A stretch of 64,000 nucleotides of DNA from Flexilinea flocculi (lineage in GTDB: Bacteria; Chloroflexota; Anaerolineae; Anaerolineales; Anaerolineaceae), in NCBI RefSeq assembly GCF_001192795.1, contig NZ_DF968181.1, forward strand, positions 1,231,101 to 1,295,100. Reading direction: 5' to 3'. Position numbers and translations under genes: made by a program. The notes beneath the pieces were generated by a model that made no database searches, was not told the DNA's origin, and was given only the letters and a program-made list of their open reading frames with translations. Position 1 is the stretch's first letter; every line of letters starts with the position of its first letter. Shown in pieces: positions 1 to 64,000 of this stretch.

Positions 1-81
1 CTGATGGTTGCTTATGCCTGTGGCAAAAATCCAAGAACTGGATTGCCGCGCTATGGTTCAAAAGTAACCGTCAAGGAATAA
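1..81 (+). CDS. C-terminal end of an unidentified protein (partial)
   Basis: The first frame is open from the window edge to a TAA at 79-81 and encodes 26 residues with a natural composition (LMVAYACGKNPRTG, then LPRYGSKVTVKE). It ends 48 bases before the next start and lies on the same strand, so it may be the tail of an upstream gene cut by the window. Too little is visible to name a family, and a chance open stretch cannot be excluded. Confidence 0.4.
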   Translation: MMVAYACGKNPRTGLPRYGSKVTVKE

Positions 82-129
82 TTTAGCTGTTTTTTCCGGA
101 TCAAGTAAATATATCGAGAGGATTCATCG

Positions 130-1386
130 ATGAAAAATCCTTGTCGGAAATTTTTCAGTAATTCGCAATATGAAAAGAATTCTTTATTCGAAAAGTCAAT
201 CCATATTATCAATTGCTTATTATTTCTGCAATTGATAGTATTTTTCATGATGATCCCGATTCGATCGGTTGGCGCTGAAAACTCGGAATATGATTATTCC
301 GAATTTCAGCGTGCAAAGAATCTGGCAGTTAAATACCTCAATTCAAAATTAGCAATCGGTGTCCCGATTGCATCGTATGAGACAAAGATCCCTTCTATGA
401 AAAATGCTGCTTATACCTATGATAACGCGTTAACAGCACTGGCTTATATCGCAGAAGGAAAACATCGAAATGCAGCGAAGATCCTCGATTCATTGGTTCA
501 AGGAATTCAAAATGACCGTTTTCGACCGGACCGGATTCGGAATGTCTATCTGGCTGGCAACAGTAATTATCCTGCGCACTGGTGGGATGGAGATTGGATG
601 GAAGATGCCGCTCAGGTCGGGACGACGACTGGTAACAGCGCTTTTGCAGCGCTGGCTTTTTTACAGTATTACCACCGCTGGGGAAACGAAATCTATCTTC
701 AGACTGCTGAGATAATCATGAATTGGGTGCTTGAAAATTGTCAGGATCAAAACAGCGGTTTTACAGGTGGTTACAAAGGATGGCCGGAGAAGGATCAGAT
801 TGATGTATTAACCTTTAAATCCACTGAACATAACATCGATGCTTTTGCTGCTTTCCAGCAGCTTTTTTACATCACAGGAGAAGAGAAATATCAGACGGCG
901 ATGGAAAGCGCCCGTGAATTCATTCGATCCATGTATGATGAGAACGGATATTTCTATATCGGTACTCAATCTGATGGAATCACTCCGACAAAAGGAAATA
1001 TTATTTTAGATGTTCAAGTTTGGACGATTTTAGCTTTGGGAAAAGACTTTTTGCCTGATCCAAGCGTTATTGACATGGTCATATCTATGAAAACGACAGA
1101 GGGTGGATTTCCCTTTCACAAAGAGAATACGAAAGGCGGCTTTTGGAGCGAGGGTACTGCATTCTCAGCCCTGGCATTTCGAAACATGGGTATGGATGCG
1201 GATGCTTTTTCCGCATTAAGATTATTGGAACAAATTCAGTTGGATAATGGCGGATTCCCCGCTGCAACGGTAGAGAATCTCTCAACTGGCGATGGATGGG
1301 GATATAATCAGGACACCCACATTGCTCCCGCTGCCTGGTTTATTATGGCTGTGGATAATTTTTCGCCGTTTGTTTTCATGAAATAG
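130..1386 (+). CDS. Secreted alpha/alpha-toroid (glycosidase-like) protein
   Basis: 418 residues. An AGAGG ribosome site about 10 bases upstream supports the ATG at 130. A hydrophobic segment near residues 25-50 ending in a GAE-like site suggests export or an N-terminal anchor. The rest is a series of helix pairs with the aromatic and acidic motifs usual in six-hairpin glycosidases: HWWDGDW near residue 150, TGNSAFAALAFLQYY, STEHNIDAFAAF near 232, WSEGTAFSALAF and QLDNGGFPAAT near the C-terminus. The fold class is fairly clear, but the substrate is not. The neighbouring glycosyltransferase/glycosidase operon suggests a role on a cell-surface polysaccharide (inference). Oddly, the codons for roughly residues 9-32 fall in a sequence resembling the dispersed palindromic repeat of this window. 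Confidence 0.75.
   Translation: MKNPCRKFFSNSQYEKNSLFEKSIHIINCLLFLQLIVFFMMIPIRSVGAENSEYDYSEFQRAKNLAVKYLNSKLAIGVPIASYETKIPSMKNAAYTYDNALTALAYIAEGKHRNAAKILDSLVQGIQNDRFRPDRIRNVYLAGNSNYPAHWWDGDWMEDAAQVGTTTGNSAFAALAFLQYYHRWGNEIYLQTAEIIMNWVLENCQDQNSGFTGGYKGWPEKDQIDVLTFKSTEHNIDAFAAFQQLFYITGEEKYQTAMESAREFIRSMYDENGYFYIGTQSDGITPTKGNIILDVQVWTILALGKDFLPDPSVIDMVISMKTTEGGFPFHKENTKGGFWSEGTAFSALAFRNMGMDADAFSALRLLEQIQLDNGGFPAATVENLSTGDGWGYNQDTHIAPAAWFIMAVDNFSPFVFMK
156..227. repeat. Possible short copy of the dispersed palindromic repeat inside a coding region
   Basis: The left side, CAGTAATTCGCAATATG, and the right side, CATATTATCAATTGC, match the two ends of the intergenic element described at 1481-1605. The internal AAAGTCAATCCATAT is shared with the copy at 42480-42627. 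This copy lies within the first codons of the gene at 130. It has no long central hairpin, and the match is weaker than in the intergenic copies. Confidence 0.4.
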
Positions 1387-1734
1387 CTCGTTGCAATCAT
1401 ATTATTCGTATTATTCCTTGAAGTTGGAATCTGACTGACCCTTATTTTCTCAATTATTCGAATTGTAGATGGGTATTCTGCAGTAACAATTTGAAATAAG
1501 AGGAGGATTCTTAGCAATTGTGATGGTTTTTCGCTTCGCGTAAAACCATCACAACTGCTACTTTCCTTTGTTTATTCGAAAATTAATCCTTATTTCGAAT
1601 TGATGCGTTTAGTATAATTTAATTGCTGCATAAAAAGAGATATTATTGATTTAAAAATTTACTTTCTGCAGATAGTTTTTTCCGGATATTTATCAATCAG
1701 TGATATAAAAAATTCCTTCAATGGAGGCGCGACT
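1387..1734. other. Intergenic region holding a palindromic repeat
   Basis: The spacer between the toroid protein and the operon that starts at 1735 contains one clear dispersed palindromic element (1481-1605). An additional AATTATTCGAATTG stretch near 1452 may be an eroded element end. I could not pick a convincing promoter. The ribosome site AATGGAGG lies just before the ATG at 1735. Confidence 0.6.
1481..1605. repeat. Dispersed palindromic element with central hairpin
   Basis: Its ends are CAGTAACAATTTGAAAT and ATTTCGAATTGATG, an imperfect inverted pair. The central hairpin has a perfect 13-bp stem (1518-1530 with 1542-1554, TTGTGATGGTTTT and its complement), a T.T mismatch, then CGC-TTC-GCG. 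Related elements sit at 9493, 22410, 24237, 33583, 38917, 41572 and 42480. It could act as a terminator or RNA-stabilising hairpin after the gene at 130. Confidence 0.75.
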
Positions 1735-3723
1735 ATGAGCTATGTAGAAGTTGGGGATAAGATTTACATTATTGGTGACCCGATTGCACAGGAAGGACTA
1801 AATTGCAATCCTTATTTATTGATTGATGAAGGAGAAGGAATTCTAATTGATCCTGGTTCCGTTCTTGATTTTCCCATTGTCCTGGAAAATTTGAAACAAT
1901 TAATTGATATCAGAAAAATATCTCACGTGATTCTGCATCATCAGGATCCGGATTTTTGTTCAGCAGTTCCATTGCTGGAAAAAGAAGGATTAAATGCGCA
2001 AGTTGTGACAACCTGGAAATGTCAGACACTGGTTAAATATTATGGTATTCAGATGCCTTATTATTTGATTGAAGAACATGAAATGCAGCTTCGCTTAAAA
2101 TCAGGCCGCATTCTTTCTTTTATTCTGACACCTTATTTGCACTTTGCTGGTGCATTTGTGACATACGATATGAAAACCCGAAGTTTGTTTTCCAGTGACC
2201 TATTTGGATCTTTCAGTTATAACCCGACCTTGTATGCTGATGACCATTATATGGATAAAATGCTTTCTTTTCATGAGCATTACATGCCATCCAATGCCGT
2301 TTTACGGCCTGTCATGGAACTAATTTCCTTATATCAAATTGAAACGATTTTTCCGCAGCATGGCTCGATCATAAGAGAGCAGGTTTATCAATACATCGAG
2401 GCATTAAAAACTCTGGAATGCGGTTCTTTTTTGACACCTGTGAAAAAGAATCTGATGCAGTCGGGTGGGTTTACGATGATTTTCAATGAAGTATATAAAC
2501 GGATGATTTCAATTTTCCCATCAGAAGATGTAAATGAAATATTTGATACGATTGATGGATTGGAATTTAACGAACAAAAAGTGATTACCGGTTATCGACA
2601 GGATTGGAATTTATTATGGAATTCAATATTCAATCACGTTCAATCGATTAAAGGGATGGTGTGGTTAGGAGTTCTTTTCCCGTTTGTTGAGAATTTGTGC
2701 GCAGTATTTGATCTGCAGCTGCCGGAAGTTTTTAGTAAGTCTCTTAATGAAATATTAAATGAAAATGATAAATTGAAACAGGTCAACATTTCTCTCGATC
2801 AAACGATTAAAGCGACAAATAACAAATTGCTGAGATGCCCCATCACCGGTTTATATAATGAGACCTTTTTTCATTCTTTGTTGTTGAATGAATTCGGAAA
2901 CGAAGACTGGCGGGAGATAGGAATTCTGGCTTTAATTGGTATCGATGATTTTGCAGATTATATAATCCGATTCGGTAATCAGGAGGAACAAATTGTTCTG
3001 AACAATCTGGCTTATTTACTGAAAGAAAATTTTGGAGAAAATGCGGTTTATCGAATGGATTTGCCTGATTTTGCACTTTATCTAAAGGGATTAACCAGAC
3101 AGGAAGTTGTTGAAAGATTAGAAAAGATTCGAGTGAAAGTAAATAAAGGCGATTATTTCCTTGGAAAAATTACAATTTCAGCCGGTGTTGCGTTTCCTTC
3201 CGAGATTGATCTGAATTCGAATTCAAGTGAAATTGCTGCCAACCAATATGAGAATCTGGCATTTGAGCGCCTGCGGACCGCACAATTAACCGGAAAGAAC
3301 AAGATTTGTTCTGAAGGCGAAAAAGGGATTCAGACTGTCCGCAAAGGGAAAATACTGATTGCGGATACGGATATTACGAATGTGACGCTATTAAAAACCT
3401 ATTTTGAAGAAGCCGATTTGGAAGTAATGACAACTGATAATGGGATTGAAGCGAAAGAAATGGCTATCGCGAATTTACCGGATGTGATTGTATCAGAAGT
3501 TATTCTTCATCGACTGGATGGATTCAGTCTGAGGGAAGAACTTTTGAACAATTCAACAACAAAAGACATCAAAACGGTTTTCCTCTCTTTCAAGAAAGAT
3601 GAGACCAGTGTGAAGCGCGCGATACAAATGGGTGTGACCCATTATCTCAGCAAACCGTTTCTTCTGGCAGAGTTGCTTGGAATTGTCGAATCCTTAGTTC
3701 AGGATGGGAAAAAATGGAATTGA
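1735..3723 (+). CDS. ODP-type metallo-beta-lactamase / degenerate GGDEF / degenerate receiver fusion
   Basis: 662 residues; the strong AATGGAGG site fixes the start. Residues 1-230 form a metallo-beta-lactamase fold of the ODP (oxygen-binding di-iron) type, with HHQDPDF at 68-74, His136, Asp155 and PQHG with His209 as likely metal ligands. Residues 365-525 have the fold and flanking motifs of a GGDEF domain (CPITGLYNETFF, ITISAGVAF), but the signature position reads MDLPDF at 441-446, so cyclase activity is unlikely. Residues 538-655 are a receiver domain keeping the acidic pair near 544/546 and Lys640 (SKPF). The phospho-accepting Asp is Glu588. The protein therefore looks like an O2 or redox sensor with non-catalytic output domains. 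Its stop overlaps the next start by 10 bases, which ties it to the glycosyltransferase. Confidence 0.8.
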   Translation: MSYVEVGDKIYIIGDPIAQEGLNCNPYLLIDEGEGILIDPGSVLDFPIVLENLKQLIDIRKISHVILHHQDPDFCSAVPLLEKEGLNAQVVTTWKCQTLVKYYGIQMPYYLIEEHEMQLRLKSGRILSFILTPYLHFAGAFVTYDMKTRSLFSSDLFGSFSYNPTLYADDHYMDKMLSFHEHYMPSNAVLRPVMELISLYQIETIFPQHGSIIREQVYQYIEALKTLECGSFLTPVKKNLMQSGGFTMIFNEVYKRMISIFPSEDVNEIFDTIDGLEFNEQKVITGYRQDWNLLWNSIFNHVQSIKGMVWLGVLFPFVENLCAVFDLQLPEVFSKSLNEILNENDKLKQVNISLDQTIKATNNKLLRCPITGLYNETFFHSLLLNEFGNEDWREIGILALIGIDDFADYIIRFGNQEEQIVLNNLAYLLKENFGENAVYRMDLPDFALYLKGLTRQEVVERLEKIRVKVNKGDYFLGKITISAGVAFPSEIDLNSNSSEIAANQYENLAFERLRTAQLTGKNKICSEGEKGIQTVRKGKILIADTDITNVTLLKTYFEEADLEVMTTDNGIEAKEMAIANLPDVIVSEVILHRLDGFSLREELLNNSTTKDIKTVFLSFKKDETSVKRAIQMGVTHYLSKPFLLAELLGIVESLVQDGKKWN

Positions 3724-6599
3724 ATATCCTGATCCTGATCATCATCGTTTTATTTTATATCTTGTTTCTGCTGATTGCAAGGATATTATTAAATAAATTT
3801 TCAACTTTAAATGAAATTTTCATCAGAAACAATCGAAGGTTGTCAAGAATTCTATCGATTGTCAATCATTCTTATGAAATTAATTTGGAATCGATAAAAG
3901 CACTAAAAGATTTAAAACAGAATTTAATTTTATCTTCAGAAGAAGATGCCGAGCGTAAGAAAAAAATCTATCAAATTGAAAAACAGGAAATCCGAAAGCT
4001 GCAGAGTAAAAATGTCGTGAGACGGAAAGAAGCTGCAGCAAATCTTGGGATTATCGGCGATTCTGATGCCAGAGCAGGACTCGAACAGGCGTTATTAAAA
4101 GAAAAGGATTATTCTGTAAAAGTATATCTGGTTAATGCTCTAACCGAAATTCGTCAAAAAGACTCACTGCCATTCTTAATCCAGGATTTATTGGACAGTA
4201 CGAAATGGTATCGGACAAAATTGATCTCCAATATTTTAGAGTTTGGTTATCAGTTTAATGATTTCTTTATCGAGATGAAGGATACAAGACGTTTGGAATG
4301 GATTGAATTGATGATCCATTACGCTGGTATTGTATATACGGATGAAACGAAGAAATACTTGTTTGATTTTGTAGATCGCTTTGATTCGATACAAGAAGAA
4401 GTTCGATTATTTTTACAGAATAATAAGCAATTGCTCAGAAAATACAAAATTGAATACGTTGAAGACGATATGAAAATTCTGCTGGAAAAAGCATGCAGAT
4501 TACTTTCGGATACGTATTCTTCCGATTTCGGCAAAGAACCTTATACAAGTCATATCAACCGGACGATACGCTTGAATGCTTATTGGGCGATTTCGAAGAA
4601 TCCAAGTGTTGAAAACCTGCAATTTTTGTTGTCCCATATCTCTGATGATCTGTTTGAAAACCAGATCATCACGATGTTGTCCAAAATGCTCGAATCAAAT
4701 CCTCGTCTGATTTACATTGTGGAAGATGCCTTTGAAGCAGAGAATGAAAAGGCAGTCCGAAGTCGGATTGCAAATGTTCTATCCAACCAGATCGAATACT
4801 ATGTATTACAACTTCTGACAAAAAAGTATTCAAGAGCAAAAGCAATTCTCGGACAAATTATCCAGAACAATCAAGTTAATGAATTGATCGGTTTTATCAA
4901 TTTAAATAAAAATCTTGATCTGGAAAACAGTCTTGCAGAGCTGGTTAAAGAAAATGTCGATCCGGATAGCGAGACAGGAAATGAATTAAGAATTTATTTA
5001 AAGAAGACTTTTCTATCCAAATGTGGATTCATTCCGATTGAACCGGAACAATCCGTAAAGATTGAAAAAAAAGATCCTAACTTGATTAAAGCTGTTGCAG
5101 TTACAATATTTATTTCGTTTTTATTAATTCCGATAATCTTTTTAATTCGGCATCGGAATGAGCTTGGATCTGTCAGTTGGATTAATCTCCTTACTGATTA
5201 TGTTATCGAATTTAATAAAGGTTTGATATATTATTCTCTTGTTTATTCACTTTTCAATCTATTATTGATTTTCTTTTCAATCCAAAATGTTAAGACCCAG
5301 GCACGGTTGTGGAATTACAAAAACTATTCTATGCTGTTCCGGAAGAAGATGATTCCTTCGATTTCAATTATCGCTCCGGCTTTTAATGAATCAAAATCAA
5401 TTGTATCCAGTGTGAAATCATTATTGAATTTAAAGTATCCTGATTATGAATTAATTGTCGTGAATGATGGCAGCAAAGATGAAACGCTTAACAATCTAAT
5501 TGAAGCGTTCCAACTTGTGCGAACTAATTACCGTTTTAAAACCAGTCTGGTGACCGCTCCGATTAGAGGGATTTACCGTAATGATTCTTTACCGAATCTG
5601 ATCGTAATCGACAAAAGCAACAGCGGGAAAGCCGATTCTTTAAACGCCGGGATCAACGTGTCCAGAAATGAATATTTTTGCTGCATCGATTCCGATTCAT
5701 TATTGGAGTCTGATTCTCTTTTAAAATTAGCTTCACTGACTTTGGATGAAAGCCGTGAAACACCGGCGCTTGGCGGGAATATCCTGCCGATTAATAGCTG
5801 TAAAGTAAACAATGGTCAAATCTATGAAATCCATGCGCCGAAAAATGTAATTGCCAGATTTCAAGCGGTCGAGTATATCCGCGCTTTCATGATTGGTCGG
5901 CTTGGATGGCAGCAAATCAACAGCATGATGATCATATCCGGCGCTTTCGGATTATTTCGCAAAGATCGGATTATTGGTATCGGCGGTTATCTGACATCGA
6001 AGGGCCAATATCAGAAAGACACCGTCGGTGAAGATATGGAACTGGTGGTACGCATTGGACGGATGCTGCGGGAAATGAAACAAAAATTTGTCATCCTTTA
6101 TGCATACAACGCAAATTGTTGGACAGAAGTACCGGAGGATTTAAAGAGTTTGAAAAACCAGCGCTATCGATGGCAGCGTGGGCTGGTAGATATTTTGTAT
6201 TTCCATCGGAAAATTCTATTTAATAAAACATATGGACAGATCGGGTTTATTGCCATGCCCTATTATTTGATTTTCGAGATGGTAGGTCCGCAATTTGAAA
6301 TACAAGGGTATTTCTTAGTTATCGTCAGTATCTTGTTGGGAATTTTGAATGCGGAATTTGCTTTGTTGTTATTCATTTCTGTAATTCTGTTGGGCATGAT
6401 CAATTCAATCATATCTTTGTTGATTATTGAACGTGAGGAATCTTATTTTTCCATTCGAGATTTAATAAGACTGATCTGGATTGCTTTGATCGAAAATTTT
6501 GGTCCTCGGCAATGGATCAGTCTATGGCGAGTCTTGGGACAGATAAAAATGATTTTTCGATCTGGCGGCTGGGGCAGCATTCAGCGGAAGGGAATTTGA
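3714..6599 (+). CDS. Membrane family 2 glycosyltransferase with HEAT-repeat N-terminal region
   Basis: 961 residues. A transmembrane helix at 4-26 is followed by a helical region with HEAT-like repeats, clearest near residues 85-190. Two more hydrophobic segments lie near 460-530. From about residue 545 there is a processive GT-A domain: APAFNES, VVNDGSKDET, the DSDS metal site near 658, GEDMEL near 773 and QRYRWQRG near 815. These are the D,D,D,QxxRW motifs of BcsA/hyaluronan-synthase/NodC-type enzymes. C-terminal membrane helices follow. It is expected to polymerise and export a polysaccharide from a nucleotide sugar at the membrane; the sugar is unknown. No PilZ domain is visible, so the HEAT region may take the regulatory or scaffolding place. 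It is coupled to the upstream sensor by a 10-base overlap and precedes the glycosidase-like gene by 3 bases. Confidence 0.85.
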   Translation: MELNILILIIIVLFYILFLLIARILLNKFSTLNEIFIRNNRRLSRILSIVNHSYEINLESIKALKDLKQNLILSSEEDAERKKKIYQIEKQEIRKLQSKNVVRRKEAAANLGIIGDSDARAGLEQALLKEKDYSVKVYLVNALTEIRQKDSLPFLIQDLLDSTKWYRTKLISNILEFGYQFNDFFIEMKDTRRLEWIELMIHYAGIVYTDETKKYLFDFVDRFDSIQEEVRLFLQNNKQLLRKYKIEYVEDDMKILLEKACRLLSDTYSSDFGKEPYTSHINRTIRLNAYWAISKNPSVENLQFLLSHISDDLFENQIITMLSKMLESNPRLIYIVEDAFEAENEKAVRSRIANVLSNQIEYYVLQLLTKKYSRAKAILGQIIQNNQVNELIGFINLNKNLDLENSLAELVKENVDPDSETGNELRIYLKKTFLSKCGFIPIEPEQSVKIEKKDPNLIKAVAVTIFISFLLIPIIFLIRHRNELGSVSWINLLTDYVIEFNKGLIYYSLVYSLFNLLLIFFSIQNVKTQARLWNYKNYSMLFRKKMIPSISIIAPAFNESKSIVSSVKSLLNLKYPDYELIVVNDGSKDETLNNLIEAFQLVRTNYRFKTSLVTAPIRGIYRNDSLPNLIVIDKSNSGKADSLNAGINVSRNEYFCCIDSDSLLESDSLLKLASLTLDESRETPALGGNILPINSCKVNNGQIYEIHAPKNVIARFQAVEYIRAFMIGRLGWQQINSMMIISGAFGLFRKDRIIGIGGYLTSKGQYQKDTVGEDMELVVRIGRMLREMKQKFVILYAYNANCWTEVPEDLKSLKNQRYRWQRGLVDILYFHRKILFNKTYGQIGFIAMPYYLIFEMVGPQFEIQGYFLVIVSILLGILNAEFALLLFISVILLGMINSIISLLIIEREESYFSIRDLIRLIWIALIENFGPRQWISLWRVLGQIKMIFRSGGWGSIQRKGI

Positions 6600-6602
6600 T
6601 CG

Positions 6603-9476
6603 ATGCGCCGGTATAAATTCTTCTATTACGTGACGTATCTAATTGTATGGATTGTTACAGGAGCGATTCTGTTTTTTATCGGTTATCCGATTTGGAATTT
6701 TTATCACAAGGAGTCCAGTCCAGTAAGGATTGCTGACTCGGGTAATTTGCAGGAGAAGTCAGCTTTTCAATGGATAAAACGCTTTCAAAAAATTGATCCG
6801 GATATTGAAAATCCGGATCAATCAGAAATCATCATTTTCAACGATCGCGATGATTTCAATTCAGCGAGAATTCAAAATTTGTTTGGAAAGATCGGGATTA
6901 TTAATGCACTTTATTATCAAATTTCCGATTCGGACGATAACCTTGAAAGAATTAATTACCTGACCAATATCAATTATTCTGGTTATTACGGCTCCGTATT
7001 CCAAAAACTGAATGACCGAAAATCAATCCCTGAGAAACTCATCGCTCTCTACGAGGAAAATACGGGCTTGCCCTGGAACTTTTATGGAGAAGGGATCATT
7101 ATTACCAATAATCAGCAAGTTCTGGTACTTCAAAAAGGCACTGATTACCAGGGATCAATCTTGCTGAAAATGAATGATTTGAAGATAAATTTCTATGGAA
7201 TTTTTGAAATCACCAGTTCAAACGAAACTTCAAGAGGCACTTTTTCTATAGATCTATTGCCCAATGGTAAAAAAATGTTTTCTGAAGCTGGAATACCATC
7301 TGAATTTCCGGCGTCCTATGAAATCCGGCGTAATGCTTATGAGATTTATTACTTTGCAGGAAATTTCAGTTCCTTTCAAATTAAAGTACCTTTCCAGTAT
7401 GATCTGATTACAAAATTGATGCAACACAAGATATTTTATTCAAAATATCAAAATGAAGAGGTTTTTTGGCGTTGGTATTATCCTTTCATCGACCAAATCA
7501 TTTCTTCAACTGGCGCAAAAATAAAATCCGATGAAAAACTGATTCCACGATATCCGATGGAGAAAAACCATGTTTTTTCTGCTGCTGGTCAGGAAATTTA
7601 TATCACCAGTAAAACGACGAAATCCAAATTTTTCATAAAAGGCGTGAATATCGGTCCGGCATTGCCAGGTAAATTCTTTACAGAATTTCCTGAGGACAAA
7701 AACGTCTACCTAAAATGGTTCCAGCAAATCTCAGATTTAAACTTGAATACAATCCGCGTTTACACGCTGCTTCCGCCTGCATTTTATCAGGCGTTATATC
7801 AATTTAATTGGAATAACCCAATGCCGCTATTTCTGCTGCAGGAAATTTGGCCGGAAGAACATCCTGTGAATTCAGATTATCTGAATCAGGAATACAATAG
7901 AACCTACCATCAGGAAATTGAATACACTGTCGGAGCGATTCATGGAAATATTCAAATTCCTGAGCGCCAGTTTCGCTCATATGGTTTCTATACGTATGAC
8001 GTTTCGCCCTATTTGATCGGATATCTTGTAGGACGAGAAATGGAACCGAATGAGGTCATTGAAACAGATCGCTTGAATGCCGGTTATCAGTTCCAGGGAA
8101 ATTATTTTTATACTCGCGCGGAAACCACTCCGACCGAAGCATGGCTGGCTGCTTCATGCGATTACGCTGCAATGCTGGAAGACACACTTTATCAAAATCA
8201 TCCGTTGCTGGCGATTGTAAGCTGGCCGACATTGGATCCGATGAGCCATGATACAGAATGGAATGAAGCCGGTGATAAAATGCTGCAAAACAATGACAAG
8301 GCAGTTGTCGATATCAATCACATCGGTGTTCATGAAGAGAACGTTGCCGGATTTTTTGGAGCCTATCATATTTATCCGAATTATCCGGACTTCATGAATA
8401 ACGAACCTGCTTATGCAAATTACATGGATGCTCAAGGATCTTTTCGATATGGAGGGTATTTACAAGAGTTTATGCAGCAGCATACCAGCTACCCTGCGGT
8501 TGTGGCAGAATATGGAATTTCAACCAGTTCTGCTACCGCTCATTTTAATCCGGATGGTTACCATCATGGCGGATTAACGGAAAAAGAACAAGCAGAGGGC
8601 ATCATTCGTATGACCGAAGCTATTGTGAATGAAGGATATTCGGGAGCGATCATCTTTGAATGGATGGATGAGTGGGCTAAGAAAACCTGGACGACAGAAT
8701 TTTATATGATTCCTTATGAAAGGCATGTCCTGTGGCATAATGTGTTGGATCCGGAGCAAAATTATGGTCTCTTAAGTTTTGATGCAGCAGAATCTGTAAT
8801 GGAGACGATCTATAGCGGAAGAACGGACCAAAATGCAGAACAAATTGTTCGGATGGGACAGAATGAAGCGTACCTGGAAATTGAGTTGGAAGGTTTTTCG
8901 AAGAATGATTCTGATGAAATCGCTTCCATTGCAATTAATACCTTCCCGAAGGAGAGACCTGTTTGGCAATACCTCCTCAAGCTTAGTGGAAATCCGGAAT
9001 TGCTTGTGAATCCTGGTTATCAATGGCTGAATGGAAATTATTTGGCATCCCCGCATCCATTTTCGGAATACAAGCAGATGATTCAATTAACCAATAGTCA
9101 GAATATCTCAAAACAGGGCAAAATAACCTCTGAAAAGACACAAAACTTGAGCTCATTAAAAACCGGTCCTTTTATTAACAATGAAAATCAAATTTTTATC
9201 GATGAAAAAAGGATTCGGATTCGTATTCCGTATGGGCTTTTGGGAATATCCGATCCGTCTTCCAGACAGATTTTACTGGATGGAAAGCGCTTCATTCCTA
9301 CATCAAGTGACCAAATCGCTACACAGGAAGTTGATGCTATCACCGTGCGGATTATAAGGCCGAATAAACCGGACATCATTACTGAATATCCGTTGAAAAA
9401 CTGGGAAATTCCGAAATATACCGAACGGCTTAAAGAAAGCTTTCAACCTTTGTCGGAATACTTTGGAAATTTGTAA
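6603..9476 (+). CDS. Membrane-anchored glycoside-hydrolase-like protein
   Basis: 957 residues. The start follows a GGAAGGG site, only 3 bases after the glycosyltransferase stop. One N-terminal transmembrane segment (about residues 7-30) leaves the bulk outside. Residues 30-340 have no recognised domain. From about residue 344 (FIKGVNIGPALPG) a TIM-barrel-like region resembles clan GH-A enzymes: LNTIRVYTLLPP, GREMEPNEV near 478 as a possible acid/base region, VAEYGIST with Glu near 636 as a possible nucleophile, and IFEWMDEW near 687. The last 250 residues look beta-rich. By position it probably trims, transfers or releases the polymer made by the upstream enzyme, as periplasmic glycosidases do in other exopolysaccharide operons. 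The substrate is unknown, and catalytic competence is not proven by sequence. Confidence 0.75.
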   Translation: MRRYKFFYYVTYLIVWIVTGAILFFIGYPIWNFYHKESSPVRIADSGNLQEKSAFQWIKRFQKIDPDIENPDQSEIIIFNDRDDFNSARIQNLFGKIGIINALYYQISDSDDNLERINYLTNINYSGYYGSVFQKLNDRKSIPEKLIALYEENTGLPWNFYGEGIIITNNQQVLVLQKGTDYQGSILLKMNDLKINFYGIFEITSSNETSRGTFSIDLLPNGKKMFSEAGIPSEFPASYEIRRNAYEIYYFAGNFSSFQIKVPFQYDLITKLMQHKIFYSKYQNEEVFWRWYYPFIDQIISSTGAKIKSDEKLIPRYPMEKNHVFSAAGQEIYITSKTTKSKFFIKGVNIGPALPGKFFTEFPEDKNVYLKWFQQISDLNLNTIRVYTLLPPAFYQALYQFNWNNPMPLFLLQEIWPEEHPVNSDYLNQEYNRTYHQEIEYTVGAIHGNIQIPERQFRSYGFYTYDVSPYLIGYLVGREMEPNEVIETDRLNAGYQFQGNYFYTRAETTPTEAWLAASCDYAAMLEDTLYQNHPLLAIVSWPTLDPMSHDTEWNEAGDKMLQNNDKAVVDINHIGVHEENVAGFFGAYHIYPNYPDFMNNEPAYANYMDAQGSFRYGGYLQEFMQQHTSYPAVVAEYGISTSSATAHFNPDGYHHGGLTEKEQAEGIIRMTEAIVNEGYSGAIIFEWMDEWAKKTWTTEFYMIPYERHVLWHNVLDPEQNYGLLSFDAAESVMETIYSGRTDQNAEQIVRMGQNEAYLEIELEGFSKNDSDEIASIAINTFPKERPVWQYLLKLSGNPELLVNPGYQWLNGNYLASPHPFSEYKQMIQLTNSQNISKQGKITSEKTQNLSSLKTGPFINNENQIFIDEKRIRIRIPYGLLGISDPSSRQILLDGKRFIPTSSDQIATQEVDAITVRIIRPNKPDIITEYPLKNWEIPKYTERLKESFQPLSEYFGNL

Positions 9477-9492
9477 AGTAACTTTTAGAGTA

Positions 9493-9616
9493 CAGTAATT
9501 CGAGATATAGACTTGCTATTTGAATCAATCGGGAAAAACATATTGTTATGACGGTTTTGCGCTTCGCCCAAAACCGTCATAACAATTAAGAATCCTACCT
9601 ATATATCGAATCGCTG
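9493..9616. repeat. Dispersed palindromic element with 17-bp central hairpin
   Basis: The left end is CAGTAATTCGAGATAT and the right end ATATATCGAATCGCTG. The hairpin is 9542-9558 with 9570-9586, a perfect 17-bp stem, capped by GCGCTTCGCCC, which can pair further around a TTC loop. The first 38 bases (9493-9530) recur with two changes at 22410-22447. It lies between convergent genes, so it may serve as a terminator for both. Confidence 0.8.
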
Positions 9617-9660
9617 GCAGACCGGCTTTCTCGGATAGGGGTTTTACTTCCTGAATTGTG

Positions 9661-10233
9661 CTAATTGCACTTTTCAAATGCCGGAAGATGGTTGTTCAAC
9701 GAAGCATTCTTCAGATTATTGAAAACGCGGATGATATCGGAATGCTCTATCGAAGGAAGCAATTCGTCATATAATGCGGCATCCGCTAATTCGGCATCCA
9801 CCCCAGCCTGGCAGGCATCTTCCAGATTATCAAAAACCGGTTCGGATGATAACCCCGTATTTTCTGGAACGGTCAAGTTATATTTTTCAGCCTGTCTGAT
9901 TAATGCATCGATATGTTTCAGCTCGGATTGCATGATGTTTTGGAACGGTTTTCCATCAAAATAATTTTCCGTAATATATTGGTAGAGATTATACGCGCCA
10001 TATTCTTCTAAAATCGCTTCCTGAAGAAAATTTTCCTCTGTTTCTGAAAGCGGTTCTTGCGTGGAAGCTGTGTTTCTGCCGCGTAAGTCATTCTGGCTTT
10101 GAGAAATATTTTGCGCGTTTCTTTGTTCCAATGCTGAAGCTGCGACGGGCAGCGAGGGTACAAGCAGTATCAGACCGAGGAGCGCAAACCATATGTTTTT
10201 CTTTATATTTTTTAATAGAGTAATGTTTTTCAT
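9661..10233 (-). CDS. Exported DUF2202 ferritin-like protein
   Basis: 190 residues from the ATG at 10233, which is preceded by AAGGA at a good distance. A TTG start six codons earlier is less likely. A basic start and hydrophobic stretch (IWFALLGLILLVPSLPVAASA) form a signal peptide. The mature part matches DUF2202, a ferritin-like four-helix family: EENFLQEAILEEYGAYNLY, QSELKHIDALI and later DAELADAALYDELL supply the paired Glu/His metal ligands. Members are assumed to be di-iron proteins, but no enzyme activity is established. Placement next to the rubrerythrin/Orp-like cluster fits a role in oxygen or metal stress outside the membrane (inference). The gene is monocistronic and faces away from the cluster. 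Confidence 0.85.
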   Translation of the reverse strand: MKNITLLKNIKKNIWFALLGLILLVPSLPVAASALEQRNAQNISQSQNDLRGRNTASTQEPLSETEENFLQEAILEEYGAYNLYQYITENYFDGKPFQNIMQSELKHIDALIRQAEKYNLTVPENTGLSSEPVFDNLEDACQAGVDAELADAALYDELLPSIEHSDIIRVFNNLKNASLNNHLPAFEKCN

Positions 10234-10390
10234 CTTATTTTCCTTATACAATTTATTCTTTTTTCAATCTATATATGAATCATATCGATTCTTTGTGAAA
10301 AGCTATTGAAGAATTTGTGAAAAATTTGTGAATTATCAATTTGCCACGTCACTGGCCACTATCAGCATCACCTGACATAGCAGTTTTGTA

Positions 10391-10580
10391 CCCTGTTATA
10401 AAGTTTGTAGCCGGGGGATGTGATTCCTCATGTAGCATGAGATTGCTTCGTCTCTACGGGACTCGCAATGACAACTTCACCCCTGTATGGCTCGCATGGC
10501 AATCTGTCATTGCGAGGAGGGCATAAGCCCGACAAAGCAATCTTAAGCTTTTTAGAGAAAAAACGACCTGCTATACAGGG
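10391..10580. repeat. MITE-like palindromic intergenic repeat
   Basis: The ends are CCCTGTTATA (10391-10400) and TATACAGGG (10572-10580), an imperfect inverted pair. Inside, AGATTGCTTCGTC with TCGCAATGAC (10440-10472) is mirrored by GTCATTGCGAGG with GACAAAGCAATCT (10506-10543). The TTGCTTCG.../TCATTGCGAGG core is a motif found in intergenic repeats of many unrelated bacteria. No transposase is encoded, so it would depend on one elsewhere. Confidence 0.65.
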
Positions 10581-10782
10581 TGAGAAAAGAAGATTTAGCC
10601 AAAAAGAAGAGCCTCCAATGCTTACTTGGATACAGGTAATAATCATATAACATATAAACAGCGAAAGAAAACATTAAAGAAAATTGCTCTAGCGAAAACA
10701 GAGGAAGAGCACGGTTGTCGGCTCATTAAGGCGCCATTAGGCGTAGTATGTGGTTTTTTTACTAATCCACATAAAAAAGTTA

Positions 10783-10810
10783 TTGACATATGTCAAAAAC
10801 AATGTATAAT
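10783..10810 (+). promoter_or_regulatory. Near-consensus sigma-70-type promoter of the Orp-like operon
   Basis: The -35 hexamer TTGACA is at 10783-10788 and the -10 hexamer TATAAT at 10805-10810, with a 16-base spacer. Both hexamers are perfect consensus. The first operator palindrome overlaps the -35 box, which implies repression when it is bound. Confidence 0.85.
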
Positions 10811-10835
10811 AAAAAATAATAAATGACATATGTCA
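10784..10835. promoter_or_regulatory. Twin operators TGACATATGTCA
   Basis: The same 12-base perfect palindrome TGACATATGTCA occurs at 10784-10795 (over the -35 box) and at 10824-10835 (just after the likely start of transcription), with centres 40 bases apart. Such spacing, near four helical turns, suits a dimeric repressor binding twice or looping. The regulator is not known from the sequence. The DUF134 protein of the same operon is one candidate (inference). Confidence 0.75.
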
Positions 10836-10855
10836 ATAACTGAAAGGAGGTAAAA

Positions 10856-11128
10856 ATGCCGAACAGAGATGGAACTGGACCGATGGGCAGTGGACCTAAA
10901 ACCGGAAGGGGCTTGGGCATATGTTCCGCAGCGCGAGCGCTGAAATTTGGCGCGGGAGCTGCCTTAGGATTAGGCCTTGGTTACAGGTATGGATTTGGAT
11001 CGCGGTTTTTTAGAAATCGAAGCACACAACAACCGGTTTCCAAAGCGGAGAAAGAAGTTCTTGAGGAACAAAAAACCATTCTTCAGTCCCGCCTGGCTGA
11101 AATCAATGACCAATTGGAAAAAATGTAA
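10856..11128 (+). CDS. DUF5320 small glycine-rich protein
   Basis: 90 residues, with an ideal GAAAGGAGG site 5 bases before the ATG. The start [21 protein letters not shown] is the hallmark of the DUF5320 family. These small proteins are found beside Mrp/NifX/MinD ATPase genes in anaerobes, and their function is unknown. A glycine/alanine-rich middle (residues 33-50) is followed by a basic patch and a C-terminal coiled-coil helix ([20 protein letters not shown]). It is the first gene of the operon behind the twin-operator promoter. Confidence 0.85.
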
Positions 11129-11193
11129 AAGGATGGAACATTTCCGGAGGACGCTCCGGATTATCTAATCTTTGGATAAAGAGGGTGAATGAT

Positions 11194-11580
11194 ATGCCAA
11201 GACCGATGAAATGGAGAACCGTTTGCTGTTTGCCTCGGAGCACTCGGTTTGGGCCTTTGGATGCTTCATATGATTCAGAAAATTTTGTTACGATGACAGT
11301 CGATGAGTATGAGACAATTCGATTAATCGATTTAGAGGGAATGACTCAAGAAGAATGTGCGGAACAGATGAATATTGCTCGAACGACCGTTCAGGGAATC
11401 TATACCGAAGCACGGAAGAAAATTGCTGAGTCATTGGTAAACGGCAAGGTTCTTTTTATCAATGGCGGTGAATACCGTCTTTGTGAAGGATTTGGAAAAC
11501 ATTGCGAAGGTGGTGGATGCCGCCGGCGCTGGTGTGCCAGGAACGCAAATGAAGATAACGATTTCGTGACAAATATGTAG
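11194..11580 (+). CDS. DUF134 (UPF0251) DNA-binding protein
   Basis: 128 residues from the ATG at 11194, with GAGGG 8 bases upstream. The family's usual start [14 protein letters not shown] supports this ATG over the GTG at 11185. Residues 40-95 form a sigma-70 region-4-like helix-turn-helix ([19 protein letters not shown], then [21 protein letters not shown]). A Cys-rich tail ([18 protein letters not shown], approximately) could bind metal or an Fe-S cluster. DUF134 proteins sit beside NifX/Mrp-like genes in many anaerobes and are presumed regulators. It is a plausible reader of the twin operators upstream, though this is unproven. Confidence 0.85.
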
Positions 11581-11600
11581 TAATGAAAAAAAGGAGAAAA

Positions 11601-11972
11601 ATGATCATAGCAATTCCAGTTGATAAGAATGAAGAAAATACAACCGTCTGCATGTCTTTTGGACGGGCACCATATTTTATGTTTGTTGATTCCGAATCAG
11701 GTCGATCTGAATTTGCAGAAAATGATGCAGCAGAAAGTCAAGGCGGTGCAGGAATTAAAGCGGCGCAATTCATTGTCGATCATAAAGCGAATGTATTACT
11801 GACTCCGCGATGTGGTGAAAACGCAGCCGAAGTCATTCAAGCGGCAGGAATCATAGTGTATCGAACAAACGGAAATTCAGTAAAGGAAAACATAGCTGAC
11901 CTGAAAGATCATAAACTGACGCTGTTGGAAGAATTTCACGCCGGATTTCATGGTCATCGGAGTAATTCTTGA
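11601..11972 (+). CDS. NifX/NafY-like dinitrogenase iron-molybdenum cofactor domain protein
   Basis: 123 residues. The AAGGAG motif at 11591 makes the ATG at 11601 (MIIAIPVDKNEENTTVCMSFGRAPYF, in part) the better start than the upstream in-frame ATG at 11583. The sequence matches the single-domain NifX/NifB C-terminal family (PF02579): a cluster- or metal-carrier fold with the pattern SFGRAPYF and VLLTPRCGENAAEVI, ending in a His-rich tail (HAGFHGHR). In the Orp system this family includes the orange protein, which holds a Mo-Cu sulfide cluster. No nitrogenase genes are visible, so a nitrogen-fixation role is not implied. Its stop overlaps the next ATG. Confidence 0.85.
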   Translation: MIIAIPVDKNEENTTVCMSFGRAPYFMFVDSESGRSEFAENDAAESQGGAGIKAAQFIVDHKANVLLTPRCGENAAEVIQAAGIIVYRTNGNSVKENIADLKDHKLTLLEEFHAGFHGHRSNS

Positions 11973-12829
11973 TGAAAATTGCTGTGCTCAGTGGCAAAGG
12001 GGGCACCGGTAAAACGCTGGTTGCGGTAAATATTGCGGCAGTTGCCGAAAAAGCGGTTTATGTAGATTGTGATGTCGAAGAGCCGAACGGCTATTTATTT
12101 TTTACTCCGGAATTATTTGATCGAAAAGAAGTCTCAGTCTTGATTCCCGTAATTGATCGAAGTATTTGCACTCTTTGCCGGAAATGTATCGATTTTTGTA
12201 ATTTTAATGCGCTCGCTTGCATTGCAAATCGAATGATTCTGTTTGAAGAAGTGTGCCATTCGTGCGGGGGGTGCCGGATTGTTTGTCCCGTAAGTGCGAT
12301 TACCGAAAAAGAAAAGGTGATCGGTCATATCGAAAATGGAGTTTCAAAAAACGTAATTGTTAAGACTGGGATTTTAAATGTCGGTGAAACATCAGGAATT
12401 CCAATTATTCGAGAACTCATGAATGAAAATGAGAATGACCAGAGAATATCAGTGTTCGATTGCCCTCCCGGCAGCGCTTGCGCTGTTATGGAGAGTATCC
12501 GTGATGCTGATTATTGTATTTTAGTTGCTGAGCCGACAATTTTTGGGATTCATAATCTCAATTTGGTTTTTGAATTAGTGAAACAATTCCATAAACCCCA
12601 TGGCGTTATATTGAATAAATGCTTAGAAGGTGAAAACCTGGCAGAACAGTTTTGTGCTGAAAATCATATCAGAATTCTTGGACGAATTCCATTCCATCAG
12701 GAGATTGGGATGATGAGCTCAAAAGGGCTGATATTAGTTCGAGAAAATGAAACACATCGCAAATTCTTTGTCAATCTATTAAATAAAGTGATTGAGGTTA
12801 TTCAGAATGAAACAATTACTTGTCCTTAG
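11972..12829 (+). CDS. MinD-superfamily P-loop ATPase with inserted ferredoxin domain (first copy)
   Basis: 285 residues. The ATG at 11972 overlaps the preceding stop (TGATG). A deviant Walker A, GKGGTGKT, lies at 8-15, with the catalytic DCD near 32. A two-cluster 4Fe-4S insertion follows, with cysteines at 66, 69, 72, 76 and 95, 98, 101, 105. The switch region DCPPGSACAV follows near 165. This architecture is the MinD-like ferredoxin ATPase found in pairs in the Orp cluster of Desulfovibrio. It is cytoplasmic and probably couples ATP hydrolysis to cluster or metal handling on the NifX-like partner (inference). Its end overlaps the next gene by 23 bases. Confidence 0.9.
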   Translation: MKIAVLSGKGGTGKTLVAVNIAAVAEKAVYVDCDVEEPNGYLFFTPELFDRKEVSVLIPVIDRSICTLCRKCIDFCNFNALACIANRMILFEEVCHSCGGCRIVCPVSAITEKEKVIGHIENGVSKNVIVKTGILNVGETSGIPIIRELMNENENDQRISVFDCPPGSACAVMESIRDADYCILVAEPTIFGIHNLNLVFELVKQFHKPHGVILNKCLEGENLAEQFCAENHIRILGRIPFHQEIGMMSSKGLILVRENETHRKFFVNLLNKVIEVIQNETITCP

Positions 12830-13697
12830 CGGAAAAGGCGGTACGGGAAAAACTACTGTCGCAAGCGCTTTGATTAAGTTAATGAAGGCAAGTGTTTTTG
12901 CGGACTGTGATGTGGATGCGCCCAACTTGCATTTAGTGATGCAGATGAACAGCCAACCACAACGGTCAGATTATATCGGGCTGCCCAAAGCTTTTATTCA
13001 TGAAGATCAATGTATTCAATGCGGTGCGTGCGCAGAAAATTGCAGATTCCATGCGATTCGTTTTGATTCAGTTTTTAAAGTGTTACCTTATGCGTGTGAA
13101 GGTTGCGGTGTCTGCAAGGCAGTTTGTCCTGTTGATGCCATAACCTTGGAATATATTTCGGATGGTGAACTTCTTTTGTATCAGGATTTTGACAGGATAT
13201 TTTCTACCGCACAGTTAAAAATGGGAAGCGGAACAACCGGTTTGCTGGTTTCAAAGGTTAAAAAACAAATGATTCAATTTGCTGCAAATGATTCAGTGGC
13301 AATTATTGATGGCTCTCCTGGAATTGGATGTCCGGTTATCGCATCCATCAGTGGAGTTGATTTCGTCTTAATTGTCGCAGAACCATCCATATCCGGTATC
13401 AGTGATATGAAACGCATTGTTAAAACCGCAGAAAAATTTCAGACGAAGTTGATGATTTGTATTAACAGATATGATTCAAGTATTGAGAAAACAGAAGAAA
13501 TCGAAAATTACTGTATGGAAAACAAACTCCCATATGCCGGACGAATACCCTATGATGAACAAGCTGTGAAATTGATCAATCAGGGAAAAACAATTGTGGA
13601 CGTTGATTGTAATTCCGGAAGGGCGCTGCGAAAAATATTTGTCAAAGTAATGGCTTTTCTAAACGAAAATAACAGGATTGAGAAATATGAAAATTAG
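12807..13697 (+). CDS. MinD-superfamily P-loop ATPase with inserted ferredoxin domain (second copy)
   Basis: 296 residues from the ATG at 12807, inside the end of the first copy. It is clearly a paralogue: Walker A GKGGTGKT at 9-16, a DCDVDAPN motif, 4Fe-4S cysteines at 69, 72, 75, 79 and 97, 100, 103, 107, and IDGSPGIGCPVIAS as the switch region. Having two tandem but diverged copies suggests a heterodimer, as proposed for the Orp ATPases. Its end overlaps the metallo-hydrolase start at 13687, so the whole stretch is translationally coupled. Confidence 0.9.
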   Translation: MKQLLVLSGKGGTGKTTVASALIKLMKASVFADCDVDAPNLHLVMQMNSQPQRSDYIGLPKAFIHEDQCIQCGACAENCRFHAIRFDSVFKVLPYACEGCGVCKAVCPVDAITLEYISDGELLLYQDFDRIFSTAQLKMGSGTTGLLVSKVKKQMIQFAANDSVAIIDGSPGIGCPVIASISGVDFVLIVAEPSISGISDMKRIVKTAEKFQTKLMICINRYDSSIEKTEEIENYCMENKLPYAGRIPYDEQAVKLINQGKTIVDVDCNSGRALRKIFVKVMAFLNENNRIEKYEN

Positions 13698-14511
13698 GAC
13701 TTTATCAGAAAACACATCGATTTCCGAGAGTATCGGACATGAGCACGGATTGAGTCTGTATATTGAAACCGAAAAACATAAACTTCTGTTTGATACAGGT
13801 GGCAGTGATTTATTTGCACAAAACGCGCAAAAAATGGGAGCCGAATTAGAAGAAATCGATACCGTAGTTATCTCTCATGGTCATTATGATCATGGCGGAG
13901 GATTAAGAGCCTTTTTAGAATTAAATAAGAAAGCTGAAATTTTCCTCCAGGAAAAGGCATTCGATGAGCATTTTGCAAACAGTACAAACGGTGTTAAGAA
14001 ATATATCGGATTAGATATGAATTTGCTCCCAAATGAACGCTTCCATTTTGTCAATGATGAGCTTCAGATTGACGAGGAATTGTATCTGTATTCTCAAGTC
14101 AAGGGCGATAAGTTTATTCCTTCCGGTAATCAGGATTTATTCATGATAAAAAATCAGGAGCTTATGCCAGATGATTTTTCGCATGAACAGAATTTAGTCA
14201 TTAATGAGGCTGGAAAACACGTTTTATTTGCCGGTTGTGCTCATAGAGGCATTGTCAACATTCTGGAACATCTTATTTACAAAAATAATATCGAACCGGA
14301 TGTCGTGATTGGTGGATTTCATCTTTACAACCGTGCTTCGGATCAAAGTGAAAATTTGGAACTTGTTGAAAATATCGCAGAAGCCTTATTGGCGCATAAA
14401 GCAAAATTTTATACTTGTCATTGTACTGGAATAAGCTCGTATCGTGTATTAAAGTCGAGAATGAATGATCGATTGGATTATTTATCTGCTGGAAGTGAAA
14501 TTCAAATCTGA
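13687..14511 (+). CDS. Metallo-beta-lactamase-fold hydrolase (dihydropterin synthase-like family)
   Basis: 274 residues from the ATG at 13687. The metal motif HGHYDH is at 64-69, with further ligand His residues in NLVINEAGKHVLFAGCAHRG and GGFHLY. The overall form matches the MBL subfamily often annotated as 7,8-dihydropterin-6-methyl-aminobenzene-phosphate synthase-like, common next to MinD/Mrp ATPases in anaerobes. No oxygen-binding flavodoxin domain is attached. The true substrate is unknown. The gene overlaps the second ATPase by 11 bases and leads into the Mrp gene after 20 bases. Confidence 0.85.
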   Translation: MKIRTLSENTSISESIGHEHGLSLYIETEKHKLLFDTGGSDLFAQNAQKMGAELEEIDTVVISHGHYDHGGGLRAFLELNKKAEIFLQEKAFDEHFANSTNGVKKYIGLDMNLLPNERFHFVNDELQIDEELYLYSQVKGDKFIPSGNQDLFMIKNQELMPDDFSHEQNLVINEAGKHVLFAGCAHRGIVNILEHLIYKNNIEPDVVIGGFHLYNRASDQSENLELVENIAEALLAHKAKFYTCHCTGISSYRVLKSRMNDRLDYLSAGSEIQI

Positions 14512-14531
14512 ATGAAAAGGAGAAGAAATGA

Positions 14532-15395
14532 ATGAGTGAAAATTGCAATCAAGCGTGTCAGAGCTGTAGTGAGAATTGTACTGAAAGAAAAGAAGAACAA
14601 ACGGATTTTTCTGCAGCATTGAACGTGATGAGCAGTGTGGGAAAAGTTGTAGGAGTGGTGAGCGGAAAAGGTGGCGTTGGCAAATCCCTTGTAACTTCCT
14701 TATTGGCAGTGGCGATGAATCGAAAAAGTTATCGTTCTGCGATTCTTGATGCGGATATGACAGGGCCATCGATTCCGAAAGCTTTTGGCATCAATGGAAA
14801 AGCTGCGGGAAATGAATGGGGATTATTGCCTTCAAAAAGTAAAACCGGCATTGAAGTCATGTCGATCAATCTGCTGCTTGAAAATGAAACGGATCCTGTC
14901 GTGTGGCGCGGACCGATTATTGGAAACACAGTCAAACAGTTTTGGACCGAGGTAATCTGGAGTGATGTGGATTACATGTTTATTGATATGCCGCCAGGTA
15001 CCGGCGATGTTCCCTTGACTGTATTTCAATCGATACCTGTTGATGGAATCATTGTCGTCACATCCCCGCAGGAACTGGTTTCCATGGTTGTGACAAAAGC
15101 AGTGAAGATGGCTGAAATGATGAATATCCCAATTCTCGGATTGGTTGAAAATATGTCATTTTTCAAATGTCCTGATAACGGAAAAGAATATCAACTGTTT
15201 GGTGAAAGCCACATAGAACAGATCGCAGAGAAACATCATTTGCATACCCTTGCCAAAATTCCGATTGATCCGAAACTGGCAGCGGCTTGTGACAATGGCA
15301 CAATTGAAGATTTTCAGGAAAATTGGATGGATCCTGTCGTATCAATACTTGAAAAAATGGAGAAAAAGAATGGTAAAAATCGCAGTAGCAAGTGA
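14532..15395 (+). CDS. Mrp/NBP35-family Fe-S carrier ATPase
   Basis: 287 residues. An AAGGAG site supports the ATG at 14532. A Cys-rich leader has cysteines at 5, 9, 12 and 16, an NBP35-like N-terminal cluster site. The deviant Walker A, GKGGVGKS, is at 45-52, followed by DADMTGPSIPKAFG and DMPPGTGDVPLTVF, all characteristic of Mrp/ApbC. The second cysteine of the usual C-terminal CxxC is missing: position 213 is Cys within CPDN, so 216 is Asn. The protein should bind and pass on Fe-S clusters or, as in the Orp cluster, help assemble a metal-sulfide centre. The overlap with the next gene is 26 bases. Confidence 0.9.
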   Translation: MSENCNQACQSCSENCTERKEEQTDFSAALNVMSSVGKVVGVVSGKGGVGKSLVTSLLAVAMNRKSYRSAILDADMTGPSIPKAFGINGKAAGNEWGLLPSKSKTGIEVMSINLLLENETDPVVWRGPIIGNTVKQFWTEVIWSDVDYMFIDMPPGTGDVPLTVFQSIPVDGIIVVTSPQELVSMVVTKAVKMAEMMNIPILGLVENMSFFKCPDNGKEYQLFGESHIEQIAEKHHLHTLAKIPIDPKLAAACDNGTIEDFQENWMDPVVSILEKMEKKNGKNRSSK

Positions 15396-15729
15396 AAATG
15401 ACAAAGTAACCGAACACTTCGGACATTGTTTAAATTTTAATATATATGAGGCTGAGAATGGCCAAATTATAAAAAGTGAATCGATTCCCAATCCGGGTCA
15501 TAAACCGGGATTTCTGCCAAATTTTTTGCATGATCTGGGAGTAAATGTCATCATCTCTGGCGGTATGGGCGAAGGAGCAATTAATATTTTTAATGCACAT
15601 CAGATTGAAGTGATTGTGGGAGCGACTGGAATGGCTAAAGACGCCGCTGCAGCATACATCGCCGGCACATTAAAGTCAACAGGGTCCATTTGCCATGAAC
15701 ACCAGCACCAAGGCAGTTGCGGTGGATAA
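15370..15729 (+). CDS. Second NifX-like cofactor-domain protein (Orp-like)
   Basis: 119 residues from the ATG at 15370, preceded by GGAG and overlapping the Mrp gene. The family pattern is clear: VKIAVASENDKVTEHFGHC, then NPGHKPGFLPNFLHDLGVNVIISGG and GEGAINIF. A Cys/His-rich tail (CHEHQHQGSCGG) may bind metal. The order Mrp then NifX-like matches the pairing of the Mrp-like and ORP genes in sulfate reducers, so this copy is the more likely orange-protein equivalent. That is inferred from gene order, not shown. Confidence 0.85.
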   Translation: MVKIAVASENDKVTEHFGHCLNFNIYEAENGQIIKSESIPNPGHKPGFLPNFLHDLGVNVIISGGMGEGAINIFNAHQIEVIVGATGMAKDAAAAYIAGTLKSTGSICHEHQHQGSCGG

Positions 15730-15907
15730 TAATTTCAGATATGATGATATTAAGAATCTACTGTTGAATTAAGTAATTCCGAAGATTACTTTCTTGGTGA
15801 ATGGTCGAATCGGTGTAAGTGATTTTCTGGATTTTCTTTTCAGGATCCACAGCTTTTCGTGTTTGAATAATTTTATAAATTTCCGAATTCAAGAATGGAG
15901 GAAAAAC

Positions 15908-16375
15908 ATGGATGATATGCATGAATTGTCCGTTGAATCATTAAGTGCCCTTTGTTCAAATCTTGCAAAAGCCTGTTCGAAACAACTGCGAACAGAAGAA
16001 GCTTCTTTATTTGATCAACTGGCCAGTTATTACAAGAGCAAGAGCAAGCTTCCTGAAGGAAAACAATTTACGGATTACAGCGCACTTGTCTTAAAAGAAT
16101 TAAACAAGGATTATGCAGAAATCTCGCAACAGGCTGCAGCTGATGGCGATCGCGGCTCTCTTAGAGCTTTAACCTGGGGCGAAAAAGTCTCAAAAATTTT
16201 AAAATCCTTATTGGATCGGTATGAAAAGCAAAAAGATTCTTTGCTCGAAAACACCAATGTTTTTGTATGTGAGATTTGCGGATTTATTTATATCGGGAAT
16301 TTACCGCCAGAAATTTGTCCGATCTGTAAAGTGCCTGGTTTCAAGATGATGAAAATTCAGAAGGAGAGTGTGTGA
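15908..16375 (+). CDS. Helical protein with C-terminal rubredoxin-like domain
   Basis: 155 residues from the ATG at 15908. AATGGAGG stands just before it, so the long upstream in-frame extension is rejected. Residues 1-110 are helical and may be a degenerate rubrerythrin-like bundle. The end carries a short rubredoxin-like iron site with CEIC near 121-124 and CPIC near 137-140, in the rubrerythrin tail style (CGFIYIGNLPPEICPICKVP). It is probably an electron-transfer partner of the rubrerythrin two genes downstream. Its stop overlaps the ferredoxin ATG (TGATG). Confidence 0.8.
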   Translation: MDDMHELSVESLSALCSNLAKACSKQLRTEEASLFDQLASYYKSKSKLPEGKQFTDYSALVLKELNKDYAEISQQAAADGDRGSLRALTWGEKVSKILKSLLDRYEKQKDSLLENTNVFVCEICGFIYIGNLPPEICPICKVPGFKMMKIQKESV

Positions 16376-16854
16376 TGCATGCAGCAAGAAATATTCGATT
16401 GTGCACGAAAGATTGCGTATGTCTTTTTGTATGTCCGACAGGCGCAACCGACACTGAAACAGGACAGATCGATTTTGAAAAATGTCTGGATGGATGCCGG
16501 TTATGTGTGGATGCATGCCCATCCCATGCTATTTATCTTGTCAATGATAACTATGCTTCTCCACAGATAAAAGGTCAGAAAACCAAAGCGATGTTGCTGA
16601 AGATGGCGGAAAATAAAGCAGAACAAGAAAAAATTGCGGCTGGAATTGCGCGAGAAGCAAAAAGTCCGGAAGTTCGTCAATTAGCCAAAGCGTTGGAAGT
16701 TTCAAGCAGAATCAGTACCGAAGACTGTCTGCGGGAAGCCGGATATATGCTTCCTCAAGGTGCCGAAGTCAAGCAATTACTGCGCGCTTTGCTCAATTCA
16801 CCGCATGAAGATTTGCCGAAAGAAACGATTCAGCGCTTGCTGGATCTGCTATAA
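16375..16854 (+). CDS. 4Fe-4S ferredoxin-like protein with helical C-terminus
   Basis: 159 residues; ATG at 16375 with AAGGAG upstream. The second cluster motif is standard (CLDGCRLCVDACPSHAI). The first is spaced CxxxCxCxxxCP with cysteines at 10, 14, 16 and 20, slightly off the classical CxxCxxC pattern. Residues 70-159 are helical and charged, with no recognised domain. It is probably an electron carrier serving the rubredoxin-like protein and rubrerythrin that flank it. Confidence 0.8.
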   Translation: MHAARNIRLCTKDCVCLFVCPTGATDTETGQIDFEKCLDGCRLCVDACPSHAIYLVNDNYASPQIKGQKTKAMLLKMAENKAEQEKIAAGIAREAKSPEVRQLAKALEVSSRISTEDCLREAGYMLPQGAEVKQLLRALLNSPHEDLPKETIQRLLDLL

Positions 16855-16885
16855 CCATTAAATTTTAATAAAGGAGAACAGGAAG

Positions 16886-17380
16886 ATGAGCGGACAAAAA
16901 ACACATGAAAACCTGATGGCTGCATTCGCAGGTGAATCACAAGCAAATCGGAAATATCTGGCTTATGCAAAAAAAGCTGAAAGTGAAGGAAAGGCTAATG
17001 CAGCGAAATTATTCAGAGTCGCTGCGGATGCTGAAACTTTACATGCACACAAAGAGCTGGAATTAGCCGGAAAAATCTTGACAACGCAAGAGAACTTGCA
17101 GGATGCCATCATGGGCGAAACACATGAATATGAGAGCATGTATCCGGAATTTCTGGAGGAGGCAAATCGTGAAGAAAACAAGGCTGCAGCCCGGATCTTT
17201 ACGTTTGCCATGAAAGCCGAAGAAGTTCATGCAAAGCTCTATACAGAAGCTCTTGAAAATATTGATGAAACGGAAGAGGTTTTCTATTATCTTTGTCCAG
17301 TATGCGGCAATATAGAAAAAGTTCGCCCGGACAAGTGCGTAATTTGCGGTGTTTCTGGCGACAAATTTATCAAGTATTAA
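16886..17380 (+). CDS. rbr: Rubrerythrin
   Basis: 164 residues with an AAAGGAG site before the ATG. The N-terminal four-helix di-iron domain shows the expected ligand motifs (FAGESQANRKYLAYAKKAE, ADAETLHAHKELE, ETHEYESMYPEF, KAEEVHAKLY). The C-terminal rubredoxin-like site is CPVCGNIEKVRPDKCVICG. The length is slightly shorter than classical rubrerythrins. It reduces hydrogen peroxide in the cytoplasm of anaerobes using electrons passed through the rubredoxin-like iron. It is the last gene of the run that starts at 10856 and is followed by a clear terminator. Confidence 0.95.
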   Translation: MSGQKTHENLMAAFAGESQANRKYLAYAKKAESEGKANAAKLFRVAADAETLHAHKELELAGKILTTQENLQDAIMGETHEYESMYPEFLEEANREENKAAARIFTFAMKAEEVHAKLYTEALENIDETEEVFYYLCPVCGNIEKVRPDKCVICGVSGDKFIKY

Positions 17381-17751
17381 TCGATTTTTTGAGTGATGAT
17401 CGTCAATCTGAAAGGAACAAACAAATACTATATTTTGTTTTTATACATAGCAAAATCGTGTAATGTTTGATTTTGAACTCCATGTTTTAAAAATTCCGTT
17501 TTAAAACCGATATAGATTTGAGATTCGTTGTTCCAATTAAATAAGCCGATCGTTCTTGATAGCGTTGCGTGTTATAAAGTTCATATTTAAACAGGTTGTT
17601 TTTTGAGAAGTGACATTGATTCAATCATGTCACTTCTTTTTTTTGATTCGGCTTTAATGCCGGACGGTAGTATTTTAAAATAATTGTTATAGGTATTGAT
17701 TTTCAGAATCATACACCCGCTTTTTGATCATGCAGATTTGTCAAACCCTTT
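17381..17751. other. Intergenic region between convergent genes
   Basis: AT-rich spacer between rubrerythrin and the end of the MFS pseudogene. Apart from the terminator at 17606-17644 I see no gene or clear repeat. Confidence 0.6.
17606..17644 (+). terminator. Rho-independent terminator after rubrerythrin
   Basis: AGAAGTGACAT (17606-17616) pairs perfectly with ATGTCACTTCT (17627-17637) around a 10-base loop and is followed by a T run to 17644. T residues also precede the left arm, giving A residues on the other strand, so it can serve the convergent pseudogene as well. Confidence 0.9.
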
Positions 17752-18935
17752 TCATTCCAATTTACCTTTGTTCAGCGTCAATAATACAAATGCTGTTAAG
17801 GCAATGATGGCTGTCAAGCTGCCCATCACTAAAAATATGCCGGATATTTCTATAGAAAGAATCAATACGGTGCATATTATCGAACTGAGTACCCCGCCAT
17901 TTGTGAAAAAAGGCTGGCTACAGAAAGCATGGATGCACGGGCTTCACTGGCTGTCAAGCTGTTAAGCAGTGTCTGCTCCGGAACATTGGCAATTCCAAGG
18001 ATTGTCTGGGCTAGCACATAACCAAGCATAAATCCGATTGCAGTGTTTTGGATCGCAATCATGCAGAGTGCAAATCCCAACAGCACTACAAAAAGCAAGT
18101 AGAAGCGCCAACGACGTACCTGTTCAGACATTTTAATATGTCCGGTAAGAAAGCTGCCGAGCATGGTTCCACCATATCCACACGCACAGAGGACGCCTAA
18201 CAAATAATGCTGCTTCAATGAAATATATGTTGTAAACTGTGGCTGCCAATAGGTCTCCAGCGCAAACAATGTTATGCTGGATCCAAATATACAGAACATG
18301 ATGATTCGTAATTGTTTTTTATTTATCAGTTCTGTTATCATCATATTTGTCTGCGCCATCAATGTTTTCTGCATTCCCTTTGAAATCGGCGTTTCTTTGA
18401 GAAAAACAGCGCTGAGTATCGCAACTGCCAGCAAAACAATCAATCGAACAATTACATGCAGAAAGTAACCATTTATATTCGGTAAAAAACCACCGATGAG
18501 TGAACCTGCAGCAATGCCAGCGCACTGATATACAAGATTTGTGCTGGTCGCCGCGGTAAGTTCTGCATCTCCGTTGCGCCGTATACAGTCCTCGATGATC
18601 AGACTATCCAGACTTCCGGAGAGAAAAGCTCTTCCAAGCCCGAAGAATACTATGCCAACAATCAGCAACAGAACATTTTGAAATAGATATATCAGGATAA
18701 AACTGACTGCCACAAAAGCGCAAGACAGAAAAAAAGCATATTTTCTTCCTCGCATATCTGCGTATATACCACTGGGGACTTCTGCAAGAATTACTGTTGC
18801 TGAATTTATGCCAATCACGATTGCAAGACTCTGCAAATTACAGCCATGAGAAAGAATAAATAAGCTTAAGACTGGAATAAATAACCCGACTCCAAAGTAA
18901 CTTAGAAAGATAATAATCTTCTGAATACCGGTCAT
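17752..18935 (-). pseudogene. MFS multidrug-type transporter broken by a one-base frameshift
   Basis: The open frame from the ATG at 18935 (AAGGA upstream, overlapping the regulator stop) runs for 352 residues and stops at 17877 right after SVASLFSQMAG. Shifting the frame at the following run of four C on the plus strand (near 17891-17894) restores LSSIICTVLILSIEISGIF and a last membrane helix ending at a TGA at 17752. A fifth C would make one continuous protein of about 394 residues with roughly 12 helices, the normal MFS size. The RGRK loop between helices 2 and 3 (SGIYADMRGRKYAF) is intact. It may be a real pseudogene, a phase-variable homopolymer or a sequencing error. It is paired with the ArsR-like regulator. 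Confidence 0.85.
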
Positions 18936-19474
18936 TGCTTTTCCTTGATGCGATAGTACATCAGCGCATATTCCCAAGGTTCTGTATCTTTGGAGGGCGT
19001 GTTTACTTTCTCAAGATACTCATGGATGATGGTCTGCAATTCCTCCGCTTGATTGGATGTGAGATGTGCAACACCTGTCTTTACATCACCGCAACACTTT
19101 TCCTGGTTCGGTCTGAAGATGGTTGAGATCGTATTATCCAGCACGTCAGCCACAAGGTTTCGTGACAATGCCACTCGTTCATTTATAAGTGTGTCTTCTT
19201 TATCCCCACCAATACGTACAGTTACTCTTGTTGGGGCATAGTATTTTGCAGTTATTCCCCGAATATTCGCGGTATGATCCATATAGACAAGTCCAAGCGA
19301 TTCCAACTTTTTCAAGTGATACTGGATGGACGAGGCGGAAACACCAAGTTCCAGCGATAAATCCTTCGGTGTTCTTGGCATCTTTGACTTTTCAAGAATA
19401 CGCAAAAGACTTTGTCTTTGCGGATTCATATAAATATCTAATTGAGCCTTAGTCTGTAAATTGATAATTTCCAT
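18932..19474 (-). CDS. ArsR-like winged-helix transcription regulator
   Basis: 180 residues. AAGGAGG upstream fixes the ATG at 19474. A helix-turn-helix lies near residues 35-60 (TPKDLSLELGVSASSIQYHLKKLESLGLV), in the ArsR/HTH_20 form, followed by a wing and a helical C-terminal domain with a CC pair (NQEKCCGDVKTG) that might bind a metal or ligand. The last four bases overlap the transporter start, so the two are co-translated. It most likely represses itself and the transporter through the palindrome over its own -10 box. Confidence 0.85.
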   Translation of the reverse strand: MEIINLQTKAQLDIYMNPQRQSLLRILEKSKMPRTPKDLSLELGVSASSIQYHLKKLESLGLVYMDHTANIRGITAKYYAPTRVTVRIGGDKEDTLINERVALSRNLVADVLDNTISTIFRPNQEKCCGDVKTGVAHLTSNQAEELQTIIHEYLEKVNTPSKDTEPWEYALMYYRIKEKQ

Positions 19475-19499
19475 GAAGTACGATCCTCCTTGTATTACA

Positions 19500-19538
19500 G
19501 TTACATAAATTGTAACGTTGTATAATATGTACTGTCAA
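19500..19538 (-). promoter_or_regulatory. Promoter with overlapping operator for the ArsR-like gene
   Basis: Read on the minus strand, TTGACA (19538-19533) is followed after 18 bases by TACAAT (19514-19509). The 17-base palindrome GTTACATAAATTGTAAC (19500-19516) covers the -10 box. This is the layout expected for autorepression by the downstream regulator. Confidence 0.7.
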
Positions 19539-19542
19539 TACT

Positions 19543-19620
19543 CAGCAATTCGAAATGCTGACATAATTCTCAAAATAATCAACAGAACTTGATAAATTTT
19601 TTCCAAATTTTGAATCGCTG
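19543..19620. repeat. Dispersed palindromic element, short form without hairpin
   Basis: The left end CAGCAATTCGAAAT and right end AAATTTTGAATCGCTG match the inverted ends of the family, but the centre is plain AT-rich sequence. At 78 bases it is one of the shortest copies. Confidence 0.65.
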
Positions 19621-19642
19621 TTATTATGGTTGCAGCAGGATA

Positions 19643-19686
19643 CAAAAAGCGGTACATGGATTGCAGTCCATATACCGCTTTTTTAT
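19643..19686 (-). terminator. Terminator of the reductase fusion gene
   Basis: AAAAGCGGTACATGGA pairs with TCCATATACCGCTTTT (one C.A mismatch) around TTGCAG. Read on the minus strand it ends in a T run and lies about 130 bases beyond the stop at 19816. Confidence 0.8.
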
Positions 19687-19815
19687 CGCATTTCGGATGA
19701 CAGTTTGGCTACACAATACTCATCTGTTTCCGCCTTGTTGAAAAGTATCTTTCACCGATTCAAAAAACTAATTCGTTTTTAATTTCAAATTTACAAATGT
19801 CCGAGCAAAAAATCA

Positions 19816-22296
19816 TCATATGAATAAATTGACGTTTGATTCTTCAGCATCCCCCAAGTAAGATCCGACTCCACCCAGAGTGACGCCTTCTATCAATTCT
19901 TCTTCTTTAATTCCCATCAAGTCCATACTCATAGTGCAAGCGACCAATTTTACGCCGGCTTGTTTTGCCTTTTGAATCATGACTTCCAGGGAATCAACGT
20001 TCTTGTCATTCATGATTTTCTTGATCATCGCAGTGCCCATACCGCCCATATTCATTTTTGACAGGGTTAATTGTTTGGTTCCACATGGCATCATCAAGCC
20101 AAACATGGATTCGATGAAGTTTTTCTTGACGGGTACTCTTTCCGGTTTCCGTAAAATATTCAGCCCCCAGAATGAAAAGAACATCGTAACCGGACGTCCC
20201 ATCGCAGCTGCTCCGTTGGCGATGATGAAGGAGGCGATGGCTTTATCCATGTCACCGCTGAAAACAATAATCGTCTTTCCCTCATTAGGTTTCAAAGCTT
20301 CTGAATTGATAGTATTCTTTTCCTCAGATTTTTTTATGCCTTTGCGAATCAGAGCAACATAATCGGTTCCTTTTTTTTCATTTAAAAGCATCGTGTTCCC
20401 GGTTCGTCTGCACCAGGCTTCAATATCTCGAGAAAAACCCGGATCTGAAGCTGAAACCTCCACAATTTTGCCTTCTTCCAAATCTTTCATCGTCTCAAAT
20501 ACTTTCATGATCGGTCCCGGACACTGCAGCCCGGAGCAATCCAGCCGGAATGATACAGCTGGCGTATCATCCGTTTCAGAATGTCCGCTGTCAGCGATGC
20601 GGTCATGCGTAACGGGCGGGAGGTCATGTTCTTGATAATGCGTTGCGCGATAGAATCTCATACCGCCAGGAAATATCTTCACATTGGAATAACCTTGTTG
20701 CATCAGAATGCGGGCTGCGTTGTAAGCTCTGACACCAATGGCACAAAAGATGATAATCTCTTTCTCCTTATCAAGCTCTGATATTCTCGTCCTAAGCTGT
20801 CCAAGCGGAATGTTGATGGATCCCGGGATTGCATAAGCTTGTCTTTCTGCATCTTCCCTGACATCCAGAACAGTTGTCTTTTTCGGGTCGCTTTTCTCAA
20901 CGGAATCCCAATCTGAAAAGGCAACTCTGCCTTTTAGAACATTTTCTGCAACAAAACCGGCCATATTCACCGGATCCTTTGCAGAAGAATAAGGAGGAGC
21001 ATAGGCAAATTCCAGGGATTTCAGATCCCAGATGGTTCCGCCGAGGCGAATTGCAGTTCCAATTGTATCAATCCGCTTATCCACGCCATCTTTACCGATA
21101 ATTTGAGCTCCGAATATCTTATTTCCATCTTTTGAAAACAATAATTTCAATGTCATGGGAACAGCACCCGGATAATATCCGGCGTGTGAATTTTGAACAA
21201 TGATCAGACTCTCGTAGTCTTGTCCTTTAACCAATCCTCGCTTAATCAGCGTTTTTTCATTCGCACCGGTATTTGCCGCGGTCAAATCGAAAATCTGAAT
21301 GATGGAAGAACCCTGCGTTCCCAGATAATGATCCTCATCTCCTGCGATATTATTGGCTGCAATGCGACCTTGTTTATTGGCAGGGCCTGCAAGAGGAATC
21401 ATGGTGCGGCTTTTGTCGATGAAATCTTCTACTTCGATGACATCTCCCACTGCATAAATATTAGGGTCAGAGGTGCGGAGCATATCATCGACTACAATTC
21501 CACCTCGAGGGTTAATCTCAAGGCCGGCGTTTTTGGCAAGTTCATTGTTAGGTCTGATACCGATGGAAAGGATAACCAACTGCGTGGATAGTTGCTTTCC
21601 GCTTTTCAGATGAATGAGCACAGAATCGTTGTAGTCCTCAAAGGAATCCACACCATCACCTAACTGAAGATGAACACCTTCATGTTCCATTGATTCGTGA
21701 ATTAATTGAGCCATTTCGTAATCAAAGGGCGTCATCACCTGATTCAGCATTTCAACCAGTGTGACATCGATTTCCCTATGACGAAGATTTTCTGCCATTT
21801 CAACACCGATAAAACCTCCGCCTATAACCACAGCATTTGTCACATTATTTTCCTGAATGAACTGGCGGATGTTGTCTGTGTCATGAACTGTCCAGAGAGA
21901 CAGGATTCTTTTTGATTGAATACCGGGAATTTTCGGGATTACGGGTGATGATCCGGTTGCAAGAACCAGCGTGTCATACTTTTCAAGGGTTACTTCCTGA
22001 TTTTTGAGGTTCTTGACCGAAATTGTTTTTTCATTTCGATCGATGGCAATAACTTCATGCAGGATATGCACATCAATATTAAACCTGGTTTTCATCGCTT
22101 GTGGAGTTTGTAAAAGCAGGGCATCGCGCGATTTGATTATGTTACCAATGTGGTAAGGCAAACCGCAGTTTGCGTAAGAAATATATTCTCCACGTTCGTA
22201 GATTGTGATCTCAACCTCTTGATCCAATCTGCGCAGTCTGGCTGCAGTACTGGCCCCTCCGGCAACTCCCCCCACAATAATCACTCTTCTTTTCAT
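19816..22296 (-). CDS. CoA-disulfide/persulfide reductase fused to rhodanese, TusA and DsrE domains
   Basis: 826 residues from the ATG at 22296, which has GAAGGGGG at the right distance; the ATG at 22302 is also possible. Residues 1-445 form an FAD/NAD(P)H disulfide reductase: VIIVGGVAGGASTAAR, the single active Cys44 in YANCGLP, AVVIGGGFIGVE and YAVGDV. Residues 465-560 are a rhodanese with Cys518. Residues 582-652 are a TusA/SirA domain with Cys587 and Cys592 (CPGP). Residues 672-826 are DsrE-like with Cys787. The chain of cysteines suggests that persulfide sulfur is passed between domains and reduced with NAD(P)H, as in the CoADR-Rhd/Npsr enzymes. It is probably cytoplasmic and involved in sulfur or polysulfide metabolism and redox defence. 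It appears monocistronic, with its own terminator. Confidence 0.92.
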   Translation of the reverse strand: MKRRVIIVGGVAGGASTAARLRRLDQEVEITIYERGEYISYANCGLPYHIGNIIKSRDALLLQTPQAMKTRFNIDVHILHEVIAIDRNEKTISVKNLKNQEVTLEKYDTLVLATGSSPVIPKIPGIQSKRILSLWTVHDTDNIRQFIQENNVTNAVVIGGGFIGVEMAENLRHREIDVTLVEMLNQVMTPFDYEMAQLIHESMEHEGVHLQLGDGVDSFEDYNDSVLIHLKSGKQLSTQLVILSIGIRPNNELAKNAGLEINPRGGIVVDDMLRTSDPNIYAVGDVIEVEDFIDKSRTMIPLAGPANKQGRIAANNIAGDEDHYLGTQGSSIIQIFDLTAANTGANEKTLIKRGLVKGQDYESLIIVQNSHAGYYPGAVPMTLKLLFSKDGNKIFGAQIIGKDGVDKRIDTIGTAIRLGGTIWDLKSLEFAYAPPYSSAKDPVNMAGFVAENVLKGRVAFSDWDSVEKSDPKKTTVLDVREDAERQAYAIPGSINIPLGQLRTRISELDKEKEIIIFCAIGVRAYNAARILMQQGYSNVKIFPGGMRFYRATHYQEHDLPPVTHDRIADSGHSETDDTPAVSFRLDCSGLQCPGPIMKVFETMKDLEEGKIVEVSASDPGFSRDIEAWCRRTGNTMLLNEKKGTDYVALIRKGIKKSEEKNTINSEALKPNEGKTIIVFSGDMDKAIASFIIANGAAAMGRPVTMFFSFWGLNILRKPERVPVKKNFIESMFGLMMPCGTKQLTLSKMNMGGMGTAMIKKIMNDKNVDSLEVMIQKAKQAGVKLVACTMSMDLMGIKEEELIEGVTLGGVGSYLGDAEESNVNLFI

Positions 22297-22409
22297 TTTC
22301 ATCCCCCTTCTTTCAGGATATTTCGATTCACAGTTATTGATTTTAACAGAAATTTGGATTTGCAATAAATACCGGTCGTTTGAAAGATGCGAAGGAGTAT
22401 ATGCTTTTG

Positions 22410-22498
22410 CAGTAAATCGAGATATCGACTTGCTATTTGAATCAATCAGAAATTAATATCACAGCAACAAAAAATCCTCTACATATTTAAAATTACTG
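22410..22498. repeat. Dispersed palindromic element, form without hairpin
   Basis: The first 38 bases are nearly identical to 9493-9530 (two differences). The right end ATATTTAAAATTACTG matches the family end. In place of the hairpin is an unpaired stretch, so this copy may be eroded. Confidence 0.7.
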
Positions 22499-22703
22499 AG
22501 GCTGAAGTATATTTTTCCCCCCCCCACAAAAAAAGTAATACAACTGCATTTGTTCTCATTTGTCTCTCGAAACATTTTCCAGATTCTAAACCACTGAAAA
22601 TTTTCGTAAAAATAGTGGATTGTTTATCATAATAATCGACAAATATTTGATAAACACCATTATAATTACTCAGTAACTTTTTTCAATTCTATGAATAAGT
22701 GAT

Positions 22704-22761
22704 CAGCGATTCGAAAGATTCTTTCTTATCTCAGATGGATATTACCAACTTTGTATTGCTG
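22704..22761. repeat. Partial palindromic element
   Basis: A good left end (CAGCGATTCGAAA) with only a weak right end (TTTGTATTGCTG). It may be a remnant. Confidence 0.35.
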
Positions 22762-22857
22762 ATAGCTTATTTATAAACAATTCTTTCAAGAATTTTACGT
22801 GCACCTTCGTCGTTTTTTTGACAAAAAAAGGATGTAGACAATAGAGGAGGCAGATCT

Positions 22858-23196
22858 ATGTACATGATATTGTTTGTATTAAATGACCCACAAAAACTTG
22901 ATATGATCCTGGATAGTTGGAAAAAATCCGGAGTCGGCGGAACAACCATTTATGAAAGTACTGGTGCATTTCGAAAAAGAATGCGCATACCAGGCCGTTT
23001 TGCGTATACCACTGAGAATTTGGATGAATACAATGTCACACTCATGTCAGTTGTTCAGAACGAGACCATCGTTCAGAATTGTCTTGCTGAAACCGAAAAT
23101 GTGGTTGGAGATCTTTCAAATCCTGATACTGGAATCTTTTGCTATTGGGAATTGAATGGGGTAAAGGGATTACACAAGAATTATTCTGCGGAGTAA
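22858..23196 (+). CDS. PII-like small signalling protein
   Basis: 112 residues; GAGGAGG precedes the ATG. The start (MYMILFVLNDPQKLDMILDSWKKSGVGG, in part) follows the beta-alpha-beta pattern of PII/GlnB proteins, whose first helix is also followed by GVxG and a TxxE strand (here TTIYESTG). The classical T-loop sequence and uridylylation Tyr51 are not evident, so it belongs to the divergent PII-like group rather than GlnB. Such proteins often sit beside and regulate a transporter. The Na/Ca-exchanger gene starts 4 bases after this stop. The ligand is unknown. Confidence 0.65.
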   Translation: MYMILFVLNDPQKLDMILDSWKKSGVGGTTIYESTGAFRKRMRIPGRFAYTTENLDEYNVTLMSVVQNETIVQNCLAETENVVGDLSNPDTGIFCYWELNGVKGLHKNYSAE

Positions 23197-23200
23197 GCTT

Positions 23201-24235
23201 ATGGAATTAATCATTCAAACAATAACAACCGGGAATTTTGTCTGGTTTACTTTTGTAATCAGCGCTGCAGTGATCGTCTTTGCTGCCATGAAATTAGCAT
23301 CCAATGGTGATGTGATTGCTGCGCGGACGAAAATCAGCGGGATGTTTGTCGGTGTGCTGCTTTTAGCAGGTGCCACAAGTCTTCCTGAAATGCTAACCGG
23401 TATTAATTCGGTACTGGCTGATGAACCCAATTTAGCTGCAGGAAATTTCTTCGGCAGTTCCGCATTTAATATGTTCATTCTTGCAATTCTGGATGTGATC
23501 GGGAAAGACCAGCGAATTTTAAGATCCAGCGCTTTAAAACATACATTATCGGGGAGCCTGGCAGTATTCTTATGTACATTGGTTTTATTCTTTTTATGTG
23601 CTAATCCTCTGTTAGCATCTATCCATTTCCAGATTGGCTGGGTCGGAATCGATTCAATCATTATTGCCGCATTCTATGTCTTTTCGGTTTACTTAATCAA
23701 TAAAAACGATAGCAGCGAAATTACAGCGGATTTAACCGAGGAGGAATTAAAATCCATTCCTTCTTTAAAAGCTGGAATTTTCGGATTCATCCTGGCATCA
23801 GCGCTATTAATGATCGCAACGCCATTAATGGTCAGAAGCAGCGCAACGATTTCCGACATCACTGGTTTGGGAACAAGTTTTATCGGTTCCACATTAGTTG
23901 CAATAATTACTTCTTTACCGGAGCTGGTTACATCCATTGCTGCATTAAAAATAAGCGCCCCGGAAATGGCGATGGGCAACTTATTCGGCAGCAACATGTT
24001 CAATATGTTCGGATTAGCGTTGACCGACATGTTCTATACAAAAGGAAGATTTATCGGAGCGATTGATCAATCGTTCTTAATTGCTGGCATGTTGGGAGTT
24101 TTATTGACCAGCTTGGCTTTGGTTGGAAACGTCACTTCATTTCGAAGATTTCGACATATGGAGTCTGATTCGGTGATCATGACGATCATCTATTTAGCAG
24201 GAACCTATTTGCTGTATATACAAAGCCGTGTTTAA
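23201..24235 (+). CDS. Sodium/calcium exchanger family membrane antiporter
   Basis: 344 residues with about ten membrane helices. The two diagnostic alpha-repeats are present: GATSLPEMLTG with GNFFGSSAFNMF in the first half, and ITSLPELVTS with GNLFGSNMFNMF in the second. These are the ion-binding motifs of the CaCA superfamily (YrbG/NCX_Mj type). It exchanges Ca2+ or another cation for Na+ or H+ across the cytoplasmic membrane. It forms a likely two-gene operon with the PII-like protein. Confidence 0.9.
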   Translation: MELIIQTITTGNFVWFTFVISAAVIVFAAMKLASNGDVIAARTKISGMFVGVLLLAGATSLPEMLTGINSVLADEPNLAAGNFFGSSAFNMFILAILDVIGKDQRILRSSALKHTLSGSLAVFLCTLVLFFLCANPLLASIHFQIGWVGIDSIIIAAFYVFSVYLINKNDSSEITADLTEEELKSIPSLKAGIFGFILASALLMIATPLMVRSSATISDITGLGTSFIGSTLVAIITSLPELVTSIAALKISAPEMAMGNLFGSNMFNMFGLALTDMFYTKGRFIGAIDQSFLIAGMLGVLLTSLALVGNVTSFRRFRHMESDSVIMTIIYLAGTYLLYIQSRV

Positions 24236-24236
24236 T

Positions 24237-24347
24237 CGATAATTCGAAAAAGACTGGGTTTTAAATAATAAGATAAAAGTCCTATTGTTTTGTGTTTTAC
24301 ACAAAACAATAGGACTTTTATGAATCCTTCTCATATTTCGAATTGTT
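24237..24347. repeat. Dispersed palindromic element with 23-bp hairpin
   Basis: The left end is CGATAATTCGAAAA and the right end ATATTTCGAATTGTTG. The centre is a perfect 23-bp stem (24273-24295 with 24299-24321) around a TTT loop. It sits directly after the exchanger gene and may end its transcript. Confidence 0.8.
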
Positions 24348-24390
24348 GAATTTTTATATTTCAATTCACTGGAGCTGTATAATTCAATTT

Positions 24391-25857
24391 ATGCGCAATT
24401 GGGACCACTCTTTATATAAAAAAATTTTCTCTTTTCTATATCCGATTCTTGCTGTCACTGCAGTAACAGGAATCCTGTGGTATGTACGGGATGAATTGAA
24501 TATTCAAGTGATTTCTTTACTTTATCTTCTGCCTGTAGTCTTTATTTCACGGATTTTCGGGCTTTTCCCTGCTGTTCTAACTGCGGTACTATCTTTTTTT
24601 TGTTATAACTATTTTTTCATCTCTCCGCGATTTACATTAGCAATCCGTCAAACGCAGGATTTAATTTCTCTGATTGTTTTTTTGATCATAGCAATTGTCA
24701 TCAGTCAGCTTCTAAATCAGGATCGTCAAAACTTAATGGCCGTGATAGAACGGGAAAGAGAAGTAACATATTTATACGAGTTGAATATTGCATTGACTGG
24801 ATTGAAAGATGGAAAAGAAATTTCACAAATATTAGCTGAAAAAATTTTTGCGACATTTAATACGGATAGAGTCGAAGTAGTGGTTTATCAGAGTCCTGAC
24901 AAAAAAAAGAAAATATCAACGGTGGTTGGGGATGGGACGCCGGAAGGAACAGACCCGGATTTAATAATACCGATATCTACTACGCGGGGTGGTGAAGAGA
25001 TTGTCCGACTCTGGCGTTCTGGATTGCCATTTTCTACGGTCGAGCAACAAATGCTAAATACTTTTGCAAGACAGGGAACACTGGCAATTGAACGGGCTTA
25101 TCTTATTGAGATTGATAACCATGCAAAGATTTTGGAAGAGAGCGACAAACTGAAAACATCTCTTCTGTCGTCAGTCTCTCATGAGCTTCGGACTCCGCTG
25201 GCAACCATCAAAGCTGCAGTTTCAAGTCTTCGCAGCAAAACGGTAAGTTTGGATGATGCCTCCAGGTATGAACTGTTGACTGCAATAGAAGAGGAGACGG
25301 ATCGCTTGAATCATCTTGTTGGAAACCTTTTAGAAATGTCACGCATTGAATCAGGAGTGTTAAACCCTCAACGTAGTTGGAATTCGATGGCAGAAATTGT
25401 ATATGGCGTTTTAAAAAGGATGATACAAATTCGTCAGGACTATGTGGTTGATGTCGAAATTCCGGATGATTTTCCTTATGTGCCGGTGGATTACATCCAA
25501 ATGGATCAAGTTTTTACTAACCTGTTCAGTAACTGTTCAAAATATGCGCCCAAAGGATCGAAAATAACAGTTCGTATTCGCGTCTGGGACGAAAAACAGC
25601 TGCTCATCCAGGTAAAAAACCAAAGCCCGCATATTGCTGAAGACCAATTAGAACGTATATTTGATAAATTTTATCGAATGAACGGATTTGAAAATGTAAC
25701 GGGTACCGGTCTTGGATTATCGATTTGTAAAGGAATTATCGAAGCACACGGCGGGAAAATATGGGCTCAAAATGAACCCGATGGTCTGTCTTTTTATTTT
25801 ACAGTACCAAGATTTTGGGAAAGATCGGAAGCGATAACCGAGAAGGAAGAAATCTGA
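24391..25857 (+). CDS. kdpD: KdpD-like sensor histidine kinase lacking the KdpD/Usp N-terminus
   Basis: 488 residues from the ATG at 24391. The longer TTG-started frame begins inside a palindromic repeat and is rejected; no strong ribosome site is seen. Four membrane helices (about 10-105) form the DUF4118 unit of KdpD. A GAF-like domain follows (about 130-250), then HisKA with His264 in SHELRTP and the ATPase domain (NLFSNCSKYAPKGS, FDKFYR, GTGLGLSICKGIIEAHGG). E. coli KdpD has an additional N-terminal region of about 380 residues (KdpD and Usp domains), which is absent here. It presumably senses potassium or turgor and phosphorylates the next gene's product 4 bases downstream. Confidence 0.85.
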   Translation: MRNWDHSLYKKIFSFLYPILAVTAVTGILWYVRDELNIQVISLLYLLPVVFISRIFGLFPAVLTAVLSFFCYNYFFISPRFTLAIRQTQDLISLIVFLIIAIVISQLLNQDRQNLMAVIEREREVTYLYELNIALTGLKDGKEISQILAEKIFATFNTDRVEVVVYQSPDKKKKISTVVGDGTPEGTDPDLIIPISTTRGGEEIVRLWRSGLPFSTVEQQMLNTFARQGTLAIERAYLIEIDNHAKILEESDKLKTSLLSSVSHELRTPLATIKAAVSSLRSKTVSLDDASRYELLTAIEEETDRLNHLVGNLLEMSRIESGVLNPQRSWNSMAEIVYGVLKRMIQIRQDYVVDVEIPDDFPYVPVDYIQMDQVFTNLFSNCSKYAPKGSKITVRIRVWDEKQLLIQVKNQSPHIAEDQLERIFDKFYRMNGFENVTGTGLGLSICKGIIEAHGGKIWAQNEPDGLSFYFTVPRFWERSEAITEKEEI

Positions 25858-25861
25858 AAAC

Positions 25862-26551
25862 ATGTTAACGCAAATATTGGTTGTTGATGATGAACCTCAG
25901 ATTCTCAGAGCATTAAAGACGATTCTGACTGCCAATCAATTTAAAGTAACAACCGCAAGTACCGGAACCGAAGCTTTAACACTCGCTGCTGCACAACCTC
26001 CAGATGTCATTATTCTGGACTTAAGTCTTCCGGATATGGATGGTTTGATGGTCTGTGAAGAACTTAGAGCATGGACACAGGTTCCGATCATCATTTTATC
26101 GGTACGTGATAGTGAAAAAGAAAAAGTGAAAGCACTCGATAAAGGCGCGGATGATTATTTAACCAAACCTTTTGGTATCGAAGAATTGTTAGCACGGATA
26201 CGAGTAGCTTTAAAACACGCTTCACAGGTAAAAGGAATACAGCAAACTATTATTACATCCGGAGCTTTGGTTATCGATTTGAGCCGTCATCTGGTTACAC
26301 TTTCCGGGAAAGAAATTAAATTAACTGCGACTGAATTTCGGTTAGCAGCTTATCTTGCCAGTAACGCTGATCGTGTATTGACACATCAAGCGATCCTGTC
26401 TTACGTATGGGGATTTGAGGATTCTGATCATACAGAGTACTTACGTGTGTTTATCGGACAACTTCGAAAAAAAATTGAGAACAATCCAAATTCACCAAAA
26501 TATATCGTTACCGAACCAGGGGTTGGCTATCGCTTTATCACTTACGAATAG
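25862..26551 (+). CDS. kdpE: KdpE-like OmpR-family response regulator
   Basis: 229 residues. The receiver has its acidic pair at DDE (residues 9-11), Asp53 as phospho-acceptor (ILDLSLPDMDG) and a KPF lysine. The C-terminal winged helix runs from about 130 to 228 (LTATEFRLAAYLASNADRVL, then GVGYRF). It is adjacent to the KdpD-like kinase. No KdpFABC genes lie in the window. The next operon encodes a KimA/KUP-like permease, its probable target. Confidence 0.9.
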   Translation: MLTQILVVDDEPQILRALKTILTANQFKVTTASTGTEALTLAAAQPPDVIILDLSLPDMDGLMVCEELRAWTQVPIIILSVRDSEKEKVKALDKGADDYLTKPFGIEELLARIRVALKHASQVKGIQQTIITSGALVIDLSRHLVTLSGKEIKLTATEFRLAAYLASNADRVLTHQAILSYVWGFEDSDHTEYLRVFIGQLRKKIENNPNSPKYIVTEPGVGYRFITYE

Positions 26552-26563
26552 AAGAAATGCAAG

Positions 26564-26583
26564 ATCTTTATAAAATCTTTATA
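26564..26583 (+). promoter_or_regulatory. Candidate KdpE binding site (direct repeats)
   Basis: ATCTTTATA occurs at 26564-26572 and again at 26575-26583, an 11-base period, with a further ATTTATG behind it. One-turn direct repeats of AT-rich sequence are usual for OmpR-family regulators. A possible promoter (TTGTCA at 26600, TACAAT at 26625, 19-base spacer) lies just downstream. Confidence 0.45.
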
Positions 26584-26628
26584 TTTATGACAAATTTTTT
26601 TGTCAGGGATTTATAACCGACCGATACA

Positions 26629-26661
26629 ATCTCCTTCAGATATATAGAAGGAGATTTTTTT
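26629..26661 (+). terminator. Terminator-like hairpin containing the next gene's ribosome site
   Basis: ATCTCCTTC (26629-26637) pairs perfectly with GAAGGAGAT (26647-26655), and a T run follows to 26661, directly before the ATG at 26662. The right arm is the Shine-Dalgarno sequence of that gene. A transcript reading through from kdpDE would fold the site away. One starting at a local promoter near 26637 would lack the left arm and be free for translation. Confidence 0.75.
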
Positions 26662-27357
26662 ATGATTTCAACAGAAAAAATTTCAATTACCACAGCAGAC
26701 TCACCTTCTTGCTTTTTCCTTCCCGATCAAGTTGAAAAGGAACCAATATCGACTTCTCCCTCAATGTTGCAAAAAAAAGAAAATATCATTTTTCTGGTTT
26801 CACCTCAAATTCTTGATGAATCTTCATTTTGCAATTATGTCAAAAAAACGGCTGAAAAAAACGCTCTTTCTGTTTTTTTACTAATGCTTGCCTCGAATTA
26901 TCAAGAAGAAGCAAACGGACATCTGAAACTGATTTCGATCACGTCTGCTTTGGTCGGGCATTCATTTCATGTCGATTCACAACTTGTTTTCGGAAATTCA
27001 TGGATTGAGGCAATTCAAAAGTATTCTCATCCTGATGATGTAGTTTATTGCCCGAAAGAAATACAAGCTGTATCGCATATTTTTTTTCGACAACCTTTAG
27101 CTGATCAATTAGTACGGAAAATACCAAATTCCGTTCAAATATACTCTGCATTGGTACGTCCTCATTCTTTTTCGATCGGGAAAATTGGAAAGCGGCTGCT
27201 ATTTTGGATTGGATTGCTTTTACTGTTGGCAGGATTTCTTAAAGCCGAAGGCGTAGTCAGCGATAATCTTTCAGGTGCCATGGGTTCTGCAATCATGTTC
27301 CTGATTGTTGCTGGTGAAATTATTCTAATCTATTTCTGGTCTTTATTCCTCGGATAA
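26662..27357 (+). CDS. Usp-like domain protein with two C-terminal membrane helices
   Basis: 231 residues; the ATG follows GAAGGAGAT. Residues about 43-165 alternate strands and helices like a universal-stress-protein or nucleotide-binding fold (IIFLVSPQIL, ALSVFLLMLA, VYCPKEIQ), without a clear ATP-binding signature. Two hydrophobic helices near 178-198 and 205-228 anchor the C-terminus. I do not recognise a named family. Because the KdpD of this organism lacks its Usp domain, this protein may supply it as a separate membrane-bound subunit, or regulate the permease two genes downstream (inference). Confidence 0.6.
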   Translation: MISTEKISITTADSPSCFFLPDQVEKEPISTSPSMLQKKENIIFLVSPQILDESSFCNYVKKTAEKNALSVFLLMLASNYQEEANGHLKLISITSALVGHSFHVDSQLVFGNSWIEAIQKYSHPDDVVYCPKEIQAVSHIFFRQPLADQLVRKIPNSVQIYSALVRPHSFSIGKIGKRLLFWIGLLLLLAGFLKAEGVVSDNLSGAMGSAIMFLIVAGEIILIYFWSLFLG

Positions 27358-27361
27358 AAAA

Positions 27362-28516
27362 ATGACAAAAAAAATTCATAAAAAGGTCGATCTGCAGTAT
27401 CTATTTGAGGCAGATTCAACTTTGCAGGATGAGCTGGTTGTGGAACAAGCGCTGTATGAAAAACAACCTGTATGGATTCAACGATTTCTGGATGCGGAAT
27501 CCCAAAAAATGATTGATGCAATTCGGAAAAATCAGAAACAGGTAGTTTTCAGTTTACCGGACCAGGTCATTACCGATGATGCTCAAGGAAAGTTGATTCC
27601 TTTGCCGGAAGGACAGCGGGAACAGGAAATCGGAAGCATGATGAATCGTTTAATTCGAACAGACTTGCGATTCATTCTCCGACAGCGTCTTTTAGAATTG
27701 ATTGAATCTCCTCAACGATCCGTCAGCGTTGCAGCGCGTCTGTTTCGATATTCATTGACGATGACAATCGTGCATGTCGCTTTGCCATCTGGCAGGAATG
27801 TGAAATATCAGATTCCGGCAGGAGAGGAAATTCCTTCAAATCCAATTATTGAAAAGGGTGAAAAACAATCAGCTATTACACAGGAATCTGATGCCATTGT
27901 TGAAAACGGTTCGATGGAAGAAAACAGGGGAGAGTATCAGCGTCCTTTTGTTCCTGCTGCGCTTCGATTTTATCTTCCCCAGTGGGTTATTCTTGATGAG
28001 AATGGAAAATTGTTAGTTCAATCTGTATCTTCGGCAGAAGATCATATTTCCTATATGCAATCCTTCCTTGCAATGCTGCATACCGCGGTCTCTCTGGCTC
28101 CATACATTATTAGCGATCCCGAATATCAGAGAAAAAGATATGGGATGCTTGGCCAATTAATTAACCAGGGCAGAGCTCTGGCTATGTATGAGACACACGA
28201 AATCATAAAAATCATAAAAGCTCGCGCAGCAGCTTCCGATTTGAATCGTGGTTTACACCTCAGTCTTCCTTATTTCGATGATCAAGTGCTTGAAATGCAT
28301 ACTTATGATTTTGAAATCATACCAGCTGGACGTATTTTATTTGTCCCGGCTTTTGTTGTCCGTGCGACACGCGAGGAGAGTGCAAAAATTGCTCAAGATA
28401 CGCGATTAAGTCTTTCCACTCGAAAATACCTACTGGCTGAATTATCTATTCTTGAAAAAGAGTTTGATACGTCACGAATTAATACAGTAACTCCAAATTC
28501 TAATCGTAAAAGGTAG
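27362..28516 (+). CDS. Uncharacterised cytoplasmic protein of the potassium-permease operon
   Basis: 384 residues, starting 4 bases after the Usp-like gene and ending 6 bases before the permease. There is no signal peptide or membrane segment. The sequence is helix-rich at both ends, with a variable acidic linker (about 165-195). Conserved-looking stretches include RFILRQRLLELIESPQRSVSVAARLFRYSLTM (in part) and RALAMYETHEIIKIIKARAAAS. I do not recognise a family. The operon position suggests a permease-associated factor. Confidence 0.6.
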   Translation: MTKKIHKKVDLQYLFEADSTLQDELVVEQALYEKQPVWIQRFLDAESQKMIDAIRKNQKQVVFSLPDQVITDDAQGKLIPLPEGQREQEIGSMMNRLIRTDLRFILRQRLLELIESPQRSVSVAARLFRYSLTMTIVHVALPSGRNVKYQIPAGEEIPSNPIIEKGEKQSAITQESDAIVENGSMEENRGEYQRPFVPAALRFYLPQWVILDENGKLLVQSVSSAEDHISYMQSFLAMLHTAVSLAPYIISDPEYQRKRYGMLGQLINQGRALAMYETHEIIKIIKARAAASDLNRGLHLSLPYFDDQVLEMHTYDFEIIPAGRILFVPAFVVRATREESAKIAQDTRLSLSTRKYLLAELSILEKEFDTSRINTVTPNSNRKR

Positions 28517-28522
28517 ATCCAA

Positions 28523-30316
28523 ATGATTTTTTCACTTGCTCTGTTAATTGTGTTTTTTGTGATTGCGTTAAAAATATCTCCTCGCGAAAAGAAGAACGAT
28601 GCGCATGTGCATGGAGCGGGTCAGATCGGTTTGCTGGCTGCTGTCGCATTGTTCGGGGTCGATTATTTTACTTCGTTCTATTATGGAACAGGTGAGATGA
28701 TGAGTGCGCTGCATCCTTTAGGTTTGCAGCGTTATGGTTTTATTGCTGCTGCAGTGATTTCCCTTGGAAATATTGTGTTTGGTGCGTTGTATATGTATTC
28801 TCTGGGAATTTTTAATGAGGGCGGTGGATCTTATACCGCCTCAATGCGCTATTTGACACCCGGCTTAAGTCTTATCGTTGCAGTGACATTGATTCAGGAT
28901 TATGTATTGACGATTGTTGTTTCGGCGTTAAATGGAGCCGATCAATTCTTATCGATTTTTGGCTTCATGCAAACAAATTGGGTTTGGCATTTTGCTATCG
29001 GAGCGTCACTGGCAGCGATCACCTGGTTCCTTACTATTCGTGGAAGAGGTGAATCATCCCGTGTTGTATTTATGCTGCTGAGTGTTTTCTTTTTATTGAC
29101 GGTGGTCATGGCAATCGGTTTATTCATTGCCAAGCATTCCGGAGTACCTTCTCAACCCATGGAAACGGTACCTCAGACGGTTTCACTGAAAACCGCATTG
29201 ATGCATTTACTGACCGCATCCATGAAAGGTATGGTTGCATTAACTGGACTGGAGGCGATGTCCAATGGCATTCAATTTGTGATTGACGAGGATTTTCCGC
29301 TTGTGAAATGGGGTAAGAAGAGACTTCCAAAGTTTAAAAAACTCTGGCAATTTTACAGTGGCAAATCCGGAATCGGCCGTATGGTGCAAACATCATTTCT
29401 GTTTTATGGCGGAATTACAACGTTTTTCCTGTCTGCCTTTTCAATTCATTTTAATGTCTTTGATGGAACACTTGGACGTACATTGGTCGGAAATCTCGCA
29501 TTGATCGGTTTTGGAAGTTTCCCCGGAGGAACAATTTTGTATTGGAGCTATCAGTTGTTGGCCGTATTTTTACTTGCTGCAGCTTCCATGACCGCGTTTC
29601 AGGATGCACAGGCGACTGAATGGCGCGATGTCGCAATCGGAGAAATACCGGAAATCATCGTTTATCGGGATGCACGCGGAACGTTTACCCGTTCAGTAAC
29701 GATTACATTCGGTATCGCGATCCTGATTATGCTGCTTGTTAAAGGAGAAACAACGAAAGCTGTCCCGTTCTATGGCGTGGGAGTTTTCATGCCGATCATG
29801 ATCATGGGATTATCCATCAGAAAACATGTAATAACGCATTATTCAGGTGCTGTTCAAAAATGGGGAACTGCCGCCGCTACCTTCGCAGCAGCTTTGGCAG
29901 CTCTTGTTTTCGTTATGCAGATTATCGGAAAATGGTCTGAAGGTGGCTGGATGGTATTAATTTCTTTCAGCCTTTTAGTCTTATGCGCAAACCTGATTCT
30001 TCTTTCGCCAATCGGTTATCGAACACCGAAACAAATTCATCGGATTGTCAGAAAAAAAGCCAGAGTAGAAGGTCATATGGCATCAATTGTGGAGTGGCAG
30101 TCTCTAAAAATGCAGGAATATCGCTATTCGATTTTATCTGGGATTGCAAGATTCTTTGAAATTTTTGGAATCCGAAGGCCGGGACAATTCCCCAAACCTG
30201 CTGAAGCCGGCGCTTATGATGAAGCGATTCATGCGTTGAATGCAGATTCTTTTATTCTTCAATTTATGAGTAAAGCCGAACAATCCGAGATAATCAGATC
30301 TGATGACATTGCCTGA
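28523..30316 (+). CDS. APC-superfamily permease, KimA/KUP-like potassium transporter
   Basis: 597 residues: about twelve membrane helices followed by a cytoplasmic C-terminal part from about residue 500. The helix-1 region GVDYFTSFYYGTGEMMSALHPLG, the EGGGSYTASMRYL motif and the long C-terminus resemble KimA (YdaO) and related APC-family K+ importers. Amino acid permease is the alternative annotation. It follows the KdpDE-like genes and two accessory genes, which favours potassium. K+/H+ symport is the expected reaction (family knowledge). Confidence 0.75.
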   Translation: MIFSLALLIVFFVIALKISPREKKNDAHVHGAGQIGLLAAVALFGVDYFTSFYYGTGEMMSALHPLGLQRYGFIAAAVISLGNIVFGALYMYSLGIFNEGGGSYTASMRYLTPGLSLIVAVTLIQDYVLTIVVSALNGADQFLSIFGFMQTNWVWHFAIGASLAAITWFLTIRGRGESSRVVFMLLSVFFLLTVVMAIGLFIAKHSGVPSQPMETVPQTVSLKTALMHLLTASMKGMVALTGLEAMSNGIQFVIDEDFPLVKWGKKRLPKFKKLWQFYSGKSGIGRMVQTSFLFYGGITTFFLSAFSIHFNVFDGTLGRTLVGNLALIGFGSFPGGTILYWSYQLLAVFLLAAASMTAFQDAQATEWRDVAIGEIPEIIVYRDARGTFTRSVTITFGIAILIMLLVKGETTKAVPFYGVGVFMPIMIMGLSIRKHVITHYSGAVQKWGTAAATFAAALAALVFVMQIIGKWSEGGWMVLISFSLLVLCANLILLSPIGYRTPKQIHRIVRKKARVEGHMASIVEWQSLKMQEYRYSILSGIARFFEIFGIRRPGQFPKPAEAGAYDEAIHALNADSFILQFMSKAEQSEIIRSDDIA

Positions 30317-30573
30317 TCTGAACAGGAAGAAAAAGTGACAATGAATCCAGGCTTATAGTGGATCATCGTTATTGATTATCAGCGATTCAAAATCAAGAAA
30401 AACCTTTGATACAAGAAGGAAAACTTGTTATTGTGAAGTTTATGACTTCAAGCAAGACTACACGATAACAAGGAAACTTTCTTAAATTTCAGGTCATTGG
30501 ATGATTGTCTGTACAGTTTTTTCTCTGAAATTACTGTGCAGAACAATCGAAAACAGGGTATTGTCGAGTCTTT
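30317..30573. other. Intergenic region with a divergent palindromic element
   Basis: Holds an imperfect element at 30380-30499. No promoter was convincingly identified before the ATPase at 30574. Confidence 0.5.
30380..30499. repeat. Divergent palindromic element with nested hairpin
   Basis: The left end CAGCGATTCAAAAT is good and the right end is weak. CTTGTTATTGTG (30424-30435) pairs with CACGATAACAAG (30461-30472, one G.T), enclosing a smaller GAAGT/ACTTC hairpin. Confidence 0.5.
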
Positions 30574-33342
30574 ATGGCTTTTTTACCTCTTCAAATGTTA
30601 ACACCTCAGGAAATCTTTGATTACCTGGCATCATCTGATGATGGACTTTCTGATCGGGAAGTATCCGAAAGAACCCGTCTATATGGACAGAATTGTTTGA
30701 TTGAACCATACCGAACTTTACCAGTGAGGCAATGGATTCAGTATATTTCCAATCCAATGTCGTTGCTCTTATGGGGAGCAGGGTTGATCTCGATGTTGAT
30801 TGGCCATATCGGATTAGGTTTGGTAATTTGGACCATTGTCGTGATCAATTCATTCTTCTCATTTTGGAGTGAAAGTCGGGCAATTCAAGCACTCGACACT
30901 TTGCGAAAAATGCTTCCCGTGAATGCTGTTGTCTTAAGAAATGGGCAAAGAAAACCGATTCCTGCCAGCGAAATTGTTCCTGGTGACATAATCATATTAA
31001 CTGCAGGCGACAGAATCCCAGCCGATGCCAGATTAATTGAATCCTTTGGATTTCGAACTAATCAATCAGCTTTAACAGGCGAAGTGATGCCAGTATTGAA
31101 GATATCTGAACCATTCTTGCGGGATGATTTATCGGAATTGGAATACCCCAATCTCATTTTTTCGGGAACAACTGTGGTTTCCGGAAACGGAAAAGCTGTT
31201 GTATACCGAACCGGAATGACTACACAGTTCGGACGTATTGCGCAACTGACCCAAACTCAAAAAGAAGAACCAAGCCACCTTCAACGTCAGATTCAGCATA
31301 TCACGAAGTATCTTTCTGCAGCAGGAATTTTGCTCGCTGTGGTTATTTTTATAATCGGTGTCTATGATATCGGGATTCAAAAAAAAGATGCATTGGCATT
31401 ATCCATCGGGATATTAGCAGCAACGCTGCCGGAAGGTTTGGCTGCAACGATAACGCTGGCGCTTGCGATGTCAGTCCAACGGCTCGCTCCTCAAGGCATT
31501 TTTGTAAAAAAATTGTCAATCGTCGAAACTTTAGGATCCGTTTCTGTGATCTGCACCGATAAAAGCGGTACATTGACGCAAAATCAAATGACAGTCCGTG
31601 AAATTTGGACAAAAGGAGACCGCTATTCTGTCTCAGGTGTCGGTTATGATCCTTGCGGTGAAGTCATCTCGATGAAGACTGGCACAATACAAGAATTCCG
31701 ATCTTCAGATTTGGACTTGATTGGCAGGACTGCAATTTTATGTAATAACTCACGTCTGCTTCCTTCTGATTCAGAGCAATCTGCCTGGCACAGTCTGGGT
31801 GATCAGACGGAATCAGCATTAAGAGTGATGGCTATAAAATTTGGATTGAAATCCGCTGAGGTTGAAAATGAGTTTCCTCGTATATACGAGATTCCGTTTG
31901 ATGCCCACAGAAAACGTATGTCGACGATCCATACAATCAATCATCAGCTTCTGATTTGTACGAAAGGCGCTCCCAAGGAAATTCTATTTCTTTGTTCTCA
32001 TATTCTGATTGAAGGGCAAGTGGTGGAGTTAAGCGAAGAAATGCGCAAAGAAATTTTGCAAATCACTGATGAGTTCTCCAGTTCTTCCTTGCGCGTGTTG
32101 GCTTTGGCGCAACGTGAAATTCCGTATCAAAAAGGACCATTTTACGCAGAGATGATTGAGTGCGGATTGACATTTTTGGGATTAATTGGAATGATGGATC
32201 CTCCGAGGGTTGAAGTCGCACGAGCAGTACAGACAATTAAACAAGCTGGAATTCGTATGATGATGATAACCGGAGATTATGGTTTGACTGCGGAATCCAT
32301 CGCTCGCAGAATTGGAATGCTTTCAACAAAAAACACGCATCTTATCACTGGATCGGAAATTGACGGTATGGATGATGAAACACTTGCTCAATTGCTTTCT
32401 CAGGAAATCGTCTTTTCGCGTATGGCACCGGAACACAAGCTCCGAATTGTCAATTTACTAAAAGCTCAAGGTGAAATTGTGGCTTTCATCGGTGATGGTG
32501 TCAATGACACTCCGGCAATTCGAGCGGCTGATGTTGGCATAGCGATGGGCTTAACTGGTTCTGATGCCGCTAAAGAATCTGCGGATGTCATTTTGATGCG
32601 TGATGACTTTTCATCGATCGTTACGGCAATTGGAGAAGGAAGATCGATATTTGAGAATATCAGGAAATCAATTACCTATATTTTTGCGTCTAACATTCCG
32701 GAAATACTTCCATTTTTCCTGACTGCTATTTTTCAAATTCCTTTGGCATTAACCGTTGCTCAAGTCATTGCAATCGATTTCGTTACCGATCTCTTTCCGG
32801 CTTTAGGTTTGTGCAGCGAAAAACCTGAATTAAATGTGATGTTATGTCCTCCAAGGAGAAAAGATCAGTTATTGGTAGATCGATCGCTTCTTCTGCAATC
32901 GTTTCTTCGGTTAGGTGGTACAGAATTCTTATTATGTTTTTTACTTTTCGTCAGTGTTTATTGGGATTCTGGAAATCTTCTATTTGATTCATTGAATCGG
33001 AAATTTGTGCTCATGCAATCAAATGGACAAGTTTATTTGACTGCGATTACAGTCTATTATGCCGGAGTTGTATTTGTACAATTTGGTAACGCCTTTGTTT
33101 GTCGGACAGAGAAAAATGATGTGTGGATAATCGGGATATTTAGTAATCCACACTTAATTTTTGCTTTATTTTTATCATCTCTGTTTCTGATGGTGACAAT
33201 TTATTTCACGCCAGTAAAAATTCTCTTCCAGCATGTCTCACTTCCGTTCGTTTATTGGCTTCGTATCAGCTTATTGATACCGATTTTCTATCTTATTGAA
33301 AAAATTCGAAAGCAGGTATTTGAATTATGGAAAAGTCGTTAA
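30574..33342 (+). CDS. P2-type cation-transporting ATPase (first copy)
   Basis: 922 residues. Actuator motif LTGEVMPV near 170, membrane motif LPEGLAATITLAL, phosphorylation site Asp329 in CTDKSGTLTQN (Ser replaces the usual Thr), KGAPKE in the nucleotide domain, and MMITGDYGLTAESIA and GDGVNDTPAI in the hinge. The N-terminal cation-ATPase domain and C-terminal helices are present. The PEGL form of the M4 helix marks the P2 group (Ca2+, Na+/K+ or H+/K+ pumps), not the P1 heavy-metal group. The transported ion cannot be read with certainty. It is about 43% identical by eye to the next ATPase gene in the conserved parts, suggesting an old duplication (an impression, not a computed value). Confidence 0.88.
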   Translation: MAFLPLQMLTPQEIFDYLASSDDGLSDREVSERTRLYGQNCLIEPYRTLPVRQWIQYISNPMSLLLWGAGLISMLIGHIGLGLVIWTIVVINSFFSFWSESRAIQALDTLRKMLPVNAVVLRNGQRKPIPASEIVPGDIIILTAGDRIPADARLIESFGFRTNQSALTGEVMPVLKISEPFLRDDLSELEYPNLIFSGTTVVSGNGKAVVYRTGMTTQFGRIAQLTQTQKEEPSHLQRQIQHITKYLSAAGILLAVVIFIIGVYDIGIQKKDALALSIGILAATLPEGLAATITLALAMSVQRLAPQGIFVKKLSIVETLGSVSVICTDKSGTLTQNQMTVREIWTKGDRYSVSGVGYDPCGEVISMKTGTIQEFRSSDLDLIGRTAILCNNSRLLPSDSEQSAWHSLGDQTESALRVMAIKFGLKSAEVENEFPRIYEIPFDAHRKRMSTIHTINHQLLICTKGAPKEILFLCSHILIEGQVVELSEEMRKEILQITDEFSSSSLRVLALAQREIPYQKGPFYAEMIECGLTFLGLIGMMDPPRVEVARAVQTIKQAGIRMMMITGDYGLTAESIARRIGMLSTKNTHLITGSEIDGMDDETLAQLLSQEIVFSRMAPEHKLRIVNLLKAQGEIVAFIGDGVNDTPAIRAADVGIAMGLTGSDAAKESADVILMRDDFSSIVTAIGEGRSIFENIRKSITYIFASNIPEILPFFLTAIFQIPLALTVAQVIAIDFVTDLFPALGLCSEKPELNVMLCPPRRKDQLLVDRSLLLQSFLRLGGTEFLLCFLLFVSVYWDSGNLLFDSLNRKFVLMQSNGQVYLTAITVYYAGVVFVQFGNAFVCRTEKNDVWIIGIFSNPHLIFALFLSSLFLMVTIYFTPVKILFQHVSLPFVYWLRISLLIPIFYLIEKIRKQVFELWKSR

Positions 33343-33805
33343 AAAGGAGAAGATTTTTTATTATGATGTTTTTATAGTTAATTCAAAAAAAGCAGCGGTA
33401 ATCAAAATCTTACCTTTTTTTTGATCAAATGATCAGAAATAATTGTCAGGATTTATCGTAATATGTTCTTATATACTGAGTTTATATTTTGGATGAGGGG
33501 ACTTTTCAAAATATGCAATTTTACTGAAACAACTATTAAAGCAATCCAAAAATTCTGATTGTTAATTTTTGGGGCTGGTCTGTAGTAATTCGAAAATAAG
33601 AAAAGCCTTAAAAAAAAGAGAAATATTGTTGTTGAATTCTTAATAAAAACAATAACATAACAATTGATCCATCTTATATTTCGAGTCGCTGTTTGGTTTG
33701 ATTAATATGAACTGAAACTTATATTTTTGAGTAAATAGAGACCGAGTGTTTTTCTTCTGATATCGGTCATAAGGAGAAAAGGAATTCCTCAATAGAGGAA
33801 AAACT
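33343..33805. other. Intergenic region between the two ATPases
   Basis: AT-rich; holds one palindromic element (33583-33691). A GAGG ribosome site precedes the ATG at 33806. No clear promoter was seen. Confidence 0.55.
33583..33691. repeat. Dispersed palindromic element with imperfect hairpin
   Basis: The ends TAGTAATTCGAAAAT and ATATTTCGAGTCGCTG fit the family well. The centre (ATTGTTGTT ... AACATAACAAT) pairs only partly, so this may be a decaying copy. Confidence 0.65.
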
Positions 33806-36688
33806 ATGTTAAAGGAAAATTTATATTTGAAACAATTAAAATCGAAGGGAAAAACCGATTCCATTCACCAGTATTCCTCTGATGAGCTGATAACGATTAT
33901 GAGTGAATCAGTTGACTCAGAAGTCATCTCAATACTGGAAACCAGAAAAGGTGGATTGACCAGTGAAGAAGCTCGAAATCGCCTGGAGCGTTATGGACTG
34001 AATACAATCTCTAAAGAGAAGGGCAAATCGATTTGGTTGCGCTTTCTGGCTAATTTCACACATGTGATGGCGATACTTCTATGGATCGCAGGAATCGTTG
34101 GATTTATTGCGAAAATGCCTGAATTGGGCATAGCCATTTGGCTTGTAAATATCATTAATGGTCTATTTTCGTTTTGGCAGGAATTCCGTGCTGAAAAAGC
34201 GACTGAAGCTTTAAAGAATCTGCTTCCTTCTTATGCTCGCGTAATGAGAAATGGGGAAAGCATCCGAATTCTTGCTGACGAACTGGTGCCAGGCGATATT
34301 CTTCTCGTAGAAGAGGGCGATCGTTTATCTGCTGATGCAAGATTGTTTCAAGAAAATGAACTGCGCGTAAATCAATCCACCTTGAGTGGGGAATCCAATC
34401 CAGTGCGGAAAACTTGCGATCCGGTTCAGAGAGCAAGTTTGACGAATACGGAACTCCCGAATATTCTCTATGCCGGAACGATGGTTTCAGCTGGTACAGG
34501 CCGCGCTGTTGTTTATGCCACAGGAATGAATACTGAATTCGGAAAAATTGCTCATTTGACACAAACAGTGGGAGATGAATTAAGCCCGCTGCAAAAAGAG
34601 ATGAAACGAGTGACCAAATCGGTATCCGTATTGGCGATTGGCATTGGAATTGTATTTTTTATTCTCGGGATTTTTCTGGCTGGTGTTGATCTGCTGGAGA
34701 GCTTTATTTTTGCGATGGGTATGATTGTCGCCTTTATACCGGAAGGCTTACTCCCGACAGTAACCTTGTCTTTGGCTATGGGCGTTCAGCGAATGGCAAA
34801 GAAAAATGCGCTCATAAAAAAATTGTCTGCAGTCGAAACACTGGGATGTACGACTGTTATTTGTACCGATAAAACAGGTACATTGACTCAAAATGAAATG
34901 ACAGTCACCGGTATTTGGCTTCCCGATCATCGCTACGCTGTAACCGGTGTCGGCTATATGCCGAAAGGGGAAATAAAGGAATTGACCGGAAATTCACAAA
35001 AACAAATTTCAGAAGAAGAAGACCTGAAAAATGTTTTGCGAATGGCAAGTTTGTGCAATAATGCCCGTTTGATATCTCCGAATGAAGAGATCTCAAATTG
35101 GTCGATTGTAGGTGATCCAACCGAAGCGGCAATTTTAGTCGTGGCACAAAAGGGAGGGATTGACCTGGATCGTGAAAATGAGATTACACCCCGTTTGCGA
35201 GAGTTGCCATTTGATTCTCATCGAAAGCGAATGAGTACGATTCATCAGACGAATGATGGATTTTCCATAGCCGTAAAAGGAGCTCCCAAAGAAGTCCTTG
35301 AACTTTGCACTCATGTTCGGATAAACGGTCAGGAATTTATTCTGGATGATTCAAGGCGATCTCAAATGATGGCAGCAAATGATGATTACGCTCGAAACGG
35401 ATTGCGTGTTTTGGCAGTTGCCTGTCGTAAATTGCCAGCAACAGATTCCGACTGGAAAGATCAAACACCAGAAGAAATCGAAAAAGATCTCACCTTTTTG
35501 GGATTAATCGCAATGATGGATCCACCTCGGCCGGAGGTTGCGGAAGCCATCCAGCAATGCCATACGGCTGGAGTCCGAATTATTATGATCACTGGGGATT
35601 ACGGCTTAACTGCGGAATCTATTGCACGAAGAATCGGGATTGTACGATCCAATGATGCACGCGTCATAACCGGACTGGATTTGGATGAACTGGACGAATC
35701 GGCATTGAAGGAATCCTTGTTGCATGAAGTTATTTTTGCTCGTGTTGCGCCGGAACACAAACTACGTGTGGTTACAGCATTAAAAGAAATGGGCGAAATT
35801 GTGGCAGTTACCGGGGATGGCGTGAATGATGCACCAGCATTGAAGAAAGCCGATATAGGAATTGCGATGGGATTGACTGGGACAGATGTCGCGAAAGAAG
35901 CAGCGGATATGATCTTAACCGATGATAATTTCGCTTCGATTGTACATGCCATCGAGGAGGGACGGGCTGTTTATTCCAATATTCGAAAATTTGCAACGTA
36001 TGTGGTGACCAGCAACATGCCTGAGGCAGTCCCATTTGTTCTGATGCTCTTTTCCCGCGGTGCGATTCCGCTGCCTTTGACCATCATGCAGATTTTATCC
36101 ATCGATCTGGGCACAGACATGGTCCCGGCGATGGGTCTGGGCACTGAAAAACCTGAACCAGGAACCATGATGCGTCCGCCGCGTTCCCAAAATGAACCGA
36201 TGCTTTCCTCTAAATTCTTTGCGAAGGCATTGTTATTCTATGGAATTGTCCAATCGGTAACATCCATGGCAGCTTTTTATTTCATGTACTGGCAGAACGG
36301 CTGGAGACCCGGGTTGCCGATGGCAGGAGAGGGAACGCGCCTATATCAAATGGCTACGACTATGACATTAGCCGGCGTTGTAACCACGCAAATCGGAGCA
36401 GTTTTATGCCGTCGATCTGAATATACATCGATCTTTAAAATTAAATTATCCACCAATCGACTGGTGTTATTGGGGATTGGCGTTGAACTGTTGCTTGTAT
36501 CTTTAATCATGTATGTGCCATTTTTACAGGAAATATTTGGAACAGCACCGATTTCAATTCAGGACTGGCTTTTCTTGTTCATACTTCCTCCAGTATTTAT
36601 CTTATTTGATGAATTAGACAAGATCAGATTACGTAAAAAGGAACAAAACAGAAGGTTAAAAGCCCAGGAAAAGGGAGAGATAGCATGA
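33806..36688 (+). CDS. P2-type cation-transporting ATPase (second copy)
   Basis: 960 residues with all catalytic motifs: LSGESNPV, IPEGLLPTVTLSLAMG, Asp355 in CTDKTGTLTQN, KGAPKEVLELC, MITGDYGLTAESIA and GDGVNDAPALKKADIG. The PEGLLPTVT helix and the following AVETLG resemble the Na+/K+-ATPase-like (P2C) group found in some bacteria, so Na+ export or K+ import is a reasonable guess. The last codons overlap the first TrkA-like gene by 4 bases, an unusual partnership for a P-type ATPase. Confidence 0.9.
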   Translation: MLKENLYLKQLKSKGKTDSIHQYSSDELITIMSESVDSEVISILETRKGGLTSEEARNRLERYGLNTISKEKGKSIWLRFLANFTHVMAILLWIAGIVGFIAKMPELGIAIWLVNIINGLFSFWQEFRAEKATEALKNLLPSYARVMRNGESIRILADELVPGDILLVEEGDRLSADARLFQENELRVNQSTLSGESNPVRKTCDPVQRASLTNTELPNILYAGTMVSAGTGRAVVYATGMNTEFGKIAHLTQTVGDELSPLQKEMKRVTKSVSVLAIGIGIVFFILGIFLAGVDLLESFIFAMGMIVAFIPEGLLPTVTLSLAMGVQRMAKKNALIKKLSAVETLGCTTVICTDKTGTLTQNEMTVTGIWLPDHRYAVTGVGYMPKGEIKELTGNSQKQISEEEDLKNVLRMASLCNNARLISPNEEISNWSIVGDPTEAAILVVAQKGGIDLDRENEITPRLRELPFDSHRKRMSTIHQTNDGFSIAVKGAPKEVLELCTHVRINGQEFILDDSRRSQMMAANDDYARNGLRVLAVACRKLPATDSDWKDQTPEEIEKDLTFLGLIAMMDPPRPEVAEAIQQCHTAGVRIIMITGDYGLTAESIARRIGIVRSNDARVITGLDLDELDESALKESLLHEVIFARVAPEHKLRVVTALKEMGEIVAVTGDGVNDAPALKKADIGIAMGLTGTDVAKEAADMILTDDNFASIVHAIEEGRAVYSNIRKFATYVVTSNMPEAVPFVLMLFSRGAIPLPLTIMQILSIDLGTDMVPAMGLGTEKPEPGTMMRPPRSQNEPMLSSKFFAKALLFYGIVQSVTSMAAFYFMYWQNGWRPGLPMAGEGTRLYQMATTMTLAGVVTTQIGAVLCRRSEYTSIFKIKLSTNRLVLLGIGVELLLVSLIMYVPFLQEIFGTAPISIQDWLFLFILPPVFILFDELDKIRLRKKEQNRRLKAQEKGEIA

Positions 36689-37332
36689 AAATATTAATTG
36701 TTGGATGTGGACGTGTCGGATCTGGCATTGCCAGAGTGTTGGCTTCCCAAAACCATAAAGTCTCTATCGTCGATAAGGATCCTCAGGCATTTGAAAGGCT
36801 GGGAGAGGATTTTAAAGGTCAAATATTCACCGGTGTCGGATTTGATCGTGATACTTTGTTGAAAATGGGCATAGAACGGGCAGATGCACTTGCTGCGGTT
36901 ACAACCAATGATGACACGAATATTGTTGCAGCCCGTATCGCAAAATTCATTTTTCGGGTTCCCCGGGTTGTTGCACGTTTATACGATGTCCGACAGGCTG
37001 AGATTTACCGAAGATTAGGACTCCAAACAATCGCCCCGACAGAATGGGGAATTCATCGAATCACCGACTTGCTGTTGTACTCCCCGCTGGATACAGTTTA
37101 TGGAATTGGCAGTGGTGATGTGGAACTCATTGCTGCAGATGTTCCAAATCTGATGGTAGGAAAAACCGTTCGAGATTTGACAGTTACTGGCGAAATTCAT
37201 ATTGTTTCGATAACACGTGCTAACAGAACATTCCTGCCCACTTCCGGGACGATTTTACAGAAGGATGATCTACTCCATTTGGCAGTCTTACGATCGTCTG
37301 CCGGTCGTCTGCGGGAAATATTGGGCGTATAA
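36685..37332 (+). CDS. TrkA/KtrA-type RCK protein (first)
   Basis: 215 residues. A Rossmann NAD-binding start (ILIVGCGRVGSGIARVL, then VDKDPQAFERL) is followed by a TrkA_N domain to about 130 and a TrkA_C domain (GDVELIAADVPNLMVGKTVRDL). Such proteins gate Trk/Ktr potassium channels in response to nucleotides. The start overlaps the upstream ATPase stop (ATGA). No channel gene (trkH/ktrB) is in the window. Confidence 0.92.
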   Translation: MKILIVGCGRVGSGIARVLASQNHKVSIVDKDPQAFERLGEDFKGQIFTGVGFDRDTLLKMGIERADALAAVTTNDDTNIVAARIAKFIFRVPRVVARLYDVRQAEIYRRLGLQTIAPTEWGIHRITDLLLYSPLDTVYGIGSGDVELIAADVPNLMVGKTVRDLTVTGEIHIVSITRANRTFLPTSGTILQKDDLLHLAVLRSSAGRLREILGV

Positions 37333-37345
37333 GAAAGGAGAAAAC

Positions 37346-38026
37346 ATGTTTACGATTATTATTGGCGGCGGGCAAGTAGGAAATTATCTGGCATCTTTAT
37401 TGCTGCGGGAAAATCATCAGATTATGATTGTTGAAAATCGAAAAGAAAGGGTTGAATTCCTGAAACAATCGATTCCGGAAAACATGGTAATGCTGGGTAA
37501 TGGAACAGATCCAGAGACGCTTGAAAAAGCTGGCATTCATAAAGCCAATGTGATTGCCGTAGTAACCGGTGCGGATGAGACTAATTTGGCTGTTTGCAGT
37601 CTGGCAAGTTATGAATTTAAGGTTCCAAGGATTATTTCACGTGTGAACAATCCAAAAAATGCCTGGCTTTATACACCGGAAATGGGGGTACATGTTGCGC
37701 TGAATCAGGCAGAATTATTGGGTAACTTGATTTTGGAAGAAATGTCTCTTGGAGATATGATGACGTTAGTCAAATTGCGAAAAGGGCAATACTCGCTTGT
37801 TGAGGAAAAAGTGGCTCCAGGTTCTTCTGCTGATGGAAAATCGATTCAGATGTTGGGATTACCGGCGCGCTGTCTTTTAGCGGCGATTATTCGAAAAGGT
37901 GATTTGATTTTACCGCGTGGCGAAACAATTTTACAGGCTGCGGATGAAGTTTTAGCAATTGTACATTCAACGGAACTTGCTGATTTGGCTGGTATCCTCG
38001 GCCCTGTCCGACAGATTTTAAAATGA
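37346..38026 (+). CDS. TrkA/KtrA-type RCK protein (second)
   Basis: 226 residues from the ATG at 37346, which has AAAGGAG just upstream. The longer upstream frame is rejected. It has the same organisation as the preceding gene: IIIGGGQVGNYLASLLL with VVTGADETNLAVCSLA, then TrkA_C. Two single-unit RCK proteins in tandem suggest a hetero-oligomeric ring or two separate partners. A long hairpin follows the gene. Confidence 0.92.
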   Translation: MFTIIIGGGQVGNYLASLLLRENHQIMIVENRKERVEFLKQSIPENMVMLGNGTDPETLEKAGIHKANVIAVVTGADETNLAVCSLASYEFKVPRIISRVNNPKNAWLYTPEMGVHVALNQAELLGNLILEEMSLGDMMTLVKLRKGQYSLVEEKVAPGSSADGKSIQMLGLPARCLLAAIIRKGDLILPRGETILQAADEVLAIVHSTELADLAGILGPVRQILK

Positions 38027-38058
38027 TTTTTTTGATCCTCAATGATGTATACTGAGCA

Positions 38059-38107
38059 AAATGAACAACAAATCCTCCGGTTTTTCCGGAGGATTTGTTG
38101 TTCATTT
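38059..38107. terminator. Strong hairpin after the TrkA pair
   Basis: A perfect 22-bp stem (38059-38080 with 38086-38107) around TTTTT, including CCTCCGG/CCGGAGG at the top. A T run begins about ten bases later. It lies between convergent genes and probably ends both transcripts. It lacks the end motifs of the dispersed repeat. Confidence 0.8.
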
Positions 38108-38171
38108 GAATAATCGATTTTTTCGGTAAAAAATCTTCTCAGCAATTTCTTTTGATGTGAATCAATTTCAA

Positions 38172-38372
38172 TTATTTTGAAGACATTTTATTTCCGGTTT
38201 TATTATTCCCATCCAAGTTTTGCATTGCAAATTCAAGACATTGGACGACAAGGTTATTCAATGATAGATGATTTTCCACTGCCAATTTCTCTAAAATATT
38301 AACCATATTTTCAGGCAGCCGAAAGGTTTTCGATTCACAGGAATATCCTTTTTGTATAACAAATTCGCTCAT
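38172..38372 (-). CDS. Small ribbon-helix-helix protein
   Basis: 66 residues; GGAG precedes the ATG at 38372. SKTFRLPENMVNILEKLAVE followed by LSLNNLVVQCLEFAMQNL is the strand-helix-helix pattern of Arc/CopG-like DNA-binding proteins. No toxin gene is adjacent, so a stand-alone regulator is more likely than an antitoxin. The target is unknown. Confidence 0.65.
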   Translation of the reverse strand: MSEFVIQKGYSCESKTFRLPENMVNILEKLAVENHLSLNNLVVQCLEFAMQNLDGNNKTGNKMSSK

Positions 38373-38709
38373 TACATCTCCACTTATAATTTTATCAGTA
38401 TGGTTATTTATTAATTAAGAATATTGTGAGTATTTACTTATTGTAACCATCTTGTTTATTTTACGATAATTATTTGCTTCGTGAAAAAAAAGATGACAGA
38501 TTCTTACAAAAAAATAAAATTAAGCTGATTATTAAATACAAGGATGGCTTATGAAGTAAATCTCAATTATACAGAGAATAAAAGAATATTCAGATAGTGA
38601 TTCTCATTGATTAATAATTACCATTTGATCTAATTCATCATTAAGAAATACAATGATCTTTCATCGATTTCCAATACATAATTAATAGAAGAGATAATGT
38701 GATCAAAAC

Positions 38710-38848
38710 CAGTAATTGGAAAAGAGAGTCAGTTAATCAAAAAATGGAGCTATCTTTCGAATAGAACAAAAAAAATTCATTCCAGATTCTGAAATACGAA
38801 ATATGAAATGAATATTTCGTATTACCTCCCCGGATTTCGAATTATTGA
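38710..38848. repeat. Possible palindromic element with 12-bp hairpin
   Basis: The right end ATTTCGAATTATTG is good; the left end CAGTAATTGGAAAA is approximate. The hairpin AATACGAAATAT (38794-38805) with ATATTTCGTATT (38813-38824) has a perfect 12-bp stem. Confidence 0.5.
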
Positions 38849-38916
38849 TCTTTAGGTCACAACAGTTACCTGTAAAATAGAGTTATACGAATGATTTATT
38901 TCAGAAAGTCAGAAAT

Positions 38917-39038
38917 CAGTAATCTTAAATTGGAAAAGTTTTTTGAAAAGTGAAAGGAAAAAAGTTGTCGTGTTGTTTTTGCGCTCTGCACAAAAACAAC
39001 ACAAATCAACGAATTATTTTAATATTTCAAATCACTTG
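38917..39038. repeat. Dispersed palindromic element with hairpin
   Basis: The ends are CAGTAATCTTAAATT and ATATTTCAAATCACTTG. The hairpin GTGTTGTTTTTG (38970-38981) with CAAAAACAACAC (38991-39002) is capped by a GC/GC pair around TCT, the same cap design as at 1481 and 9493. Confidence 0.7.
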
Positions 39039-39085
39039 CCAGAGAAATAATTGTGAATTGACCAATGATCCAGTGAGATTTTTTG

Positions 39086-41494
39086 ATGAGTGAACAAGTA
39101 TTGAACCGATTTGTTATTCCGCTGCGAGATATTAATGCCTCTCCATCATTAATCGGAGAAAACGGCGTTAATTTGGCGCGTTTATCATCAGCAAGTCTCC
39201 CCATCCCACCGGGGTTTTTCATCTCATCCGATGCATATCTACAATTTGCAGCAAATTATGGCTTATTCGATCGGATTCAACTTGTACTGTCCGAAGCATT
39301 ATTACACAATCTTCAGCATATAACAGCATCGGTTGAAATAATTCAACAATTATTTATTAATAATCCGATCCCGCCGGAGATTTCTAATGAAATTCATCAC
39401 GCTTTCGATACTATTGAAAATGGCATTCATAGAACAATCATTCAGGGTTCGGTTTGTTTTGCTACATTCCCTGATCCTATATTTTCTGATTCTTTTCATT
39501 TTTTTCAAAATGCTTCCGGATTGGAAGAAATTGAATTGACAATTCGAAAATGCTGGGCTTCTATCTGGACACCTCAAACCATTCAATATTTGATACGGTT
39601 TCGACTTCCACCTGATCAAATTCAAATGGCTGTGATCGTCCAAGAAAAACTACAATCCGATACGAACGGAATCATGCTGACAGTAAATCCGGAAAATGGA
39701 CGAAGTGATCGCGTAATTATCGATACATTTGAAGGAGAAAAAAAAGGCAGCATTACACCGACTTATCGAATTACTGTGCATAAGAAAACTGGAAAAATAA
39801 TCCATTGGAAAACGGCATCCAAGGAAATTGTTACTATTCGGTCACCGTTTGGCGTTTATCGAATACCGGTTCATCCTTTGGATACAAAAAACGCTGTTTT
39901 AGAAAATCGACAGGCTTCTAATTTAGCCAAACTGGGTATGATCATCGAGAACCTGCTTCATAAACCAGTGAAAATTAATTGGGAAATCAAAAGTCGAGAT
40001 TGCTTTATCATTCAAGTTCATCCGATCAATGATTATCTTGGAATCAAAAAGCCATGGACACCTTCAAATTCCAAATCTTATCTGATTCGAAGCCGTTTAG
40101 TGGAATTATTTCCGGATCCAATTACTCCGATATTCGAGACGATGGGAATTCCGGCTTTGCTTGAAGCCGATCAAAGAATGCGCATGGCTTCAAGAAGTAT
40201 TTTTCATCCTGCTCCTCTTAATTTGGATGTCGTCAACGGGTATATCTACCAAAGTTTTCGTAATCGATTCAGTTATTATCTCACTCTCTTGTATACTTTC
40301 TTACATACGAAAAAAATAATTGGTCTGAATAGAACTGGCGCAGAAGAAAATCGAATCTTGGCGCATTCAATAATTGAAAAATGGGAAAACGAGGATTTGA
40401 CAACTTTAAAATCTCACTTCATTTATGATGCAATTCAGAAACAAATTTCCTGTTCAGCGATTATCTTTGCAGACCTATGGCAAAGCTTCATTATTTCATC
40501 TGCTTTTTGTGAATTATGGGCAAGATTGTTATTCGATCATGAATTATTTACTGAAAAATTCAAGATAAATCAATTTGAACAAAAATTCTCTCCAGTTCAT
40601 GAATATTTTCCGAATCAGAGTCCACGTATACACAATTCATTGGATGCCGTTTCATTTTCGTTGGATTTCGGTAGATTGCTTCGTATGGATCAGAATGATT
40701 CTCTAATGAATCATTTTAATGTGGCGTTACCTGAAAGAAATAGCAACTTGATCAATTATCACGAGAAAGAACGATACCAGAAGAAATCGCGTTTCCTATA
40801 CTGTATCGCACCGATACGAAAAAAATGGTTTTTGAAAAATCTCGGACAAATTCAACCATGTTATATGATGCATGAAGATTTAGTCGAAGAGTTGCGGGAA
40901 ATGAATACGATCATTCGGAAATCCTTCCTTGAATTAGGAAACCGAATCAAGGCTGCTGGAGCGATGGAGAATGCAGAAGATATTGCATGGATTCATGCCG
41001 ATGAATTGGCCGAAATCATTTTTCATTTGGATTTAGAGGAATCTCCGGATGATTATTCTGAGAAAGTTCAAGATCGAAAAGCTGTCTGGAAACAAAATTT
41101 TCGTTTTATATGTCCCGAAGTAATTCCTATGGATACCCGATGGATGAAGTTTTGTGGATTACAGCACAGTCAGTTCAAAGAAATCAAGGGATTCTCAGTT
41201 CAGAAAGGGCAAGTGACTGCTCCGGCTTGTGTAATCCGCAGTTATGAGGACTTTATAAAGCTGCGTACGGGTGATGTAATCGTAGTTACGGCGATCATAC
41301 CGGCATGGATGCCTTTAATTGCGAGAGCTTCTGCTATAGTGACCGATTATGCCGGAATGATTTATGATCAATGGATTGCAGTTACTTCCAGTCAAATACC
41401 GATTGTGGTTGAAACAAAAGCTGCCACGCGGATAATTCAAACCGGACAAATTGTTACGGTGAATGGTGATCAGGGAACAGTCAGACTCGGATAA
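39086..41494 (+). CDS. PEP-synthase-like protein lacking the phospho-histidine
   Basis: 802 residues from the ATG at 39086. The N-terminal PPDK/PEP-synthase ATP-grasp domain is clear (GENGVNLARLSSASLPIPPGF, then IQGSVCFATFPDP and VIVQEKLQSDTNGIMLTVNP in pieces). The middle has the helical region seen in rifampin-phosphotransferase and PpsA-like proteins (EDIAWIHADEL). The C-terminal swivelling domain is present (KGQVTAPACVI, GDVIVVT). At its catalytic site the usual GGxxSH reads AGMIYD at 756-761, with Asp761 where the phosphorylated His should be. Normal phosphotransfer is therefore unlikely, and the protein may have lost activity or acquired another role. It stands alone between repeats. 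Confidence 0.75.
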   Translation: MSEQVLNRFVIPLRDINASPSLIGENGVNLARLSSASLPIPPGFFISSDAYLQFAANYGLFDRIQLVLSEALLHNLQHITASVEIIQQLFINNPIPPEISNEIHHAFDTIENGIHRTIIQGSVCFATFPDPIFSDSFHFFQNASGLEEIELTIRKCWASIWTPQTIQYLIRFRLPPDQIQMAVIVQEKLQSDTNGIMLTVNPENGRSDRVIIDTFEGEKKGSITPTYRITVHKKTGKIIHWKTASKEIVTIRSPFGVYRIPVHPLDTKNAVLENRQASNLAKLGMIIENLLHKPVKINWEIKSRDCFIIQVHPINDYLGIKKPWTPSNSKSYLIRSRLVELFPDPITPIFETMGIPALLEADQRMRMASRSIFHPAPLNLDVVNGYIYQSFRNRFSYYLTLLYTFLHTKKIIGLNRTGAEENRILAHSIIEKWENEDLTTLKSHFIYDAIQKQISCSAIIFADLWQSFIISSAFCELWARLLFDHELFTEKFKINQFEQKFSPVHEYFPNQSPRIHNSLDAVSFSLDFGRLLRMDQNDSLMNHFNVALPERNSNLINYHEKERYQKKSRFLYCIAPIRKKWFLKNLGQIQPCYMMHEDLVEELREMNTIIRKSFLELGNRIKAAGAMENAEDIAWIHADELAEIIFHLDLEESPDDYSEKVQDRKAVWKQNFRFICPEVIPMDTRWMKFCGLQHSQFKEIKGFSVQKGQVTAPACVIRSYEDFIKLRTGDVIVVTAIIPAWMPLIARASAIVTDYAGMIYDQWIAVTSSQIPIVVETKAATRIIQTGQIVTVNGDQGTVRLG

Positions 41495-41571
41495 AAAACT
41501 ATTTTTCCAGAATTAATATGGGAAAAATCGTATTTGTTCTTTTCATTAAAGAGCGCCAATTTATTAAATAA

Positions 41572-41694
41572 CAGTAATGAGAAATAATGAGTTTTTTTTC
41601 GAACCAATCGAGATTACTTATGGTTGTGCAGTCTTCACTCTGTGCGCAAAAACTGCACAACCATAGAAAATTCTTTCCAAATTTCTGATTGTCT
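41572..41694. repeat. Dispersed palindromic element with 14-bp hairpin
   Basis: CAGTAATGAGAAAT begins it and ATTTCTGATTGTCT ends it. The stem is TATGGTTGTGCAGT (41619-41632) with ACTGCACAACCATA (41652-41665), with a small CAC-TCT-GTG hairpin in the loop. It lies between two convergent genes and may terminate both. Confidence 0.65.
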
Positions 41695-41697
41695 TAA

Positions 41698-42408
41698 TTA
41701 GACTTTCCGACCACCACTAAGTTTATCCTGAAATAACTTCAATTCATCCATTTTTCCTAGCGCTGCCAAATGCGCCTGTTCAGGCCAGGAAGATGGATCT
41801 CCTAATCGAATTCCTGCAGTAGTAAGAATTTCCTTTATCTGTTCTGCTTTTAGCTCGGACAATTGCAAAAAGGTTTTTATACCGGCAGCTTTTAATACGG
41901 TTTGAATTTTTGGTCCGATACCTTCAATTAATGTGAGATCCTCCTCTGCCATCGTCTCTTTCAGTTTCTGGTCTTCCAATAATTGTGTGTCAGCAGTCGG
42001 AGTTATAAGATTTTCATCAGGTTCGAGTAAATCATTGGTAATTTCCGGTAACTCGTCATCCGGTGGTTCAAAGATTGTGGCAGTTTTAACGGATTTAAAT
42101 TCTCCGGGTTCAACATCGGTTGCTTCAGTATCAAAGGGTTCATCGTTAACTGTTTTTACCGGTAGAGATTCTTCAGTCATGGGATTAATGATTTCATCAA
42201 CATTCGAAGTCTTTTTTTCTGCTGGAGCAGAGGGAGCTTTGGTGATTTCTTTTTTTTGCGGATGATATATTTTCCATAAAATCAAAATTAAAAAGAGGAG
42301 AATAATCAGATATCCCCACCATGGTAATTCATTTGAAGTTTTCTTTTCTTGAGCAGCAGATGACTGCAGAAACAGCGAAGCCAATGGTGAAACAGGTCCA
42401 AAGAACAT
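41698..42408 (-). CDS. Single-pass membrane protein with C-terminal helix-hairpin-helix domain
   Basis: 236 residues; CGGAGG upstream supports the ATG at 42408. One membrane helix lies at about 29-48 (WWGYLIILLFLILILW), followed by a long acidic, low-complexity linker (50-155). The C-terminal domain has a helix-hairpin-helix core (DLTLIEGIGPKIQTVLKAAGI, then FLQLSELKAEQIKEIL) and ends with DPSSWPEQAHLAALGKMDEL. This domain resembles the DUF4332/L21e-like helix-hairpin-helix families, which often bind nucleic acid but also occur at protein interfaces. The function is unknown. Confidence 0.75.
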   Translation of the reverse strand: MFFGPVSPLASLFLQSSAAQEKKTSNELPWWGYLIILLFLILILWKIYHPQKKEITKAPSAPAEKKTSNVDEIINPMTEESLPVKTVNDEPFDTEATDVEPGEFKSVKTATIFEPPDDELPEITNDLLEPDENLITPTADTQLLEDQKLKETMAEEDLTLIEGIGPKIQTVLKAAGIKTFLQLSELKAEQIKEILTTAGIRLGDPSSWPEQAHLAALGKMDELKLFQDKLSGGRKV

Positions 42409-42479
42409 AATGATCCTCCGTTATTTTTATTTGGTCTGATTATTTCGGTTATATTGAACAGAAAATCACACCAATTTAA

Positions 42480-42627
42480 CTGCTTCGAAAAACAGTGTAG
42501 AATACAACTTCTTTTTTCAGATTCAGAATTCTATGTTGTTATTATGGTTTTGCACGAAGTGCAAAACCATAATAACAACATATTCTCTTTATTTATTCGG
42601 AAAGTCAATCCATATTTTGAATTGTTG
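42480..42627. repeat. Dispersed palindromic element with 24-bp hairpin
   Basis: It carries the longest hairpin of the family: a perfect 24-bp stem (42532-42555 with 42559-42582) around GAA. The right end is ATATTTTGAATTGTTG; the left end is less certain. The segment after the hairpin (TTTATTCGGAAAGTCAATCC) is shared with the copies at 1481 and 156. Confidence 0.75.
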
Positions 42628-42676
42628 AATTATTAACCTTATTATAGCAATTTCAATATAGTAAATTCAAGCCAAC

Positions 42677-42760
42677 CAACAATTCGAAATTCGAAAAAAT
42701 CTTACATGAAAAGAGAAAAAATACTACAGCAAGATTTCTTTTCCATTTCTCGAACCGCTG
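42677..42760. repeat. Dispersed palindromic element, short form
   Basis: The ends CAACAATTCGAAAT and CATTTCTCGAACCGCTG fit the family; no strong hairpin is present. Confidence 0.6.
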
Positions 42761-42930
42761 AATTTTGGTAGTTATCTTTTATATGTGAAAAATTCATATA
42801 ATAGAAATGAAATGAAAAAAGGGTTATCAAGAAGTCAGGATTAATTGACGGATGAACCTATTTAGGAATATTGTTCAAAGTCCATAACAAGGGAACGAGG
42901 AAATTTTCTTCAGTACCTGGCGGCATATCA

Positions 42931-43650
42931 ATGAAAATGGCATCAATGGTGATGAGAAAATGTAAGATCGCTCCCAATGATTCGAAAAATGAATTGATTT
43001 TCAGAAATCGAGAAAATTTGATTTCTGAAATCGAAAGATTTGTTCGGAATCAGGATGTGCTTCAATCATTTAAGAAAGTTCGCCGGGAACAATTTGTTCC
43101 GCCAAATGTGCGGGACGATGCATATTGTGATTGCGCTTTACCGATTGGTTTTGGCCAAACGATATCTCAACCATCGTTGGTTGTTCAAATGATTGACCTT
43201 CTGGATTTACAACCCGGCAAAAAAGTCCTTGAAATTGGAACCGGTTCCGGTTATCAAACTGCATTGCTTGCCGAATTAGCATATATTGAGATTTTCTCTA
43301 TAGAGATCATCCCGGAATTATATAAACAGTCTTCAACACTTCTGCATGTGCTTGGCTACAAAAATATCCATTTAAAACTTGGAGATGGATATTTCGGATG
43401 GTCAGAATATGCACCGTTTGATGCAATCATTGTTGCAGCAGCACCTGATCATATTCCTCCTGCATTGGTTCAGCAGCTTAAGGAAAGTGGTATTATGCTG
43501 ATTCCCGTAGGAGCTCCAGAGCAATATCAAATATTATGGAAAATTGTCAAAGAAAAAGGGCAGATCAAAATGAAGAATGCAGGCAGCGTTATTTTTGTTC
43601 CATTTACTGGAAAAGGGGTTCGGGATCAATCTGAAGTTGAAATCGAATGA
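42931..43650 (+). CDS. pcm: Protein-L-isoaspartate O-methyltransferase
   Basis: 239 residues if started at the ATG at 42931; other in-frame ATGs follow within 30 bases, so the exact start is uncertain. The family motifs are plain: VRREQFVPPNVRDDAYCD, LPIGFGQTISQPSLVVQMIDLL and the SAM-binding motif VLEIGTGSGYQTALLAEL, then FDAIIVAAAPDHIPPALVQQL. It methylates isoaspartyl residues of aged proteins in the cytoplasm using S-adenosylmethionine. The N-terminal 20-30 residues beyond the usual family start are poorly supported. It is monocistronic by position. Confidence 0.9.
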   Translation: MKMASMVMRKCKIAPNDSKNELIFRNRENLISEIERFVRNQDVLQSFKKVRREQFVPPNVRDDAYCDCALPIGFGQTISQPSLVVQMIDLLDLQPGKKVLEIGTGSGYQTALLAELAYIEIFSIEIIPELYKQSSTLLHVLGYKNIHLKLGDGYFGWSEYAPFDAIIVAAAPDHIPPALVQQLKESGIMLIPVGAPEQYQILWKIVKEKGQIKMKNAGSVIFVPFTGKGVRDQSEVEIE

Positions 43651-43751
43651 ATCACCGCGGTACATCTTATTAAGTGAGATACGAGGTGGAAAAATTGCTG
43701 TCTTTCCTTTAATATAGCGTATATTTTGATTTGAGAACTAAAATAATCCTG

Positions 43752-45566
43752 TCAATCGACTTCCTTTGGTTGAATCCCAAGACTTGAAAAAACATCTTGC
43801 GCTGCAGCGATCAACTCGGGATTTTCGCTGATATCTAAAACTTTCTGAAAATCTGTTATAGCGGATTCCTTTTTGCCGGTGTTATATCGAGCTACACCTC
43901 TATTAAAATAGGAAAGGTCAGTATTACTTCCCAGATCGAGCGCTTTGTCAAATAACGGGATCGCCTCTTCATATCTTTTCAACTGAACATTGGCCAACCC
44001 TTTCTGATAATATGCCTCACCGAAAACAGGATCCAGGCGAATAGCTTCATCGAAGTAATCTATTGCATCCTGATATTGCATTTTTGCGATGAAACATCGG
44101 CCGATCCAGTTCAAAGTGATTGGATTTTCGCCTTGCACCTCTGCAAATTTTTTCCAATCAAGGATCGCCAGATCAAAATCTTTCAACAGAAAATATGCCT
44201 GGGCACGGTAATCGTACACCTGGGGATAATCCGATGAATTCTTGAGAACGGTGGTTAATTGATCTGTTGCTTTTTGCGGCTCATTTGTCTGAATGTAAAT
44301 CAGTGAACTGTTGATCAGAGCAAGCAAATATTGCGGATTGAGTGTAATTGCCTTTTGAAAATCCTGTTGGGCCAGGTCATACTGCCCGGAATCCATATAT
44401 GTGATACCGCGATTATTGAAAACATCCACAGAAATCCCATTCAATTGAATGCTTTCTGTATAATCTTCTATGGCAGCGCTGTAGTTACTTTGCAGACGGT
44501 AAGTATTGCCGCGTTGGAAATAAAGATTTGGATTCTCGGGGTCAAGATCGATAGCCTGATCGAAAGCCGCCAATGCATTGGTTATTTCATTTTGTCGGAG
44601 ATAACATAATCCCAAATCAGCTAAAACCTCAGGTTGATCCGGTGTTAACCGATTGGCTATTTCCAGGTCTGACATAGCATCCTCAATGCTGTCTAATTGA
44701 ATCATTGCTTTTGCCCGTAACGCATAAAGACTTCCTTGTTCCGGATCGTTGCTGATGGCTGTACTCCATGATTCAGCAGCTTTTTTATATTCGGAAAGAT
44801 TGAAAAAAGCTTTCCCCCTGTTCACATTCAATTCTGTTGTTTCTCCGGATAAGTATGAAATTTGATCCCAATCAAGAAGCGCTTCGTGATATTTTCCGGA
44901 ATCATAATTTGCCTGAGCTCGCATTTGAAGCGCCGGAAGATTTTGCGGATCATTTTTGATGGCAATATTCAATGCCTGGATCGCAGGCTCGTAATTTTTC
45001 AACCTGTAATTTGCTTCAGCCTTCCCCATAAGCGCTTCTGCCTGGTCAGGCATCGATTGCAGAACTTTTTCAAAAAAACTGACAGCGTCCGAATACTGTT
45101 GCGATTGCAGCGCAATTTGACCGCTTAATAAATAATAATCCAGGTTATCCGGCTGCAGTTTATTCAGGGATTTTAAATCCGCTTGTGCTGATGCAACATC
45201 AGTAAGCGATAAATATGTCTGAGCTCGAAAGAGGTATACCTCTGCCGAATCAGGATACAATTGGATGATTTGATTGAAATCAGCCAAAGCATTCAAAAAA
45301 TCGCCTTGGTTGAAAAAGTAGTTTCCCCGGTTTAATAAGGCTTCTTTTAAAGTCGGGATCATCTCCAATGCCCGGTTATAGAATTCCAGCGCTTTTTCCG
45401 GATCTTCTTGTGTCAGGACAATATTCCCTTGTTCTGAAAGCTTCTGCGCAGATTTGTACGGAGATACCGATCTGCCGACATTTCCAAAAAGCGTCAATAA
45501 CATGGCAAAGATCAGATAAGTGGATATAACTGTGAGTAACCGAGTTTTTTTATACATTGATCGCAT
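43752..45566 (-). CDS. Membrane-anchored or secreted TPR-repeat protein
   Basis: 604 residues. An N-terminal hydrophobic segment (about 9-30) suggests a membrane anchor or signal. Almost all the rest is tetratricopeptide repeats of 34 residues, roughly 16 units, showing the usual pattern (A..LL.G......G.Y..A...F..A..L.P), for example AYFNRGVARYNTGKKESAIT-like units at the C-terminus. TPR arrays bind other proteins; the partner is unknown. ATGs at 45566 and 45557 are both possible starts, and neither has a strong ribosome site. The gene diverges from the giant secreted-protein gene. Confidence 0.85.
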   Translation of the reverse strand: MRSMYKKTRLLTVISTYLIFAMLLTLFGNVGRSVSPYKSAQKLSEQGNIVLTQEDPEKALEFYNRALEMIPTLKEALLNRGNYFFNQGDFLNALADFNQIIQLYPDSAEVYLFRAQTYLSLTDVASAQADLKSLNKLQPDNLDYYLLSGQIALQSQQYSDAVSFFEKVLQSMPDQAEALMGKAEANYRLKNYEPAIQALNIAIKNDPQNLPALQMRAQANYDSGKYHEALLDWDQISYLSGETTELNVNRGKAFFNLSEYKKAAESWSTAISNDPEQGSLYALRAKAMIQLDSIEDAMSDLEIANRLTPDQPEVLADLGLCYLRQNEITNALAAFDQAIDLDPENPNLYFQRGNTYRLQSNYSAAIEDYTESIQLNGISVDVFNNRGITYMDSGQYDLAQQDFQKAITLNPQYLLALINSSLIYIQTNEPQKATDQLTTVLKNSSDYPQVYDYRAQAYFLLKDFDLAILDWKKFAEVQGENPITLNWIGRCFIAKMQYQDAIDYFDEAIRLDPVFGEAYYQKGLANVQLKRYEEAIPLFDKALDLGSNTDLSYFNRGVARYNTGKKESAITDFQKVLDISENPELIAAAQDVFSSLGIQPKEVD

Positions 45567-46063
45567 CTGTTTTCAGCAATTCTTAACAGGGAGAGAATTA
45601 TTTATTCTTTTAAAGACTAGTTCTTTTTATAAATTTCTTTTTTTCTGATATACGTTGATGAAAAAATTCGAATTGGAATGAAATAATTCAGAACAATAAT
45701 GTCAGAAGAAAACCATCAATAATCTAGAAATTGTACAAAATGAATGTTTTCTTATTCTAATCCTAACTCCTGAAATAATAATATTTGTTGAAAAAATTTT
45801 GATTTTCATGTTAGTCTGGCATTATTGTTGCACGGATTGATTCGAAGATCTTTCTCTTTTGGTTTATTGCTTATTGCTTTTTTTATTATTATTGTTATTA
45901 TAATAATATTTACACCAAATTTCTAAATGTTTGATTTCAGGAGAATAACACTTCCTGTTAGAAAATTTCTTAAATTGATCAGTAACAATTTTTTGTTTTA
46001 GAAGAAATTTTTTGTCTGCAAAGCAAACACGTATTGAGGTCCCTCAGAGATCACTGGTAAATT
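45567..46063. other. AT-rich divergent intergenic region
   Basis: It separates the TPR gene and the giant gene. It includes a run of ATT/TAA near 45885-45912 that can fold on itself and a CAGCAATTCTTAAC near 45575 that may be an eroded repeat end. No gene. I could not assign a promoter for the giant gene with confidence. Confidence 0.5.
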
Positions 46064-49000
46064 ATGATAAAAAAACAAAATTTTGCATGGACACAGCCAA
46101 TAATAATTATTGGATTATTATTATGTTTCTTTTTACCCAGTGCTTTGGTTTATGCAGAAGATCCTGTTAATAATACGGTTGCGGAAGAGATCTCCCAACA
46201 ACCTGCCGATTCCCCATCTGTGCCTGCAGTGCCAAGTCCGGAAGAGGCACAACCTGCCCCTCCTACTGATCCTGAACCTGCTGCAATTGAAAATAATACT
46301 TTGGAAAACGCGAATTCCGGTGCGATGCAAAATGAGAGCATTGTCGGTGATCTGAGTCCTATGGATGCGAATCCAACGAATAATACTGCCATCGTCATTG
46401 AATCAGATGCATACCTCAGCACAGCGGATAAGAGCATTTCATCCATCGATGATGAGGTCTATCAGATTCAGGAGGCGAATGAACCGGATTCGATCTCGGA
46501 GCTTTCGTCTCCACAAGGTTCAGACACTGAGGACAATCTTGAAATATTCAGCGTTTTTTCTTCGGAAACCTCCGGCGTGGAACAAATTATTGTCAATCCT
46601 GAAGACGAAAATCCTGATGATGTAATCGATGACGATACAGTGCCGTTATCCTCAGATCCAGATTCAGAAAGCCAGGCGGATTTCTTACCATCGGATGAAA
46701 CCTCGATCGAAAATTCTCCACAAAAGGAATATGTCGATTCCACAGAAGAATCACCGCAAGACGCGACGTTTGATGCTGCGGAAAATTTTCAGTTAAATCA
46801 GACTGAAGAACCTCAGATAGGGGATAATGATCTTTCCTATGAAGATGGAATGCAATCTGAAACAGCCGCTGAAAATACCACTCAAGAACAATTATCAGGT
46901 GGTGATTTGCCGGATCCTAATGAAGGCAATTCGGATGTTACTCAGGACGAAGAATTCGAACAATGCCTGATCGAAGCTGAGCCGGATGGCGCACAAATGG
47001 TTATCGAAAATCCGGATGCCGGATCAGTGCTATCGATCTTGCCGGAAGAGACAACAGTAGTATTGGATCCATATTTCACCAGAGGTGGTGTCAAATACTC
47101 GTTTTTAGCAAATTGCAGCGGAGTTGATAATTGTGAAATAAGTTCTGCTCCGATTCAGGCAGCAATCGACAATGTGAAAGAACATGGTCTTCCAGATGAC
47201 GCTACGATTTATGTGGATGGCGGATCTTATGCAGATAACTTGATTGTTCAAGGTTTTGTTAATCCACTGACACTGAAAAACAGTCAAAATAATTCAAATG
47301 CTGTTACATTGACCAATTCCGTATTGATCAGAGACAACTCAGCATTGATTTCTTTTTGGGGATTTGTTTTCAATCAAGCCATTGCTATAGAAAATAGCAA
47401 TAGCGTTGAGATTCATGGATCCAGCGAAGATGATACTCTTGATCTTAAGCTCAATACCACAGGATTAGGCAGTCTGTCTGTTGATGGTGGCGATGGTACA
47501 GATACAATCATTTTAGACCCGGTAAACTCCGGTACTGTTGAATCACCTATACTTAGTACGATAAATACAACCGGTAACATTGTTGTTAATGCTGAGGACA
47601 TCACCATAAATGCTGAAATAAATGCAGCCAATGTAACACTTACCGCAAATACTGCCGATAGTACAGTGGTTACTGATATCGCGAATGTTGTAGCTAAAAC
47701 GGCAGCGATCAATATTAACAGAAATATTAGCGCCAGTGGAACGTTGACAGCATCAGCCGATGTCGCACGCAACATCGCAATTAACTCAGTCAATAACATT
47801 ACAGACGTTGTGGATGACATTATTACCGGTAAGAATTTCTCCGATTATATCGGAGTAAAACTGAACAGCTCATCATCTGCAAATGTTTTGATCAATAACG
47901 GCGTAACACTCGCTGCTGCTTCTGTTTTATTATCAGCAAAGACTCAAGGAACCGTTTCATTAATTGCCAGTTCGACAGAACTGAGCATCACAAAACTACT
48001 TGCGTATAACATTTTCAACGAGAATGCCATTGTTTCGATGAATGGTGTCACTGCAAATATTCAAAACAGTCTTTCTATGCTTTCTCAAACCGGAATCCAC
48101 TATACGGCAACCGGCAGAGTCGCGCTGAATAAAATCTCAGGTGAAACACGGTCTTCGATCGATACCAGTACAATTACAACCGGATTGTCCGGCAGCGGTG
48201 GAATTAATTTAAGCGCTATCGATAAAATTCAGGCAACCGCCCTTTCTCCTTTGGCAGATTATGTTATGGATTATGATCCCGAAGAGCCGGCTCCTGGAGA
48301 TTTGATGATTGATTTAGCGATCGCTGGTAATCAGTTGGATCGCGATGTTCAAAGTTATATTAAGAATTCAACCGTTACATCAACAGGTGGCGATATCAGC
48401 CTGAAAGCAGAGAAAAATCTGCAGCTCAGTACCCTCGTAAAAGCCAATACCTTCCGTAACTCCGATGATACTTTTCTGAAGCGATCGGCGACCAGTGTCG
48501 GTGGTCTGTTTTCTGCTAATCAGGTCATTGGTGATACGCTGGCATACCTTGAAGGTGGATCAGTTCAGACAATCAGTTCCGGAAATATCGATTTATATGC
48601 CCGGGATTATTCTCAGATCGATGCGAAATCGGAATTCAGCGCTCAGGGAGTTGCTGGAATGCTTCATTTAATAGATTGGACTACCCAGGTCAAGTCAATC
48701 GGTTTTTCTGTGGCAATGAACCTGATGGGATGGAGCGTTGATAATTATTTTGGTAAAGCTCTGGATGATTTAATCGGTACAAATATCGGCGGTACTGAAA
48801 CACCGCTTCTTATTAAAGCTTATATTCAGGATGGCGAAGTCAGTTCGGCAGGTAATATTTCATTGGCGGCTCTGTCTGATCTTAAAATGAACGCTACCGT
48901 CAGTAATGCTGCAGAAAGCACCAGTTCATCCTTGTATGGCGCCAATGGCAGCAGTACCAGCGGTATTCTTGCCAGCAATAAGATCAGTTCCCGTGTGAAG

Positions 49001-52000
49001 TCATATGTTAGCTATACTACACTTCCGGAAACTGTGAACGTATCGGCTGGAGGAGACCTGCTTCTCGATGCAGAGGACAATTCCGAAATTTATGCCAACA
49101 GTAAAGTAGTGTCCACTTCGATCATCACCAACGATGGCGGCATGAATGTACTGAAGGAAGGAATCACTTCTTCCTTTGATTACAAATATACATCGGATTA
49201 TGGATTTACAACTGTAAACTTTGGAGATTCAGTATTATTGACCGATGATTATCTGGATCCGGATTATACGTCTCATCAGGTATTTATCCCGGCTGAAATT
49301 AAATTCGGCAATAAAGTAAAGTTAGATAAGGATACCGGTGGTGGAATGTCCGGAGAAGTCTATAAATATATCGGAACGACTTCACTTCTTAATCCTGACT
49401 TAAAAACACAAGATTATAACGATCCCGGTCTGTGGGTAAAAATTGGTGGGGAAGCGGATACTGTCTATCAGTATATGGGGAGCGGAAGTACGATTGATCT
49501 CGGTATTCAGGATTATACGGATCTTGGATATTGGAAAGAGGTTACCGCTACTCAGTTATTCCCGGAAGGACTGAATGTAACACCATCGAATTCCACATCC
49601 ATTGGCGGGCTGGTTGTCCGGAATGAAATCAATTCTGAGACAGAAAGTTTTATCTCCAAAGCAAATATTAATGTAGCTGGAAACACAAGCCTCCTGGCAA
49701 CCGATAGCTCGACAATTTGGGCAATAGCTGACAGTACTGCGATTTCTTCTGGTGGAAGTGCTTTTGGTGAAGGGAAATCATTGGCTGTCAATGGAACAAT
49801 TGCCACGAATTTGATTCTGAGCAAAGCCAATACGTTCATCACAGACAGTAATCTTACTGTACATGGCGACTTGTCAGTAATTGCGAAAAATACCTCAAAA
49901 ATTGACGCCACTGTCAATGCATTAACTTCAACCGGTGCCAAGGCAGTTGGTGTCACATTGGCATTTAATACCATTGGTTGGAAATCCCAAAATGTCCTGT
50001 TTGCAACTTTAGACGCCTTGCTTGGAACCGGTATTGGCGATTCTCAGGCCGCAGAGGTAAAAGCATTTATTCAGGATACCATTCTTGCAATTTCTGGCGC
50101 GGTAACGATGATTGCAAATTCATTTGCTGAGTTGATTGCCACGGTAACCAATGAAACTACATCGATTGCTTCTGCATTGGTGAATGCGACCGGGAAAGCG
50201 ACAAGCGGTGTCCTGGCAAGCAATATGATCAACACGCTTGCAAAAGCATTCCTGTTATTTACATTAAGTCCTAAGATCGTCACAATAAATGGAAAGCTTA
50301 CCATCACTGCTGAAGACACGTCCCGGATTATTTCCAGCAGTAAACTGGTTGCAACCTCATCAACTTCCAATAATCTGGGGGCAAGTCTGGTAAACCAGCT
50401 TGGACAGACGTTGATGAATGATTATCGCTATACGACAAATTCAGGTATCCGGACAGTTGCTTCCGGCGAAATGGTTCGGCTGGCAGATGATTATGACAGC
50501 GATCTTGGCGTACCCGGTACCATTTATCAATATCTGGGAACTACAAGTTTTTCATATGATCTTGGTACATTAGATTTTGCCAATAGTGCGCTATGGAAAC
50601 AAATAACAGTTTTAGATTTGGTTCCAGCATCATTGAATATAACCGGTTCTGATGCTGTTGCGGTTGGTGTGCTGGTAGTTCGCAACGATGTTCGTACGGA
50701 TACAGAAGCCTATATCAGTAATCTCGATATTAATTCGATCGAAGATTTCATTCTTTGCGCATACGAAAATTCTGAAATACAGGCGAAAATTGTCAGTGTG
50801 GCGGAAGCCAGCGGCGGCAGTGCGTTAGGAGAAGGAACTGTCTGGGCGGTAAATGGCACGATTGCAACCAACCAGGTGCTTTCCAAAGCGAATGCGTATA
50901 TTGTGGATAGTTCTGTTACGAATACTACCGGTACTACCAATATTACGCTTACAGCTGAAAATAATACCCTGATCGATGCAACTGTACTCAGTGCCACAAT
51001 GTCTGGTGATACTGCCATTGGTGTTACCCTGGCTTTCAATAAAATCGGCTGGGAACCACAGAATTTACTTTTTGATACGATCGATGCACTGATCACAACG
51101 GATATCGGCAATGAAAAACCGGTGGAGGTCCAGGCTTATATAAAGGATACAAACATCGAAATTTTAGGTGAGCTTTCACTTTCTGCGGTTTCAAATGCAA
51201 TGGTGAATGCAACGCTGAGCAACGCGGTCAGTTCTGCTGCATCAGCCTTGTATGATGCGAATGGCAAAAGTGGATCCTTCATGCTGGCAAGCAACATGGT
51301 CAGCAGCTTCGCTAATGCATACATTGATTATTCGAATACCGGCTCTGTTATTACAGGTGGTGCATTGAGCATCGTTGCAGAAGATAACGCTGTTATCTAT
51401 TCCAATGCCAAGCTGGTGTCTTCATCCATTACCACCAATGACGGTGGTCTATCCTTGATCAGCAATTCAGTGACCGATCTGGTGGATGTGATATCAGTCG
51501 ACCATGTCAGTGGTGAGACTTCGGTATTATTAGAGTTTGGAGACCAGGTTCGTCTTGCTGAAGATTATGACACAGAAAATGGAAAACCAGGCGGAATTTA
51601 CAAATATTTAGGTGCAGATTTATCTACACCACAAAATTTAAGTACCACCAATTATCTGGATCTTGGTTATTGGATCGAAGTACCGGAAACAAATCTCGTA
51701 CCAACAGGACTCAATTTTTCAGATTCTAACTCAAACGCTTTAGGTGCTTTGGTCGTGCGTAATGATGTTCGCAGTGGCGTTGAAGCGTATATTCAATATG
51801 CAAGTGTAACGTCAGACAGCATCAATATGACCGCAATTGAAAGCGCGGCTATCAGTGCGATTTCTGATAGTACTGCGGAGTCATCAGGCGGTAATTCCAT
51901 TGGTGGTACGGGAGATTCGTTAGCTGCCAGCGGAACGATCGCGACAAACCTGGTTTTAAGTTCAGCCCTCGCGTTTATTAAAGACTGCAGTATCAAAACG

Positions 52001-55000
52001 AATACTGGTGATCTTGTGATGAGCGCTGCGAATAGTTCCTCAATTAATGCAGAAACTTTAACCATGGCATCCTCCGGTGCAAATGCCTTTGGCTTGATTC
52101 TGGCTTTCAACACAGTTGGCTGGAAGGCTCAGAATGTCCTCTTCAATACGGTTGACGCTCTCTTGGGAGATCCGCTGATTGCAAGTTCGTTGGGGAATGA
52201 AGATCCATCACGCGTAGAGGCATTTATTCTGGATTCCAGTTTGGATGTGGCAGGATATCTAACGTTAACTGCGATTTCCAATGCAAGCATTACTTCCAAT
52301 GTCGGAAATAATGCTACTTCTGCTCCTACAGCACTATTCGGCGCCGGTGGAACATCTGTAGGAATTATTTTAGCCAGTAATATGGTCAGCAGTTATGCCA
52401 AAGCTTATATTGATATCCCTGAAATTACCTATACCAGTGATCAAACAGTCGTTGCATTAATACCAGGTTTTGTAGTTCAAATAAAAACAAATATTACCTT
52501 TGATGAGAACACTACTTTTTCAGCCGGCGATGTTTACGAATATATTGGGGCAGAGTTATACTCAGTACCTCTTGGTTCGAACACAATCGAATTGGCTGCC
52601 CAGAATTATGGAAATTCGCAGAATTGGCGTAAAATCAGTCATCTTTCATCGATTGTTACCGGCGGAAATATTTCGATGCTGGCTCAGGATGATGCAGCAA
52701 TCCATGCTGAGACGCAAATGCTGGCTTCAGTGGAGCCCAGTAATGATGCCGGTATGGGCATAATCAATAATCTGGCAAATACATGGCTCGAATCGTATGA
52801 ATATACCAGTAATTCGGGTAGCCGTCTGATGGATTTTGGCACAATGGTGCGGGTGGCAGATGATTATGCCAATACAAAAGCTGAACCAGGAACCATATAT
52901 CAGTTTATGGGAGCAACTCCGATATCGTTTGATCTTGGTACGACGGATTACTTAGATTACGCTTATTGGAAACCACTATCGCAATACACATTGATCAGCG
53001 ATTCTGTCGTTTATACAGCGTTGGAAGAAATCGGACAGAAATATAAAAAAGAGGGCCTAAATGGATCGGCTAAAGTAATTTATGGATTGATTGACCGGAA
53101 TGATGTGCGGAGTGAAGTCCTTGCATATATTAATGATTCAACCATTAATACAACCGGCGATATCAGCCTAAGCGCTCTGGAGAGTGCGGCAATTACCGTC
53201 TTAGATAACAGCGTTGTTTCGACGTATGAAGGCGGAGGCGGCATTATTACAACCAATATTGTCCTGAGTAAAGCCAATGCATATATTACGAACAGCAGTG
53301 TTGTTACGACAGCTAAAGATGCAATTAATCCGGGCAATTTGATTCTCAATGCGAAAAACAACTCATTCATTGAGGCGACAGCAAACAGTGAAGTTTCTGG
53401 ATGGGACAAGACAGTTTCCTTCATTGTGGCTTTTAATACGATTGGATGGAAAGCAGAAAATATCCTTTTTGCGGCGGTAGATGCCATCCTCGGTGATCCG
53501 CTTATCGCAAGCGCATTTAATGGCGAACAGCCCGCAGAGACTTATGCGTATATAAAAGATAGCACGATTGATATTACAGGTCAGTTATCGCTTTCAGCGG
53601 ATAATAAAGCGCAACTGATTGCATCAGTAGGTAGCAGTGCATTTTCAGACGCGGCTACTGATCTGGTGTTCTCCGCAAAATATCAGGGGACGGCAGTCAG
53701 CGGCGGTGGAATTCTGGCAAGCAATAAAGTGAGCAGCCGCGCAAAAGCCTACATTACATTTTCCACAACGGAACTTGAGCAGACCAATACGATCATTGCG
53801 GATATGGGAATTGCTATTTTTGCATCTGACGAAGCATTAATCGATTCTCAAGCATATGTTCTGCAGAGCGCTGTTTCCACCAATACCATTTCTGAAGGGC
53901 TCGGCGCTGTTGCTGCAGGATTTTTCCCGGATGACTATCAATATACGACGCTTTCAGGTACACAGGCGCTCACAGCATTTAGCCCTACATCATCGGTTCT
54001 AAGTAAATTTTTCCGAGTGAAATTCAGTGATATACATATCCCAACAATGGTTGGCAAGGGAGTCAATGGCAGCATTTATGAATATATCGGTGAACCTGGC
54101 GTAATTGATCTGGGTACAGAGAACTATAACGATGAGCTAAAATGGAAAGTCGTGACTTTAACAGTAGAAGATTATTTCCCGAATTTAGGAAATGTAACTT
54201 CTTCGGATGCGAAGGCGATTGGTTTCCTGGTGGTTTATAACGAAGTCCGCAGTGAAGTTCTGGCTTATATTGAAAAAGCGAATGTGACAAGCGGGGGGGA
54301 CCTATCATTAGAAGCTGTTGATAACGCGACATTAAAATCTTTCGCAGAAATCAATGTGAATGCTTCCGGCGGCAGTAATATGGGGGCTGGTGAGGTGAAG
54401 GCTTATAATGGACAGCTTGTATCCAATTTACTCCAAAGTAAAGCGAACACTTATATTAATACAAGTATTGTAATGACAACTGGTACAGCATCGGTCACCT
54501 TAAATGCAGAAAACTCTTCCATATTGGATGCAACGATTATGAGCATCACTTCCAGCGGTGATACTGCGGTAGGTGTAGTCCTGGCATTCAACACAATCGG
54601 CTGGGAATCCGAAAATGTACTTTTCAAAACAGTAGATGCGCTGTTATGTACGGATATTGGATCGGAAAAACCAGCTGAAGTACAAGCCTATTTGCTTAAC
54701 ACACCTGTAACAGCAGCAGGAAATCTTATCCTGAGCGCGATCAATAAGACGCAATTAAATGCCACGATCAGCAATGCAGCCAGCTCTGCTGCCTCTGCGT
54801 TGAAAAATGCCAATGGCAAGAGTGTCGGTATGGTACTGGCGAGCAATATGGTCAGCAGCTTGGCAAAGGCTTACATCACTTTCGATACGATGCCCACTGC
54901 AACAACCAACCTGATTACTGTAACTGGAACGCTCGATATCAATGCTGTCGATGACGCTTCGATTTATGCCAATGTTAAACTGGTAAATACTTCGGTTACT

Positions 55001-58000
55001 TCCAATAATGGAGGATTAGGCATTATCAGTGAAACATTAAATGATCAATTGCCGGCTGATTACTCCAGTACTGAAAGCGCCAGATTAAAATTTGGTAATC
55101 GCGTACGGTTAGCCGATGATTACGGAGCTTATTTCCTGTCACAGGATGCTATTAACGCCATCGCAAAAGAAATCCCGCAAGAAGTGATCGATAAATTAGC
55201 ATCTATGATCGATACAGAGTTTTCAACCGAACAGGCATTGGAACTTGAACTCACTCGCCATCTCTCTGCTTATGAATTGCTGGCTTACGAAGACATCATT
55301 CTTGAAAACATGGATTATAAGGGCGGAAAGCCGGGCGCAATTTATGTCTATATGGGCGACGATTTTGCGGATACCGATGATCCTCTCGATTTGAGTACAG
55401 TGGATTACACTGATTTGGCTTATTGGAAGCTGTCTCCTGAAACCGATATTATTCCCGAAGATATTAATGTAACGGATTCGAATGCGGTTTCGGTTGGCGG
55501 TCTGGCTGTTCGTAATGACTTAAGGAGCCTGGTTGAAGCCTATATCAGTAAAGCAACCGTCGAAAGTGGAAATACTCTGAATATTAAGGTAGATGAAAGC
55601 GCTGTCGTATTCGCAAAAACCGACAGCAACGTGTTGTCCTCTGGCGGAAGCAATGAAGGAAAAGGTGATTCGATCGCAGTCAACGGTGTGATTGTTACCA
55701 ATCTGATTCTCAGCAAAGCGGAAGCATTTATTAAAGACAGTATCATCACTGTTAAAAATTTCGGCGACCTGAATCTTGATGCGGAAAACAATTCCCTTAT
55801 AAAAGCAATCAACTTGAGTACGATAACCGCTGCCGGGAAAGCAGTTGGTGTTACGCTCGCTTTTAACACTGTCGGCTGGCTTGCACAGAATCTGCTATTC
55901 AATACCGTTGATGCATTAATCGGATCACCTGAAATAGCCCAGGCAATGGGCAATGAATCGCCTGCCAGAACCCTGGCTTATATTTTGAATTCTAAAATCA
56001 GGGTTGGCGGCGATCTAAGTATCAAAGCAGTTAATGCAGCGGTCCTGCACGCGAAAGTAAGTAATGAAGCTTCTTCAACGGTTTGTTCTTTATATGATGA
56101 TGAACAGACGGCTGCCGGAGCAATTCTTGCCAGCAACATGGTCAGCAGCATGGCGAAAGCTTACATCGATTATAAGGCTTATAACTGGACCAGCAGCGAT
56201 GGCACTCAATTAATCCTACCGGGCTATTTAGTAAAAAGGAATTCAGACGGGAAGATTTACGAATACGTTGCTGATTTATCAAATTCTACCGATCCGCTTG
56301 CATTCCTTGGCTTAAATTTAATCAATCTCGGTATTACAGATTATCGTGATACCGCAATCTGGAGACTTTATACCCCAATAACAGGCATTGCCACCGTTGT
56401 TAGCGGAGGCGGATTTGACATTTACGCCTCTGATGATGCAACCATCTTTTCTGAAGTGGACCTTTCCGTTCTTGCCAGCACACAGAATGATTACGGCATC
56501 AGTATTATCGTGGATGCGGCAATGAAAGTACTTCTGGATTACGGTTATACGACGCGTTCTGGAAGCTTCATTATCCCGGATTACGAAGAAGATGAATTCT
56601 ATCTTCCAATTCGAGTCCGAGTGGATGAAGGTTATCAATCAAGAACTGGAAAAACTGGATTGCCCGGCCGTCTCTATGAATATATCGGGCCTGATAATAC
56701 GATCATCGATTTGGGCGCTATCAATTATAAAGATAATCCGAACTGGGTATTGATCCCAACAATTGATGATATTGTCGGCTATGATTACAGCACTGCTTCC
56801 GGATCAATTTCTGTTGCAACCGGGGAAAAAGTTAAAGCTGAGAATGATTATGATGATACGCTGGCTGAACCCGGTTATATTTACGAATTTATCGGAACCG
56901 GTCAGACGATTGACCTTGGGAATGAGAATTACCTGGATTCCACTCGCTGGAAGAAGTTATTCTCAATCGGTGAAATCCTGGCTCCTCTTAAATTTTTGAC
57001 GAACTTTACAGGATCACCATCCACTGCAGTGGGAGGGATGGTCGTACGCAATGATGTTCGCAGCAATGTTGAAAGTTACATCAGTAACCAGACAACCGTG
57101 GATGTTGGACAAAACTTAAATATATCCGCTTACGAAAATGCTGTGATCATTGCAAAAGATCGCAGCGAAGTCACCTCATATGGCAGCAGCGCATTCAAGA
57201 AGGGAAATTCTATCGCAGTCAATGCGATAATTTCCACGAACCTGGTGCTTAGTTCCGCAAAAGCATATATTTCAAATGTTTACGGAACAACAACCTTGAT
57301 TGCCGGTGGAAACCTGAACCTTATTGCGAAGAATAATTCGTTTATCGAAGCAACGGTTGAAAACAAGACGCTGTCCAATGGCGTTTCAGTGGGAGTTACA
57401 CTGGCTTTCAATACAATCGGCTGGGATGCCCAAAATATCCTGTTTAATACAATTGATGCAATATTGGGAACATTGATCGGAACCAAGCAACCCGCTGCAA
57501 CAATCGCTTTTATCGAAAAAACAAATATTGCTGTCGACGGATTTCTGTCAGTCATCGCTGAGAGCCTGGCGAAAATTACTGCTGAGATTAAAAATGCCGC
57601 AGTCGCAATTTCCGGCAGCTTTGCCGAAGACACCAAAGCGGTTACAGTAGGCGTGGTTATCGCGATGAACAAGATCAGCACTGCGATCAAAGCATTCGCT
57701 CAGGAAGCAGCTTCGATTGTAGCAAAAATGGGTAACAGCAGTGACCTGATGAATGCGATTGCATTCAGCGCGGTCAACAGTTCAATCGTATTTGCGAGGG
57801 TAAAGAGCTCTTCGATTTCGGTCACGGCCAGCGCCAAAAAATCCGTTTCTGTCGCGGTGGGAGTAAGCATTGCAAATAATGAAATTGATGATGATTTGGC
57901 AACTTATGTGAATAATACAGGTATTTTACAGACTGATTCAGGCAATGTGTCAGTGTATGCCCAGGAAAATGCGAATATCGATTCAATTACTTCTGCAACG

Positions 58001-61000
58001 GCTATATCGATTGGAATCAGCGCATCAGGCGGTGCAAAGAGCTTCAGTGGCGGCGGAGCCATCGCTGTCAATCTGATCAAAGGCAACGCAAATGCTTATA
58101 TTAGTAACAGCGACACCGACTCTGCTGGAACCATTACAATCAGCGCTTATAACAATTCCGACATTTTAGCGCGAGTTGACAGCAGCGCTGTGGCGATTGC
58201 ATTAAGTGCCAGTGGAACTACTGCTGGTGGTGCGATTGGAATATCGTTAGCCCGAAATACCATTGCATATGATCGTGATTATGAATATGAAAGCACACCG
58301 TGGGCTGGACCTTACAACGATTACACGTCAATAGAGACTCTATCAGAATTGCTGAATGGTAAACGCGTATATTTGGATACGGATCTGGATGGTTGTAAAG
58401 CCGGAGAAGTTTACGAATATATTGGCAGCAGCATACTAACTGGTCCGATCGATCTGAGAAATCAGACCTATAGCAATCCCGCGCTTTGGAAGAAGATTGT
58501 TAATGCTCAGTATCTGCAAACGGGTGATAAAGTAAAACTTTCTGATGGTTATGACAATACCAAAGGAGACGGTGGAAGTATTTATGAGTATAAAGGCACT
58601 GCAGGGCTGGTGGATATTGGACTGACTGATTATACCAATACAACTCTTTGGACGAAAACAGATGGAATTAGCGGGAATCCACTGCAGGTTTACGCCTATA
58701 TTCAAAACTCTGATATCACAGCCGACGGACAGGTGACAATCGATGCGAAAGCAGACAGCAGTATCGTAGCTGAAGTATATGCTGCAGCGGTAGCGATTTC
58801 AGCTTCTTCTGATAAATCCGGGGCTTTAAGTGCCGGTGGCGTAGTTACGATTAATCGAATTTTTAGTGATGTACAAGCTTATATTGACACCGCTGATTCC
58901 GTTACAATCAGCACTGGCGATTTGATAATCCATGCAGAAGACAACTCGATTTTGGACGTAAAAGCCCTTTCAGCAGCGGTTTCGGGCAATCTTTCCGGAT
59001 CAAATGGTGGTGCGTTGGCAATCGGAATTTCCTATGCCCGCAATATAATTCATAGCGGGGCTATTGCCTATATTGCAAATGTCAGCAATCTTCATGTGAA
59101 TAATGGAAAAGTGGAAATCAATTCACTTCGCAACTCCATGATTGATGCAATTGCTGCCGCTGCTGCAGTTTCCTTGAGCGGAACCGGATCTAATAGCGTT
59201 GCATTCAGTGCTGGCGGCGCTATTGCAGAGAATAATATTCTTGGGAAAACCAATTCGTATATTCTTTCCAGTACTGTAACAACCAGCGGCGATGTACTGA
59301 TAAACGCAACGAATCTGTCCACCATCCACGCGATGGTGCTATCCGTTTCCGGAGCCATCAGTTTCGCAGGCAGTACAGGTGTTGCGGTTTCAATCGGTGT
59401 ATCAGTCGCCCGGAACTTTATTGGTTATGGTTTGACCGGCGGTTATACGCCAATTGAAGTAAAAGCTTATATTCAAGATTCCAATATCAACTGCGGCGGT
59501 GCGTTATCCCTGATTGCGCAAGAACCAACTAATGAACTCTTTGCTTTGAGCACAACCTTTATAAATACATTGGATGATGCCGGGACACAGGATGAGGATG
59601 ATCCTGATACAGTCGGTGTATATGAAGATCAGATTGATGCAGCAAACGATCTAACCTTATTAGGTCAGTTAAAAGCTGAATTCCAAACAAAAGGTGTTAC
59701 GCTCTCCAACGATCTGGTCGTTACAATCATCAAAGAAGGAAGTGAATGGATTTTACGTGATCGATACGGTAAAGGGTATAAGATTACCAAAACCGGATCA
59801 GTGTTGAACATCGAGAATACGATGCTGATTAATGCCGAAGTTTTATCCGGATCTGTTGCAATTGCCGGTAGTGGAAGCACTGCAGTTTCTTTGAGCGGTG
59901 CAGGCGTGTATGTCGAAAATAAAATTGCCACAATTGTGAAATCCTATCTTGATAATGATCTTATTAAAGATATTTTTGCGGATTCCATATCAATCAGAGC
60001 GCTGGATGGATCAACCATCACTGTGACAGCAGGTGCAGCATCGGTTGCCGGGGCAGTTTCGGGAAGCGCCGGAGTTGCAGTTTCGATTGGCCTGGCAATT
60101 GCTCGTAACCAAATCAATAATATTGTTGAAGCCTATATTTCAGATGCGGATAACCTCAAAACAACGGCCGGCGGCGTACTGGTTGAAGCAATCAGTAACG
60201 CCGTGATTCATGCAATCTCTGCAGCAGCTTCGGTTTCCATCGGCGGCGGTGGAACAGCAGGTGTTGCGATTGGTGGCGGCGGTGCAATCGCACAAAATAT
60301 TATCCTGGGTAAGACCAACGCTTATATTTCAAATAGTGATTTGGAAATTACCGGTGGCAATCTGAGCTTGCTGGCTCAAAACACTTCGGAAATCCATGCG
60401 ATTGTTGCGGTTGCGTCTGCTGCAGCCGCTTTAGGGGGGACAGCCGGTGTGGGCGTATCGATTGGAATTTCGGTAGCAATCAACCGGATAGGTTGGGAAG
60501 CTGATTATCTTTACACGACGAATTCACTCAATCAAATGGTTCAATCGGGTGATACTGTCAAGTTGGCAGACGATTATCAGACAGTCTATGAAGAAGTTCA
60601 AGATATCTCTGACTCGGATGGTGATGGCAGTACAACCGATATGGTTTTCAAGAAAGTCCCTGATGTAAATGATACAGATGGTGATGGTGACAAAGATGAG
60701 CTGATTTTCCAGCCAATTCAGTTAAACAAGGGAGAACCAGGAGCAATTTACCGTTATATCGGCCAACCTGATACGCTGAATTTAGGTGACCAGGATTATA
60801 CCAATACCGCATTATGGAAAAAAGCAACCGGTGATCCCACCGCAGTACCTGCGGAAATCCAGGCATATATATTAAATTCAAAAATATTGGTAACCGGTTC
60901 GGTTTCGATTCAAGCTGATGCCGATGAATCGATTGAAGCAGTTGTTATGGCTGGTTCTGTTGCGATCGGACTGGGCGGTACAGTGGGTGTAGCAGTCAGT

Positions 61001-64000
61001 GGCGCTGCGGTGTATACCGAGAATAAAATTTCTACATTGGTCCAGGCATTTATTGCTGATACGAACAGTCTGTTGGGTAATGCTTCTACAACCATTCGGG
61101 CAGCAAGCCTGGATATGGATGCGAAGGATAATTCTACAATCCATGCGATTGCGGGCGCAGCATCCGTAGCTGCTTCAGTTAGCGGTATTGCTGGAGTATC
61201 CGTTTCAATTGGTCTCAGCATGGCATTTAATGAAATCAATAATGAAGTTAAAGCATTCCTTTATCAGGTTGATTATGCCGAATCGACCGGTGGATCAATA
61301 AGCATTGCCTCTACCGAAACAGCTTCAATTGAAGCAATATCTGCAGCAGCTTCAGTAGCTTTGGCCGGTAGTTTTGTCGGTGTAGCCGTAGCGGGTGGCG
61401 GTGCGGTTGCTTCCAATGTGATTTTAGGAAAGACCAACGCATATATTGATACAAGCATCATTAAAAGTTTTTCAGATGTGATCTTATCAGTAACGAACAC
61501 ATCGGTTATTAAAGCAAATGTGATTTCTGCAGCTGCATCGCTGGGCGTCGGTTTTGTGGGAGTAGCAGTCTCTTTGGGAGGATCCATTGCGATCAACCGG
61601 ATCGGATATACTGCTTCGGATTCCATGAATCCAATTGAAGTAAAAGCATATATTACCAATTCCAGTATTAATGCTGGTGGGCTACTAAGTCTTACTGCCA
61701 GTGCAAATCCAACGATCCAAGCTCTTACAGCAGCTGGATCCGTTGCAATTTCTGGCGGTTTTGTTGGCGTGAGCGGTTCTGTTGCGGCAGCAGTTGCTGA
61801 GAATAAGATGGCAGCCAGTATTCAGGCATATTCATCAAACGCCATCAGTCCTTATGTAATTGTTGGTTCTTTGAGTTTCCAAGCACAGGACGCCTCAATC
61901 ATAACCGCAACAACCGAGGCTGTGTCATTGGCAGGTGCTTTTGGAGCGGTTGGTGTATCAATTTCGATAGGCGCTGCTGATGCCAAAAATACAATTACGA
62001 ACAATGTGACTGCATCAATTTCGAATTCAGCTGGTGTAATAGCCAACATCGGTGCAATCATTCTGGAAGCAATCGAAAATGCAAACATTAATGCAACGAG
62101 TGGAGCAGCATCAGCATCTGCTGCTATTGGAGCAGTAGGAGTTGCCCTGAGCGGTGCCGGTGCAAATGCGATTAATGTCATTCAATCAAAGGCAACTGCT
62201 TATGTGGTGAACAGTAATTTGTCAGCAACGGGAACAAATACATCTTTGGATGTCAGAGCCGGCGATATCGATGTTCTTGCCAGTAATATGGCATCGATCA
62301 CAGCACTGATTTTAACTTCCAGTGGTTCTGTAGGAGGCGGTGGAGTTGGAGTGGCTGGTTCCATTGGCGTTGGAATATCTCGGAACTATATCGGATATGA
62401 TTCCAACGGGAATCCATTGACGGAAGCTGACGCAGCTCAGAGCAAAGCCTATATTATGGATTCCAGTGTGACAGCTGTCGATGATCTGCAGGTTAAAGCA
62501 ATTTCAAATCAGACGATCGATGCGTCCGTCCTTTCCGGTTCAGTTGCAATTGCCGGTGGTGCCGTAGCAGTTGGTGCTACTGCAGCCGGTGCAAGCGCTT
62601 ATAACTATATTGGAATGATTGTCAAAGCCTATCTGCATGGTGTTGTAAATCTAAGTGCCGACAGTATTACGATCTTAGCAAAAGATACATCCTCGATTAA
62701 CGCGTTAGCCGGTTCAGCGTCTCTGGCATTCACAATTGGCGGCGTCAGTGTTGCTATTTCTGTTGGTGCAGGCACAGCAGTCAACGTGATTAGTACGGTA
62801 GTCGAAGCCTATATTGAAGATACGAATAGTAATGTGACTTATTCCAGCTCTCAGGGAAATAAATACTTATCCAACGGTACCCGAATCTATGTCGAAAAGA
62901 ACTATGCTCCTGTTGATTTTTCAGTGATTTATGCCAGTCAACCGGAATCAGTAAAATACGGTGATAATGTATTGCTTTCTGATGATTATGCAGTACCAGA
63001 TTATACCTATGTCAATGGAGTATCACAGTCAGTTGCGCTAGAATATGGCGATTATGTGAAAGCATCTACTGATTTAGTTTATAAATATATCGGATCGGGT
63101 TACAAAAGTACCGGACTGAATATTGATTTGAAAGATGTAATATTTACTGATTCAACAAAGTGGGTAAAAGTCAGCGGGCAAGCTGGCCGAATTTACAAGT
63201 ATTTAGGGACAGACGGATCAATTAATATTGCGCGACAAGATTATGATAACTCCTCTATTTGGAGAATAATCGGTGGAATTGAGGGAAATGTTTATGCATA
63301 TCTCGGTGCTGATGCTTCTGTTAACCTGAGTTTTCAAGATTATCAAAACAGTAGCTTATGGCGAGATGTCAGTATTGGAGATATTACGATTGAAGCAGTC
63401 GAAAGTGCTACGATTACGGCTAAAGCAATGGCTGCCAGCGCAGCAGCCGCTATTGGCGGAGTTGGAATCGGTTTCAGTGGCGCAGGCGCAGATGTGAAAA
63501 ATGTGATCCTGACGGACACATCGGCTCATATCAACAATAGCACGATTCATCAAAGCGGTTCTTTGAATATCCATGCCAATAATGATGCTGTGATCCATGC
63601 TGAAGTTTTATCTGCTTCTGCGGCATTAGGCGGCGGTGTGTTAAGTGGAGCCGTTTCGATCGGTTCTTCCACAGCGAAAAACTATGTGGGATATAAACTG
63701 GATGATACGAGTAATCCTCTGATCGTTAAGGCATATATTACGAACAGTAATCTATACATCGGCGGAAATGTTGATATTACCGCCGAAATGGAAGCCTCCA
63801 TAACCGCAACGGTTGGCGTAGCATCCGCATCAGCCGCAGCAGGGTTGATCGCAGGAGCGATCAGCGGAGCAGGAGCCGATGTACAGAATAAAATCGCTTC
63901 CAACGTTTTTGCATATATCAGCCATTCGACAGGCGGTATTCTTAAAACAGATGGAAGTATTTCGATACTGGCTCAGGACACGTCCACAATCAACGCTTCT
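46064..64000 (+). CDS. Giant secreted repeat protein (partial, runs off the window)
   Basis: At least 5979 codons with no stop; I followed the frame in detail through the first kilobase and at several later points. The start is set by a signal peptide beginning at the ATG at 46064 (MIKKQNFAWTQP, a hydrophobic core, cleavage near VYAED). The ribosome site is weak. Residues about 35-330 are acidic, low-complexity and rich in E, D, S and P. About 340-500 resembles a right-handed beta-helix start (ATIYVDGGSYADNLIV; GGDGTDTIIL). The remainder is imperfect repeats of the AYIxxSxV / GxLxLxAxDxSxI / AxxxSxA type, as in large adhesins such as LktA-like proteins. A second module reads ADDYDxxxGxPGxIYxYxG followed by DLGxxDYxDxxxW. 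It is probably a cell-surface or released adhesin, matrix or contact protein (inference). The C-terminus and anchoring mode lie outside the window. Confidence 0.85.
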   Translation, partial: MIKKQNFAWTQPIIIIGLLLCFFLPSALVYAEDPVNNTVAEEISQQPADSPSVPAVPSPEEAQPAPPTDPEPAAIENNTLENANSGAMQNESIVGDLSPMDANPTNNTAIVIESDAYLSTADKSISSIDDEVYQIQEANEPDSISELSSPQGSDTEDNLEIFSVFSSETSGVEQIIVNPEDENPDDVIDDDTVPLSSDPDSESQADFLPSDETSIENSPQKEYVDSTEESPQDATFDAAENFQLNQTEEPQIGDNDLSYEDGMQSETAAENTTQEQLSGGDLPDPNEGNSDVTQDEEFEQCLIEAEPDGAQMVIENPDAGSVLSILPEETTVVLDPYFTRGGVKYSFLANCSGVDNCEISSAPIQAAIDNVKEHGLPDDATIYVDGGSYADNLIVQGFVNPLTLKNSQNNSNAVTLTNSVLIRDNSALISFWGFVFNQAIAIENSNSVEIHGSSEDDTLDLKLNTTGLGSLSVDGGDGTDTIILDPVNSGTVESPILSTINTTGNIVVNAEDITINAEINAANVTLTANTADSTVVTDIANVVAKTAAININRNISASGTLTASADVARNIAINSVNNITDVVDDIITGKNFSDYIGVKLNSSSSANVLINNGVTLAAASVLLSAKTQGTVSLIASSTELSITKLLAYNIFNENAIVSMNGVTANIQNSLSMLSQTGIHYTATGRVALNKISGETRSSIDTSTITTGLSGSGGINLSAIDKIQATALSPLADYVMDYDPEEPAPGDLMIDLAIAGNQLDRDVQSYIKNSTVTSTGGDISLKAEKNLQLSTLVKANTFRNSDDTFLKRSATSVGGLFSANQVIGDTLAYLEGGSVQTISSGNIDLYARDYSQIDAKSEFSAQGVAGMLHLIDWTTQVKSIGFSVAMNLMGWSVDNYFGKALDDLIGTNIGGTETPLLIKAYIQDGEVSSAGNISLAALSDLKMNATVSNAAESTSSSLYGANGSSTSGILASNKISSRVKSYVSYTTLPETVNVSAGGDLLLDAEDNSEIYANSKVVSTSIITNDGGMNVLKEGITSSFDYKYTSDYGFTTVNFGDSVLLTDDYLDPDYTSHQVFIPAEIKFGNKVKLDKDTGGGMSGEVYKYIGTTSLLNPDLKTQDYNDPGLWVKIGGEADTVYQYMGSGSTIDLGIQDYTDLGYWKEVTATQLFPEGLNVTPSNSTSIGGLVVRNEINSETESFISKANINVAGNTSLLATDSSTIWAIADSTAISSGGSAFGEGKSLAVNGTIATNLILSKANTFITDSNLTVHGDLSVIAKNTSKIDATVNALTSTGAKAVGVTLAFNTIGWKSQNVLFATLDALLGTGIGDSQAAEVKAFIQDTILAISGAVTMIANSFAELIATVTNETTSIASALVNATGKATSGVLASNMINTLAKAFLLFTLSPKIVTINGKLTITAEDTSRIISSSKLVATSSTSNNLGASLVNQLGQTLMNDYRYTTNSGIRTVASGEMVRLADDYDSDLGVPGTIYQYLGTTSFSYDLGTLDFANSALWKQITVLDLVPASLNITGSDAVAVGVLVVRNDVRTDTEAYISNLDINSIEDFILCAYENSEIQAKIVSVAEASGGSALGEGTVWAVNGTIATNQVLSKANAYIVDSSVTNTTGTTNITLTAENNTLIDATVLSATMSGDTAIGVTLAFNKIGWEPQNLLFDTIDALITTDIGNEKPVEVQAYIKDTNIEILGELSLSAVSNAMVNATLSNAVSSAASALYDANGKSGSFMLASNMVSSFANAYIDYSNTGSVITGGALSIVAEDNAVIYSNAKLVSSSITTNDGGLSLISNSVTDLVDVISVDHVSGETSVLLEFGDQVRLAEDYDTENGKPGGIYKYLGADLSTPQNLSTTNYLDLGYWIEVPETNLVPTGLNFSDSNSNALGALVVRNDVRSGVEAYIQYASVTSDSINMTAIESAAISAISDSTAESSGGNSIGGTGDSLAASGTIATNLVLSSALAFIKDCSIKTNTGDLVMSAANSSSINAETLTMASSGANAFGLILAFNTVGWKAQNVLFNTVDALLGDPLIASSLGNEDPSRVEAFILDSSLDVAGYLTLTAISNASITSNVGNNATSAPTALFGAGGTSVGIILASNMVSSYAKAYIDIPEITYTSDQTVVALIPGFVVQIKTNITFDENTTFSAGDVYEYIGAELYSVPLGSNTIELAAQNYGNSQNWRKISHLSSIVTGGNISMLAQDDAAIHAETQMLASVEPSNDAGMGIINNLANTWLESYEYTSNSGSRLMDFGTMVRVADDYANTKAEPGTIYQFMGATPISFDLGTTDYLDYAYWKPLSQYTLISDSVVYTALEEIGQKYKKEGLNGSAKVIYGLIDRNDVRSEVLAYINDSTINTTGDISLSALESAAITVLDNSVVSTYEGGGGIITTNIVLSKANAYITNSSVVTTAKDAINPGNLILNAKNNSFIEATANSEVSGWDKTVSFIVAFNTIGWKAENILFAAVDAILGDPLIASAFNGEQPAETYAYIKDSTIDITGQLSLSADNKAQLIASVGSSAFSDAATDLVFSAKYQGTAVSGGGILASNKVSSRAKAYITFSTTELEQTNTIIADMGIAIFASDEALIDSQAYVLQSAVSTNTISEGLGAVAAGFFPDDYQYTTLSGTQALTAFSPTSSVLSKFFRVKFSDIHIPTMVGKGVNGSIYEYIGEPGVIDLGTENYNDELKWKVVTLTVEDYFPNLGNVTSSDAKAIGFLVVYNEVRSEVLAYIEKANVTSGGDLSLEAVDNATLKSFAEINVNASGGSNMGAGEVKAYNGQLVSNLLQSKANTYINTSIVMTTGTASVTLNAENSSILDATIMSITSSGDTAVGVVLAFNTIGWESENVLFKTVDALLCTDIGSEKPAEVQAYLLNTPVTAAGNLILSAINKTQLNATISNAASSAASALKNANGKSVGMVLASNMVSSLAKAYITFDTMPTATTNLITVTGTLDINAVDDASIYANVKLVNTSVTSNNGGLGIISETLNDQLPADYSSTESARLKFGNRVRLADDYGAYFLSQDAINAIAKEIPQEVIDKLASMIDTEFSTEQALELELTRHLSAYELLAYEDIILENMDYKGGKPGAIYVYMGDDFADTDDPLDLSTVDYTDLAYWKLSPETDIIPEDINVTDSNAVSVGGLAVRNDLRSLVEAYISKATVESGNTLNIKVDESAVVFAKTDSNVLSSGGSNEGKGDSIAVNGVIVTNLILSKAEAFIKDSIITVKNFGDLNLDAENNSLIKAINLSTITAAGKAVGVTLAFNTVGWLAQNLLFNTVDALIGSPEIAQAMGNESPARTLAYILNSKIRVGGDLSIKAVNAAVLHAKVSNEASSTVCSLYDDEQTAAGAILASNMVSSMAKAYIDYKAYNWTSSDGTQLILPGYLVKRNSDGKIYEYVADLSNSTDPLAFLGLNLINLGITDYRDTAIWRLYTPITGIATVVSGGGFDIYASDDATIFSEVDLSVLASTQNDYGISIIVDAAMKVLLDYGYTTRSGSFIIPDYEEDEFYLPIRVRVDEGYQSRTGKTGLPGRLYEYIGPDNTIIDLGAINYKDNPNWVLIPTIDDIVGYDYSTASGSISVATGEKVKAENDYDDTLAEPGYIYEFIGTGQTIDLGNENYLDSTRWKKLFSIGEILAPLKFLTNFTGSPSTAVGGMVVRNDVRSNVESYISNQTTVDVGQNLNISAYENAVIIAKDRSEVTSYGSSAFKKGNSIAVNAIISTNLVLSSAKAYISNVYGTTTLIAGGNLNLIAKNNSFIEATVENKTLSNGVSVGVTLAFNTIGWDAQNILFNTIDAILGTLIGTKQPAATIAFIEKTNIAVDGFLSVIAESLAKITAEIKNAAVAISGSFAEDTKAVTVGVVIAMNKISTAIKAFAQEAASIVAKMGNSSDLMNAIAFSAVNSSIVFARVKSSSISVTASAKKSVSVAVGVSIANNEIDDDLATYVNNTGILQTDSGNVSVYAQENANIDSITSATAISIGISASGGAKSFSGGGAIAVNLIKGNANAYISNSDTDSAGTITISAYNNSDILARVDSSAVAIALSASGTTAGGAIGISLARNTIAYDRDYEYESTPWAGPYNDYTSIETLSELLNGKRVYLDTDLDGCKAGEVYEYIGSSILTGPIDLRNQTYSNPALWKKIVNAQYLQTGDKVKLSDGYDNTKGDGGSIYEYKGTAGLVDIGLTDYTNTTLWTKTDGISGNPLQVYAYIQNSDITADGQVTIDAKADSSIVAEVYAAAVAISASSDKSGALSAGGVVTINRIFSDVQAYIDTADSVTISTGDLIIHAEDNSILDVKALSAAVSGNLSGSNGGALAIGISYARNIIHSGAIAYIANVSNLHVNNGKVEINSLRNSMIDAIAAAAAVSLSGTGSNSVAFSAGGAIAENNILGKTNSYILSSTVTTSGDVLINATNLSTIHAMVLSVSGAISFAGSTGVAVSIGVSVARNFIGYGLTGGYTPIEVKAYIQDSNINCGGALSLIAQEPTNELFALSTTFINTLDDAGTQDEDDPDTVGVYEDQIDAANDLTLLGQLKAEFQTKGVTLSNDLVVTIIKEGSEWILRDRYGKGYKITKTGSVLNIENTMLINAEVLSGSVAIAGSGSTAVSLSGAGVYVENKIATIVKSYLDNDLIKDIFADSISIRALDGSTITVTAGAASVAGAVSGSAGVAVSIGLAIARNQINNIVEAYISDADNLKTTAGGVLVEAISNAVIHAISAAASVSIGGGGTAGVAIGGGGAIAQNIILGKTNAYISNSDLEITGGNLSLLAQNTSEIHAIVAVASAAAALGGTAGVGVSIGISVAINRIGWEADYLYTTNSLNQMVQSGDTVKLADDYQTVYEEVQDISDSDGDGSTTDMVFKKVPDVNDTDGDGDKDELIFQPIQLNKGEPGAIYRYIGQPDTLNLGDQDYTNTALWKKATGDPTAVPAEIQAYILNSKILVTGSVSIQADADESIEAVVMAGSVAIGLGGTVGVAVSGAAVYTENKISTLVQAFIADTNSLLGNASTTIRAASLDMDAKDNSTIHAIAGAASVAASVSGIAGVSVSIGLSMAFNEINNEVKAFLYQVDYAESTGGSISIASTETASIEAISAAASVALAGSFVGVAVAGGGAVASNVILGKTNAYIDTSIIKSFSDVILSVTNTSVIKANVISAAASLGVGFVGVAVSLGGSIAINRIGYTASDSMNPIEVKAYITNSSINAGGLLSLTASANPTIQALTAAGSVAISGGFVGVSGSVAAAVAENKMAASIQAYSSNAISPYVIVGSLSFQAQDASIITATTEAVSLAGAFGAVGVSISIGAADAKNTITNNVTASISNSAGVIANIGAIILEAIENANINATSGAASASAAIGAVGVALSGAGANAINVIQSKATAYVVNSNLSATGTNTSLDVRAGDIDVLASNMASITALILTSSGSVGGGGVGVAGSIGVGISRNYIGYDSNGNPLTEADAAQSKAYIMDSSVTAVDDLQVKAISNQTIDASVLSGSVAIAGGAVAVGATAAGASAYNYIGMIVKAYLHGVVNLSADSITILAKDTSSINALAGSASLAFTIGGVSVAISVGAGTAVNVISTVVEAYIEDTNSNVTYSSSQGNKYLSNGTRIYVEKNYAPVDFSVIYASQPESVKYGDNVLLSDDYAVPDYTYVNGVSQSVALEYGDYVKASTDLVYKYIGSGYKSTGLNIDLKDVIFTDSTKWVKVSGQAGRIYKYLGTDGSINIARQDYDNSSIWRIIGGIEGNVYAYLGADASVNLSFQDYQNSSLWRDVSIGDITIEAVESATITAKAMAASAAAAIGGVGIGFSGAGADVKNVILTDTSAHINNSTIHQSGSLNIHANNDAVIHAEVLSASAALGGGVLSGAVSIGSSTAKNYVGYKLDDTSNPLIVKAYITNSNLYIGGNVDITAEMEASITATVGVASASAAAGLIAGAISGAGADVQNKIASNVFAYISHSTGGILKTDGSISILAQDTSTINAS
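48712..57480 (+). repeat. Higher-order coding repeat, first array (about 1.1-1.5 kb units)
   Basis: A landmark of the form NTIGWxxQNVLFxTVDALLG occurs eight times, near 48.72, 49.97, 51.04, 52.11, 53.44, 54.59, 55.86 and 57.41 kb (the first divergent). Spacings run from 1.07 to 1.55 kb. Each unit carries in order a YxYxG/DLGxxDY module, VVRNDVRS, GTIATNLxLSKANAYI, the landmark, a KAYI segment, SNAxxS, ASNMVSSxAKAYID and KLVSSSxTTNDGG. The units are diverged in DNA, so this is an old amplification. Confidence 0.8.
58240..63760 (+). repeat. Higher-order coding repeat, second array (glycine/alanine-rich)
   Basis: Units here are marked by an ARNxIGY-like landmark followed by IEVKAYI, near 58.25, 59.41, 60.48, 61.59, 62.38 and 63.67 kb. 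They are richer in G, A, S and V (for example AAASVSIGGGGTAGVAIGGG) than the first array. YxYxG/DY modules recur near 58.4, 58.55, 60.7, 63.08, 63.2 and 63.3 kb. Confidence 0.7.

What the first reader, a model, noticed from the sequence alone, without database searches (positions are those of the whole stretch)
46064..64000. Giant secreted protein of more than 5979 residues
An uninterrupted frame of at least 17.9 kb with a signal peptide, acidic stalk-like start and thousands of beta-type repeat residues is among the larger class of bacterial genes. In this group it may build cell-to-cell or filament contact structures.
Basis: partly seen in the sequence, partly recalled or inferred. Interest (0 to 1): 0.65.

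Follow-up and report, generated by a model that had tools for sequence, protein, structure and literature searches.

The report
Giant mosaic bacterial surface-type protein
A single uninterrupted bacterial gene encodes an 18,250-residue protein with an export signal and adhesin-type repeats, and its parts look stitched together from relatives' surface proteins and from giant proteins of unrelated phyla.

Summary
The frame opening at 46064 runs past the window to 100816: ATG to TAA, 18,250 aa, no stop. The genome shares an order with an assembly that NCBI names Anaerolineae (Chloroflexota). Parts: Sec-type signal peptide; acidic linker; 56-58 LktA-type repeats with small inserts (15 by pattern, 21 by profile, two of them beyond the arm); core; cadherin/tandem-95 domains; about 8,000 residues of RTX repeats; a C-terminal domain whose predicted fold resembles GAIN/ZU5. 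The kind is known: at least 12 of 36 genomes searched hold such frames above 10,000 aa; 18,250 was the longest I met. New here is a mosaic. The LktA arm (aa 401-6200) matches giants of other phyla best in 57 of 58 windows, the own family in 0; the RTX half (aa 10201-17900) matches family members best in 77 of 77. Three congeners share core and C-terminal domain, not this arm, whose profile rings in 2 of 400 genomes of the order. Diderm relatives with a covered start bear an LEPR-XLL-like motif; this one has a signal peptide. Most likely an adhesive surface fibre; adhesion, location and insert ligand are untested.

The parts
46064..64000 (+). Giant gene, part inside the window (aa 1-5979 of 18,250; the stop is at window coordinate 100816, outside)
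46064..46159 (+). Sec-type signal peptide, aa 1-32
   Evidence: hydropathy and reading of the N-terminus; no signal-peptide predictor was run
46160..47053 (+). Acidic, proline-containing linker, aa 33-330 (75 D/E, 2 K/R, 28 P)
   Evidence: frames of congeners G001 and G008 also show P/E-rich stretches near their open starts
47054..47443 (+). Cap region, aa 331-460: 26% over 124 aa to a beta-helix-type frame of the same family; aa 330-760 match G560 best (113 bits), the Betaproteobacteria locus L048 next (80 bits)
48344..64000 (+). LktA-type repeat arm, aa 761-5979 in the window (to aa 6176 in the whole gene); 56-58 units of about 61 aa
   Evidence: NCBIfam NF012206, 331.3 and 291.5 bits on two overlapping pieces, cut-off 50; units counted; AlphaFold2 model of aa 1807-2114, pLDDT 89.3
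49259..49549 (+). Two small inserts (aa 1066-1128, 1126-1162)
   Evidence: profile of inserts
50405..50608 (+). Small insert (aa 1448-1515)
51482..51688 (+). Small insert (aa 1807-1875), modelled; weak CBM5/12-like fold match
52403..52984 (+). Two small inserts (aa 2114-2192, 2238-2307)
53978..54160 (+). Small insert (aa 2639-2699)
55301..55441 (+). Small insert (aa 3080-3126)
56159..56374 (+). Small insert (aa 3366-3437, weaker, 9e-7)
56612..56959 (+). Two small inserts (aa 3517-3565, 3571-3632)
58316..58666 (+). Two small inserts (aa 4085-4146, 4149-4201)
60725..60832 (+). Small insert (aa 4888-4923)
62999..63373 (+). Cluster of three inserts (aa 5646-5770, the first weak)
43752..45566 (-). 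Divergent neighbour: TPR protein with a hydrophobic N-terminus, 604 aa; a TPR protein lies in the same place beside the giant gene of family member G560
   Evidence: 28% over 364 aa, TPR repeats

Best explanation
The gene makes an 18,250-residue protein exported through Sec. Outside, it should fold as an extended fibre: an acidic flexible linker, a long beta-solenoid of LktA-type repeats studded with about twenty small modules, cadherin/tandem-95 domains, and about 8,000 residues of RTX beta-roll repeats that fold on calcium. It ends in a domain with a GAIN/ZU5-like predicted fold that other frames of this bacterial family also carry. The likely job is adhesion or building the matrix of aggregates. 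The gene is a mosaic: its N-terminal arm is of the type found in LEPR-XLL giants of diderm phyla and was most likely acquired horizontally into a scaffold (signal peptide and cap, core, RTX part, C-terminal domain) shared with relatives. Shown: intact frame, domain order, repeat families, mosaic similarity. Inferred: Sec export, calcium folding, surface location, adhesion, direction of the arm exchange.
For: Intact frame. LktA_tand_53 331.3 and 291.5 bits, cut-off 50. RTX PF00353 at 1.3e-18, 1.8e-13 and 1.6e-28 on three pieces, Big_9 at 4.7e-41. 71 GGxGxD motifs, nearly all in aa 8001-18000. In the second model the RTX part aligns with solved RTX blocks at Z about 11 and the C-terminal domain with GAIN, ZU5 and FIIND chains at Z 8.1-10.2. 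The C-terminal domain aligns with three congeners and four shorter frames of the family. Mosaic: for aa 401-6200 the best match is in other phyla in 57 of 58 windows and in the family in 0; for aa 10201-17900 it is in the family in 77 of 77 (29 proteins compared). Core aa 6200-7480 groups with three congeners at 100/100. Over aa 1-4400 of G009 and of G001 the own protein is not among the six best matches, while the congeners are. The arm profile rings in 2 of 400 genomes of the order. The inserts are absent from the fetched frames of G560, G009, G001, G011, G133, G137 and G212.
Against: No expression, localisation or binding data. The arm GC3 (0.34-0.42) equals that of 14 neighbouring genes (0.38), so a recent transfer is not indicated; it is the RTX part that stands out (0.49-0.53). 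The other-phylum proteins were recruited with patterns taken from this arm, which favours them there, and they may lack the closest RTX relatives. The arm profile was built from three rows of this gene and may miss distant arms. Between aa 6201 and 8700 the best matches are mixed (12 family, 13 other of 25 windows). The core tree puts the genus clade next to a Rhodocyclales sequence (89/91), so the ancestral genus protein might itself have had a diderm-type arm that congeners replaced. The C-terminal model is only fair (mean pLDDT 66, about 81 in the domain).
Confidence: 0.67

Rival explanations
1. The mosaic reflects unequal loss and divergence, not transfer into this species: the common ancestor had this arm, and the congeners and G560 lost or replaced theirs.
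For: The core aa 6200-7480 of the genus lies next to a Rhodocyclales sequence and among other Pseudomonadota sequences; the arm GC3 equals that of the genome.
Against: The arm profile rings in 2 of 400 genomes of the order, with G001, G008 and G009 examined and negative; arms of G009 and G001 resemble other congeners and then, weakly, G560 and phylum members.
Confidence: 0.3
2. It is a structural coat, sheath or cell-to-cell contact protein rather than an adhesin for outside targets.
For: Size, negative charge and beta-solenoid; an exopolysaccharide gene cluster and an LCP protein lie downstream; Anaerolineae are described as growing in aggregates (PMC10608941, passages seen).
Against: No self-assembly or SLH domain listed up to E 0.1; nothing specific for contacts.
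Confidence: 0.3
3. It is an exoprotein for attacking or degrading other cells or polymers.
For: RTX repeats also occur in toxins and proteases, and the LktA repeat is named after a leukotoxin (recalled); 4 of 17 relatives carry HExxHxxGxx[HD] motifs.
Against: No catalytic family reaches its cut-off: PF08548 (serralysin C terminal, 62.7 and 37.6 bits over a cut-off of 20.7) is a repeat-type C-terminal region, and the NCBIfam toxin, protease and esterase subfamily hits in the repeats lie far below their cut-offs. No HExxH motif in this protein.
Confidence: 0.08
4. An assembly artefact or a decaying gene read as one frame.
For: The genome is estimated 97.15% complete and 2.01% contaminated; homologues in G001 and G011 are split into several frames as assembled.
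Against: 18,250 codons without a stop; unbroken homologues in G560 and G009; aligned core.
Confidence: 0.03

Closest known systems
Giant LEPR-XLL-type LktA/RTX proteins of Pseudomonadota, Myxococcota and Verrucomicrobiota
   Same: LktA arm with the same inserts; matches to own aa of roughly 430-7300 and 8000-9500, and RTX-type parts
   Different: They start with an LEPR-XLL-like motif (8 of 8 with a covered start, one as LEQRVLL); this one has none in aa 1-400 but a Sec-type signal peptide, a C-terminal domain of its lineage and the longest frame met
Giant proteins of family member G560 (15,355 aa) and congener G009 (7,907 aa)
   Same: G560: cap, aa 8760-9480 (52%) and RTX half (33-41%); G009: core and C-terminal domain
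   Different: Their arms hold only 5-6 weak LktA units by my profile (more, 14 and 17, by NF012206) and none of the inserts
NCBIfam NF012206 LktA_tand_53, tandem repeat-containing filamentous protein
   Same: The repeat scores far above the curated cut-off
   Different: The model describes a repeat only, not the whole protein
RTX adhesins (LapA, 1.5-MDa MpIBP; PMC7493085, abstract start and passages)
   Same: Giant, RTX repeats, long extender
   Different: Those are described with beta-sandwich extenders and type I secretion (PMC6650083, abstract start); here a Sec-type N-terminus and a solenoid arm
Giant ORFs of Omnitrophota (39,678 aa in V. archaeovorus; PMC10066038, passages seen)
   Same: Scale, suggested adhesion or contact role
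   Different: That ORF has 42 predicted transmembrane helices and most of them few annotated domains

Membership tests
LktA_tand_53 repeat proteins (NF012206) | Whole-protein score over the curated cut-off of 50 bits | tested here: met
   331.3 bits (20 stretches) and 291.5 bits (16 stretches) on two overlapping pieces
RTX proteins | Nonapeptide calcium-binding repeats over the Pfam cut-off (PF00353, 23 bits) | tested here: met
   67.1, 50.6 and 98.7 bits on three pieces; fold match to solved RTX blocks
RTX proteins | Export by type I secretion | not tested
   The Sec-type N-terminus argues against it; secretion genes were not sought
LEPR-XLL giant proteins | LEPR-XLL motif near the N-terminus (motif name recalled) | tested here: not met
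   None in aa 1-400; present in 8 of 17 relatives examined, among them all 8 diderm ones with a covered start
CBM5/12 carbohydrate-binding modules (the inserts) | Sequence match to PF02839 | tested here: not met
   No hit in 8 inserts up to E 10; own genome without a match; hhalign probability 0.25%, as in the unrelated control (0.29%), while modules of G133/G137 give 92.3%
CBM5/12 carbohydrate-binding modules (the inserts) | Shared fold | tested here: inconclusive
   6 of 20 listed entries are chitinase or chitin-deacetylase entries matched at the insert, Z 3.0-4.1, 43-50 residues, rmsd 2.1-3.0; phage tail and baseplate proteins match the insert as well (8kec, Z 4.4)
GAIN/ZU5 domains (C-terminal domain) | Fold | tested here: inconclusive
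   Z 8.1-10.2 over 118-137 residues, 7-11% identity, to GAIN, ZU5 and FIIND chains; model pLDDT about 81 in this part
GAIN/ZU5 domains (C-terminal domain) | Autoproteolytic His-Leu/Ser-Thr type site (recalled) | tested here: not met
   No H[LIVM][STC] in the last 250 residues
Two-partner-secretion filamentous haemagglutinins | N-terminal haemagglutination-activity (TPS) domain | tested here: not met
   No such Pfam family listed in aa 1-4500 up to E 0.1
LPxTG sortase substrates | C-terminal LPxTG, hydrophobic stretch, basic tail | tested here: not met
   Only an LPGTA at residue 14638; no hydrophobic stretch near the C-terminus

The most novel reading that the evidence does not exclude
Giant bacterial surface proteins evolve by exchanging whole multi-thousand-residue arms between phyla and across envelope types.
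Probability: 0.5. Interest if true: 0.62.

Novelty: new variant of a known kind. Interest (0 to 1): 0.5.

Why it matters
Giant ORFs of some groups are described as poorly conserved with few annotated domains (PMC10066038, passages). Here sequence comparison resolves one into parts with different histories, one shared across phyla, which gives a concrete model for how such genes arise and change. The protein also shows that the same arm type can follow either an LEPR-XLL start or a Sec-type signal peptide, which bears on how these proteins leave different kinds of cell. Within Anaerolineae, where genes over 5000 bp are noted as comparably prevalent (PMC10608941, passages), it is a defined candidate for aggregate adhesion.

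Tried and rejected
The relatives search with a 1000-aa piece found nothing in 60 other genomes. That was a sensitivity failure: the NF012206 profile found repeats in 6 of 147 family genomes, own included. The first genome-contig scan, with 176 aa of the linker end and cap, found no relative.

CBM5/12 for the inserts: suggested by the fold, not supported at sequence level. FapC amyloid: Foldseek E 1.8e-4 but rmsd 22 and Z 2.3, kept only as a hint of a beta-solenoid. Searches of PDB chains by sequence found nothing up to E 1. Phylum by 16S: at most 75% over the gene to cyanobacterial and actinobacterial genomes, and a 55-base fragment in G460, not decisive. The order was settled because G674 (same order) and G460 (the genome of record L057) show the same contig numbers, coordinates and frame lengths. 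Promoter scan: 4 sites, 3.5 expected, uninformative. The aa 8760-9480 tree joins this protein with G560, but with a long Rhodocyclales branch in the same group, so that link rests on identity (52%). Searches of the paper library listed nothing whose title or abstract start describes this protein or such an arm exchange; only listings were seen for most papers, and passages for four: PMC10608941, PMC11573180, PMC7493085, PMC10066038.

Full report
OBSERVATION. The frame at 46064..64000 is real. The window is G000:C3:1231101-1295100 of a 3.51-Mb genome in three contigs. Stretches beyond the window overlap exactly and carry the same frame on to 100816, giving 18,250 residues and 1.90 MDa. Random occurrence is excluded (log10 P about -519), and homologues of 15,355 and 7,907 aa are unbroken in G560 and G009.

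ORGANISM. G674 of the same order has the same contig numbers, coordinates and frame lengths as G460, the genome of record L057, which NCBI names an uncultured Anaerolineae bacterium of Chloroflexota. So the window's genome belongs to that order.

ANATOMY. aa 1-32 look like a Sec signal peptide. aa 33-330 are acidic (75 D/E against 2 K/R). aa 331-460 resemble the start of a beta-helix-type frame of the family (26% over 124 aa). aa 761-6176 hold LktA-type units: 56 and 58 by two profiles, of NF012206, far over the cut-off. Small inserts number 15 by pattern and 21 by profile, four of these weak, with two of the 21 at aa 7495-7607, beyond the arm. aa 6200-9480 are a core without clear Pfam families. 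Big_9, tandem-95 and cadherin-like domains follow around aa 9500-9870, and RTX repeats from about aa 10180 to 17990. aa 18036-18179 align as a separate domain. Pfam lists only two sub-cut-off families (E 0.033 and 0.086) in aa 1-5979, so this arm would be missed by Pfam alone.

STRUCTURE. The arm piece aa 1807-2114 is predicted with pLDDT 89.3 from 61 rows: long strands, as in a broad beta-solenoid. Fold matches of the repeats are weak: SufB/SufD beta-helices, Z 4.5 at best. The insert aligns with chitinase or chitin-deacetylase entries in six of the twenty listed rows at Z 3.0-4.1, and also with phage tail and baseplate proteins. Sequence tests do not support membership of CBM5/12. Phylum members G133 and G137 do carry Pfam-recognised CBM5/12 modules in or beside their LktA arms, which keeps a glycan-binding role open. 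The last part (pLDDT 66, eight rows) matches solved RTX blocks (Z about 11) and GAIN, ZU5 and FIIND chains (Z 8.1-10.2). No GPS-type cleavage motif is present.

RELATIVES. With NF012206, 4 of 400 genomes of the phylum, 6 of 147 of the family and 9 of 400 of the order match, own genome included in each. The second genome-contig scan found 122 confirmed stretches of 191 and kept 73 loci: 50 Pseudomonadota, 6 Actinomycetota, 5 Planctomycetota, 4 Cyanobacteriota, 2 Verrucomicrobiota, one each of Zixiibacteriota, Chloroflexota and Myxococcota, 3 unassigned. Many frames are cut by contig ends, so sizes are minima. Of 17 relatives read in full or in part, 8 have an LEPR-XLL-like motif, all of them Pseudomonadota, Myxococcota or Verrucomicrobiota records with a covered start. 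Knoellia and G212 show signal-peptide-like starts and hydrophobic C-termini instead, and G137 a signal-peptide-like start.

MOSAIC. In 200-aa windows against 29 fetched proteins or fragments (20 of other phyla, 5 of the family, 3 phylum members and G460), aa 401-6200 gave 57 of 58 best matches in other phyla, 1 in a phylum member or G460, 0 in the family. aa 6201-7500 gave 8 family and 5 other of 13; aa 7501-8700 gave 4 and 8 of 12; aa 8701-9500 gave 8 of 8 family; aa 9501-10200 gave 4 and 3 of 7; aa 10201-17900 gave 77 of 77 family; the last two windows were family. Of the first four windows, 2 were family, 1 other and 1 without a match. The core aa 6200-7480 groups with three congeners at 100/100 and next with a Rhodocyclales sequence at 89/91, while G560 stands apart on a long branch. 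Over aa 1-4400 of G009 and G001 the own protein is not among the six best matches. The inserts and the A[FR]NxIGW motif are absent from the fetched frames of the congeners, G560, G133, G137 and G212; for the other-phylum loci the motif was part of the search pattern, so its presence there proves nothing. The arm profile hits 2 of 400 genomes of the order, own and G674, with G001, G008 and G009 among the negatives. I read this as an arm of diderm type placed in a lineage scaffold. Caveats: the far set was recruited by arm patterns; GC3 of the arm equals that of the genome while the RTX part is GC3-richer; polarity is not proven.

C-TERMINAL DOMAIN. It is found complete on the giants of the own genome, G009, G011 and G001 and on a shorter G014 frame, and in part on other frames of 212-1070 aa. 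29 of 147 family genomes rang, but many hits cover only the RTX columns of the profile. In the own genome the last 271 aa match only themselves. It looks like a terminal module of exported proteins in this family; anchoring is inference.

NEIGHBOURS. A divergent TPR protein with a hydrophobic N-terminus lies upstream; G560 has a TPR protein in the same place (28% over 364 aa), but TPR similarity is partly generic, and G009 has different neighbours. Downstream lie a photolyase, an LCP protein and exopolysaccharide genes with a Mutator-family transposase.

VERDICT. A real, very large, mosaic member of a widespread kind. The adhesive-fibre function is the best inference, not a result.

Noticed in passing
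window 43752-45566 (-) and L178:1720-3027 (-): Homologous TPR proteins with hydrophobic N-termini sit divergently beside the giant gene in two genera; possible assembly or export partner.
   Followed up: partly
L004:19033-19935 and L005 (window coordinates about 102533-121362): LCP protein, then an exopolysaccharide cluster downstream: sugar transferase, glycosyltransferases, Wzz-type kinase, LMW phosphatase, with a Mutator-family transposase inside.
   Followed up: partly
G133:C36:17924-18301 and G137:C16:58272-68609: Pfam-recognised CBM5/12 modules inside other giant proteins of the phylum, in or beside the LktA arm.
   Followed up: partly
aa 11001-17000 of the giant protein (L003, L004): RTX part has GC3 of 0.49-0.53 against 0.38 in neighbouring genes, which might point to a separate origin or to repeat expansion.
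   Followed up: no
window 3714-6599 (+): Protein with HEAT repeats and a glycosyltransferase family 2 domain that also matches Chitin_synth_2.
   Followed up: no
window 19816-22365 (-): Fused pyridine-nucleotide-disulphide oxidoreductase, rhodanese, TusA and DsrE-type domains in one protein.
   Followed up: no
G468, G454, G466 and G486 giant frames: Metzincin-like HExxHxxGxx[HD] motifs near the ends of giant relatives (4 of 17), absent here; they may mark a processing domain.
   Followed up: no
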